The notes beneath the pieces are model-generated. The model worked only from the letters and a program-made list of their open reading frames with translations. It had not been told where the DNA came from and did not search any database. From the NCBI RefSeq assembly GCF_964204865.1, contig NC_135261.1, forward strand, positions 7,750,001 to 7,814,000: DNA of 64,000 nucleotides, in the 5' to 3' direction. The DNA comes from Styela clava (Eukaryota; Chordata; Ascidiacea; Stolidobranchia; Styelidae). Position numbers and translations under genes: made by a program. Positions within the stretch are counted from its first letter, which is position 1. Every line of letters begins with the position of its first letter. Below, in pieces: positions 1-64,000 of this stretch.

Positions 1-2950
1 CCACAATATTTATTTACGTTAACCGCATTTTATTTCAGATGGAACAAAAAATAAACAAAACATCCTAACCTGGTTCAGCTACATTGGGCACAATTCTTTG
101 AGTTTTTATTTGAAGTAGTCAACGTAAATCATCCATAATAATCTATGGGTTTTACATTTCATTAATATATGAAAATGGAAATTTTAATACTTTTGTGAAC
201 TGTCATCAAGCTCTAAGTAAATATTATGATACGAAATATCATTCAAATATAATGAACATTAACGATAGCTGAATACAGACGTTTCACTTGATTAACTAAA
301 AGCCAGACTGTGGTGAATTATTAAAAAATGGGCTCAGTAGAATAATAATAGTATAAAGATCAAAAAAGACCAGGAAAAAAAATTTGCGCTAACATTTCGG
401 AGATCCGAACACATTTGAAAAAATTCATTTTGGCGCAGACCAAATGACATCAGTACAAATTTTAATCCAAGCATAAGAGCAATGTCACGTAAGCAGAGAT
501 CAAATTTAAAATTTGCTTTTAATTATAGCCTGTGAACGTTGTAATTAGACGTCTACTTTTCATGCCACTTTCTCCAATAGAACCACATAGAAATGAATAA
601 GACATAGATGAGCAGATTTACAAGATGTTCTGAACATAAATTCAAATCGTAGAACAAAAATAGAAAACTAGATAAATATAATAATGCCTGCCCAAAGGTT
701 TTTAATTTATTGGCATTCAATTTTCATATTTCCTATTTATTGTGCAAAGACTGGGACTCTTCAATGAAATGATAGCAAGCCCGCTTCAGACCGTTGGACA
801 AGCAAAGACTCGCTAAAACAAATAAAATTCTTGTGTCCACTTTTGGGTGTGGTTCGATATAAAATCTTCAGGCAAGACTTAAGAGTAATACATCACCAAA
901 CTATTGGCCTTCAGGCAAAATATACAAACATAACATTCTGTTCGGTTTCAGTATTTCTCAATCATGCGAAACTAAATGTTTGTGAGAAGATGTTCATCAA
1001 TGACACAATGACCTCTAAAATTGAAAGAAACTGACATAATTACTATCTATGTACAATAATAAATGGCAGGAATGCACTACATGAGCAATTACCCATCGAC
1101 ATATTCAAACAAAGCAAATGTACTATACAATACAACATGGCACAGTAAAATAATAATTACAAGGAATTAATTAATAATTATTACATAATTAAAAAAAGCG
1201 AAATGTAAAATCATGGCAGGCAAATGAGAAGTTTTAAATTGAAATACAGAATAGAGCTCTCATGCAAGCCTATATCTTCACCGCATTAAACAATTGCTCA
1301 CAATAAGGTGATCATAATTTTATCGGTCGATCGTGATGTTTATCAACTTTATCATATTTTGTTTCTTGAAAAACCATGAAAACGACATAAGGATTGTGAA
1401 TTTGTTCAAGCTCACTTATTCTTATCAAGTGCTGTTGACTCCGTCTCACCCAAAATAGCATAGCAAGGAGAAACCACTAAGTGGAGCTTTCGATATGAGG
1501 CTGAAAGCATAGAAATTAAATTAACCAGGCAAGCATACTGCTTTCAAGCACACTCAAATTCACTAAAACTGAATTAGTGGCTTTGAAGGAAAAGTAAAGC
1601 CATAAAGCACAGTATCACTCAATCGAGTACAAAATGTTTTTCTTTAACATTTTCTTACCAGTTGAATATCCGTATATGCGTATGATCAAACATCCAACTT
1701 TATATGGAATTAAATTGAATGAACACAAAGGCATAATATAGAGAGGGAATCACAAAAAATACAAAAGCAAAAAATTTACTGTAATCTCACAGTAATAGAA
1801 ACTGGCGACCTAAAGCTGCTTGCTTTGGGTGTATGAAAGGCATGAAGCTAGCTTGCCCGTATCTGGACAAGTACAAAAACATGCATGATTCTAACAGCAT
1901 TCTTGATATATTTTTTCAATGTACCGCCCATTCGTAACATGGCAAAATCTATTATATAAAAAGCACCATCTCATAATATACCGTAGATACAATAAAATAA
2001 AAATCAATAGAGATTAAGTATAAAAATATTGATCAAAAGATTTGTACAAAACTTGTTCTTATTTATTTCGTTGATTAAGTTATAGAAGTAAACAAGCGCT
2101 GGAATAGTTTTACGGGGTTAATATACAAGAATAGTGACAAACAGGGCTATATCTCACAGATATGAAAGCCAAAATATGTGTGAAAAATTAGCTGTTTTTA
2201 CTTATAAAACATGTGTCACTGGATTTCCACGCCCCATAAAGTGCAGCAAGTTACCTTTGAATGTGGTTGAATATTCCAAAACATAAGATTCAAATAAATG
2301 CTAATCATCAAGTGACACAAACTGAAGATTAAGGGCCATTAAAAATCCTAGAACCCCATTTAAATGACTTAGTTGAATGGACATATATGCTGACAAGTTG
2401 ATTGATCAAGCTTGATACGAGTGAACTCTGGTAACCTATTTCACCAAGTCTTTTGTCAACAACTTAAGTGCCATATCTTGAGTGACATTGTTTTCACAAA
2501 TGGCAGACAGACCAATTGACCTATATAGGACACCCAGAGTGAATTTCGCAACATGAAGAAATTGTTGGATTAGACAGAGATCTATCTTACATATGATTAC
2601 GCTCGGCCATATTAAAACGACTCTTCGAAAAAAGAGAAAGATGATGAGATTCTTACAAAAAAACGTTCACAATATTCAAAAAACACTCAATTTATGATCT
2701 GAAATATTAGGTGAATTAAACTCAATTATAAGAGATGATCCACAAAATATCACAGTCTGATATATCCATATTAAACATTTAATAATACAATTGCAAATGC
2801 CTGCTGTTCTGAAATTTTATACAATTGTTGCAACTTGCAAGTATGTAAATTGTGCAGTATACACAATGACACTATAATGAAGCAAAAAGTTTCAATTGCA
2901 GTTTACCTTAATTAAAATTGGCCATTGTTTGTGTTTTATACAATATATAT
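1..2950. other. AT-rich non-coding stretch downstream of the R3H gene
   Basis: No supportable coding exon or RNA gene seen. It lies directly downstream of a minus-strand gene, so part of it may be that gene's 3' UTR. The minus-strand AATAAA matches I noted are distant, near 2062 and in the first 40 bases, so the transcript end cannot be fixed. Confidence 0.5.
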
Positions 2951-5914
2951 TCAGTCTTCTGCGTTTTCGTCTTGACAAGATATTTCAAGAGCGTCATCGA
3001 ACTTTACCAGTGGAGCTAAATCCTCACCCACAAGGGAGTTTGTAGAATCTGCATGATTGCCTGAAGTGTTTGATACTTTATCATGATGTGCAGATAGTGC
3101 GGAATGACTTGAAGCAAAAGACCCGCTTGCTGATCCATCCATAAGATCATCATCATCGTCTAACATTGCAATAGGAGCACTTGCAAGAGAAAAAATGACT
3201 TCTTCTTCAGTATTTATAGGGCTATTCTGATCTGGTTTTTCTGTTTTCAAAGATTTTGAAGATTTCTTTTTATCTTTAGGAGAGTCCTGTTTTGGTTTTT
3301 CTTGAACATTTGGTTGCGGAAATTTATCAGGGTGAGAAACATCTTTTTCCCCACTGCTTCTACGACTTGATTTCTTTGAACGCTTGCCTCTACTGAGCAG
3401 TGGTGATGATTTTTTATAAGAAATTTCATCATCACCAAGCGGGCTTGCACGAGCAAAACTATCTCCACTTGCTCCTAGTAAGCTGTTTTCTCCAACAGAC
3501 GCTCCAGCTGAGCTGTTTGAACGATTACTGCTATTGCGTACATAAACCATTACCCCATCGCCACCTTCTGCAACTGTAATCTCAGGATTTGTTATCTCTG
3601 ATGAAACATCAGAATCAAAACCATCTGGTGCCTTTGAAGAACGTGATGGAAATGATAACGTTGGCTGCTCTGTACTGGAAGTCTTTCTTTCAGGGTTATC
3701 AGAAAATCTGAAGCCATTACTTCCTTGCCAATGCCCAGAATCATCATGTGGCATTGAATCGAGACGTATTTCTTTTCTCAAATCCTTTAAACTGCCTTGT
3801 GGTCGCGGAGGCATTTTATTCAAAACATTTTCTGGTTGATGTAAATGATGGTGCATATGGCAACAGGGATCTGAACTTGGTGGAGGAGGGTATGGTATGT
3901 TCTGCGGACGTGCTGCGCTAGGTTCTGCATAATATGCACCCATCCATGGTACATAGAGAGGCTGGACCGTGGCAGGAGCTGCCGTGAACATTGTAGCTGG
4001 AGGAGTGTACGGGTTAGTACTATTTGAAGGTCTGAAGTCATGCGATGGTGGCAATGCTCCTCCTCCAATTAACATATTTTGAAAATTGAGCATCGCTTTG
4101 TACATGTACTCACCAAGCTTTTCATATGGAGAGGAGGGAGAGGCAGCACTGGGAGTTGACGTCCCAGTAGAAGATGTTGGGAGTGGAAATGGATGTAATG
4201 ATGTTGGTTGAGACGTGGATGTAGAATCTGGAGGCTGCGTTACTTGGTCAAAAGCTCCAAGATGGGCATTGTACGTTGCCATCATTGCTTGAATAAATGA
4301 ACCACTTAGATCGGTTTGAGTGTCTTTATTCAATTTATCCACTTCAATACCATTCACTAATGTAGTGGCAGAAAATGGTGGCAGGTGCTCCGGCTCTTCT
4401 GCAAATTCATTAGCGTTAGGTACCTCAGGTTGCTCCTCCAATCCTGAAGCAAGTTCAAACGGTACAGTTTCAATACTAGGTTGAGAATGAATTTTACGCG
4501 GCACTTCGGGTGAAAATGAATCCAAAGGTGAAGATTCTCCGGTATTAGGATGTCTAGTATCATCACTAGAAATTTTGTGGCTTGATCTCCGATTATCATT
4601 ATCTGATGGTTTTCGATGACGACTCGATCTACGACTGTCATCAGAAGAATGCTTTCTATGGCCCTTTGGTGGTTGAAGAACTTCAACTGAAATTTCATTA
4701 CTCATCGGTCTGGAATGTGAGTCATTCGCTCCATCTTCAGTGTCGGTCAAGTTTTGCTTTGTCGGTCGCATGAATACTGGTGAAGCATGATGATGTGTCG
4801 CATGCTCTCTTTCTCTCCTGACAGCTGCGTCACTGTTAACATACACAGGTGAGGCTGGTGTTCGCTTGTCACTATTGTTTAGAGAAGGCATTGATTTTGT
4901 GGAATTTGTTCTTTTAATTCGCCTCATGTTTCGTTTAGCTTTGCTTTTAGCTTTTGTACTGTTGGTTGTCATATCATCGTAAGATGGTGGGTACTCATCA
5001 TTTTCAACGTCAGAATTACCAAAACGGATATCTTTTGCTGACAAATCAGTCTCCGAAGACGTTTGAGAGTCACGGAGGCTTCGCTTCGAATTTGGTTTAT
5101 CAGATTCATAAGAATTGACAGGCTTGATATTATGTTTATCGAAACGTTTCTCAGGACTGTTTATTTCTGATGAAGGTCGTGTTCTAGCCTTCCTTCCACG
5201 GGTATCGGGATCAGAAAATTGGCGATCTGATGAATCATCATGATAAGGGCGTTGATGTTTAGCTCGGCTTCTCTCATTTAAGTGAGGCTGAGATCTGGAT
5301 CGCCTTGAACGATATTTCTTTTTGGCCTCATGCGGTTGGCGAGGTTCCCGTTTTATTCCTTCTGCATCGCTTCGAGAGTATTCTGCTTCTCCATTAACAA
5401 CAGGACCTTCCAAATTTAAACCCCTATTTCTTTTTCCCCTTGGGTCTCCACCGGCCCAAGTATCATATTTTGATGGTCTTGCTTTATTGTTTGGCTCGGA
5501 GGATCGACGACGATGTCGCTGCGGACTGGGTTCCAGTGTCTTGCTTTTATTTGCTGACGGTGACCTTGCACTCTTTGGTTCTTTAGTAGATCCTCGTGAT
5601 GGAGGCCGTTTTTCTGGTGAAGTCTGACCAAACTGCATTTGCTGTTCTTTTCTCTTGCTTTTGAAGCACACAACAGTTCTTCGTGTCGCATCATCTCCAA
5701 TGCTGAAGCTTGTTAACTTTGGAAATATTTCGGTTACTTTATGGATTAAATATCTCTCATATCCTCGAAGGGGATGAAACATCAATGCCCTGTCTTTTGG
5801 TGCCTGATATTGGAATTGTTCCAGCTCACCAAAAAGAAGGGATACAAAACGTCGATCCGCCGCACTCAAGCTTCTTCCGCCGGTATCTAACATGTGTTCG
5901 ATGTTCGCGTTCAT
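2951..5914 (-). CDS. R3H-domain protein with long disordered tail (R3HCC1-type R3H)
   Basis: One uninterrupted 987-codon frame opening at an ATG at 5914. Residues about 22-88 form an R3H domain, a single-stranded nucleic-acid-binding fold: the signature Arg-x3-His is R54-H58, inside ERYLIHKV, followed by LTSFSIGDD and TRRTVVCF. This form, with 'RYLIH', 'SSFS/TSFS' and 'RRTV', most resembles the R3H domain of vertebrate R3HCC1/R3HCC1L rather than the R3HDM family, and I see no SUZ motif. The remaining 900 residues are low complexity: Arg/Ser/Lys-rich to about 470, Pro/Thr/Ser-rich in the middle with a short helix-like block (EYMYKAMLNFQNMLIG), then Ser-rich with an acidic run (DDDDDLMD) near the C-terminus. 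A cytoplasmic or nuclear RNA-binding role is inferred from R3H only. A four-codon ATG...TAG frame lies just upstream of the start. The long intronless ORF is odd beside the multi-exon neighbours. Confidence 0.85.
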   Translation of the reverse strand: MNANIEHMLDTGGRSLSAADRRFVSLLFGELEQFQYQAPKDRALMFHPLRGYERYLIHKVTEIFPKLTSFSIGDDATRRTVVCFKSKRKEQQMQFGQTSPEKRPPSRGSTKEPKSARSPSANKSKTLEPSPQRHRRRSSEPNNKARPSKYDTWAGGDPRGKRNRGLNLEGPVVNGEAEYSRSDAEGIKREPRQPHEAKKKYRSRRSRSQPHLNERSRAKHQRPYHDDSSDRQFSDPDTRGRKARTRPSSEINSPEKRFDKHNIKPVNSYESDKPNSKRSLRDSQTSSETDLSAKDIRFGNSDVENDEYPPSYDDMTTNSTKAKSKAKRNMRRIKRTNSTKSMPSLNNSDKRTPASPVYVNSDAAVRREREHATHHHASPVFMRPTKQNLTDTEDGANDSHSRPMSNEISVEVLQPPKGHRKHSSDDSRRSSRHRKPSDNDNRRSSHKISSDDTRHPNTGESSPLDSFSPEVPRKIHSQPSIETVPFELASGLEEQPEVPNANEFAEEPEHLPPFSATTLVNGIEVDKLNKDTQTDLSGSFIQAMMATYNAHLGAFDQVTQPPDSTSTSQPTSLHPFPLPTSSTGTSTPSAASPSSPYEKLGEYMYKAMLNFQNMLIGGGALPPSHDFRPSNSTNPYTPPATMFTAAPATVQPLYVPWMGAYYAEPSAARPQNIPYPPPPSSDPCCHMHHHLHQPENVLNKMPPRPQGSLKDLRKEIRLDSMPHDDSGHWQGSNGFRFSDNPERKTSSTEQPTLSFPSRSSKAPDGFDSDVSSEITNPEITVAEGGDGVMVYVRNSSNRSNSSAGASVGENSLLGASGDSFARASPLGDDEISYKKSSPLLSRGKRSKKSSRRSSGEKDVSHPDKFPQPNVQEKPKQDSPKDKKKSSKSLKTEKPDQNSPINTEEEVIFSLASAPIAMLDDDDDLMDGSASGSFASSHSALSAHHDKVSNTSGNHADSTNSLVGEDLAPLVKFDDALEISCQDENAED

Positions 5915-7178
5915 TTTACCTATTCGTCAATTCCAAAGCTACATATGTTCCATTTTACGATAAAAAAAACTGCTGCTAGTCTTCGAAGAATCAAATAAAA
6001 CGGCGAGGAGCCAATGTAAACAGTCGCCGACAATCCACTACACTCGAACAACTCTAAGCTGATAATTCAGAAAGTAGCAGGGTACGAATCAAATTTTGAT
6101 TAAAATTCTGAGAGAGAATAATCCGTATTAACGATATGAAATCATAAGCTAATCTTTATAAGTCGTTCTACTTTAATGATTAAGCAACTACAGTATGCAA
6201 AGCACCAAAATATTCATGAAAAATTAAAATCGCCGTAAAAAGTTGGAACGCCTACTTTAACCTCTGCGCTGTCCGCAAAATGAACTCAACCAATCAACGA
6301 AGCCCTTACGCAGGCTTGACGACAGGTCGCTCCATGATAACGTCTGTATAGCTCCAGGCCGTGGATTAGCTTTTCTTTATTTTCCCGTTTAACTTTCTCC
6401 TGAACTATTTTCATCAAATTAACCATCTGACGAGGATATCCGGCAACCTGACTGCTCATTAGCAAAGTTATCAGGTTTATTATAAGAGCGCAATAACTTG
6501 CCAAATTGGCCTCTGCTTCACCACAGACCAAAGTTTCAAGGTGCAGTGACGTACGGAATTCCACATGTTTAGAAAACAATCCTGCCGGAGGCGTTGATTT
6601 AACAAACAATTCTGTCGTAAAGTGGTCGCAACGTTACGAATTTACCACAGGACAGACTAAACTTGTGGCGCATACTCTGAAAATAGTTTCGTATGTAAAA
6701 ACAAATTTCATCAACGTCCGAGCACAATCGATATGGATGGCACAGACATATTTAGCTCGACTCACTTATTAACGCGAAAAGCGGTATATACATGGAAATA
6801 AAACACCGTACGAACGGTATCACACAAGGCAAGCAAAATATTTAGGATATAATTAATAAAAACGTGACCACGAAAGTTGTACAATTGTATTTTTAACAAC
6901 CAGTAAAATCGGTATTCGATCATAGGAAACACTGCAGAACGTAAGTTGCGGGGGGGCCATTTTGCTATCATATATATATTGTATGTGTTTTCTGGTTTGA
7001 CGAAACAATAAAACAATTCTCTCTCTCTCAAAGCTGATTATTGAGCAGCGACTTGTTGCCGCTAAGCTTACCAACTAAAATCGCCGTGTGGTTTCCAATC
7101 TTTCTCTGAATATTTGTCCCACACTCTATATAAAAGATAAAAAGTATGTTTCTGTTATCGGTTTAATTTGGGAAGAAC
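5915..7178. other. Upstream region of the R3H gene
   Basis: Likely holds the 5' leader and promoter of the minus-strand R3H gene; no TATA box or clear initiator is evident. The block around 6240-6760 is less AT-rich and has overlapping open frames on both strands without convincing start or splice sites, so I call no gene. Confidence 0.4.
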
Positions 7179-7455
7179 CCCAGATAGCACAACTACGTCG
7201 GAACAACCATGGCCGAACGTTGTTCGAACCACCGGCCCAATAATGGCGAACAACCATGTTCCAGCGAAGATTTGGCCGCTGGGCCAACGTCGGTCCTTTC
7301 GCTGTAATGCAACCGTGGCAAACGGTCGGGCCAACGTAGGCGATACGTTGTAACACAATCGTAAAATTTGGCCGGGCCTACGTAGGCGACACGTTGTAAT
7401 ACAATCGTGGCATAAGGTCGGGCCGAGTTAGGCGATGTGTTGTACAGACAGGGTA
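7179..7455. repeat. MITE-like end with 46-bp internal tandem repeat
   Basis: Starts with CCCAGATAGCACAACTACGT at 7179, which reappears inverted ending at 12424. From 7315 a GC-richer unit of about 46 bp repeats roughly three times (7315-7360, 7361-7406, 7407-7446), each with GGTCGGGCC or GGCCGGGCC, a variant of GTAGGCGA and a version of CGTTGTAA. No coding capacity is credible. It is probably the end of a non-autonomous DNA transposon carrying a minisatellite. Confidence 0.6.
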
Positions 7456-9269
7456 TGGATCTATACTACATAGAAATTTCCCACTAATCTAACATTATTT
7501 ATATAATAAAATACAAAAGATAGCAAAATGTCTTTATTTTACAAATATGTATACATGTAATAAAATTAATCGGAGTTCGTTGCCAGATCATCCAGAGCTG
7601 AAAAATATAAAAATTCTGTGTTAAATTGCAGTATTAGCAAATTACAGCACCAGAGTTCAACGCCTAGTTTTTAATGACTGCATCCCAACAAATTTTCAGA
7701 GTGGGAATCTTAAGCCAAGATTCTGCAGTCGCAAATGTGTGAGTGAAGCTTACATTGACAAGACGATAATAATTGAGAAATACAGAAATTCTTGGTTCCG
7801 CAAGGGGGGTGTAGACAACGTTTTGAGGGGAATATTTGTTGGAGGGAATAATGATGATTTGAGATTTTATCTGACTAAAATGTCTTGAAATATTCCTTGT
7901 TGAAATTCATCTATCTTATTAGAAACATCATGCACCATGATTAGTCTATTTGTTTAATTGATTTACAATAAATTTAGTTGTAACTTCATCATTTGCTGTT
8001 GCGAAGATACAAATAAGTTCCAAATCCACTGTTCGCCATTATGCACCAAACTCTGGCAACATTGGATTGGCAATTTGGCACTTGACTCTAACCATAATCA
8101 GCTTGGCGATATCTCCTTAATAAATATTTTTCTATACTGTTCACTTTTGTATACAAAATCTACATTCAATTTCTTTACTGTTCAGAGTTGTTTACAAAAT
8201 CATTATTCAATTTAACAATCATAATGATAAAAATGAATGGTGTGGCAACTGGCAAGTACATTTTGTTTGCTAGTCCGTTTATTAGTTTAATATACCCAAC
8301 TTATCTAAATTTTCTCGCCTGTTTTTATTTTATTATATCTCTGTTGTTGTTGTGTGTGTATAACTTAATTTAATTCATGAAAACGATAGGCATCTTTTTG
8401 GCAAAACCTTATATTCTTTACGCTTTAATCTTAATTAAGGTTTTGTTTTCACTCCAGATTGTCAGATTCTATTTAATCAATTTTTGTTCATTTCCCTTAT
8501 GAATTATCTTAAGCTGATTTGGAGTCAAAATAATCTTATACTTATAAAATAGAAGAGGGTAGAGCAGAGAAAGATGGTGGAACAATATGATAAACATATT
8601 ACATACCGGTACCTTTAATAGCAGAAACTAAGGGCGTCCCACTCACACCTTCTTATCCACCGCGTCCAGCACAGTTGAAAGAGCGGGCGAGTAAATTTGT
8701 TATAATTGAGCTCATGATTTTCCAATCCAGTCTTTCTTGGAGCAACCTCCGAGACTTGACAAATATCCTATCTGGAATGAGTAAATAAGCACAATTATGA
8801 GAATACATTTAATGAAAAGGTTTCCATCCGTTGCAAAAGCTATATGTTAATTATCGCGAGTATCTACTCTAAAATAAACACATATGTGTTTTGTCCACAT
8901 CGCATTCGTATAAAAGTGAACAATTTTAATATTGCAATCGGATCGTATTTAGACATTTAAATAATCTTCCTTGAACACAAAGCGAAAATATGGGGCATAT
9001 TGTATTTCATACATAATTTCGAAGCGCTTCATGCAGTCAAAAACAAAACGACAAAAAATAAAAGGCACTCAATAAGATGAGACCCAGCAAAGGTATTTTC
9101 ACCTATTTTACTTTCATGTTCTGTTTAGCTTTCGAATTAATTATGGAGTAATCTGCAATATTTTAACATTGTACTAAAACTAAACAAATATTCTGAATCT
9201 CAGAGATTTTTACATCGTGGTCTTCATACGATGGCATGTGTTACCGGTCAGCGAACTCTTTTAAATTAA
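7456..9269. other. Gene-poor AT-rich stretch
   Basis: No supported gene, RNA or complete element seen. Short frames at 7958-8373 have no start context, splice sites or recognisable content. Confidence 0.5.
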
Positions 9270-9512
9270 TTTTGCTTGCCCGCTGGGGTAAAAAGGTTGG
9301 GAACCACTGAACTAAACAGTTAAGTACAACCACGTTACACCAACGCCCTGCAAACTTACAGTCGATTTTCATCAGAATGATTAAATAGAATATTCAGAAT
9401 AGAATAAATTGATTTTTAATGATTTTTCCTTGTGGGGTCGCAAGTATCTGTAGTTTGTGATTTTACAAAAATTGGGGTCGCGGAAAAAAAAGTTTGGGAA
9501 CCACCGCCGTAA
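9270..9512. repeat. hAT-like terminal fragments
   Basis: Two blocks end in the motif GGTTGGGAACCACTG (9296-9310) and GTTTGGGAACCACCG (about 9491-9506), the reverse complement of the common hAT-type terminus CAGTGGTTCCCAA. The second is preceded by two GGGGTCGC motifs. No matching opposite ends with target duplications were found, so these look like degraded right ends. Confidence 0.45.
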
Positions 9513-9856
9513 AGTGTCCGTAATCAGCCTATAAAAATATTCAACTTACGAGCCATTTTTTCATCCTTGAATGTATTCTGGATCAAAATGTAATCAGACA
9601 ATGAATTTCATCAATTCCGGTATGTCCGAGTCCACACTATAATCAGTGGAAAATTGCAGATGCCGTAGCTTGTAGCATAAGAGTTTCTACCGCCTGTCCC
9701 AACAATTTTTCCATGGACTGGATTGAAGCATGGCTTGATCTCTGAAAATCAAGTTAGTGTTACCCAATGTATAGTACATGATTGTCTTTCAGATGATAAA
9801 CGTGAACGAATGGCCTATACTAAATACCAGAATATAAATTTTTCATTAATATTAAT

Positions 9857-10323
9857 TACCGTATTTTCCGGCGAATAAGTCTACCCGGCGAATAAGACGA
9901 GGCCTGTTTTTAAGCCTGAAAAAATGGGTTTTTGCATATAACCGATTAATAAGTCGGGGTAGTAAAATCGCATCAACGTCGGGAATCTTAAATTACCATG
10001 CAATGCCTTTCGAGCGGTCGCCGCGTTTGCGCATTGGTTAAAATAGCCTATAATGACTCTTTCTTGTAGCGTAATATTCAATCCATATATGATAATCGCA
10101 GCATTGAAATTCCAGATTCACAGCACGAGAATGTCGATTTATTCAAACTAACCAGAAGAGGACGTGGGGGATGCTATCGTCGAAGGTGTTTTATTGTCCG
10201 GATTCAATAATAAGGCGACAAAAAAATGAAAATGATCATACTTGCCTAATAAGACAACCCCCCCCAAAATCAGGCCAAAAATTTGGGTCTAGAAAAGCGA
10301 CTTACTCGTCGGAAAATACGGTA
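9857..10323. mobile_element. TA-flanked MITE (Tc1/mariner type)
   Basis: A 467-bp element bounded by TA dinucleotides, with inverted ends CCGTATTTTCCGGCGAATAAG (left, minus the last base: CCGTATTTTCCGGCGAATAA) and, reverse complemented, CCGTATTTTCCGACGAGTAA (right). The left end also has an internal near-repeat of GGCGAATAAG. TA target-site duplication and short length without a transposase frame point to a miniature element mobilised by a Tc1/mariner-type transposase. Confidence 0.75.
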
Positions 10324-11372
10324 TTAACCACATGATGTTGTACTAGGTAATTATTCAACCGATATATCTAGCTATAGTGCAATATTTTGTGGCACAGATA
10401 TGCAAGGAGCTACTATTAAACTATAAAACAAAAACACCTGTTTTGGGCATTGTCCACATTGAAACACTGAGATGCTTGAAATGACACAGTGTATGATTGT
10501 GTGAAAGAGGGAATTGAAGCAGGTGAATTTTCCAGTTCATTGTCATAGGGCCTATTACTGTATTATAAAAATGGTATATATCATTAAACTTACAATGGTA
10601 ATATTGACACTTGACAGGATATCTAATCGGTAATAATTATTTAGAATGACCGGAAAAAAAATGGATATTACACAAAATATGTCCAAACATTTGTAAAGGA
10701 TGTGCCGTAAAATACTTCATGCTTTTAGAGTCGCTGGGCTTTGCACAGTTGCATGCACATTTGGCAGTCATTGTACAGAGATGGGCTTCGCCCAGTCGCC
10801 CGAATCTTTTTTGCTAGCGGTCTACTTTCCAATTCACTTTAAAATATAATAACACTTAATTAGGGTTGGTTGGGTAAGCTTACATAGCATAGGCCTATAT
10901 ACTGATAATAAATCATATTAATATATACCCAATATAATTCTATTGAATTTTAAAACAAAATAGATATTATTCAGAAATCAGTAATTTATTTCTCAACAAA
11001 GCTGAAAATATGAACTAGAGCAGGGTTGGGCAAAGTTCTCGGACCACGTGCAAAAATTTTGCGCACCTAGACTGGCGGGCCATGTCGCATCTCGCATGTG
11101 TGGCGTAAAAAGTTATACTTTAGAAACAAAATTTTATTTAAAGTGTTATAAAAACAAAAAGGGAAAACAATTATCCTTGAGCTAGATTTCAGCCAATTGA
11201 GATCTGTATTTAGATTTGTTGAAATTCATCAGACAGAAGGTTCACAAATGTGCAACTATTCAGAATACTGGATTAAGTCGTCCAACGGGTTGGATTTGGG
11301 CTGCGGAAATGTTTGGACTTAGACAAATAAAGTAAATATAAAAAATCATATCTAGGGATGAAGGACCAATAC
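10324..11372. other. Gene-free stretch with one hAT-like terminus
   Basis: No coding region supported. At 11021 the motif CAGGGTTGGGCAAAG, preceded by CTAGAG, looks like the left end of an hAT-like repeat; no right end was found nearby. Confidence 0.4.
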
Positions 11373-12060
11373 CGGTACTCGATAACGAATACCAGAATAC
11401 TGGTAAATAAGAGATGGCAACCTCAGAAAGTTTACCAAAAAATGCCAAAAGACCAAGTATGGTAACGTACAGTACCGGTACCTCATCTCGTTCTGTCGTT
11501 ACCGGTACCTACGGTGTCCAGGGATAAATATGTAACTTTTACCGGTACTCGATAACGAAAACTGGTAAATGAGAGATGGCAGCCTAAGAAAGTTTAACAA
11601 AAAAATGCCAAAAGACCAAGTACGGTACCTCATCTCGTTCGGCGCAGCGGTGTGGCTCAACGGGCTAAGCGTTAGGAATACCGGTACGCTCGTCACCGCA
11701 CCTCTAATTACTCTGCGTGGGTTCGCAGGTTCGAATCCCATGCAGGGATGGTTATGTGCGAGAGGATTGCCGGACTCCTCGCCGCCGTTGGGTGGTTCAC
11801 GTAACCGCTGGTCGGTTACGCCTTCTTCCACCACCAAGTCCATGCTTCCGAAAAAAACAAACAATACAGTAAAAAACTAATCCCATACCCGACTTGGAAT
11901 GGTAACCGGACGAGAGGCCGTGGTTCGCCATATGGATAAGCCGTCTTATCGGCTTTCCTCTCCCCCGGGATAAATATGTAAATCCTATCCTATCGTTACC
12001 GGTACCGGTACCTACGGTGTCCAGGGATAAATATGTAATACCGGTATGGTGCCGTTACCG
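11373..12060. repeat. Duplicated ACCGGTAC-rich block, one copy split by a SINE
   Basis: The block from about 11373 to 11535 recurs from about 11540, sharing ACCGGTACTCGATAACGAA, GAGATGGCA, GCCAAAAGACCAAGTA and CTCATCTCGTTC in the same order. In the second copy the match stops at 11640 and resumes near 11993 with GTTACCGGTACC and CTACGGTGTCCAGGGATAAA. The gap is filled by the SINE annotated separately. The unit is rich in the palindrome ACCGGTAC. Confidence 0.7.
11641..11993 (+). mobile_element. tRNA-derived SINE
   Basis: The 5' part carries pol III promoter-like boxes: an A-box-like GTGGCTCAACGGGCTAAGCG near 11652 and a B-box GGTTCGAATCC near 11729. The body is GC-richer than its surroundings and the 3' end is a short TATCC-type repeat (AATCCTATCCTATC). 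Length is about 350 bp. It interrupts a duplicated block whose uninterrupted copy lies just upstream, which defines both insertion edges. No coding function; the long frames on both strands here are incidental. Confidence 0.8.
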
Positions 12061-12229
12061 TAGGTATCACCCTTATGAACTGTGATCTGACAACGCACTT
12101 AGGGTACTTGTACCGGTACCATGAGATTAACTTACACGGTTACAACTATCTCTACTTTCGCCATTCATACTATGATAGCATTTAAAGTTCAATTTCACTG
12201 TCTAATCCACGGCAAAAACCTCGTAACAG

Positions 12230-12424
12230 GATATCGATTACGAGTACCGCCAAAATGAATGGCGACCCCATGTGCTATATTCGAATCGCGCGCCAATTTC
12301 ATCGCGTTATGGCGTGTTTCGTTGAATGCCAATGATGGCCTTACCATGGTAGATGGTTGTAAAACCGCGTACAACGGCTGCCGGCGGATTATAACGTTGG
12401 CCCAACGTAGTTGTGCTATCTGGG
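12230..12424. repeat. MITE-like end, inverted partner of 7179
   Basis: Ends in CCCAACGTAGTTGTGCTATC followed by TGGG (12401-12424), the inverse of the terminus at 7179. The inner sequence is GC-richer than the flanks and is not the mirror of the 7179 inner sequence, so the two may be ends of different elements or of one 5.2-kb composite. Confidence 0.55.
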
Positions 12425-12575
12425 ACCCTATTCGCAAATTGGGTTTAGCAGTAAATATATACTCACACTCTAAATAGTTTATAAGGTATACATAACTATG
12501 TATAGGTAAGAATATTATTATATATACAGGCAAATACAAAGTACAATTTCTGTATCCAACCTACTTTGTCTAGAG

Positions 12576-12882
12576 CAGTGGTTCTCAACCTTTTTTCTTC
12601 CGTGGCCCATTTTTGTTGCCTAAAAATTCCTGTTGCCCATTAACTTTTCATTGCAAGGGGAAAACTACAGGAAAAATCAAGATCTTTCTGCGAAAATGGC
12701 CACCGAAACGTTTATAATTAGAATGAGAATTACCTCTCAATAGCAGAAACATCATCGTCATTGATTTCAGCTACAATCAAACTTACCTATTGTGGCATAA
12801 ATAAAACTAGCAACTTTCAACAGTTCTGTGGCCAACCTCAAAATCTTACTGTGGGCCATGGCCCACTGGTTAAGAAACAGTG
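12576..12882. mobile_element. Non-autonomous hAT-like element
   Basis: A 307-bp insert beginning CAGTGGTTCTCAACC and ending AAGAAACAGTG. It is flanked by GTCTAGAG on the left and GTCTAGCT on the right, an imperfect 8-bp target duplication. It contains GTGGCCCATTTTTGTTGCC on the left and an inverted GGGCCATGGCCCACTGG on the right. CAGTGG ends plus an 8-bp duplication are typical of the hAT superfamily. No transposase frame. Confidence 0.75.
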
Positions 12883-15800
12883 GTCTAGCTAGTGAGTTTT
12901 GTGCCAGTGCAGTGAGCCTATTTTTAAGTTTGAACAAAACACTTCGATAGGGGGACAGTGGTTTAAAGTCGTATTTCACGCGCTGAGCAGTGTGCTTGTT
13001 TTTAAAATTATTTAGCCTACCATCAAAAAATATTAACAGTATTTGATTTCTGTACAACTGCATATTACATTGTCACATAAGTTCAAATGACGTTGTTACT
13101 TTGACTTGGAGAAATTCGCGGAAACTCTTACGGACAGGGAAGGGTACATAGCTTCACGTGTGCAGTTGGCATTAAAGAAAAATGGTGGCATGCGATTGGT
13201 TTCTATTGTACCGCAATGCGGGGATTTTTCGCCAAAAACTTAATTCGGGTAAAGTTCATAGCTGTTTCTCCAACTGTGATGACTTTAACTGCTTCAAGTC
13301 TTGCGCCATTCACCCTTTTCTAGCAATTCCGCACTACAATTATTCTATTATCGATCGCCATGGCACACAGCGTTGAGCGAATATTCTAAATATTATATAT
13401 CACAAGGTATTTTAATAACCAGTATCACTCGACAATAAATGACTCTCACGAAAGTTTCAATTTTTGGGATATATATGTATGGTTACTATAATTCTTTGAA
13501 GTATTGGGTGTGGATTGATCTAATAATAGCAGTAACTTTGCGATAAAGTATGCAACAACACGGTCCCCATTTTCCGAATTTCGTTCATCCATTTTAATAA
13601 CGTGGTCGCGAGATGTCGCTTGAGTTCTACTACTGGCAGCATAACCGAGACTAATTTTATGAATAATAAAATATGAGTAATTACTACATTCATTTAACAT
13701 TTTTTCTATCCTTATAGCATTACACATCGTAGAGAACATAAGACAAACTTCCCAATTCGGATTTATTATTCGAAATGAAACGCATCGAATAATAAAAAAA
13801 TGTGACGTCGCATATGAACACGTTATGGACGGTCCCAATCGCTATTTGAAGGCATTCTCCATGAAGAGCTATTTAGATTCATCCTAGACAGTCGGTTTGA
13901 TTTTTTCGGCAGCTACACAAGATGTGTATGCTACAGCCAAACATGATCACTTGTTTACTTTTTTGAAAATTATTGTATTATTTAGTGCTAGCCTATATGG
14001 CGAAGCGTAGGAAATGGTTCTCGGGTTCGATCACAGAAACATAATATGTAAATGCCGAACTCTGGGGAATGGTTCGTTTTTTTGTATCCGATTAAAAATG
14101 GCGCAGTTTGATTTTCGCTTTGTGGTCGGCAAGACTGCGTCACTTTATTCTCCGTAAATACGATTTCAGAAACTTAAATTAAATGAGATTATTGATTCTC
14201 AAATAAACAAATCTGTGTGGATATGTGCATTGATTTAATATTTCAAAACATTCATATTTATAAATAAATTAGCTTTGGTAATACGGCTTGACAATGGACA
14301 ACACGAAATGTAAACCTGTATTCACAGATCTAGAAATACGACACGACGACAAGGATTGGGTAACAATGACCCGTCAATACAACGTCATAAACAAACAGAA
14401 GAGACAAATAAACACACTTAATTAATCTCCGCTTTACTAATTGCCATTTTACTATAATCCAAAAGTGACAGAATGCGACTACCGGCTTTCAAATAGCGTA
14501 AATTGATCGAGAGGCGTGATGTGCCCTTCGGCCTCGAAACGCGGACGGATACTCGTAACTTTTGCGTAAAAAAATTTCCAATATGCGAATGCATGTATGA
14601 AAGATGTTATTTAACAGTTGGCATCGCTTTTATCCTTGATATACTCATGGTTCGAGCGTAGTCGGTGTTTGGTAATTTAAATAGAAGTTTTGAGATTAAT
14701 AAAACCACCAATTTGTCACACTTCAGTCGTAAAAATTATGTACCATATTGTTGTGTTACGGATAGTTTGAGTTAGTGTTCCCAGGTGGTCGGTTTTTTGA
14801 AATTTGCAACATGTGTGTATTAGAATGTATTAGCACAAACGGATCACCATCTTGGAGTTATTTGTGATAAGTTCCGTACAATGAGATAAGGGTATTGTGT
14901 CCTAATATCAAACTTTCTATGAGAGATTACTAACAAAATAGGTTAAACGTATATTGAAAGTAGAAAGAACAAAAGCGAAGTGTATTTACCTTTTTCAAAA
15001 TTCATAAAGCGTACTGGGGCAGCTACATTGGATATCGTTCATTTACTGTATGGCATTCAGGATATTTTACTCAAATAAAATTTCATTACCATTCTTGAGT
15101 CCACATCCATGTGATGTTATCGTCGAAAGCTAATCCTTCACAATAATTATTTGTGTGTTTTACGCAATCCGGTAATCAGCAATCAGTCTATATCGCAAGG
15201 TTGTCAATTGGTATTAATTACAAGTTAAGACCGTTCAATCAAAGAGGCCAGTTTACAACTTATCAATTAAATTTAGCTGGTGCAACCTGGTCCGTAATCG
15301 AGGATTTTGATTGACAATGTGACTAAATTGAACTACTGAGCGTAATTTTGCTTTAGAAAACATTGAAAATAACATACTTTGCGGCATTTTTTTCTAGTTT
15401 TGAGTTGTTTTTTCTAAGCCAGTCAGCTTTTTTGAATAATGTTAGTCATATTTTTGTAATTATATTTCACCATCATATTTTTCCAGAAATATTAAGTTAA
15501 CCGGAAACCATACTGCAGGTCAAATTTTTCTTCTACATCTGTGTTTTCAGTTGAACGTCATAATATTTTTTATTATCGAATAGCAATAGACTAATAATGT
15601 GCGCGAATTAAAAGCTATTTATTTATTAATATTATTAGAGAATTTCAGACAGTTTTGATAATACAATTCTCACAAGTCGCACACTATATTGATTTTTTAT
15701 ATCCATACATGGTATATTACATGGAGTACGTACATATGGGATTAGTTAAGCGATAGTATCACAGGCAAAATATTCGACATCGTTTTAAAGATGAGTGTGT

Positions 15801-18800
15801 ATTAGGTGCCTAGATGTGATATCCTTTCAAATAATAGCAATTTTGAACAAGAAAAACATTTTACATTTTGACAGTATTCCAGATTTTTTATCAAGTTGAA
15901 TGTTTGTTGTATCAACGCAATAAATAATAATTTATGAATACGTTATTATTATCATTTCAAAGCGGTTTATTCTATCCAATTACTTGTAACGTAAAATGCA
16001 TTCTGAAATCACGGGACAGACAAGCTGTGATTACTTGCCCTGCGTTTCTCCCCTTTTGAACCATCGTAGTCATACATACATACTAAAAATATTACTAGAT
16101 TGAACGATTAGTCATACTTCTATGATTTCCACTTTTTTATCATAAACTTTATGAATCATAATTTATTTATTATCAATTGTTGAAAATTGTTGTTTCTTTC
16201 CATATTCTTGTATTATACTAAAGCGTTACTTTCGTGAAAACATTCACCACCTCTACATGATTTTTAGTTCACAATCCGTCAGTCTGGCTATGTTGGGACG
16301 TTGCAAATTTTAGGTCATGCGTCTTTGTCGAGAGCAGTATATATTTGTATATAATTATATATCTTTATGATCATTTGAAACACTTATTTACAGAATATAC
16401 TCTGTGGCAAAAAAGAGTTGTCCCAAATATTTGTTAAGTAATGAGCTGTATATAATGGACACGGAAAGAACGAAGGAGAGTGTGTGTGTGAGAAAAAGAG
16501 AGAGAGTGATATGAGATATAAAACCACGCCAGCAACAGCATGCACAATTGTTGGATTCATTTACCAATAAATATCATGACAGTTGCCTTGTTATATTGTA
16601 GTTTTTCTTGATATTCTCCATGGTGATTTATAATTAGTTCTTGCAGTGGTGTAGTCACTGCGGTTTATGTAGTAAATCTGCATGAACTTGCTAAAATTCG
16701 ATTTACTTTCATTTGTTTCTGGCAGCGTAAACGCGTTCGCGAAATAACAGCAGAGTAATTGGATTTTCGTTGCCTAATCTATATATACACACCCACTCTT
16801 TGGAGCGCGGTAATGCATAGCTGCATAAATTCCCTGACTTTTGCTAGTGTACATTACGTTCTTGAATTTGGTGATTTCATTGAGTAGTTCTGCAGTCTAA
16901 ACTACTCAATAATCGAATAAATTAAAATAATACTGGGTACTTGGTTGCGTATAGAAACCCTATATCACAGAATGTAACTACTGAAGTAACATTCGACATG
17001 TATTTTCGTTCATTCGCATTAATTAATCTCCTCCTGAACATGTTCACAGAGTTCAATTCCGCGGATTATGATATTATATTGAAATTTCTACTGCGACAGG
17101 ACATTATTGGTTTCCAACATTGCTCAGTCTCATGATTGGGAATGTTACAGGTTTGAGGCAAAAGAATATTTTAGTAATCTTCGAACGTATGAAGAAAGTG
17201 TTCGTTAAATTTAGAAACTTAGATTAATTTCACAGACAGTGATTTATATTCACTATTTTGTTGCGTTTGTTGAATTAATTAGAAAAACTGTTTCTTATAC
17301 TATATTAGTTATAGCACACAAACTATGGTGAATCTTGATACTCATTTTTCGTAAGTGGCTATGTTCTAGTATAGCAAATCACCATATTAATTAATATCTA
17401 GGTGGAGCTTAAGGTCTGTTTTCAGACATTTATCACGATTAGGATTTGATAATCAATTAACATGGCTAATTATGGATCATTTTCTTAATTATAATAACTT
17501 CATATCATGCCAGTCTGCGAGATTCTAGTGCGATGAACATATCTATCGGATATCTGGAATACGCCACGAGCGAACAGTGCGTAGTCAACTAATTTACTCG
17601 ATGCTGTTTGTATTTGAGAAGATAATTAAAACTTTCGTTGATAGCAATTAGCACCTTTGCTATCGTGATATGTAATTAACCTAAATGTGGATTTGGTTTC
17701 CTGAGAGAAATAAGTTGAACGTTCGGTCTTGTAAAAACTTGCAGATAGTTTTTTATTTGCAGTTTAATTTGTGTCTAAATTTCACTATTAAAAAGCGTGG
17801 TATTTTTGAGTTCTGTATGCTAGTAATCGCCGATAATAATTGCAAATGCAAGCAAGATACACACTTATATATATATACACTTTGAGTATATATATATAAG
17901 TTTCGTTATTTTACAACAATCTGCAACAGTATTGATTTGTAATTATGTATGATAGGTACTTAGTGAGTAATGATCATTCTCAGCCCAATAAATCCTCAGA
18001 TCCAGTTTGGGAAGACGAAGATAAATACCGGATGTAATCGCAGTAGATTAGTTACAAGAAATATAAATAGAAAAATTCGAAATAGGTGAGAAGTAAGCAA
18101 GATAGTAATTGGCAAATAAACAGCGACAGAAAAAAGTCTAACGTATGTAGTTTTTATAGAAGTGTTGACGCATGTTTTGCTCATTCTAGTGTTTTTGTGA
18201 TGAGAAAAGATTTTCAGAAAATTTTCCGCATAATTATGCGGGCTTTATTTCAAGAGGCGTTTACATTTGCAGATCGCCCACAGCAGAATTCAATTACTGT
18301 AAGCAGACCGCATATCAACAAAACCAATTTCTGAGCTTATCAATGCAAACAAACAGTTATCAACAACAGCGATTTTGGTTCGCAAAACGTGAAATAAGAT
18401 TTATGGTTTTCAATTAAAATGCGGGAAACACCTAGAATGAAACTTTAGTCATGCCTACATTGAAAGATCTAACTTGGTGTACTGACAAGGCCACAATGCC
18501 ATGTGTTTATACTGCGTCGGTATAAATTATTTGTAGCGTATTGATTTCTTGCCACTGGTTGTGAGTTGATCCAATGACATTAAACAACATGATAGGCAAC
18601 TCTGACGTCACTCTATAAGACTACACGCGAAAGATTGTATTTCATGATACGCTCCAATGCACATATTTCTCGTCGCCTTTCGCGACGGTTTTCCGATTGC
18701 TTTTGCTACTCGGCGTCTTCTTTACGTGTAGTACCTGCCTTTTTGCGCCTGTAACGAAAGAAAATAATCTCTATATCTGAGAAGTTTTGCTCATTTGGAA

Positions 18801-19883
18801 AGCTGGAATGGCAGACAAGCTGTAAAGAGTAATTCTGAACATCATAGACGTTTTTTTTTATCAGAGAATATTACAAACGCGATAGCGTAAAGATTTGTGT
18901 GAAACATTTTGCAGATAATGACAAAGTTCAAAGTTAGTAATTTTAATGTTTGCGCTTAAACATTGAAATTTCATTTAAAGAGGTTTTGTCATACAAAACA
19001 GCAAAACTGTTTTTACTTCTCTTAAAGGTGCTGTGATACAATTTCATAACACAAAGTTTGCACCTATCGAACTTGTTTTAGTAGGTGGATTTATTAGACA
19101 TATTACATATTCAGTTAATCGTAGGTAACATTACTGGTACATAATGCCTCGTAGATAGGTTTGTGTCTAAATTTAGGAATTTAGCTCATAGCCCGCTAAT
19201 TAATATTATCTTCTATGCAGGAGATTGCAGGGCTGATTCAACTTGCAGCCTTACCAATCACCTGACGATGCTCATTTAGTTTGTCTCGAGCAAGTCTTCT
19301 TGAAAGACTTGTGTGAATGGAAACTACCTATATGTTGTGCCTTCCTCCGATTTTAGAAGACAAATTCAATCTGAGGAATTTTGCATATAATTCTCATTGA
19401 TTGTTGGCTGTTTATAATTCCTATTAAATGTGAATTCTGATTATATCAAAAAGTTAAACATTTTTTACGTAATTTACGGGCACTTTTTTCTTGTCAATAC
19501 TCCAAGCTGAGGTAATAAGCAAGACAATACATTCATGTAATCTGCAAGCAAAATATACACACTAATTAAAAGTTTGACACATTGAGATAATACATCATGA
19601 CAGAAAATACAAAGATACAGTATGTATGACCATCACATGGTAATTAAAATTAAAAAAAAATTAATAGAGGCTGTGGAGTATGGAAAGTTCAAGACAAAGA
19701 AAAGAACAAAAGTTCATAGCTCATGAACTCTCAATTCTGCCTCCATTGCTTTGTGAAGGCCAATATATTCCGAGTGGCTGAATTGGTTTACCTTTATGAT
19801 AGCAACGGTTTTGTATTTAATATAGCGAGATTTTTTTTCAATTTAATTGAAGTGATATTATTTCCCAAAGCAATGCTTGAATC
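12883..19883. other. Seven kilobases without a supported gene
   Basis: AT-rich with scattered short frames. A GC-richer patch at 18600-18760 has a good minus-strand 3' splice site (pyrimidines then TTACAG) before 18748, with short open frames after it; this is too little to call an exon. Short TA microsatellites sit near 17860-17900 and a purine/GT-rich tract near 16470-16515. Confidence 0.5.
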
Positions 19884-19896
19884 GTCTAGAATAGAT

Positions 19897-21045
19897 CAGT
19901 GGTGTCAAACTCATGGGTTTCGAGAGCCGCATTGCATGTTGGAAATTGTAAAAAGGGCCGCAAACAGTTTTTGATAATGTATACTCGAGAGATATTTTTC
20001 AGATAGTTTTAGTTTGTGACATATATTGTGATGCAACTAATCAGTTGGATTAAGTTTCATTATTTTCTTTAATTTCAAATGCAATTACATATTAATATTT
20101 GCATTCCACTATTATTGCAAGTTACTGTATAAAATTACATGTACAACCATCAAAATCATTTTTGAACAAGCCTTGGTTAAGGAACGAATAATATATACAC
20201 TAAAAATGACTTAATCTAAATATATGAACCTAAAATTAACAAAAATACTACAGTATAAACTCAATGTTTTTTAATTACATTTGTCCTGACGTTTGGCATC
20301 TTCTTTGTGTCACCAGCATACCAAGGCCAGGCTGAAATGATTTTATAGTACCAACTCTAACTAACGAGGTCACATGATCATGGGTTAATCTGTATCTTTG
20401 CAAAAGTTTAATTAATTCCAGTAATGCAAAAAAGTTACTTTTATCATTTCATGTATAGATCAGTAAAAAAACAAATGACAGATTTTTTCGACAAGACATT
20501 TCACGCTACATTGCATGGCATAGGATTGCTTGAATTATTATTGATATTGATTTTTAGTAACTAAGTCGTTGTATATTTATATTAATATACAAACACATGA
20601 AAATTTTCTGTTCGGAGTTGGTCTTCGAATTTGTCATATTGACTGCTGAGCTTATTGTGTTTTTCATTGTACTGATGGAAATATGACAAATTAAACAATG
20701 TTCTTCAGAATTTTGTGAAATGCAGAAATATTGCAACTCCCATTTTCTTCGAAAATGCCACCTTCTTCGTGTACTTTAATTTAATCACTCAAGTGTTTTA
20801 TTCAGTATTCTTTTGCTAGCTTGATGTGTATTCTTAATTGAGTCAAAATGTGAACAAAAAAAAATTAACTTTCTAAAACTACTTTCAGTAAATTGTTTTC
20901 TGTGTGAATATTCAATTTCACTTTAAAAGGTTTGAAAAATCTTTTACATTTAAATAAAAAAAATTCCAAAATACTATTACAATTATTGTTAAGCGTTCGA
21001 GGGCCGCACTGGAAGTTCTCTGGGGCCGCGAGTTTGACATCCCTG
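19897..21045. mobile_element. Non-autonomous hAT-like element, about 1.15 kb
   Basis: Left end CAGTGGTGTCAAACTC, right end GAGTTTGACATCCCTG, an inverted pair differing at two positions. GTCTAGAT follows the right end directly; GTCTAGAA lies five bases outside the left end, so the target duplication is recognisable but offset. Inner flanks contain GAGAGCCGCATTGCATG and GGGGCCGCGAG. The interior is AT-rich with no transposase-like frame. Confidence 0.65.
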
Positions 21046-24000
21046 GTCTAGATTGAAGTTGTCCAAAATATATAACATTATTTTATCATGAATCATGATT
21101 ATACCCTTTTCTGAATTTCTTCTATAGTACTACCAAAATTTGATGAACCAAATATAACACAGGTGTAGTCAGTGAACCGTAATCCTCATTTTTCAAAGCT
21201 GTTTTAAGTATGTCTGGCATATTTTGTGCCTTTTTACAAAGAAGACCGCTTATGCAGTCTTACGCTTTGGAATTTTTAGTTATTTCCCTCAAGCCCTGCA
21301 GGATGTAGGGGCCATACACAACTTTACCGGAGGGTCAAATGTCTTTGCATTCCTCCATAGGTTGTTCTTCTATTGCAAACATTTATGGAGTATTCTAATC
21401 ATATTCCTTGGAATCAAACTGTCACTGATATGTCGCCAGACTTCTGATATCGCCCCTTCAGCTACAGTTGTCCTGTGAATAAATAATAGGAAATTGAGGT
21501 TAGACGAATAGTTGAAAGTTTTGTTTTATGTCGGCCTAATTTCTTGATTGATATACTCACTATTATTGCTATTGCCTCTTGTGCTGCAGGAGTCTCACAA
21601 TGCTTAGACAGGTCTGTTCACAACTTTCACATCTGTAGGAGAGGAGATGTATTAATTTTCGTTAAGAATAAATAAAGCAGTCTATATGATTCAGAATGGA
21701 AAAGCTAATAAATCCAATATCTTATGTTTTTTGTAAAAAATGTTTTACTGAATTTGGTATATAAACCAACTAATGAAGGGGTTTAGTCAGAAAATTATAA
21801 GCATTCGTGGCTCCAAATACCTGAGAGATCAGACTATACAATATAGACCGGTATGAGTGAAATTTTAGGTGAACTTGTTAACCCGTTGATCCAATACGCA
21901 AATAAAAGTGAATGAGCAATAGTATGTTACAGCAATAAGTATATATCCTCACTGATTAAAAAAATCTAAATGGAGGTGCACGAACTATTTGAAACCATAA
22001 GGGGTAAGTAAATATGCAATTTCGGCAAATGGGCAACTACGTACCGTACTGAATTAATAACTTCGTAGTATTTGACAAAAGCTGGCTTTTCCGCATGTAC
22101 TTAACAGTGCGATGCCCGGGTGTGATATACAACAATAGTATTAACCTTACTTTTTTCCGATTTATTTTTACCTTCAATTTTCCACATATCATTAAAAACC
22201 ACAACAATTGTCGAAGCAGGCTCGAACACCATTCGTGCTATGCCTTGAAAGCAACACACATCCGCTCGGTTTCGTCTCGTCAAGTATGTGCATTGGAGCG
22301 TGCTATCGAATACGATCTTCGGCCAAAAATGCCGGAGTTGCGCATCATGTTGTTTAATGTCATTGGTTGATCGGATTACGATTACAAATAAGTTGTAAAG
22401 CCTTCTGTAGATTATCATCTCTTTTTATTGCGTCTGGCAGAAGTGTGGAAATCGATTACTGAACTAATAATGTTATTTAGATTTACAAAGCTGACTTAAG
22501 ATTTTAATACACGACGGTAATTCATGTTATACTTAAATAATGCAACGTCTATGACGCAGCGTTGTCAGTTTTGGGCAGTTCTTTGGAATATTGATTTCGG
22601 CTATGAATAGGAGGTTATTTCAATCTATATTACCAATTTTTATCTTTGATCGATCAAACCTAAAAACACCAAAATCGAGCTTCTATCTGTGAACTTCGCA
22701 ATTGCTTCCCCTCCGATAAAACATGAAAAAAAAGTTCATCTACTCAGTGCTCTAGTGTCGTGACATGCATTAAAACAGCGAATTACCATCGTTGTGTTAA
22801 ATTTTCTCTGCAATCAAAATACTCCTTCCTTATTGCTGATATGGTAATTTTATATTCATGTGTGCAGACCGTTAAATCTACATTCGTTCCGTGTCGTTTA
22901 ACCCAAAACGTTTCAATCAAAAGCTAAATTTAATGTGTTTCGGAAGTTACTGCTTTTCAATATTCTTCCGACTAAAAGTGATGTGCTCATCATAAACATG
23001 GTCATAGGTGTCGAATAATATCTATGACTCGATATCCAGTCCGCGATACAAATATTTTTAGAACTATGACACTTTACAAACGGCGTAATACTGTGCAACT
23101 CCAATTTTTTTTTTACATTTCAATGAAGTCCGTACCGTATAATAACATTTGCGACCTAATATTACCACAGTGTTCACATTACTTTCCGGTCGTTCAACCG
23201 TGTGGTTTTCGTGTGTGTTTCATTCAGGCTAAGACTTGAAAATAGACCAGCCTTAAAATATTAAGTATTTGAGTATATCATAATCTAACATCTGAAATAA
23301 ATCAGGAAATGCGTGTACTATTTTACTCTATTTTGTTAGTTTTCGAGATTTTAATTCCTTGAGTCAATTACGATTTTTGTTTTTGGAACGGAAAAGAAAA
23401 ATATCTGTGTATAAACTCTGAGTAGAAGCTGTTCACTTTGAGACCTCCATTGAGAGAATCGTATTATCAAATGTACATCATTATATTTTTGAATAAAAAA
23501 ATCGAGGGATTTGTAGTTTTAACTCGGAGACGACACCAAATCATGAATGGATAGAAATGTTGTAAAACCTTTATGTTTGTGCATGTAACTTGAAAATTCA
23601 CACAGAACGGTTGGTTATCAAGTCGATATAATTTTGGGATGTACTGCGTGTATTGTCATCGGTGGCGGAATACGCAGCTCAGAAAAAGACAAATCTCTTT
23701 GATAGTTCAGATAGGAAATACAACACTATAAGAGTTAAGCGTTTTTGTAATGGCTTTCGAATAAAACGATAAAGGCATTGGGGAACATCTATCAAAGTAC
23801 TGAAAGAGTAAAGCGGGTCCATGTTGGGCATTGTTGTTGCCCATATTCTGAAATAAAAGCCCAAAATAAAAAATATCTTATTTGAGTTCCCAAAAAATAC
23901 TTAGTATTATAGGAGAAATTCATTCAATCTAAAAGCGGCCTAAGAATGATTGTCTTGAAAATGTTTGTTTCGGAATTCATACTCAAGTTTGGACAATGAC

Positions 24001-25530
24001 AAATAAATTGCTTTGAGTAGCAATAGGACCACAGTTTTCTGTTTCGAGATCTATGTAGCATAAAAACACGCGCTGCTGAAGAACGTTAACTACCACCTTG
24101 GAGAATGATTCCTACTTGAGCTGTTGCGATTTACGTGGCCATATTGGTTCGGATTTTTAGTATTTCACATTCAGCTTAAGCGGTACCACAGATAAACACA
24201 GGACTCTTTTAAGACAATTTTTACTGCTTACAAGTGCGTAAAATTATTTTTTTTTTACAGTAAATAAATTATTTTATCTGTTACAAACGCGCAGATAAGA
24301 TACAATACAATCAATTTATGTGAAGGATAACTGTGCTTCAGCTTCTATAGAGAACGAACTTATAATATTATGTTATTATATTTGTTATGTTATAAATGTT
24401 GAATCTTCTAACAGTAGGCATACGTGCGACCGTTGTTTGTTGTTTTGAATGTTTGAAAGATAAAATGACGAAATTGTCGTTTGGAATCTGTCGTCATGTT
24501 CATTTAAGTGAAATGAGCTTGACCATGATCAGATGTTTATTCTGGTATTACGCGAATATATAAAAGTAGCTTTCATGCACTATTTCGGATTTTAATTCAT
24601 TGTTAGGAAGTGAGAATTAGTTAACTAAGTTTATATAAGTCATCTCAGATTAATTTTTGTAACAATTTGTTCATGCATTAGGCTAGTCGTTACGATACTC
24701 TTACTCGTTAAAGTCATTCTAGTTCCGCGTCGGGTGGGATTTTTCCAATACTGAGGACGACATATTTTTCGCAGGAGTGCCTGCGTAATTGTGTGGAATT
24801 GAGCTATCCCTTTTGCAGTGTCCAGTGGTATACATTACCAATTACCCCGTTGTATCAAAACAACAACAACAATTACCTTCTTGCCACTGCGCCCCGTTAC
24901 GAGAGAATGTCTGAAGGTCGACGATTCACCGGCCCAAACTATGCATAAAATATAAAAGCTTTCACGTATCGTGCAGTTGCTTCGGTCACGGTGGCGCATG
25001 CAGGTTAAGAGTCCAAACCTTAAATTTTCGCTGTGGAAACTCTATCTGTATGTTTCCAAAAAAACTTTCAAAGGAATTAAAGCAAGAAAATGTGAGTTTG
25101 AAACAATCCATTGAGATTACCTGAATTATTTTTTTGAGGGGCTGGACCAGGATGATTAGCCGTAACACTTCTTCTTATTTTGACGTGTTAACTTGTAACA
25201 CATCTTCAATTTTCTTTTTTTTATTTTGGTTATTATTTCTTATTTGTATTCATTTGATAAATACCGTTTTGCCCCCTGGCGCGGGAGCCCAAGGTTACTG
25301 ACGAATGTGACTCTTTTTGAACTAAAAGTACATGAATACAAAAACAGTGCAAGAGTTCATGCTGATTTTCTTTTGAGCTTCAAAACCAAACCGTCGACCT
25401 TCGCGTGCAGTTCAAACATATAATTTATAATTTAATTTTCAAATCATTGATTTCTTTAATCCTACAGAGTGTACTTACATGCATAATAAAAAATTCTCTG
25501 TTCTTTTAGATTGTAATAAATAAATAAATA
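21046..25530. other. Gene-free stretch upstream of the GPCR
   Basis: No gene, RNA or complete element supported. A slightly GC-richer patch lies near 24720-25010. The proximal promoter of the GPCR presumably falls at the right edge; a 3' splice site (TTCTTTTAG, ending 25509) sits 21 bases before its ATG. Confidence 0.45.
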
Positions 25531-28500
25531 ATGAGTAGAAACGATTTTTTAATCGAAGACGAAGGTTCGGGATCTGGATATTATCAGTATGCTAAAGACA
25601 ATATTACTCGAACAACAACTCCTGTGATGTCTTTGAATAATATTTTCGACACAACGAATCAAACTGCTTTCAGAGTGAATGAAGGACAAGAAAGCTTCCG
25701 GTAAATTTTGTTATTTTCTGTATATATAAGGTTTAACATGCGTGAAATATGATTATTTTCGAATAATTTAATTTATTCAACTATTCAATGGGATCTTTTT
25801 ATTGTGAGCAACGGGTGGACATGGGTGGATTGATATAAACATAAACCAGGGACAATAAACTTTTTTCGCATTGCAACTGGTTTAAAACTGAACAAAAACG
25901 GGATTTCAAAAATCAATGTTTTGGAACAATTTATGCAATTTTTGTCATTGCATACTGAACTATTTTGTGTAAACTTTGAGGGTCTCATCAGAAAATATCA
26001 TAAATCTGACACAAATTTTATTTTTTTATACCGCCCGATAGCACATGTCTCTAATGTTACAAAAATGTTTAAGCATTTTAACTTGGAAAAGTATACCGCC
26101 TGCCAACGAACTCTTCGCAGGGCAACGCCAGCCTTCGTTGGCTGACCATAAGTTTGAATGTTCGGGCTGACTGCGTTATAGTTTAGATATTTAATATCAA
26201 TGTTTTCAATGAAAATTGCCATTATTCCAGAATAAAAATGATTTTATGAAGTAAAATTTGTCGATATTTGCTGTGAAATATATAATTCTGAAACTTGAAA
26301 TTATATAATTGGAGTAGAGTATTTCAAGAGTGCCGCAACTTTTACTTCGCATAGTTGTAATTTGATTAGTTACAAAATTTGTTTAAATATAATTCCCTTA
26401 ATTTAGGATAATTAACATCGAATATGTCTTTATATCGTCTTCTCACGACTGCTTTTTAATCTACCAAAAAAAAATAAAAATAATTGCTCCGTTAATTTAC
26501 GATACTACTGGCCGGCATTTTAGGAATTTCTTGTCCCATCAATATTATTTTTGTAGTCTTTCGAAAAAATAACTATCAGTTTTGTCATGAATCTCGATTT
26601 ATATGTTTTTCCAGAAACTTTATCATATCGTTGTCCAGAACATGGTAAAAATCCTCACCGCTACGAGCGCCTTGCTTGAAAAATTAAGTCGTGGAAGTTT
26701 TCGGTTTCCATTCAAACTCTGTTTAATAATATTATTGTGTACGTCACAAACTTATTGGTTATCCAATAAGCACAAATAGACGTAAATACAAGCTCTGTAT
26801 TCGACGGGTTTGAGTAAGCACATCGATCATTATGAGGTCATCGAGATGTCCGAAAATACGAATACGAACGAAACTAAATATGACGTCATCGAAAATGAAG
26901 TCGCCTGCTTCGTACCTTACGGCGATGACTCGTGAGAATTTGGGGAAAACCCTAACTCTCGATGTGAATATTTCTCAAATATGTGAAATTCGTCTTCCAC
27001 TGTTATACAATTAAAATGCATTTAACAGATAGTCTATTGATATACTTTTAATAGTCACTGTCATGGGTTTTATTATTACGTGTGAACTGATGATTAAAAT
27101 ATGATCGCGGACTACATTTGATGTCAATTGGAACTTTCACTCCTTTATTTTATTGAAATCGAGATATACAAAATGTTTTACAGATATCTGGGAGTCACAA
27201 TTGGCCTATTCGCCATTTTTCTTGGAACGTTTGGAAACTCAATGACAATAATAGCATTCTGTAAAAACAGGAAACTGCGACGAAATGTTTTCAATCTTTT
27301 CATAGTTAATTTAAGTTTGGTCGATTTACTCACTGCATCTTGTATGTTGCCGTTCAACGTTGCAGGATATATATACATGGAATGGTAAGTTATGCATGAA
27401 ATTTTATTACTATGTTTACTGAAGCGTGTTAATTGTGAATATGCTGGGTCGAATTGCTTCAATTATTTCTGAAGTGTGACTGGACATTGAACCCTTCTAG
27501 GGAAATGAGGGTTAAACGATAAATCATCTGATTTATGATTTAATTTACCCTCTTACTCAAAAAGCCTTTTTTGTCATTCGATTTTACTACCCAGACAAAA
27601 GCGTAGAATATAATCTGGCCAGACAGGTCGAAACAATGCAAGTTTTGTATTGAAAGGTTAAGACCTTCCGGCACTTGTTTACCGTAATCGCATTTACAGT
27701 CTGTTGAAAATGTGAAACATGCGGACATTTTAGCTTTAAGGATAAAAAAGGGACATATTTGCTGAGATAATGCGGGTACTCCTTCCGCTAAGCGCTATTG
27801 TCATTTTCGGCATTTTTATAATTTTATATTATTATTTTTTTATTTATTCAATCAAATGTAAACAATATCAGCGAATCATATTGGAGTTAGTGCCTTTATC
27901 AAGTTACAAAATATAAGGTTTCACGGTTGACCTAAGCAGTACTGGCACATTCATTACCTAATTAACGCCACAAATTACATCAACAACTCATAACGTAACC
28001 GCTAATGACGTTGAACAGTACTTACAGCAGAAGCGGGAATGCCAACATCTTTAAGATGACTGATGCTGTGCATCAAAATTTGTCTTCGTTGTTCAGACCC
28101 GGCCATACCTTCACTATTTGGCGTACTAATTAACCTGAACCAAACATAAACAAATAGAAGCGATGTAATGTTACACCGAGGTGATAAAATGTCCAATCTA
28201 ACAAAATTGAGTAAACCAGTTGAATTACTTTTAAAATTATTAGGATTTTTGTAGTTTTACAAAATTAGCCAAGGTTTCCGTATACTGTATATATATATAT
28301 TACAATACATTCACACCGGCATATAGCTGAATTTTGTCTATACAAAGACAACTTTTAAAATCCGCGCGAATATTACTTCGTATAAATTAGAATTAGGATG
28401 ATTTTTATTTCATCTTTAATTGGATATTCACTAATATAAATTCCACCGTGACACAAAGAAAGCAAATTGCTTATTTTTAACGAAATAAATCCTGAAATGT

Positions 28501-31500
28501 TATCCTGCGGCGATGTAAGCAATCAAATCCGTACGTAGTCTCTTAAATATATCTTTGTCTTAGTGTTGTCAAAACACTGGCATTTTGTAAAACGAATTTT
28601 GTTTCAAAGTCAGAAATTTTTGGATCCAACACTGACGTTAACGAGAACAAATATACATATATATACAAAAATTGGACTATCTGACTTTGTTATTTTTGAG
28701 CCAAAATATTTGTTTCATGTATATTTGTTTTAAAACTAGCTTTTATAAATAATTTTTTTTATTGCGCATAAAGACTTCAAGCTCTAATTTTATATTTCTG
28801 AAAATAATTATTTAATTGGAAAATCCAAACCTATCAAATATTTGAAATTATAAAATATTATACTTGTCATATTTTCACTATAAAATATCGAACGATATTG
28901 ACATTTCCCACTGTTAATTTATTTGATATTTGCATTGTGATGCAAATGACATTTCCAATATATATTTGCTATTTCTGATGGAAATCCTATAATTCTCATT
29001 AAAAAAATATTCGATTCAAATCTCTTCATACCAGTTGTCTACTATGAGTAGCTTCGTATGACTACCAAGATGGGCCATTGCGTATTTTAGGACTGTTGTT
29101 ATGTCTGGGATACTCACAAAGTAAACAAAAATAAAATCTTATATACACAAATGGCGTTTGTCTTACGAAGGTGTAGATGCATCGGTACTGTTTATCCAAA
29201 CGGTTTGGCGTTTTATTGGCTCATATTGTCCGGGGCATCACCATTGTGTTGTGAACATAGAAAATATACTTCAGTGATTTTATTCTAAACCTTTTTTCTT
29301 GTTTCTACTTTTATTAGTAAGTACAAACTTTTTGGAAGATTTTTTCAAATTCGTTTTACGGATCAAATGCTTATCTTCCCCGAACTGACTTGAGGGGAAG
29401 GAGAGATCTTCACATGATGTAGCCTGATCGATTGAGGTGGGGTATCTTCATATGATTCCCCAACCCTAACTGGGACCCCAAACCTAGCGCTCAGCTTTTT
29501 AGGTGTAGGTATGGTGAAATGTTGCAATCGCCATGTCAATGTTCTCCTGTGTCAAGCTGCCAATTTGACAGAAGGGTTGATTTTTGAAGCATAATTATCA
29601 TAGGGATTGGGAAAAAATTGGGTACTCTTGAAGTATGCGCACCAAGATGTCGCACAGCCTGAACCCTAACCTGGTACACAACCTGAGTTCAGGTTGTGCG
29701 CCATTTTGGTGCGCATACTTCGAGAGGTCCAAAAATTGTTTCTTGGCGAAGTCTTAATAATGATGCCCGAACCTCACTTTAGTTCAAACACGACTCGAAA
29801 AATCGTTGTAACTTCAATCCAACATTTAGAAATAGGGATAGAAATGTGATCTCAATTTGAATGACTTTTTCCGCAAAGGCTGCTGTAAAGACAGCGGGAC
29901 AGTTCATTATATTTGAAAATTCAATAAAAATATTTTCTGTTACAGGCCGTTTGGAAATGATCACGTAACCTGTTCAATTCAAGCATTCTTTTATTTTTGT
30001 TGCGGTTACACATCAGTGGTTTGTCTTCTTGCAATCACAATGAATAGATTTGTTGGAATCGTGTTTCCTGACAGGTAATTAATTCTCATGCGATGAATGC
30101 AATGAGTGATAAGCACGTTGACATTCAACGACCGCGTCGTTTGAAAGATCTTGCGATTTTATAGCCCAACAAGTTTAATTGAATTTTTGTACAATAACAG
30201 GTAATTAATTTTGGTGCGGTGAATGGGTGAGCGATTGAAGTGCGATTGAAATATCTTTGAATTTTCTCATGTTAAGTGAGTTTTATACAGAATTTGTGAG
30301 TGAGTGTGTGAGCGTTCTAAAAATTGAAAGTTTCACATTAGAGACATTATAAACTTACCCAGCGTGTAAAACATTGAAGAGACGGGCTGAACCGGAAAGA
30401 TTCCGGTTATTCCAAGAATGATAGCTATCTCGATATCAATGGATGCTGAAACATGATTTTGTTTGGTGTGAAATGCGCGAAAAAAGCGTCTTTTAAAAGA
30501 CTGTGTTGATCAAAAATGTTCATAATAATACACCTTCATGAACAGCCTGTTTAGCATAAGGCTGGAGTGGATATACATGTTAGTAGGTTTTTTAGTTTTA
30601 TTGAATTATTGCTCATTTATTATGTTATCGGTAAATACGGTATTTACTAGATGAATACAATACAGACAGATTTGTTTCAGATCTAAATATTTTCACCTAG
30701 CATTTAAAATATAAAAATTTCTATAGTCATATGAATCTGTGGTCATTGCATTTAGCCGTTCAGATTGGTTTACAAAAACGAATACCACAATTCTGCTAGG
30801 CATTCAAATATTAGACTGATATGCAGTAGATGGTGACATTTTCGCATCTGCGGTATAACCGCTTACAGAGTACCATTCATGACAATAAAGCAGTGCCGGT
30901 AGGAATGCTATTGGAATGCCGGTAGGAATGTGAATTGTATTTATCTTCAATCGCAGTGAAATCGCGAACCAAATTGGAATATTCCTAACCCGTAAAATTC
31001 AATATTTATGCGAATCTAAATGATTAAATTCGAACATACTGCATGCCACCGAGAAATGTAAATAGGTCTGATTGAAATTTCAAATGAGTCACCATATCTT
31101 TTTAGTCCTATTTCCCTGTAGAATTACTTATTGTACAGTAATATAATTACTTTATTGAAAACAGCGACTGATAAGTATCCACCCGATCAATATGTCTAAC
31201 CACTGATGAAATTAAGATCATCACTAAAGAAATTTGAGGGCACACAACTGAATTAGACTATATTTCTGCGTATTTTGAAGTTAAATATTGTAACATTTGA
31301 AGAAGATAAGGTGATCCCTAGTTCCATTTCGTGTCCAATAATTTCTTTCAGTACAAGCACTTACGCATTCGATATTGACCACAAATCTGATACTGAGATT
31401 GACGCACTGGCGAATTGTTTTCTTGGCTTCAAAAATTCTGATTTTAATGTTGAAATATAAAAATAAAAAAGTCTTTGTGTAATCGCTTCTGCAATCGCTA

Positions 31501-34500
31501 TAGGGTCCCACGCTTCTGCATAAGATAAATAACTAGAAAAAGCTGGGGCACATAAAAAAAGGAACTACTTGAAAATGAGTGACCAAATCTTGTCCGCCAT
31601 ATATCCTGGGAAATGTTATCGTGACTAAATAAATATCTGACCAAATATGAGAAATGGCCCGCAAACCTCAAAAGCAATATCATTCGTTGACTAGAGAAAC
31701 ACAAATATTTTTCAGGCGATAGATCCAATTTATTTCCTCCTTATCATATTTCAATGTTTATATCACATTTACAAGAGCTTGAAAACATTTTTAAAAACAT
31801 GCGTGCTGGAATGTTCAAAAAATAATACAATAAAAAAGCATTCGAGTATGCTGACATTGGAATGGAATATTCATGTGTTTCATACGAAGCGTTCTTTGAC
31901 TAAGACGTTTTTAACTATTTATCAAGTAGAATATATCTGGACTATTTCGAATGAAATTACCCGAACTCGCTATAGTGAGTTGGTCTTGAAATCAGTATCA
32001 TCTGCGTCACAGTTTATATGGCTTTGCTACACAGTATCGTGGAAAATAATTTTGAATCATTTTCTTTGCAATCCAGACCAATGTATCGCAGACGAGAAAT
32101 TAGTTAGATGTTCGTATATTCATTTTTCACCTTTTATTATATGAAAAATCCTATCTAACTACTGTCGAAATTGTTTTGAATCGTTTTTGTCGAAATTGTT
32201 TTGACAACATTGCTCCAAATTCCCTACTCTTAATCTCATAAGAACATTTTAATCTTGAATAATTAATGTTCACATGGTTAGAAAGAAAAAAGAAAATTCG
32301 CTGGCATGATATATTCAGTTATCTGCCGGTTACTGCGCGAGGCTGTGGCCTAATTTCAATCCAGAAAATATGGATAAGTTTACGGAATATTTTTCACTAC
32401 ACATCTGATGAATATTTCGTGTTCTCAAACTGTATCCCGTCTATCATTACGTATCTGTTATGATGTGAAGGTTGCGTTGTATTCAGCTTCCGACATATTT
32501 TAATTCTTGTCTACGTAAAGGTCATATCAATATATTGAACGACGTCTTACTTGTATAATTTACATTCAATGGCGGCTGAAAAATGTCAGAATACGATTAT
32601 GCAAATGCATTTGCAAAAATAAGTACACTCCGTTTAATTATGTATATTTTTAATATAGAAAAATTTGACAAGTCAGATATAAAATAATTGTATTATTCTT
32701 GATTGAAATATAAATGAGCCAGCATAGGAAACATTTTTCACAAAATATATTATTTTGTCGTCTTTCGGTCACAAAGTTCACAAGCAAACCCATGTTTCCC
32801 AAGGCAGCAAAATATCATCTTTCACTTTTGGCCGATGTAACATGATTTAATCAAAACAAAAATCTGATTGTGGCTGAAGTTGGACACTCGAAAAGTAATC
32901 ATATGACTCGTAATCAAAACTATTTCAGGAGATGTGAAAGGCATATCAGAATATCAAAAATTTTCGTGACATTACAATTTAAATAAACAGTTTCCACTCT
33001 TTTTGTTTGAGATTTTCAAATTCCTGCTCTGAACTTTAAATTGATGTAATCACTGCGTATAGTACTTTACAATGACCACTGCTCGTAATTCTATGCGCTG
33101 TTTCTCCCATAGGGCCAATTCTACAATTCTCTCCAATGAGAAAATTGTTTACGAAAACCCTGGTCATGAAATGTCAATTTTGTTTATAAAATTCTCGATC
33201 TCCGACTTGAATTTTGATTTTTCTTATAGCGTAATTCATTTACCACATTCAGATACGTGACTCTCTATTCATCAAAATGGTCGTCAGTGATTTTATTGTC
33301 AAGTTGGTTGATTGCACCAGCATTTCTTCTACCGTTTCTTGTTGCGGCAATTATCAATAATTCAAACGGAATACCGCGAACGCCAATCGGATGGAAGGAA
33401 CGTGAATTTCTCTGTACCTTCATCAATATCGATGGATGGGGACCTTATATGCAGGTATATTTTTATTGTTGCATTCAATGGATGTTTTCCCGACTATTGA
33501 ACCAAAACCCAGGACAATTCTTACTATCCTTCACCATTGCAATTTTTCATTCTCATTTTAAGAGTGTTCACCTGTTCACGTGATCATAATCAGCATTTTA
33601 ATTAAAAAATCCAGTTACCTGTCATCTAAAGAATTAGAAGCTAATTTTAGCATAGTCTATCGCAGCATTACCATTAAATTCTATGGATTCTTAGTTTATG
33701 ATCACTGAAACCAAACTGAAATTTCTCTGAAACAAATGACCATTGAGTTCATTTATTCATATACCTAAATTATAAAAACTCTCAAAAACTAAAAACTTAC
33801 GAATATGTAGAAAAATGAGCTCTAGATTTTCTACCATGTATGAACATGCCCTTCTCAGCGGAAAAAAGTTTATGAGCGAGTGCGAATATTTTGACTGTTT
33901 TGTCACTCTTAAAACATCCTGCTCATTAGCAATGACTTTGTAGTAAAACGAGGTGGTCGATAATCGGGAAAAACATCCATTATGACTGTTCAGATATTTA
34001 AATGTAATTTTGCTCACATTGAGTACATTTGGTTGGAAATAGTGAATAAAAAAAATTACATTTTGCAGCTATTTACTACTTCTATTGTTTTTTAAGGTCG
34101 TCCGAGTCGTGTTTCAGTTCCTACCGCTCGTTATAATGATTGTGGCGTATATATTCATATGGAAACGAGTGCACCAGAGTAATATCAGACTAAGAGAGAA
34201 TGCAGGATGCAGAGAATACAGAGTGTGTATTGTTTTACGTCGATAGAGTATTATTTCTTTCGAAATTTAATTTTATTTCTATCGATAATTTAAAATTTGC
34301 ACAGGAACGGATTGAATCAGCGCGGTATGGAGAATTAACTGTTTTGAACAAAGGATGCGACAGCCCTGTTCTAGCGAAACATCGCTCATCAACAGATCAA
34401 CAACTTATACACATGATTCAGAAAAAAGATTCGATGAAACAAACTGAGAATAACAACCACAGAATGGATTTTGAAATGGAATATCCAGAAACAGAACATA

Positions 34501-35724
34501 CTGAGAAAAAAACGTTAGAATATTTAATTTGTTTTGAAAGTTTTACGTAAAAAAAAATTAGTGGACTCTGGATGTAAATATTGATATTTTCTTTTCGTTA
34601 GTGGTTTCGTTGTTGGGGAAAATCGCATTCACGGTAACTGATGAACAATTCAATTTGAAATTTTCAGTAATTGAAGATGAAAGAGTTCACTTAGAGACTA
34701 TAACTGCTTTTAAATATCTAAGAGGCCTGGTATTATACACATATTTCTGCGTCTTCATTTCAATGTACGTGAACATCTTTTATGACGTACGGAGCACTTT
34801 ATTCCGTTGCGCTTGTACGTCGATTGTTTCAGCAAACTCAGTGAAGACATAAATACCGGTACTGGTGCGCGGCTTTCGTATCCATATAAACGAGCATTGG
34901 TCTTTTGTATTTATAGAGAATTATTCACAACATATTTACCGAAAGTATTTTGAATTTTTTATAGTATAACTAAACCACAATTACTTTATGTTTAGACGTC
35001 TGAAAAAGTTGTTGAAAATTTGCCGCAACAAAGAGGACGACTACGCAAATAAGTGCGTAAATAGTGCCGCTAGGAACAAAAGCTTTTTGGTGAGTTTCCC
35101 ATTGATAATAATGTCAGGTATAACAATTTAAAAGACAGAAAAAAGTGCCTTCAACTTGATAATAAATTACCATATTAAAGAAGTTACAATTACCTTCATA
35201 ATAGTTGCTAGAGATTGTAGACATTTTTCGAATTTTATGCCTCACTTTTTGGTTCCCTCACCCAGAGTTCTTTTAATAAACTCATTCAGTAAATACTCTC
35301 ATAATCATATTTCAGAGTAACCGCTCTTGTTCTGTCGGAGAGCAGCAACGTTTCAACAAAGAGCAGAGAATGATATATGTTAGTGTAATCATATGGATTA
35401 CATTTACAGTTTTATTTTTACCAAGTCTCGTTGTTAATCTTCTACCATCGAGGTGCGTATGCATTGTCATACTATTTTTGTTAATTTTTTAGCTTTGTTC
35501 ACTTATTTGCCGTCTTTCTCATTTTATTAACCCGTGTTTTTTTTATTTATTTCCACAGAAAATCGTTGAGTCCGTTGTTTCACATGGCAGCATCAAACGT
35601 GTCATGGTTCAACAGTTGCGTCAATCCGTTAGTGTATGTTGCTCTCCATCGCCGCATGCGGAATGAATACAAGAAAATTATTAAGCGTTGTGTGATTTCG
35701 TTATTTTCGTTAGATCATCATTAA
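25531..35724 (+). CDS. Rhodopsin-class GPCR, nine coding exons
   Basis: Exons 25531-25700, 27184-27384, 29946-30074, 33253-33454, 34097-34222, 34305-34546, 34996-35089, 35316-35452 and 35559-35724 join in phase to 488 codons. All introns are GT-AG. The N-terminus (1-57) has N-glycosylation sites (NIT, NQT). TM1 contains GTFGNS, TM2 LSLVDLL, TM3 starts after a Cys and ends in MNRF where most class A receptors have D/E-R-Y, TM4 has SSWLIAP, ECL2 has the partner Cys, TM5 has FQFLPLVIMIVAYIF, TM6 WITFTVLFLPS and TM7 NPLVY, followed by a basic tail. The third intracellular loop is long (about 140 residues) and charged. NR- instead of DR- at the end of TM3 is shared with melatonin, GPR84 and insect Tre1/Moody-type receptors. 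Ligand unknown. The exon 6 donor (AC|GTAAAA) is the weakest junction. Confidence 0.85.
26846..26931 (+). CDS. Candidate alternative first exon of the GPCR
   Basis: An ATG at 26846 opens 28 codons plus two bases, ending at donor TC|GTGAGA. The phase (2) is the same as that of the first exon at 25531, so it joins cleanly to the TM1 exon at 27184. It would give a shorter acidic extracellular tail with an NET glycosylation site. Codon use looks coding-like: the block is less AT-rich than surrounding intron. It could be an alternative promoter product or chance; no upstream acceptor is needed if it is a true first exon. Confidence 0.4.
28026..28134 (-). CDS. Unassigned exon-like block, antisense in GPCR intron 2
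   Basis: The minus strand shows a pyrimidine-rich tract ending TTTGGTTCAG, then one base completing a codon and 36 open codons, then donor GCT|GTAAGT. The peptide includes GMAGSEQRRQILMHSISH and LKDVGIPASA, a soluble, helix-like composition unlike random AT-rich translation. I do not recognise the family and found no partner exons, so this may be part of a nested antisense gene, a relic, or chance. Confidence 0.3.
29621..29730. repeat. Foldback (palindromic) MITE, copy 1
   Basis: Near-palindrome of 110 bp: left arm GGTACTCTTGAAGTATGCGC, right arm GCGCATACTTCGAGAGGTCC, with CCTGAACCCTAACCTGGTAC and AGGTTGTGCG between. The same unit occurs inverted at 55647-55756, and a relative at 63271-63481. 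It lies within GPCR intron 2. Confidence 0.75.
30071..30237 (+). repeat. Duplicated GPCR intron-3 splice donor
   Basis: The exon 3/intron 3 junction ACAGGTAATTAATT, followed by ATGCGATGAATG, recurs about 127 bp downstream as ACAGGTAATTAATT followed by GTGCGGTGAATG. Using the second donor would bring a stop codon in frame at once. Confidence 0.55.
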
Positions 35725-36722
35725 ATATAGTTCCTATTGTGATTGTATCCATCATTCCCAATTCAACCATTTTATTTCGCAAGGCAAAGATATTCTTTCT
35801 TTGTTTCAAACTTTGTATTATATGGATTGATCGTACTTAGATTTCTGTTGTATTCTGTAACACAATAAATGTGAAATTGACTTTGTTTGAAATGCTCTTT
35901 TTGTGAAATTTTCTGGCAGAAATATCCCCACTATGTCAATGTTAGCAATTTGACGGTCTTGTGGTAAACTTTCGACATACAATGGTTTTAGAAAAGTTCC
36001 TCTTATTTTCATCTACCGTGAGCTGTAATCACAGTATAGAAACAAGTTTGTGTCCGGGAAATATGATAAAATCATTTTATACTTCCTTACGGAATATCTA
36101 TCTGTATGCATGAATATCCAATGCATTTTTATGAATATAACGATTATCTCAATCGTATGTTGTCTTTTTATTCCTCCTCGTTTGTTTAAATTCATTATTT
36201 ATTATTTTCATTATTTCCTTTTTTTTACAATATCAGTGTTATCATCATACTCACAATAATAAAATATCAGACTGCAGATATCCGTTGATACTCCCCTAGT
36301 TTTATTCCGCCGCTTACCAAATATACGACAATGCACTAAATCATAATTCATTCAATCATTTGACAAGTAATATTACACTTTTATCTTGCATTTCTACTTT
36401 AACATGGGATTCATAGTTTACAATGCTATAATATGAGTTGTTCAACACCCACACACACTTATCAGTTTCATTGTAAAGTATAAGGCATGTATGTGAAAAT
36501 AAAAAAAAATGAAAAAATAGGAAATTTGATTGTTGGTATTCTTGTTAATAAATTGAATGTTGATTTATTTCTGAAGCTTTGTTGTCTTTGTGTTTGTCCT
36601 AGTAAATGCAACGTCAACTGATACAATTACTCAGAGATAAGTTACATTATTAACTTTCTGGTTAATCATGTAGCGTAAGAAAAATGAAAAACTTTATCGC
36701 TCCAATTAATTGTAATTCACAG
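35725..36722. other. GPCR 3' flank
   Basis: Includes the likely poly(A) signal AATAAA at 35864-35869, 140 bases after the GPCR stop; otherwise AT-rich with no supported feature. Confidence 0.5.
35864..35869 (+). terminator. Poly(A) signal of the GPCR gene
   Basis: AATAAA hexamer 140 bases past the stop codon at 35724, in AT-rich sequence. Confidence 0.5.
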
Positions 36723-36947
36723 ATGTTGAAAATCATGTATGGAAACTTGGTTCCATTATTTTCATTCTCTATAGTACCAACTACTGTAATGGGTAGAATG
36801 ATATTCAAACGATTTAAACTTCGATCCGCACTCATAAATTGGTGTTCATATGATAATCCTTCGACTTATGAGGAATTAAATCTTCGATATCAAATACGAG
36901 ATCAACGTGTGGATATTTTTGACATATCATCGGGTGTGATACCAAGG
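36723..36947 (+). CDS. Unassigned exon-like open frame, 75 codons
   Basis: An open frame of exactly 75 codons between acceptor ATTCACAG and donor AGG|GTAATA. The peptide contains YEELNLRYQIRDQRVDIFDI and a hydrophobic start. No family recognised and no neighbouring exons found, so it may be chance in AT-rich sequence. Confidence 0.2.
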
Positions 36948-38254
36948 GTAATAGCGTGATATCCCATGATAGTTGTACGTAAGATATTATTGTTGAGCTT
37001 TTTCTGGAACGAATTTGAATAAGAAAAAAAATGATTATTGCATTCCTCTTTCTAAAATATGCAGTAACATCAATCATTACATTACTGAAGTTCCAAACAT
37101 GCCGGGCGTCAATAATTTATAGTTTAAAATTGAAAGAAATACTCAGTTTGTCGTAATTGCTTTTTCATTTTAATATAAATTATAATTATTTTTTCACGCC
37201 ACGTATAACGATTTTCACATTCTCACACACAAACATGTTGTTTAAAAGGTGCGTTGCTATTGTAACTGGTTGGTTCAATGGTGTATAAATCAGTGCGTCC
37301 AGTTTTCTATAGTTTGGATTAGAAATGGAGTTATAAAAAGCTGTATTTTATAAGTATGCAAATGAACTTTCCGCTTTTTATGAGCATATCCGATCTTATG
37401 ATCATCGATATACACGTAATTTAAATTATTGGTGCTATGAAAAACGTAAATTGGTTTTGAGCTTATTCATGCAAATCTGGAACCAGAAATTGAGATGGTG
37501 GTAGTACCAATCTAATTTAAAACACTTTTTCGAGATATTCTGTCAAAAACAATGGTATCATGACTAACGATGGACCAAATTATTAACACGTCAAGATCGA
37601 ATTAGATATCAAAAAATTTAATTATCAATAATTCGAAGAATTTAGTTAAGGCTTTCAGACAATATCAATAAGAATGCTAGGGTTTGGATTTTAATATACT
37701 TTTTCAAACAATCACCAAGAAAAAAAAAAGAAAAAAAAAACTGGACGAAGCTGAAACTGTAGACCATCGTGACTTCTGGTACCGGTGCCCGGAATGCAAT
37801 AGCTTTGCCAGCTCCCGCGATAATGATTATCCATGCATCTTGTACCAACGTGAATTAAAATACAAATGATTAAACTCACAACTGTGATATTAAATCATTA
37901 ACATTACACTAACTTACCGTACCTACCTACAGTGCGTCACCGACAGCCGTTACGCTTGGCGGATTAAAAACAGTGTTCCCGTGAATAAAAAATATTACAG
38001 CGAAATTTTGAAAATACCAGATATCCTAGGATTCATAGAACATATAGGAATAAATGAAATAAATAGCATTCTAGCGACAACAACAATCTTTTATCAATTA
38101 AAATTTTAAAGCAATGCGTTTAGTAGTGAAAGGGAAAAGCGATTTTTTCGTAACAACAAGAACATGAACTTTACAAAGAATTCTAAAAATAACAACATAA
38201 TAATAAAACGATTTATAGGGCCATTTCGTGTCCAAAAACAGATGTCTCCTAGCA
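36948..38254. other. Gene-free stretch before the duplicated cluster
   Basis: AT-rich, with an A-rich tract near 37720-37740. No supported gene or element. Confidence 0.45.
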
Positions 38255-39610
38255 TCAATATAAAATGTTAGAATTTCAGCGATATTGGTTACGACAATAC
38301 TGCAGAACAAACACTGATCAATGTGGAAGTGTCAACATATGTGAGAAATCGAAGAATTCGCCCAAATGAATATACACCCGGTAGGTAGATGAGCTCATAT
38401 GGAGAAGTCGTTTCCCCAAGTTTACTAGCGAAAAAAAAATCCGTTTCGATGCTAAAAAAGGGAAGTTGTTCGCACTGGCATGCAGCGCCATGAAGCTATA
38501 AACATATAAGATGTGAATTTTAACAAAGCCCCTCAGTGAAAGAATGAGAAAGGTATACAGAAGGAAATATTAAAATTCATTTTTTTGATATAATTTAAAT
38601 TTGCATGACATTCTGATAAAATATCAAGAAATTATATTTATCCTAAATCATAGTAGTATATAGTAGGTAGACGAACATGTGGGAAAGGAAACTTAATTAG
38701 TTCAATGTAATGTTTATCCTTTGTGGTTATGAATGCATGTTCGCAATAAACAAATTTAACATTTTCATGAGAACTCCGTTTATTTAACCACAATTACTAC
38801 TTTAAATATTGCCAATACAGAATGAGCTTACAAGATTAGGAAACCTCAGAAACACAATGATAAAATGTGATCTTCACGACATACGTAATGAAACTTTCAA
38901 TGAAAAATCAACTTTTTTTCAATCTTCAACTAATATGAGAAATTGACACAGTCTCTGATTGGCCCACGAATATATGCGATATTTTTCGTCCATATTAAAT
39001 CTTTCCCTCGTCCGTCTGGATCATTCATATTGAATCAACTTAAATGGATTTTTATGATAAGAAACGCCAGGCGTTTAATTAGCTCGAGTTTGCTGAAAAA
39101 AGTAGATAATATTTTGCTATCGAGATTTGAAGAAGATATCAAATTTATTATAGATTTCTTTTTATTAATATTAAGGTTTTACGCGCATTTTGCTCATATT
39201 GTGTAGGTTTGAAATAGTCAATTAGAACTTGTTTATGTAATGTTATACTTATGTTTCAGAAAGCTTGTGTAAAAATATATCAAACAATGAAAATTGTAAT
39301 CTTCGTTCTCTTGATTGTGGGAGTTTTCGGAGACAGAAAGAAGAAAGAAGTCAATCTTGAAGAATTCTATGCTACATTCGACCAAGAAGTATGTTAGTAT
39401 GACGTATAAGTTTTGCAAAAATGTATTCTTGTTCTTCAATGCGTAAGACTAAAATGCTGAATATATCACAAAGATTATTCAATTTCCACTCTCAAAAAAA
39501 GTAGCTCTAAAATTCTTCGATTTCTGCTCACATATGTTGACACTTCCACATTGATCAGTGTTTGTAACAAATATCGCTGAAATTCTAACATTTTATATTG
39601 ATGCGTTATT
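38255..39610. repeat. Outer inverted repeat of about 100 bp arms
   Basis: 38255-38362 (with AATATAAAATGTTAGAATTT, TGATCAATGTGGAAGTGTCA and CATATGTGAG) is present inverted at about 39505-39610. The segment between, 38640-39500, is itself an inverted relative of 40285-41690. This marks a breakpoint of the rearranged cluster. Confidence 0.65.
39287..39388 (+). pseudogene. Isolated exon 1 of the secreted Cys-rich family (plus strand)
   Basis: Encodes a signal peptide MKIVIFVLLIVGVFG followed by EVNLEEFYATFDQE and donor GTATGT, nearly identical to the minus-strand exon at 40400-40501. No exons 2-5 follow on the plus strand before the duplication ends, so it appears stranded by the inversion. An upstream TTTCAG acceptor is also conserved. 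Confidence 0.6.
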
Positions 39611-39644
39611 GATTGTTACGAAATTGAATAACCAAGCAACTTAC

Positions 39645-40501
39645 TTGCATTCAACTGCAGCGTGAGGAAGAGGCTTAAATAATCGAACCACTTTTCTGCA
39701 TTTTGTTGAACCGTAGAAGGATTTCTGAATACATTTTCTTTTCTTGCAATCAGAAACAAAGTCACCGCTGCAGCCGATGTCTTTTGGAGCAGGACATGAA
39801 TAATTCGATGTGGGAAATTTCCTGTGCATTGAAGTATTTTATCATCGGTTGAAAACAAACGTCAAATTGATTTATCAGTATATATATCCGATTTACTAAA
39901 CGAAATCGTCATTTTCATTGACAGAATTTAATTTTAGAATAAACATATTATATGTTCGATATACAAGATATGTTGTTGTTTATATGGGGAAATTTCGATG
40001 ATAGCATACTGATCTATACTTGCCTTCAAAGATAAAATAATTTTATTTCATTCGGTGATGCATTTATGAATAAAACCAATACGCAGGAATAAAATAAAAT
40101 GTTTTCGGTTCAGTAAAAAATGCAATAATTTCAAATTAAAAGCAAATTACTCGAAATTTCCGCATTCGGGAGTGTTTTTGAAATCGATTCCTTTTTCTTT
40201 CGGGAAATTAAACTTTCTTGCAGAGTGAACAGATATCTGAAAATAGCATTTCAATGTGAAATAGATCAAAAAAGTTTTTAGAGCTACATTTTTTGAGAGT
40301 GGAAATTGAATAATCTTTGTGATATATTCAGCATTTTAGTCTTACGCATTGAAGAACAAGAATACATTTTTGCAAAACTTATACGTCATACTAACATACT
40401 TCTTGGTCGAATGTAGCATAGAATTCTTCAAGATTAACTTCTTTTTTCTTTTTGTCTCCGAAAACTCCAACAATCAAGAGAACGAAGATTACAATCTTCA
40501 T
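39645..40501 (-). pseudogene. Secreted Cys-rich family, copy A1 lacking exons 4-5
   Basis: Exon 1 40400-40501 (signal peptide MKIVIFVLLIVGVFG), exon 2 40151-40236, exon 3 39645-39821 join in phase exactly as in the complete gene at 44404-46057. Exon 3 is two residues longer and has one extra Cys (PKDIGCSGD where the complete gene has PKGYSGD). All three exons are open with intact splice sites. No match to exons 4 or 5 follows downstream, where the sequence enters the inverted repeat, so the gene is truncated or uses unrecognised 3' exons. Confidence 0.55.
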
Positions 40502-40695
40502 TGTTTGATATATTTTTACACAAGCTTTCTGAAACATAAGTATAACATTACATAAACAAGTTCTAATTCACTATTTCAAACCTACACAATATGAGCAAAA
40601 TGCGCGTAAAACCTTAATATCTACTGATCTATATTTGCAGTGCAAGGTTCAATGCAAAAATAAAATTATTAATTTAAATTAAAAGTACAAATTAC

Positions 40696-41046
40696 TTAAA
40701 ATCTCTGCATTCTGGAGTGTTTTTGAAATCAAGTCCTTTTTCTTTCGGGAAAAGAAACTTTTTTGCGGAGTAGACAGTGATCTGAAAATGGCATTTCAAT
40801 GTTAAATAGATCGATGGAAATCTTCAGACTTACTTTTTTAAAATTGGAAATTGAACAATTATTTTAATGTACTCAGTATTTTTGTCTGACGAAATGTCGA
40901 ACAAGAATACAGATTTGCAAAATTTATACATCATACTAACATACTTCATGATCAAATGTAGCATAGAATTCTTCAAGATTGACTTCTTTCTTGTTTCTGT
41001 ATCCGCAGACTCCAACAATCAGAAGAACAAAGATTATTATCTTCAT
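40696..41046 (-). pseudogene. Secreted Cys-rich family, copy A2: exons 1-2 only
   Basis: Exon 1 40945-41046 (MKIIIFVLLIVGVCG, then KKEVNLEEFYATFDHE) and exon 2 40696-40781 (ITVYSAKKFLFPKEKGLDFK and TPECRDF). These match the complete gene more closely than copy A1 does, and the flank up to about 42130 is collinear with unit B. The next exons downstream belong to A1, so A2 either shares A1's exon 3 by alternative splicing or is a remnant. Confidence 0.5.
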
Positions 41047-42169
41047 TGTTTGATATATTTTTTTACCTAAGCGTTCTGAAACATAAGTATAACATTACAT
41101 AAACAAGTTCTAATTAACTATTTTAAACCTACACATTATGAGCCGAATGCGCGAAAACCTAAATGTTAATAAAACGAAATCTATAATAAATTTGATATCT
41201 TCTTCAAATCTTGATAGAAAAATATTCTCAACTTATTTCAGTAAACTTGAACTAACTAATAAAAAAACTAATATATTGATTCAAAATGAGGATCTAAACA
41301 GACGAGGGAAAGATTCGATATAGACGAAAAATACCGAATATATTCGTGGGCCAATCAAAGGCAATTTCTCATATTTAGTTGAAGATTGGGAAAAAGTTGA
41401 TTTTTCGTTGTAAGTTTCATTACGTAGGTCGTGAAGATCACATTTTATCATTGTATTTCTGAGGTTTCCTAATCTATAAAACTCATCTTGTATTGAAAAT
41501 ATTTAAAGTACTAATTGTGGTATAATAAATGGAGTTCTCACGAAAATGTTAAATTTGTTTATTGAGAATCTACATTCAAAACCACTAAGGATAAACAGTA
41601 CATTGAAGTAATTAAGTTTCTTCTTCCGCATGTTGGTCTACCTACTATACACTACTATATGAGATAGGATAAATATAATTTCCTAATATTTTTTTAGACT
41701 GTCATAGATATCTTAATATATTTGATAAAAAGAAGAGCATTAGTTTCTTCTGAACGGTTTTCTCGTTTTTTCATTGAAGGGCTTTGTTAAAATAACAACA
41801 ATAATCTTCTCGTATGTTTATATATTTTATGAAGCCCTATTCACACCAACACGATGCTTTGCACAAGTACGTCGGGATAGCACATGCGACGTTTTATATT
41901 CAAACAATGAAGTAAAACAGAGAATCAAATCGGACTTGTACGTTAATGCGCTATACATCAAGCCGTGGTTATGAATGCAATTGGATCTCAATAAACAATT
42001 TTGACATTTTACAAGAACTCTGTTTATTATGTATTGATAAGTACATGAAAGTGTTTTCAATTTCTCTAAACTGTTTATGGGATTATGAGCCACAGTTTGC
42101 CTCTACTAACCGCAGCGTTGATTAAAATGTAGCTTTAGTGAACTGCGTAATAATTCCTACACAAATATC

Positions 42170-44313
42170 CTATTGTTATGAATCTTTAATGTATCCTAAA
42201 AATGTAAACGATTGTCCTCCTTACCAAAAATGCCTGTACTTGTTTGTGTGTTTCAAACGCCAAAATATAATTAATTATATATAGGTTTGAAAACTTCATA
42301 CAGTAATTGTATATTTTGACTGGTAGAATTTCTTATGGGCTTTTACAAAGTGGGAAAAACGACCTGAATTATAATAAACAAAATCGGTCAATTATTTCAC
42401 TCGATTTGTTATAAGATATAAAAAAAAAACTTCTCGAACTCGTGTCATGATCAATCAACTTTCTGCTCTCATGTTTAATGAACCACATGCAATGAGTATT
42501 CCAAATGTTACATACTGCATGAAAGCTGGCGAATGGGACTATTCATGTCGTGATTTCAATTTTATATTTTTCGTATGTTTTAGGAGAATTTAAGTGCGTA
42601 TGAAAATATTATGTGAAAGCAAATTTTAAATACCAAAAAAATTTTTTTAAACCCTCAGTCCTTTCCTTGAACAAATCTGTACGCTCGTTGTATAAAAAAT
42701 ACCTAATGTGCAATCGACACTATATCAAGAGATTTTGAATATCTTTCTATGGGCACTTTCGCAATGAATTTACACTGAGACATTTACATTTTATAGGCAA
42801 ATATGTTCAATATTCTGTAGCCTCGACTGCGTCGCTAAGGCGACGTGGTGTTACCAACAATGCGTATTACGTCACCCAAGACTTTTCGTTTATCCCGCAT
42901 GTGTAACAGAGCGCATCGATATTTGCTAACACGTAACGCCGCTATATCATTATTCAAATGTCAGTGCAAGATCAATAATTAACCCGATGTTACGCATTCT
43001 AGGCGCATAGCCTAGCATAAATTTGACCGTCAGTCCCATATACTTGTGACAGAACTTACAAGACATAAACCAAATCATGGTTTATTGGTGAATAACAGAA
43101 CAATAAAAAATATGAAACCTTAATGGACGTCCTATCATGTTGTGCGACTTCACTTCGTTGAACGAATCCACAAGACGGTAGGAGTTGCAGACTGTTTGCA
43201 TAAAAACTGCTTTCTAGATTAGGGATAGCTTTTCCGAAAAATAATTATTGCCTTAATGAATCTTACAGAAAAAATTGTTTGAACTAAACAACAATATTTT
43301 TAGTTTTATCACAATATTTTGTTTGGATAAGAACGAAAAAACCAACCAACTGTCGTAGTTGTTTACTCATCTTTTTCACAAAACATCTCTTGTCTACCCT
43401 GGACTGAAAAATTTCTGTTTATTCTCTACTGTATATACTCCAACGGTAAACTTAATGGCTGTGGATATTTACATCTTTCACACAAAACGAATCCCCCGGC
43501 ACAAAAGCATAAAATAGGGATAAGTAGTCTCACAGAAACCCAATCGATTTGAAACAATTAATTTTTAGTATTTTCTGGTTTACGGTCAACATTGTTTCAG
43601 TTAATTTTTTTTATCAACTGTATTGTTGTTTTGTGTTCTCTAATTTTTAAAGACACATTTGGACAAATGTTTCAAGTCACGATGGAAATAACAGCTATTA
43701 TGGAGCTAGCATGTTATTGCGCAGTTATATACCACTACTATACAGTACACCTACATCCAGATTAATATCACAGAAGTTTGAATCAACTTTTTATAACATT
43801 TTTTATTGAACACTTTTAAAATAAGGCATGGTTTTTGATTTTACTTGTGCAAATCATCACCGAGGAATACTGATTGTCATTGAATCTGGCACATACCGTT
43901 TCTTATTGCGTCTGACCTGATACCACGTCGCGTACAAAGGTGGAGATGGGCCATCTGCTCGAATGAAAAATAAAAGTCATGTCAGATTCGCGGCCAATCC
44001 TTCGGCATTATTGATTTACATTACACTCCAAATTCCTTTTTTGTATTAGTATTTCGTATATACTTGAAGAAAAATTCTATATTAGAATATAGAGAATATC
44101 ACTTAGCAGCACGTAAAGCGGGTGGGAATGGACAAGTATTTCGCCCACGGCTAGAGGCACTGTATAAAATATTTTACGCTGCTCCAGTTTTTTTTTTTTG
44201 AGACAAAATAATGCGTTATTCAACCGCAAATATTTTTCTCTGACAACGCCACAGGCAAGGTTATGTCATTGATTTTCTGATTAATCATCTGACAAGACAG
44301 ACTCATGAGTCCA
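42170..44313. other. Non-coding interior of duplication unit A
   Basis: No supported gene. 42430-43280 has no counterpart in unit B and includes a GC-richer patch near 42840. The sequence matching the unit B short frame at 47582-47770 is broken here by a stop and a shift. Confidence 0.45.
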
Positions 44314-44319
44314 TTTATT
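44314..44319 (-). terminator. Poly(A) signal of the complete Cys-rich gene
   Basis: Minus-strand AATAAA 85 bases after the stop codon at 44404. Confidence 0.55.
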
Positions 44320-44403
44320 GTAATCCACATATATTTCAAATCATTTATGTACATAAATGATTATTTGTACATGAAAGAATATTTATCAAAATCGGCTATT
44401 TCT

Positions 44404-46057
44404 TCATCTTCTTCTTCCGGAATAACCATAACCATCGTATGCAGTCCTGCAGTCGCATCCACATGGTGTCTGGAAATAAGTTAATATTTGATCATTTCGG
44501 TATTATTATCACAAATAAAATACTCCGGAAAAGCTGGCACTTGACCAGCGTAGTTTCGGCTCGGATTAAAATACAATAAAAGTCAGGTATTATAATTAAT
44601 TATTACTAATCAGGTATCATAACAACGCACCTTTATAACAACATTCCCTTTGTATAACTTCCCGTTTTCCTCGTAGATTGTTTGTATATCACGGAAGCAC
44701 CAAATAGTGTAGCATTTACAAGAGATCTCTTTACCATCTTCATCTTTTTCTGGCTCGGGATAAAGATGTGGTTCTTCATTTTTCGTGGGTTCCGGATACA
44801 AATGGGGTTTCCCGTCTTTTGGTGGTTCCTTGTGGTCGTGGGATTTTACCAACTTACAGCTTGCATACATTTTTCTAAATAAAAATGATTTTTTTTAGTA
44901 TTCAAGTTGACACAACTTAGTATTCAAGTTGACACAATTTTTAGTATTCAAGTTGACACAACAAATGACAAACTGGGCATTTTCTTCTATTTTAATGCAC
45001 CGAGAACATACCTTTTTAAATATGTACATCCGCGATTATACCAATTGATTGCCCTGGTGTTCTTAGTTTTTAGTATCAAATATATTTGGTTCAAAACAAT
45101 GTATATATTGAGAACATTGTGTATATTTACGGCACATATCATTTTATAAAGTGTTCGTAATAGTGTTGAATCAAACATTACGAAATTGAATAACCAAGCA
45201 ACTTACTTGCATTCAACTGCGGCGTGAGGAAAAGGCTTAAATAATCGAATAACTTTTCTGCATTTTGTTGAACCGTAGAAGGATTTCTGAATACATTTTC
45301 TTTCCTTGCAATTAGAAACAAAGTCACCGCTGTAGCCTTTTGGAGCAGGACATGAATCTTTCGGGTTGGGGAATTTTCTGTACATGAAATTGTCTCATCA
45401 TCGGTTGCAAAAAAACGTCATATTGATTTATCAGTATATCAGATTCACTAAGCAAAATCGTCATTTTTCTTGACAGAATGTAATTTTAAAATAAACCTAT
45501 GATATGTTTTATATACAAAATATGTTGTTGTTTACATGAAAAGATTTTGATGATAGTATACTGATCTATACTTGCCGTCCTATATAAAAATTTCATTTGA
45601 TTCGAGGATGCATTTATGATTAAAACCAATACGCAGGAAGAAAAATTAAATGTTCTCGGTTTAATATAAAAAATAAAATTATTTCAAAATTAAAAGTACA
45701 AATTACTCGAAATTTCCGCATTCTGGAGTGCTTTTGAAATCAAGTTCTTCTTCTTTCGGGAAATCAAACTTTTTTGCAGAGTAGACAGTGATCTGAAAAT
45801 GGCATTTCAATGTTCAATAGATCGATGGAAATCTTCAGACTTACTTTTTTAAGATTGGAAATTAAACAATTATTTTAATGTACTCAGTATTTTTGTCTGG
45901 CGAAATGTCGAACAAGAATACATATTTGCAAAATTTATACATCCTACTAACATACTTCATGATCAAATGTAGCATAGAATTCTTCAAGATTGACTTCTTT
46001 CTCGTTTCTGTATCCGCAGACCCCAACAATCAGAAGAACAAAGATTATTATCTTCAT
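44404..46057 (-). CDS. Secreted cysteine-rich protein, five exons, complete
   Basis: Exons 45956-46057, 45707-45792, 45207-45377, 44631-44874 and 44404-44469 join in phase to 222 codons; all junctions are GT-AG. Residues 1-15 (MKIIIFVLLIVGVCG) are a signal peptide. The mature chain starts acidic/basic (NEKEVNLEEFYATFDHE), has a six-Cys middle module (residues 59-126; SCPAPKG, NCKERKCIQ, TKCRKV, AAVECK), then a Pro-rich linker with PHLYPEP twice, then a second Cys cluster (CKCYTIWC ... TPCGCDC) and a basic tail GYSGRRR. This suggests a disulfide-bonded extracellular protein; the CxC spacing is cystine-knot-like, but I cannot assign a family. A 3' splice site (TATGTTTCAG) lies 29 bases before the ATG. 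The 5' half is repeated in partial copies at 39-41 kb. Confidence 0.7.
44896..44962. repeat. Three 22-bp tandem repeats
   Basis: Three consecutive units of TAGTATTCAAGTTGACACAA with small end differences, inside the intron just upstream of exon 4 of the complete Cys-rich gene. Confidence 0.8.
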
Positions 46058-48020
46058 TGTTTTATATATTTCCTTACCTAAGCTTTCTGAAACATAAGTA
46101 TAACATTACATAAACAAGTTCTAATTAACTATTTTAAACCTACACATTATGAGCCAAATGCGCGAAAACCTAAATGTTAATAAAACGAAATCTATAATAA
46201 ATTTGATATCTTCTTCAAATCTTGATAGAAAAATATTCTCAACTTATTTCAGTAAACTTGAACTGACTAAACAACTGGCGTTTATTATTATAAAAAATCT
46301 ATTATATTGATTCAATATGCGGATCTAAACAAACGAGGGAAAGATTTAATATGGACGAAAAATACCGCATATATTCGTGGGCCAATCAGAGGCAATTTCT
46401 CATATTTAGTTGAAGATTGGGACAAAGTTTATTTTTCGTTGTAAGTTTCCTTACGTAGGTCGTGAAGGTCACATTTTATTATTGTATTTCTGAGGTTTCC
46501 TAATCTTATAAAACTCATCTTGTATTAAAAATATTTAAAGTACTAATTGTGGTATAATAAACGGAGTTCTCACGAAAATGTTAAATTTGTTTATTGAGAA
46601 TCTACATTCAAAACCACAAAGGATAAACAGTACATTGAAGTAATTAAGTTTCTGCTTCTGCATGTTGGTCTACCTACTATACACTACTATGAGATAGGAT
46701 AAATATATTTTCTTAATATTTTTTAACTGTCATAGATATCTTAATATATTTGATAAAAGGAAGAGTATTAATTTCTTCTGAACTATTTTCTTGATTTTTC
46801 ACTGAAGGGCTTTGTTAAAATAATACCAATAATCTTCGCGTATGTTTATATATTTCATAATGCTCTGTTTACACCAACCCAACGCTTTGCTTAAGTAAGT
46901 CGGGATAGAACATGCGACGTTTCATATTCAAACAATGAAGTGAAACAGAGAATCAAAAGGGACTTGTACGTTGATGCACTATTTATCAAGCTTTGGTTAT
47001 GGATGCGAATGAATGTCAATGAACAATTTTGACATTTCACAAGAACTTTGTTTATTATGTATTGATAAGGACATGAAGTGCTTTTAATTTCTCTAAACTG
47101 TTTATGGAATTATAAGCCACAGTTTGCTTATACTAACCGCAGCGTTAATTAAATGTAGCTTTAGTGAACTGCGTAATGATCCCTACACAAATATCCCATT
47201 GTTATGAATGAATGGGGGAATTTCTGATGGGCTTTTACAAAGTGGCAAAATGGACCTGGATTATATTAAACAAAATCAGTCTCTTAGTTCACTGGATTTG
47301 TTATAAAATATAAAATAATTTGAAACTGGATGAAAATGTCCATGTCAAATTTAGAGTAAACTTCAAAAACTAAGTTTTTTAAATAATTTGAGTATTTTAC
47401 ACAAATTTTTGTCTCGTCGTTTGAAGATCTTATCTGTCATTATGCCAATGTATTTATAAATTGAATGCAGAGTTACAACGTTATTTTTGAGTTTGATCAC
47501 AATACTTTGTTTGTATAAGAACGAAGAAACCAACCGACTGTCGTAATTGTTTACTCATCTTTGTCACACAGCATCTCATTTTTACCCCGAGATAAAAATA
47601 TTCTCCAACTGAAAACTTAATGAGTATGGATATTCACATCTTCCACACGAAACGAATCCACCAATACAAAAGCCTAGAAGAAGGATAAGTAGGTATTCCC
47701 GCAGAAACCCAATCGATTTCAAACAAAATTTCTGAATTATTTTCTGGTTCACAAACAGCATCATTATCACTCAATGTTATATCAAATGTAATGTTGTTTT
47801 GCAGCGCAATTATATACCACTACTATAAAGTACACCTTTATCCAGTTTAATATAACAGAAGTTTGGATATACTTTTTATAACTTTTTTTTATAAATCTTT
47901 TTTATAAGGAGCATATGGTTTATGACTTCACTTTATACGAATCATCACCGAGGAGCTTTGATCGTCATTGAATCTAGCAAGTACCGTTTTTCATTGCATT
48001 TGGCCTGATGCCACGTCGCG
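45175..48020. repeat. Segmental duplication, unit B
   Basis: Direct partner of unit A. It carries exons 1-3 of the complete Cys-rich gene and its upstream flank. It lacks the extra exon 1-2 block and about 0.8 kb present in unit A near 42430-43280. A short minus-strand frame at 47582-47770 with a hydrophobic start is not conserved in unit A, so it is not called a gene. Confidence 0.75.
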
Positions 48021-48624
48021 TACAAACGAATATAGTATTTGTTATTTTTAAATACTGAAAATCAGGAATTTTTAGGTATATCCAGCCCTATGGGAAATCA
48101 CTGCCAGCATCAATAAACCTGAACGGTAACCTGGCATCTCTGCATTCAAACAGTTTTGTTAAAGCAACAAAGGGTCTACCCCCATAAAATATATTCTTCA
48201 CGTTGAATTTTAACATGTAAAAACGACAAAAAAAGTAAATTTTGAGAGACAACTAAAATTGATAGATCATATAGAGTTCACGTTATCGACAGGACAGAAA
48301 ATCGAACATCTGTCGCTGTGTAATATCACGGAGTACACAGTTAATTGAATGCACATTTTTATATCGTAACATTTTTATAACTTTTCAGTTTATCAGGGTT
48401 ATTGCTCGATTTAATCTCATGTTATTTTATTTTACAAATACAATTGTCCTGTAAACTTATGAAACATTAAAAATAATCACATTTTCAAACTTATAGAACA
48501 TGACATATTTCGTTTTTCACTCACAGTGAAAACGTTCCGACCCGCTTAAACATATATTTCGGTCTATGATTTCTCAAGATCGCCTTATTATATTATTTTA
48601 TTTGGACATCTCATATTAATGTAA
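48021..48624. other. Intergenic stretch, T-box 3' flank
   Basis: AT-rich; contains the likely T-box poly(A) signal (48597-48602) and nothing else recognised. Confidence 0.5.
48597..48602 (-). terminator. Poly(A) signal of the T-box gene
   Basis: Minus-strand AATAAA 22 bases beyond the stop codon; unusually close, so a later signal may be used. Confidence 0.45.
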
Positions 48625-51600
48625 CTATAAGGCCCAATTCACGAGTCCTGACATTTCGTTTTGCTGAAGTTGCTCCATTGTAGATGTCGGTCTAAAGTGA
48701 GCCATAGCTTGGTATTGTGCTTGCATAGGTTGAGTTTGATTCACATTTTGTAGTTGAAAATTCCCCGTTGCGTTCGTAAAATCTAAATAATAAAAATTAT
48801 AAATTCTGTTTTATATTCTTACGCGCCGGCGTACGGTCAGAGTAAATAAAAAATTAGAGATATCATGATGAGCTGTCAACAGAAATTTCTCAAAGCTTAT
48901 GCAGCATTGATCCATCCTATTATTTATCACATGGAAGATATGTCCAATGCTGAAAGTAATGCGAGTGACCACAAGTTAATGTTCGTTAATTTAAAAACAC
49001 CGTTTCATACTTAACGCTGCAAAGGGATTAATAAAGCAATTTATAATCAATTCATGAATCTACAACAGATTAAACCTTTAAAATTAAATGAAGGCATTGC
49101 CAAAAATTTATTTTCTTATTAATTATTTTATTTTTTTATAAGTTTGCTGTAATTTATGACAGAAGAGAATCACTATATTAGGAGGTTCATTCACTGTCAA
49201 ATGCTGCACAAAATCAAACCTTAAAGTCAGCCGCGATAACGGGGACAAACGAAGACACATGTACATTGAGTTTTATATTACTATGAAAGGCATTTAAAAT
49301 TCCAAAATATGGGTATTCAAAATGCTATACACACCATGATTTGGACCGATAGTAACAACTGGAGGAGGCGGCTGTCTAAACAACGAACACGATTGTGTGA
49401 TGCCAGATGCTTTATCAGTATCCTGTGCCTTACAGCTTCTGCTCGTATCTCTGAAACCTTGCAAAACAAAAGTTAACATTAGTCTATAAAATAATTTCGT
49501 TTTGTTCTTTTACAGGATCAACTAAAATTTGCAATTGCCGAATTATAATTTCTGGAACTGATAATTTTTTCTGTTTTTTTTTTTCAATTATCGGGGTTTT
49601 CTAGACTAAACGGATATTTCCAATACTTCAAACTTTTTTAGGCCAATAATTGTAATTTGGACATTCACATATCTTACCTTTTGCAAAAGGATTTTTATCA
49701 ATTTTTAATTTCGTTATTTGTTGATTCTGGTAAGCTGTAACAGTGGTAAACTGTGTCTCGGCAAATACAAACGTGATCACGTTTTCCTGCGATGTGTCTA
49801 CGCTTTGCGTGAGAATTACCGTTTCACATTCACGCACTCCATTTCCTTCACACTCAATCAAATGTATGCGAGGTTGGTATTTGTGCATTGAATGTAAGAT
49901 GATCTGAAAATTGAAAGTACTCAATTAGTTCCTAATCGTGCTAGCATGTATGCAAAATTATAGAAACTGAACTCATGAGCCATTAAAACTCTTTCATATC
50001 AATTCGACTTGTAAGTATTGAAATTAAAAAAAATCGGGCTGGGAAATGGGACATGTATTTAAAATGAATGCAAAAAAAACAATCCTGAAATATGTCTCAC
50101 ATGTCCTTTTTCGTTTCCTTCATTGTTTGTCAGCTTCATTTTATCAAAAACGACTGTTTGTTTCATCCATGTTTCTCCTGTAGCGGGTGACTCTGGGTGA
50201 ACGTAAGTACGTTTTGGAACATCCGAAGTAACGTTTCCAGCTGCAATCCATTGGGAACTTGTATAAGCATATCTAGGTAATGTAAGGAGAAGAGAAAGAG
50301 AGAAATGTGAAAGAAAGGCGAAAGAAGAAACGAGAGAACTGAGTCAAAGAAGTGATGATAAAAAGTAAGGTAAAAGTATTTTATTGCTGTGACGTGATTA
50401 AATATGGAAAAGAATTGCAGAAAAATTGCAAAAAAAATAAAAATGAGAAAGATTCAAATTGTATAAAGCATATAAACAAGGATGAATCAAAACTCAAGTA
50501 AGCGAAAACCATTCAACGATATTTTTGTCGTACCTATATCTTTTGTTATCAATCGGTAATACATCCACAGCCATTATGTATTTTCTTTGTGGTTGAAGGC
50601 CAGTAATATTGATTTTCAATGTTGGAAACATACGTCTGAAAAAAAAAAGCAATACAAAATTGAGTGACTGGGGTTATTTCATCCAAAAAATTGAAAAAGA
50701 TAATTCCTTATTTCAAGAATTTAATTTTACCTTAAATGAAGTAAACTACAAGTTTAAAGTTTACGACTCAATTCCAGTTAAATTAATTCACAAGGCTCAC
50801 CTTCCAGCCTTCGTGATTATCATCTCCGTACCGATTTCGTGAAATTTCTGCCAGAGTTCATGACTCAAAAGTTCGAGTTGAATTGAGCTGGAATATTCTT
50901 TCAACTTCGGAAGACCTGAATAATAAATATTATATAATATTACATCAATCGAGAAGAAGAGTTCACTTATAAAAAACCAGACATTTTCAACAAGGTTTGC
51001 TCTCTGATTTTATGCCTATATTACAAAAAAGGTTAATTTTCATCAACAGCATAATTGAAAGTTATAAATTCTAAGTTGCATTTTATGCTTCAGTGCTATT
51101 GAATGAACCCTGTCGATAACATTTTGCAAACACATTTATACCTGCGGGAACATGTTCGTTGTTGTAAAATTTCATCCGATGTGAATTGCCAACCATAATG
51201 TTTTGATTAGTATAATTCAATTGTTGTGATGCGCATTGAGACGTTGCAGGAGATTCTGAAACTAAAATTACGTCATCGTCTTCATCTTCAGTCCTTTGAT
51301 TTGTTGACATCATTGTGTGAGCCTCTGAAAGCGCCGTAAGATTGGCGGCATAGTCATTTGAATTTTCATAAAATCTGTACATATCGTTTGGCATCGTCTC
51401 CGTGTTATAGTTTGCATCGTTACAATATTGATTAAAGTGAGTTTTATAGTTGGATTCAAAGTTAGAACAAGAATCGTTGTTAGTTTCTTGAACGAAATAA
51501 GGTTGCTGAACTGGCAAGTTTGAGCAGTTCCAGGAGTCCTCGTTATATGGCGTCCCCATGTTATTAGGTAGGGTGGGAACTCCATTGACGTCATATTGAA

Positions 51601-52953
51601 TATTGTCAATGCCAGAATATATATTAGGACCATGTTGTGTGTGGGAATTGTGAGGGTGTGGCTGGTGTGAATAACAATCCACTGTAGGAAGATGCGCCTG
51701 TAATTCAGCGAATTTGGGAGTGGGCGATTGTTCGTTAAATTGTCTGTCTTCCTTGTCTAGTTCGTAGTTGTGACTGAAAAAAATTATTCACAATATTAGT
51801 CATTCTAGGAATATTATTTTTGCAACTGTCAAAAAATCAGCATAACATAAATCGAATAATATTTATATTTAATTCTAATAATCCTAACACTTACTAATAT
51901 ATATATTTTGATAAACACGAATCGCTTGATCCCAAAATAATAATTGATGTTCAATTCACAATTCACATATGGTGTGTCACGATGGCGACGTACCGAAAAT
52001 TCAACATAAAATATATATACTGTTTCTTTGACGTCGATTTGAAAATATTGCAAAACAACCTTAAACTGGAATCAAACCTTTCACCAAACGCAAAAAATGT
52101 TTCTCTTAATGTATACATTTAATTACCTATTATAATTTCCTGTACTGTATTGATGAAATATTTCTGATGAATTGTCTGGTTGGCGAATACTTAGAGCGTC
52201 TGAATGACCGTACATATTGATATTTGAAGTTTCAGTTGCGAGTGGGTTTGGGATCGTCATATCTTCACTGTCCAAATAAAGACCCCCAAAAGTTTCTAGT
52301 CGATGGAAATCAGTATGTGCGTTATCGACTGAATGATTTAAAGTACAAAATATTTTGTCCGGAGACGTTGACTTGAAATTGTTCTCTTCAGCTGTGTGAG
52401 GTGATTCGTTCATCTTTGACAAGCTAGAGAAAACTTTAGCTTGATCAGATGTGGGATTGTTTTCATAATAATCTGGACATGTATTTTCATAAGAAACTAT
52501 GCCATTTGTATTTGTCCAAACATTGTTTTCTGAGATGTAAACTGATTCATCAACATTGTTCGTTGAAATCTCCATGTATGATCGCTTTGGTATTGGTGAG
52601 TCGCAATAATGCTCGTTATGCGATAGAAATCTTTTTCTTTCATTGAGGGTTGTTGATATTAGATGTTCTATAGTAAAATTATCCGAAATTTGCCCTTGAG
52701 TCTGATTTTCATTAGAGAGCAATCGCATTTTGCGTTGCACATTTTCAAATTCAAAGACCTCATTGACGGGATTTTGTTCGGGAAACTCTGCATCATGAGA
52801 TGAATATATTTTTGATAAAAAATGTGATGCCTTCTGAAAACTGTCGTTGTAACTTATTTGTGTACAAGGAGAACTCTCAGTGTCATTTCCTAACGTCTGA
52901 TTAATGTTATTCTCTTCGGCAATGAGCATATTTGTTGGTTCTCTAGTATCCAT
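48625..52953 (-). CDS. T-box transcription factor, Tbx6/Tbx16 type, eight exons
   Basis: Exons 52127-52953, 51142-51773, 50801-50915, 50534-50635, 50101-50272, 49678-49903, 49335-49457 and 48625-48782 join in phase to 784 residues, all GT-AG. The T-box DNA-binding domain spans about residues 498-695: [113 protein letters not shown] and IILHSMHKY place it with Tbx6/Tbx16/VegT rather than Brachyury. In ascidians this group acts in tail-muscle and mesoderm specification (known for the family; inferred here). The stretch between IHLIE and FAET is about a dozen residues longer than usual. The N-terminal 497 residues are Asn/Ser/Thr-rich with an acidic run ([14 protein letters not shown]). The C-terminal 90 residues are Gln/Pro-rich. 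A TTTCAG acceptor lies 46 bases before the ATG. Confidence 0.92.
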
Positions 52954-53631
52954 ACTTGTTTTTGAACTAAATATAAACAGCGGCCCGGAACTTAGTTTTC
53001 TGAAACCAACCAGGTTGAATTTGTAGATTAATCTACTAAATTCACTTACTATTTTATTTTACCTACTGCATAAATACAAATAAAAATCAATTTCCAATAG
53101 GTCTAATAAAAAAGTTATATTTGCATTATTATTCTAATGAATCATTTTGAAAAATACTATTTTGTACACTCGTAAATAAATATAGATCTTCATTTCTCAG
53201 TACCATCAACTGTTCACACACAGTGGTATACCCATCAATCTCGCGATCGATATGATATATTTCAAAAAAGAATTGTTATTATTGAATTGAGTGAGTTTTT
53301 TATGCATTGGAAAAAAGTTCTCATTAATTCAGAGGAAATCTAAGAAAGCCAGGCTGATTTAGCTTTTCAGTGGGAGAAGGAGAGAATAATTTTAACAAAT
53401 TTGTTAAATTTATGTGACATATAATGTAATGTGGTTTTCATTAGATTACATTGAAAAATATTTTCATTGTTACATAGTTACAATACCGTGAAGTTTAGAA
53501 TCCAGGTATAATAATAATGAAAATCAAAATTTGATTGAATATTTTTCCTATTATACAAACTTAACACATATATATTTTTCTGCCACCTTGATATTTGTCA
53601 AAATAACACCTGAAAATCACACTTTTCTCTG
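52954..53631. other. T-box 5' region, possible leader intron
   Basis: Contains the acceptor GGTTGGTTTCAG (exon would start at 52999) that could receive either a spliced leader or the leader exon at 53640. No coding sequence supported. Confidence 0.4.
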
Positions 53632-53639
53632 TCACTTAC

Positions 53640-53860
53640 CAACTTGCTTTTTCAAACTCCAAGTTTTTTTACTTTGCTAAGATATTGGCTTTCTGGACTT
53701 CCTGCTGAAAAGTGTTCGTCATACTGACTAGAAATTTTGTCACTGAAACTAAGGTGATGACAATGTGGCGGAATATCGCCTCGTGCTCGAAGTGTAAAAT
53801 GATTCGCTCCTCGTTGATATAATTCTGCCAATGTCGTTAGCATTGAATACCATGACTTTC
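53640..53860 (-). promoter_or_regulatory. Candidate T-box 5' leader exon with upstream ORF
   Basis: Ends at a strong minus-strand donor (AAGTTG|GTAAGTGA) and contains a 63-codon frame, 53652-53843, from ATG to TGA that finishes 11 bases before the donor. The peptide includes ARGDIPPHCHHLSFSDK. A second ATG 10 bases upstream opens an overlapping frame of about 35 codons. With the acceptor before the T-box ATG, this would make a leader exon carrying upstream ORFs. It could instead be the last piece of another gene. Confidence 0.35.
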
Positions 53861-54949
53861 AAATTAATAGCTGCTAAAGTGATTAGATTAAATGAATATA
53901 TTTATATAGATTTTAATATTTGCAAAAGATCTTATTTCAAGTTTTGGTTGCATCTTGTACACAATGAAAATTAATATGTGGTATTATTTCCAACAAAAGC
54001 TTTAGGAATAAAAACTTATAAATTGTCAAACATTTGTTTTATGACATTGTCATATTTATTTTTGCAAATTAGAATGTATTGCAAACATATTTATATAAAT
54101 ATCTCATTTGAAGTAGACGATGTTTAAACGTATTTATATAAATATCCCATTTGAAGTAGACGATTTTTAGCTTTAGCTTTCTGTTAAGTAGAAACATTTG
54201 GTACTATAGAAAGTACTTATAAAATTCCAAGTAACTACAAAACCTTGTTTACTTACAACATGCACTTAATCACATATCTCTAAACTTTTTAATTTTATAT
54301 TATAGTGGGAAATATTCTATACATTCACAAAGTAAAATTCAATTCAAGAGGATCGATTTGAATATTATTGCAAATTTGACACTGATTTTCATTAAATGAT
54401 TGTTGGGCTTGGAAAATCAAAATTAGGAAATCCGCGTTCACTATCTCGTGCAGAGTCTTATCTGGATATTTAAATAATAGTTCCTATGTATCTAGTTTGC
54501 TCGAATTTTAAAGTACGTATGTATCAAATCATTAGAAGAAAGAGTGAAAAGAGGACAAAAACTTCCATGTATATGATATATGTATATGAGTGACAGCAAA
54601 TTATTTACATTTAATTGTTTTCCGTTTAAACTAAAATTGCGGTTTTGCAATTTGCAATAAATCTATTGACAGAAGTTAAGTAAACAAATTTTTAGTTGTC
54701 TATCAATTTTGTGCAAAATTATCCTGTCGTCTGTACGTACTGTAAATTTAAAAATGACAGCTTTTCAAATGATGATATTGATGCAAATATTTTAGAATAT
54801 ATACAAATATATTCATATCATCCGTATACAATATACCTATGATTTTTTTTAATTTATGCTGAGAATTTTGTCTTATGCATGTATTGTCGTTTCGGTCCGA
54901 ACGCTGATAATTTTTTGCTAGTTAGCAACAAACTATTATCGGACACGAA
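53861..54949. other. Intergenic stretch between T-box and repeat
   Basis: AT-rich, no supported gene. Holds the 42-bp tandem duplication at 54085-54168. Confidence 0.5.
54085..54168. repeat. Two 42-bp tandem units
   Basis: ATTTATATAAATATCTCATT and TGAAGTAGACGAT recur as ATTTATATAAATATCCCATT and TGAAGTAGACGAT immediately after, with one internal difference. Confidence 0.85.
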
Positions 54950-55320
54950 ATGTACATATGGATCGTTTTGTTAATATGTTGTTGTTGGTGGTGGTGTTCT
55001 CGTCTTTGCATCGCTTTTCTCATTATCCATTAGACCAATTGCTTTGAAATGTTCAGTGGTCAAAGATTGTTTTTTTTTTTCGCTAAAAGGCTATTACTTT
55101 CATTTATTTTGAAAATATCTGTGGGCTGTATGAGATTTGTTATTTTGTGCGCAATGTCGTCATCAAATATTGCGCACCTTGTGGTGGTTCCGCAATGGAG
55201 TTAGTTGTGAACACCGCTGTACCGGTAGTCTTCTGTAAAAGTTTGCATATCCCTACTAACTTCGTTTTGGTTTCCATGTCCATATATTTAGGGATCGCTC
55301 TCTTTTTTATTTTTTTTATT
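54950..55320 (+). repeat. Dispersed repeat family, copy 1
   Basis: Shares with 60450-60790 (inverted) and 62405-62660 the ordered motifs ATGTTGTTGTTG, GACCAATTGCTTT, TCAAAGATTGT, a variant of TTCGCTAAAAGGCTATT, TGCGCACCTTGTGG and ATCGCTCTCTT. No protein frame is conserved among copies, so it is a non-coding mobile repeat of unknown class. Confidence 0.65.
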
Positions 55321-55646
55321 TTGAGGATGTGCATGGAATCAAATGATGAGACATTTGAAAACAACTGTACGGCTGGGGAAATTAATGGAACGACGTCAGG
55401 TGTGATAACAGTTTTGGTTAAATTGTCAAAAAGGTAAATTGGTATTGATATGTACAATATTTAAATGCGAGGCAGTTTCCCAGAACCTACTTCATATTGT
55501 GGGAAAAAAACAATTATAAATTCTTCTGCAATCTCACATAGAGATATTATTGTATCAGGTAAATGCCTTTCAGTCATTTAATAAAGACGAAGGGAAGACA
55601 CATATATTGACTAAAATTCGACCCAGCGTTGTTAATTATCAATATC

Positions 55647-55756
55647 GGACCTCCTGAACTATGCGCACTAAGATGGCGCACAACCTGAACTATGGTTGTG
55701 TACCAGGTTAGGGTTCAGGTTATGCGACATCTTGGTGCGCATACTTCAGGAGTACC
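55647..55756. repeat. Foldback MITE, copy 2 (inverted)
   Basis: 110 bp; its reverse complement matches 29621-29730, with GGTACTCCTGAAGTATGCGC at one end and a GGACCTCCTGAACTATGCGC arm at the other. Confidence 0.75.
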
Positions 55757-57104
55757 TTAATATCTGTAACATTATTTGGCTCAGCCTGAAATAAAGAGAT
55801 TTTTTAATATAGTTACTGTGGCCCGATTAAATGAAATTTATCAATAAATTATCTTAAACATCCGTTGTACTCCGTGAATTTGATATGTGTAGACGGGTGA
55901 TAGCACTGCTGAACTAACCTAAGGCATATGCGCATTTGTTTTTAAGATTTAGTGTATATTGCCTAATTGACAGTAAAGATGGATAGGAATTTAATGCATT
56001 TTCCCAGTTATTATTTACCAATGCTGTGCTGTGATCGCAAAAGTTCGGATTAATTTTTTGCGTCATCAATTGGGTTCATTGCGTGCGTTCAAATCACAGA
56101 ATTAATTGACACCAACTTAGCTCGTAATTCATGATCATACTAATATGTGCTTAATTTCGGATACGAAATATGCAATAAATAACAATTATTGTGATTATGA
56201 AATGAACGTTTTTGATTCCGATACAGCCCGAGGGACAAGATTATCTGATGCTACGTAAGGATAAGTAATAGGAATAGGAATGTGTCATTCCAAGAGATAT
56301 TATGCGTTTCAGAGAATGAAAAGAGCGTTGAAATGAGAGATATCAAAAACACGAAGCATTTGTTGCATTTGTCTCTGAATTACTAAACTTTATTTGTGAA
56401 CGTTAGTTGACTGGAATGAACTTGTTTTTAAAATACCGCTTCGTTGTCGGCCTCAAAACTCGTAGAAAGGTTGTATATTTCAGCATGAGCAAGCAAATCC
56501 AAATTTGGGACCAACAAATAAATAGAGATATTATTGAACAGCTATAGTTAAGCATAAATAACTAAATAAATGAGTAACAAAAGTCAAAATATCCCCATTA
56601 GTGCCGTTGGTTGCATTTCAGCAATTGAAGTTAACGAAAAATCTCTTTTGATTTCTATGGTGAACGATAAACGTTGGTGATGTCGTTCATGGACAGTTGT
56701 ATCTGTTTATAGCATTTTTCAGGCGAGAATAGTTTGCCAGCCGGACAGAGTGAGCTCAATTTGTGAGATCGTGAAATCATTCTGACCAATCTCCCAACTG
56801 AAAACGATACAAAAGTTTATTTAGCTTATATATTTTCACCGTTGAAACTTTTGGGATAAGATAACATCCTAAAAGATCAAATGTCTGAATATTTTGCAAA
56901 TTTTGAACTTTATATACCTGTCGTATTTATCAGTTATCAGTTATTTTGTAGGATAAAAATACCAAAAGTTTAAAAAAATATTAATTCTTCTTGCCTTTTG
57001 TTGTAACTGACTCCAGTTATAATTTGCGAAAAAATTTAACATTAAAATTGACAGACTTTTCAATTAATAATTACATATTTATAAAAGTCATTTTCTTAGT
57101 CAAC
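55757..57104. other. Upstream region of the first collagen-discoidin gene
   Basis: No coding region supported. Ends with the 3' splice site TTTTCTTAG (57099) five bases before the ATG. Confidence 0.45.
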
Positions 57105-60076
57105 ATGATAACAACTTTGTGGAAAATTATTTGCTTGATTTCTCTTTGGACATTGATGCATGTGTCATTTGCTGACGAAGTCGGAACAAGTTGTTCGACC
57201 ACACTTTCCATTGTGCGAGAACTTTTAAATAAAGATAGTGACAACGTATGTGGGAATTCGTGTCAAGGAAGGCCTGGCAAAAGGGGATCGATTGGGCCCA
57301 CAGGCCCCCAGGGACGAAAAGGACCCCCAGGATCATGTAAATGTGATATTAGCATTGTTGAAAAGCTCCAAGAAAGAATTAAAGAACTTGAAGGTCTGTT
57401 ATTATTGTAACCGCCTGTTTGAAAATGCTTTTTTAAATAATTTCAAAAATCAAGCATACAAGCAATAATTGTTTTCTTCAACTTTTTGGATTTACCTTGA
57501 TTGGGGATTGATTTGACATTGTTGTGCGACTGCGGCCTTTTATAACGACTCACATAAATCAATACTATACGTTGTTAAATTAAATTTTTAAAGTTCCCAA
57601 TTTTTACTTTATCAGTACACAGATTTACTCTCAATAATTTTCAAACAGCAGCGGTATCTATGACAAAAAAATGTATATTTGCAACTGGATAAAGAGTAAC
57701 ACAGAAAATCACATCATATTTCACGCATAATGTTTTATTAGAAAAGAGCAATTCTCTTCTTGGTGGATACGAAATTGGCGCAGAGATACTAGTAAGGCCT
57801 TACATAGGCAACGAGTTTAATATAAAAACCTATGGACAAGCGTGACGTAAAGTTACATAACGTGCAAAACAAAATTTGGTGTGAAAAATTGACGTCGAGA
57901 TCTGGAACGTATTTGAAATGAAATGAAAGTAGTAGAAAATTGATTAATTCAGTAGTTGCATTGAAACTTTTTTACAAACCCCAATAACAACAAAAATAGC
58001 AATATTACATAATACTCGGGTCTACTTGTAATCAACAAATAAAGATAGTAGACTATAGAGAATGTAAACATTCAACTTTTTAGAAGAAAGGGGAAATTAA
58101 ATCCTTTGAGATATATGACGTTCACATTGCATGCCAAATTTGGGTCGATGTTATCATTCGGAACTCAACCGCATCAGTTTAACGAATAAATTTTGTAATC
58201 TAAATCCGGTCATGTTCACTGAATACGCTCAATTTTCATCGCCTCAGGTGCTACAATAACATTTGGAAATTTTTGTTTTGCGTTATTGAACTTTTTTAGT
58301 TAAACCTAAATCTACAATAAAAATATATTAATGTCGTTTTGTAAAAGCGGAAATCAGCTTTGCTTCGAGCAAGGATCTTTCCAAACAGTAAATCAAATTT
58401 ACTTATTCTATCCGCCCAGCACAACCCAGGGATCGTACAGCATGAACTGATTAATTTAATGATTAATATGCAAATTAGTTTTGATTTAGTGATGATATGG
58501 TGATCACATTCTGTATTATTACCTACATTCGACAAATAAACCGACATTCGGCCAAATAAATTGAATCTTGAAACTCAATCGGTAGTAACTTTAAAAATAA
58601 AAATAATGTGTATTTTGTTTTCTTAGAATTTCAACGTTTTGTCAGCAAAAAATTATGTAAGTGAACTCTTTTAAACCTAACTGAACAAATTTAATATTCG
58701 TCGGTATAACACCAGATACAAAGTCAAGACTTTGAAAGAGACAAACCGACTTCATTTTCAACTTTTTTGTAAATATGAAGTTATCTCAATTATTTATTAT
58801 CAATTTATTATCTCCCTGTCGTTTATTTATAATTTCATAAATACCACATATGATGCCATACTTGTTATACTAAATTTCGAAAAAAAAATGTGTCATTTAT
58901 TGCAAAGCAAGAAATTCAAAACAACCTTCACCCTATCAATTAACGATTTTTGATTGATATTTCGATAACCTGATAGATTTCTATGTTGACTTAATTTTTT
59001 CTCAGTTTGCAAGTACGTTTTTAATTTTCAAATATGGACCATGCGTGTTGATGATCTGCTTTGAGCTTAATCGTAGTTTATGCAGAAACATAAATACCGT
59101 AATTATCAAATCAGCACTGTATATGTAACAAAAATTGTTATATTTTTTGTTTTAAAGCAATATGCTATGCTGGAATTTCATCTGGAGAAATACCAATAGC
59201 AAGTGTTACGGCATCATCAGTTCATAGTACATGCAAACTAAGTAACGTTCCACTCAACTCAGGTGCAGCATGGTGTGCCAAAATAAGTGAGTTTTATATA
59301 TTCATCCAACTTCGTGAATCTCACAAGTTCACACCTCATTTTCATATAAAATTTTTCAAATACCTCTGCGTCAAAGCAATCATTTGGCTCTTAACAATCT
59401 GAAAAATGTTCAAATTTATCAAACTTATCTAACTCAGTGAATCTCACAACTAAACTCCCGATTTTAATGTATTTTTTTTTCACGTATCTCATGTCAAAAC
59501 AATTCTTTGACTCAATCTAAATGTTTATATTTATCAGACAATGTAAATCAGTGGGTGCAAGTAGATTTGAAATCTCCAAGACGAATTATGGGCATAGCAA
59601 CGCAAGGAAGAATTGACTGCTGCATCCAGTTTGTCAAAACATACTCAATATCTTATGGCGATACTGTCACAAGTCTAACGACCTACAAAGAAAAAGGATC
59701 AGCAAAGGTCAGTACCTGCTTATCATGAGGGCCAACTTGTGCGATTTGTAAGAATTTTCAATTTAATATCACTTGCTGCAAAATGAACTGTTGAAAATGT
59801 CGATCTAATTTTGATGAAAGGGAGACGTAAATAATATGCAAAATAACTTTTTTGCAATCAATCTACTAATTGAACTAATTGAATAACCAAGGGGGAAAAT
59901 TTGAACTATTTTAATGTTCTTTTTGTGATTTGCTTCAGATATTTTCGGGAAATTCTGACAAGAACACAGTCGTAAAAAACTACTTCCAGAAGCCAATCAC
60001 CGCAAGGTATTTCAAAATTCATCCGGTAACTTTCAAAGGTTGGATGAGTATGCGAATCGAATTATTGGATTGTTGA
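57105..60076 (+). CDS. Secreted collagen-like/discoidin-domain protein 1
   Basis: Exons 57105-57393, 59158-59286, 59538-59707 and 59939-60076 give 241 residues with GT-AG introns in phases 1, 1 and 0. Residues 1-23 are a signal peptide (LWKIICLISLWTL...SFA). Cys30, Cys49 and Cys53 precede eight Gly-X-Y triplets (residues 55-78: GRP GKR GSI GPT GPQ GRK GPP GSC). CKC and a heptad-like neck (IVEKLQERIKELE) follow. Residues 99-241 are one F5/8 type C (discoidin) domain, opening CYAGISSG, with NQWVQVDLKSPRRIMGIATQ, GRIDCC, IFSGNSDKNTVV, ARYFKIHP and closing MRIELLDC. The family binds sugars, phospholipids or collagen. Cysteine-locked collagen triplets plus a neck suggest a secreted trimer or higher oligomer, as in collectins and ficolins (inference). 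Start chosen because ATG 57105 opens the signal peptide; the frame upstream has no better ATG. Paralogue follows at 61140. Confidence 0.9.
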
Positions 60077-60449
60077 GAAAGAATAAAAATATTGGAAGAT
60101 CAGTAGAGACTAGTTACACAATATGCGTCAACTATATCTTTAAATTGTAATATACTAATGAAATTTTATAGCCTCATAACGCTTTTACGGGATGCTTGTA
60201 TTGAACGAAATTGTAAATTCAATAAACATAGTACAAAGAACGATGAAGATTTGTATTAATTCTAAAGAAGATGACTTTCAGAGTTCCACTTTAGGAAAGT
60301 AAGGTATACAAACGTAATAATCAAAATGTTGATGGTCGACAGTCAGTTCAATTATAGTTAGGTGATGAGGTTAGTACAAATGCGCACCTTTACTGCTTTT
60401 AACTCCAAAGCATTAAAGTGATTAGTATATCAACATTTATTAAGAGAGC
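60077..60449. other. 3' flank of collagen-discoidin gene 1
   Basis: AATAAA-type hexamers occur just past the stop (about 60083) and near 60219; either could end the transcript. Nothing else recognised. Confidence 0.5.
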
Positions 60450-60790
60450 GATGCTCGAATATATATTAACGTGTACGAGTATGCAAGCTGTCACAGTATC
60501 CCACCGGCACCACAATCTTCACGACTAACGCAAACGCGGAGCCGCCACAAGGTGCGCAATTTTTTGTTACATCATAAAACACAAAAAACGAATCCATAAA
60601 GTCCACAGAATTCCACAAAATAATCCCATGAAGTCCACAGAATAAAACAAATAGCTTTTTAGCGAAAAATACAATCTTTAACCAGTGAAAATTTAAAAGC
60701 AATTGGTCTAGGAGGATGACGATTTCTCCATAACGATAAGAAGAAAAATAGCAACAACCACAACAACAACATAATAATAACAAACGCTCA
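60450..60790 (-). repeat. Dispersed repeat family, copy 2 (inverted)
   Basis: Reverse complement of the family at 54950; best-kept segment is AATTGCGCACCTTGTGGCGG and the GTTGTTGTTGTGGTTGTTGC start. Lies between the two collagen-discoidin genes. Confidence 0.65.
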
Positions 60791-61139
60791 ATAAATGCAA
60801 AAATTCAAATCTTGCAAGATTACGTAGATATTGCGTTAAGGAAACTGTTAATATGTTTCTGCAGTACCTATGCTTGTTACATTTCACTTAATAAGCGGGC
60901 TTGGTTACAGCTTATTAAGCTCGATGGTTTCCTTCCTGTACCCATTCCTCAAAGGTAATTCTTCCTCGTCAACTTGAATGTTCGTCAACATTCGGCATAT
61001 GCTCGGCAGAATTATATTTTTGGTTTTATCCGAGGTTGCATCGCATTGTAAGCCGCTTTCAGAGTATTTATATCATAATATTTAGCATATTAATAATTTG
61101 AAGATTGTATTTTTACATTTTCAGAAGAAAAAAAATAAA
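60791..61139. other. Upstream region of collagen-discoidin gene 2
   Basis: Promoter presumably here; ends with acceptor TTACATTTTCAG (61124), 15 bases before the ATG. Confidence 0.45.
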
Positions 61140-63726
61140 ATGAGCTGTAATTTTAAAATATCTATTATAATATTTTTACTCTTTGCCATTTTTTGGAAAC
61201 AATCTTTGAGTCAGGAACATGGGTCTTGTCAATCTAAATTGTCCGCCATACAGAACATCCTAAATCGTGATAATGGAAATTCTGACTCGTCGTGTGCTAT
61301 TGGTACCTGCCAAGGAAAACCCGGAAAGAGAGGGCCTGCAGGACCTCGAGGGCCCTTTGGTTCAAGAGGGCCAAGTGGGCCAAAAGGAACTTGCAAATGT
61401 GATCTCAGTGTGGTGGAAGAACTCAAGCAACAGATAAGAGAATTACAGCGTCAGTTCATTATAACGTTTGGGAATAATAGCTGATTTACATAATAAATTG
61501 TAATAACAAAGATCCTCTCATTATAGGATAAAAACTTTTTGCGGGGCCACGGTTTTGAGAATAAAATAAACCAATCATGACAGGAATTTTAAAATATCGA
61601 TGGAATCGAATAAAATTTCTATGTTCTGGTGCAATAGGAACACATTTTTCACAAAACTAACATATTGGTATTTCCCGCAGTTGGTTTGGCACAGTAAAGA
61701 CATGAAAAATAATTATTATAAAGCTAAGTATGACAGCCAAACTTTTATCCTTCTTTTTCGATTTTTCAGATGCACAGAGAATGGTCAGCAAAAGATCAGG
61801 TAACATGTATATCTCACTTATGATATATATAAAACAGAGGTATATTATTTCTGTTCTCGCAGTTAAAATTTTTTTTATGTTAATATGGAATGCATTTAAT
61901 GATGATAACATAGTAATGCCAGGATTTAGCGTTAAAATGGGACCACAAAAAGGACACAATAAAATAAATTGTTCTGATAACCCCTGACCGAACTCAATAG
62001 TTTCTCGCACATACTTCTGGTGAGACGTATCTATATGAAACTATCAAGCTGGATTATTATTTTAACTTCAAATTTTCTTTCAACTCCAAAGCATTATGCT
62101 ACGCTGGAATTGCTTCTGGAAAAATTACGGCCTCATCAACTCATGGATCCTGCCAGCTGAAAAACGTTCATATCAATTCCGGCGGTGCTTGGTGTGCAGG
62201 AACAAGTGAGTGTCATTGTGTTATTCTTCATTTTATTCGTACTCCTTCTTCACCCTTCCTATTGCTTGTTTATACTTGTTTTTTTGCCCCATTTTCTTAC
62301 TTACACCTCACATATATTCAGCACATTTCCTTTTTTTGCCACTACACAGTTGTCTTCCTTACTCAGTAATATTTGAACTCTGGTGTCTTTCTTATTGTAT
62401 TGGAATTGTACATATGGATCGTTTTATTATTATGTTGTTGTTGTTCTTGTTGGTATTTTTTTCTTCTTATTGTTATGAGAAAATTGCTTCGAAATATTCA
62501 GAGGTCGAAGATTGAATTTTTTGCTAGAAGGCTATTACTTCTGTTTATTTCAAAAAATTTCTGTGAAATTGATGTTATTTGTCTACTGTGATAGATTGCA
62601 TCGTACTACCTTGTTTTGGTCTTAGTGTCCATATATTTGAGCATCGCACTCATGGTTTTTTTTTTCTACTTCTCTCAGGCTTCAATGTGATTTTTAGTTT
62701 GTAACTTAATTAGGTCTCTCTTCTAATTCGTCTTGTTGTATAACTTCTGTACTCACGACTCTTCATAACAAAATATTTGAAATACTATACTTTTATATAT
62801 TATTCTATATTATATTGCTATTCAGATGACGCAAACCAATGGGTTCAGGTTGATCTGAAAAGTCCAAAGCAAATTACTGGCATAGCAACGCGAGGAAGGT
62901 TTGATTGTTGCCCCCAATGGATAAAAACGTACAAAGTTTCATATGGAAATAGCGTGAGCAATCTCACAATATACGAAGAAAATGGATCACCGAAGGTTAA
63001 ATTTGTCAATGTTTTGCACATGTTTCAATGAACAAAACATAACATCATAAAAGTGCTTTAAATTACAGTAACGCAATCATCAAGGTATCACATGTATTTT
63101 TCACACAGTATTTTTTGGAATCAGCAAAATGACATTTTATTTGTCGTTTTATAGTAAAGACATGAATTCCTTCTTTGTGAAGTAAATAAAAAGCTTACAC
63201 GTTCCTGTATCTGATTAGTATTATAAAATGTCAATGGAGAGGACTTTGAAAATACTATAAAATAAACGGCGCTCCAGAAGTATGTGTACCAATATGGAGG
63301 CAACTAATTTTGTTCGCCTACGTTATATCAAGTTGTTTAAAAGAACTGGAACCTATGGGCAGGGGGTATATTCACTTGGCTAACACAGACAGTCCCCGAA
63401 CTCGTAATAGAACTAAAATACAGAAAATCGAAATAAAATCATAGCCTAACCATAACCTGGTACACATACTACGGGACTACCAAATAAAAAGCTGTAGCAA
63501 TAAATAAGATGTGGAAAATATTGGTAAGAATTTATTAATAAAATCTGTCCTAAATCAATAATGTTTTCATTTTTGTATCAATTTTCAGATATTCTCCGGA
63601 AATTCCGACAAGAACACGATCGTGAAAAGATACTTCCGCGAATCCATCACTGCGCGATACTTTAGAATTCATCCTCTTGCATTCAATGATTGGAGAAGTA
63701 TGCGCATAGAGTTGTTAGATTGCTGA
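61140..63726 (+). CDS. Secreted collagen-like/discoidin-domain protein 2
   Basis: Exons 61140-61449, 62092-62205, 62826-62995 and 63589-63726 (243 residues), with a possible extra 30-base exon at 61770-61799. Signal peptide 1-24 (FKISIIIFLLFAIFW...SLS), Cys30, Cys52 and Cys57, then nine Gly-X-Y triplets (59-85: GKP GKR GPA GPR GPF GSR GPS GPK GTC). A CKC and helical neck (VVEELKQQIRELQ) follow, then one discoidin domain: CYAGIASG, AWCAGT, NQWVQVDLKSPKQITGIATR, GRFDCCPQW, IFSGNSDKNTIV, ARYFRIHP, MRIELLDC. Exon sizes 170 and 138 and the intron phases are identical to gene 1, so the pair arose by tandem duplication. Role inferred as for gene 1. The exon 1 donor (C|GTCAGT) is weak-to-fair. The large intron before the third listed exon holds a dispersed repeat. 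Confidence 0.9.
62405..62660 (+). repeat. Dispersed repeat family, copy 3
   Basis: Shares TACATATGGATCGTTTT with copy 1 and GCTAGAAGGCTATTACTT with minor changes; lacks the GCGCACCTTGTGG segment. Located in an intron of collagen-discoidin gene 2. Confidence 0.6.
63271..63481. repeat. Terminal-inverted-repeat element related to the foldback family
   Basis: Left end CTCCAGAAGTATGTGTACCA and right end TGGTACACATACTACGGGAC form an inverted pair and resemble the arms of the elements at 29621 and 55647. It lies in the last intron of collagen-discoidin gene 2. Confidence 0.55.
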
Positions 63727-64000
63727 ACAACATCTGAATTACGATCAAATCCAAAAACATTAAAAAGATTGAATGATCACTCTGTAAAATTTAAAACATT
63801 CCACAAATATATATAACACGGAAAGCAATAATGTAGAAAACTTATATTAAAATACCTTTTTTAATTGATAGAAGATTGAACCAAATAGAAAGAATCTATT
63901 ATTAGGTCGATATTTGAAAGAGAATATAGAACTAAGAAATTTCATTTCATCAATTGTGACTAACTGGCCTAATTTATTTTTCCATACAAATTAATTTTGT
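63727..64000. other. 3' flank of collagen-discoidin gene 2
   Basis: AT-rich to the window edge; no further exon seen. Confidence 0.5.

Follow-up and report, generated by a model that had tools for sequence, protein, structure and literature searches.

Two adjacent genes in the 64,000 nt stretch of DNA that was analysed (the window) each encode a small protein in which a very short collagen stem is followed by a single F5/8C (discoidin) head. Both are on the forward strand and contain five exons, with gene A at 57105–60076 encoding a product of 251 residues and gene B at 61140–63726 encoding a product of 253 residues, in translated models that were built by hand from splice sites and stop-to-stop frames. 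A sequence-only reading had proposed two tandem collagen-discoidin genes at 57105–63726, with 8–9 Gly-X-Y triplets and one F5/8C domain each, and this was borne out. The ATG of gene A begins at 57105 and the stop codon of gene B ends at 63726, the stems contain 8 triplets in A and 9 in B, and Pfam placed one F5/8C domain in each product (E 6.2e-26 for A and 4e-26 for B). On balance, with a little better than even confidence, we interpret A and B as old tandem duplicates encoding secreted adhesion or recognition proteins that follow the plan of the collectins and ficolins and would form a disulfide-linked trimer, or a larger oligomer, displaying discoidin heads. The features of the two genes and of the sequence directly upstream of each are as follows.

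57098–57099, + strand: AG of an acceptor-like site, 5 nt 5′ of the gene A ATG (putative role)
57105–57393, + strand: gene A exon 1, signal-like N-terminus, Cys 30/49/53, 8 Gly-X-Y triplets, CKC end, first part of the neck
57267–57338, + strand: gene A Gly-X-Y run, 8 triplets, 5 Lys/Arg, no Asp/Glu
58627–58656, + strand: gene A exon 2, 30 nt, phase 1-1, second part of the neck
59158–59286, + strand: gene A exon 3, start of the F5/8C head, Cys 109, 132 and 146
59538–59707, + strand: gene A exon 4, F5/8C head, Cys-Cys 177-178
59939–60076, + strand: gene A exon 5, end of the F5/8C head, last Cys 251, stop
61123–61124, + strand: AG of an acceptor-like site, 15 nt 5′ of the gene B ATG (putative role)
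61140–61449, + strand: gene B exon 1, signal-like N-terminus, Cys 30/52/57, 9 Gly-X-Y triplets, CKC end, first part of the neck
61314–61394, + strand: gene B Gly-X-Y run, 9 triplets, 6 Lys/Arg, no Asp/Glu
61770–61799, + strand: gene B exon 2, 30 nt, phase 1-1, second part of the neck
62092–62205, + strand: gene B exon 3, start of the F5/8C head, Cys 116, 134 and 148
62826–62995, + strand: gene B exon 4, F5/8C head, Cys-Cys 179-180
63589–63726, + strand: gene B exon 5, end of the F5/8C head, last Cys 253, stop

All eight introns of the two genes have GT/AG ends, a single open frame runs through each model, and the intron phases (1/1/1/0) are the same in both. Exon 2 (30 nt), exon 4 (170 nt) and exon 5 (138 nt including the stop) are identical in length in A and B, while exon 1 (289 and 310 nt, respectively) and exon 3 (129 and 114 nt) are not. 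The introns all differ in length, with introns 1–4 spanning 1233, 501, 251 and 231 nt in gene A versus 320, 292, 620 and 593 nt in gene B. Pieces of a dispersed repeat that are 70–76% identical and occur in both orientations were found at 54947–55316, 60518–60793, 62403–62665 and 38137–38212, with one piece lying between the two genes and another in intron 3 of gene B. In gene A, an imperfect direct duplication (71%) at 59304–59439 and 59427–59553 lies in intron 3 and runs over the boundary into exon 4. Tandem repeats formed eight arrays in the window, none of them within the exons of A or B.

We considered whether the fusion is a misreading, with the collagen exon transcribed separately from the discoidin exons. 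Retention of intron 1 would introduce a stop after 5 codons in A and 11 in B (counting the donor codon), so a stem-only product could exist, and the linking exon 2 consists of only 10 codons and is weakly conserved. However, the exon order, the phase-compatible GT/AG sites and the 30 nt linking exon are kept in both copies, and the open frame around exon 3 lacks, in A as in B, a Met ahead of the point where the conserved head begins. Separate transcripts are considered very improbable. Because exon 2 is 30 nt long and in phase 1-1, skipping it would keep the frame and yield a neck that is ten residues shorter.

A pyrimidine-rich stretch and an AG are found directly 5′ of both ATGs (57080–57105 and 61100–61140), with TATAAAAG at 57080, upstream of gene A. 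These acceptor-like sites are possible acceptors for spliced-leader trans-splicing or for an intron in the 5′ UTR. Spliced-leader trans-splicing is common in tunicates. A 16-base Ciona spliced-leader sequence had no match on either strand, which says little.

When the window was searched with the products of A and B using tblastn, no further copy was found, and the best match outside both genes had an E value of 0.78. Several other genes could be recognized in part. A T-box gene is located on the minus strand at 49631–53058, where the frame at 49631–49924 matches Pfam T-box (E 1.1e-24). The match covers 79 residues against 67 profile positions, indicating that roughly twelve residues are inserted. 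The nearby long frames at 51086–51787 and 52126–53058 had no Pfam match and may be other exons of the same gene. A 991-residue open frame on the minus strand at 2954–5926 encodes an R3H domain (E 3.1e-6) close to the N-terminal end. On the plus strand, the frame at 27122–27385 matches the start of a rhodopsin-type seven-helix receptor (E 3.5e-9) and the frame at 35485–35721 matches the end of one, below threshold (E 0.089); these are possibly a single gene extending over about 8 kb. The T-box and receptor frames indicate an animal source, though no narrower group. A tRNA scan of the window detected no genes.

In both proteins, the most hydrophobic 10-residue stretch is within the N-terminus and no strongly hydrophobic stretch was found beyond it; the products are probably secreted. 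The Gly-X-Y run is uninterrupted and occupies residues 55–78 in A and 59–85 in B. In a six-frame translation of the whole window, these two runs were the sole stretches of at least four Gly-X-Y triplets, and as both are also in frame between conserved cysteines, a chance origin was rejected. The Pfam Collagen model, which spans 20 triplets, scored 15.8 bits in A and 20.1 bits in B, under its cut-off of 27.2, presumably because the stem is short. Proline occupies the Y position in only two of the eight triplets of A and one of the nine of B, and a free-standing triple helix this short would therefore be weak. A neck of approximately 25 residues separates the CKC from the F5/8C domain. Its heptad score at the a and d positions was matched by 1367 of 20000 shuffles for A, 2781 of 20000 for B and 943 of 20000 for both jointly. 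The layout that had been proposed earlier, namely signal peptide, cysteines, collagen, helical neck and F5/8C domain, was thus recovered with an N-terminus that is signal-like, but the shuffles make a helical or coiled-coil neck a marginal and weakly supported element of it.

The stem is strongly basic, with five (A) or six (B) Lys/Arg and no Asp/Glu over 24–27 positions. Its calculated pI is approximately 11.7, and that of the protein minus the first 24 residues is 9.3–9.5. A stem of this composition may bind polyanions. It would also suit linkers in a matrix or surface coat, such as the tunic, the cuticle, the egg coat or a larval adhesive, in which the basic stem would sit on sulfated polysaccharide or collagen while the heads hold cell surfaces. 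This is a possible alternative, if a doubtful one, and it gains some support from the binding of collagen by the discoidin domains of DDR1/2 described in PMC4332414. The same source describes loop 1 Trp52 as the residue used by DDR2, and A and B may differ from DDR2 here, as they contain no Trp between TASS and AWC, a point that counts against the linker role.

The head was identified using Pfam F5_F8_type_C, which scored 91.4 bits in A and 92.1 bits in B (cut-off 28.2). The overlapping F5_F8_type_C_2 family matched more weakly in both, and a weak match to Muskelin_N in B (E 0.18) was disregarded. No C-type lectin, fibrinogen or C1q head was found in A or B among Pfam families up to E 1, and no kinase domain was found using Pfam. 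When solved chains were compared, the best 60 of 68 for A and the best 60 of 67 for B began with factor V/VIII C domains, including those of a snake-venom factor V relative, followed by lactadherin, the neuropilins, retinoschisin and discoidin-1. F-type lectins carry the sugar-binding motif HX24RXDX4(R/K) and are reported to be absent from tunicates (PMC5712786). The motif had no match in either head with a spacing of 20–30 allowed, and membership of A and B in this group was rejected. A comparison of the head alignment of A and B with viral and genome contigs produced 69 and 85 pattern matches, none of them confirmed, as expected for an animal gene.

Eleven cysteines outside the signal-like region are at matching places in A and B, five in the stem and six in the head. 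These shared cysteines, the alignment of head cysteines with loops, the charge of the stem and the skippable exon 2 had not been part of the sequence-only reading. In each chain, three of the stem cysteines precede the collagen and two are at or after its end (CKC). As five is an odd number, at least some interchain pairing would be expected, and the shared stem cysteines together with the collagen run would suit an oligomer. The counts and the alignment suggest that the six head cysteines could form three internal bonds. One of these would be the putative bond between the first and last cysteines of the F5/8C domain, which are present in both copies (109/251 in A and 116/253 in B).

The remaining four head cysteines (132, 146, 177 and 178 in A) appear to be situated in loops of the ligand face. 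In DDR2, ligand is bound by the top loops of the discoidin fold, and the binding face is described as including the loops between strands 1-2 and 3-4 (PMC4332414). In an alignment with factor V C2 (1sdd_B), A and B have a cysteine in place of the first Trp of the Trp-Trp pair and another in place of the Gln of AWQ, while the Cys-Cys pair covers a Leu of a later loop and the position next to it. The four probably form disulfide clamps on these loops. In factor V, the Trp-Trp pair and the Leu insert into membranes, and the replacement of Trp and Leu by cysteines makes lipid insertion in the style of factor V unlikely for A and B. If the loop placement and this role in factor V are both right, the ligand face would be disulfide-clamped and would lack those hydrophobic tips.

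The two proteins share 140 of 246 aligned residues. Over the whole protein, pS is 0.73, which is near saturation, and pN is 0.28. The contrast is marked in the head (pS 0.69, pN 0.17) and in the collagen part (0.88 and 0.25), and is also seen in the N-terminal part (0.82 and 0.50). There is little in exon 2 (0.50 and 0.38), which has only 10 codons and 5 of 10 residues identical, and none in the signal-like first 23 residues (0.58 and 0.62). Using blastn with E values up to 0.01, exons 3, 4 and 5 of the two loci aligned at 68–76% identity and there was one additional 20-base match; apart from this match, exons 1 and 2 and the introns gave no alignment. Exon 1 could be aligned as protein (A against exon 1 of B, E 9.6e-19). 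Purifying selection has maintained both the collagen part and the head, and their order is unchanged between A and B, which is the strongest available argument against separate transcripts. With synonymous sites near saturation and the protein retained, the collagen-discoidin fusion is a maintained gene structure.

A further reading is that A and B act in recognition at the gamete surface, as paralogues that diverge in their loops. The tandem duplication and a 5-residue length difference located directly before the first loop are in keeping with such a role. However, the whole head is under purifying selection, and the difference between the loops (19 of 35 residues identical) and the rest (76 of 104) was not significant (Fisher p 0.058), with the loop residues chosen after the alignment had been seen. 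Faster evolution of the loops is not claimed, and a gamete-surface function is considered improbable.

One functional version of the interpretation that we favour is pattern recognition in the body fluid, in which A and B would be discoidin-headed equivalents of the collectins and ficolins that opsonize or agglutinate microbes and possibly recruit MASP-type proteases through the stem. This is a tentative possibility. Apart from the head, the plan of A and B resembles that of collectins and ficolins, and MBLs, ficolins and MASPs are reported from tunicates (PMC5465252). The stems also contain sequences resembling the MASP-binding motif, taken here from descriptions in PMC2592599 and PMC3179595, namely PGKRGS in A and PGKRGP in B. 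However, PGK.GP is absent from A and arose in 2683 of 20000 shuffles of the stem of B, while the shorter PGK.G arose in 4916 of 20000 shuffles for A and 4358 of 20000 for B. In the strict motif, Xaa is aliphatic or Met; neither protein has this form, as Xaa is Arg in both. With the relaxed form frequent in shuffled stems and the strict form absent, the motif was dropped as evidence for a link to complement. Either this motif or divergence of the loops could have favoured immune recognition, and neither did. On the present evidence, soluble recognition molecules cannot be told apart from linkers of a matrix or coat. A more far-reaching proposal, which we consider unlikely, is that A and B would join C1q, the collectins and the ficolins as another class of proteins that initiate innate recognition and are built on a collagen stem. 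This class would combine a discoidin head clamped by disulfides with a polycationic mini-collagen, in a lineage which, if tunicate, is reported to be without F-type lectins.

In collectins (MBL, SP-A/D and CL-10/11), the signal peptide is followed by N-terminal cysteines, a collagen stem, a neck and a C-terminal globular binding domain. A and B have this order in common with collectins, but have an F5/8C domain where collectins have a C-type lectin head, a stem of 8–9 triplets without an acidic residue, and cysteines on both sides of the collagen. Ficolins also have the same order and share the PGK sequence in the collagen stem, but their fibrinogen domain and the strict MASP motif are missing from A and B, and the C1q family is set apart by its C1q head. 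The likeness to collectins and ficolins noted in the sequence-only reading therefore holds for the order of parts, with no head of the collectin, ficolin or C1q type found up to E 1; it is a likeness of plan only, and membership of either family fails on the head domain. Among the solved chains listed, the nearest relatives of the head were the factor V/VIII C domains and lactadherin C2. Retinoschisin, which forms disulfide-linked octamers, is a small secreted protein, as A and B probably are, and shares with them a single discoidin domain and extra cysteines, but has no collagen stem.

Other combinations of collagen with a C-terminal head are on record. Collagen is combined with a C-type lectin domain in proteins described in PMC3269628, and the same source describes nematogalectin of Hydra and Clytia, a 28 kDa component of the nematocyst tubule with N-terminal Gly-X-Y repeats and then a galectin domain. 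Nematogalectin is like A and B in having a head other than a C-type lectin after the Gly-X-Y repeats, but the head is a galectin. Rotifer C1q-like proteins are described as having a similarly short collagen of about 30 residues with nine glycines before the C-terminal head (PMC8878817), which is C1q rather than F5/8C. DDR1/2 share the fold of the head and an involvement of collagen with A and B, but are described as membrane kinases that bind collagen (PMC4332414), whereas A and B contain a collagen stem and no kinase. Searches of the open-access literature found no paper that, judged by its title and abstract, deals with a collagen-discoidin family, and the earlier statement that this is not a named family holds against those searches. 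In passages of PMC6626399, PMC12549020, PMC514892, PMC5549309, PMC12321717, PMC3269628 and PMC10855680, discoidin or F5/8C domains appear only in other combinations or counts. Unannotated relatives of A and B are expected to exist in other invertebrate genomes.

For the oligomer that we favour, three chains would be joined by the very short collagen triple helix, the cysteine clusters flanking it and the short neck. The five stem cysteines of each chain would tie the chains together within the trimer and link trimers into larger oligomers. A trimer would present three F5/8C heads, allowing multivalent binding driven by avidity, and each head would use the loops at the top of the discoidin barrel, probably clamped by the four extra cysteines, to bind its ligand. 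The basic stem may add binding to polyanions, for example sulfated glycans.

The cysteines found at the Trp and Leu of the factor V C2 loops suggest that the ligand face of the discoidin fold is used differently here. If confirmed, A and B would provide a small natural case of a trimer in which only 8–9 Gly-X-Y triplets and clusters of cysteines hold the chains together. They would also indicate that the plan of the collectins and ficolins, a short collagen stalk with an interchangeable head, has been built with a discoidin head as well, the fold used by coagulation factors, neuropilins and DDRs.
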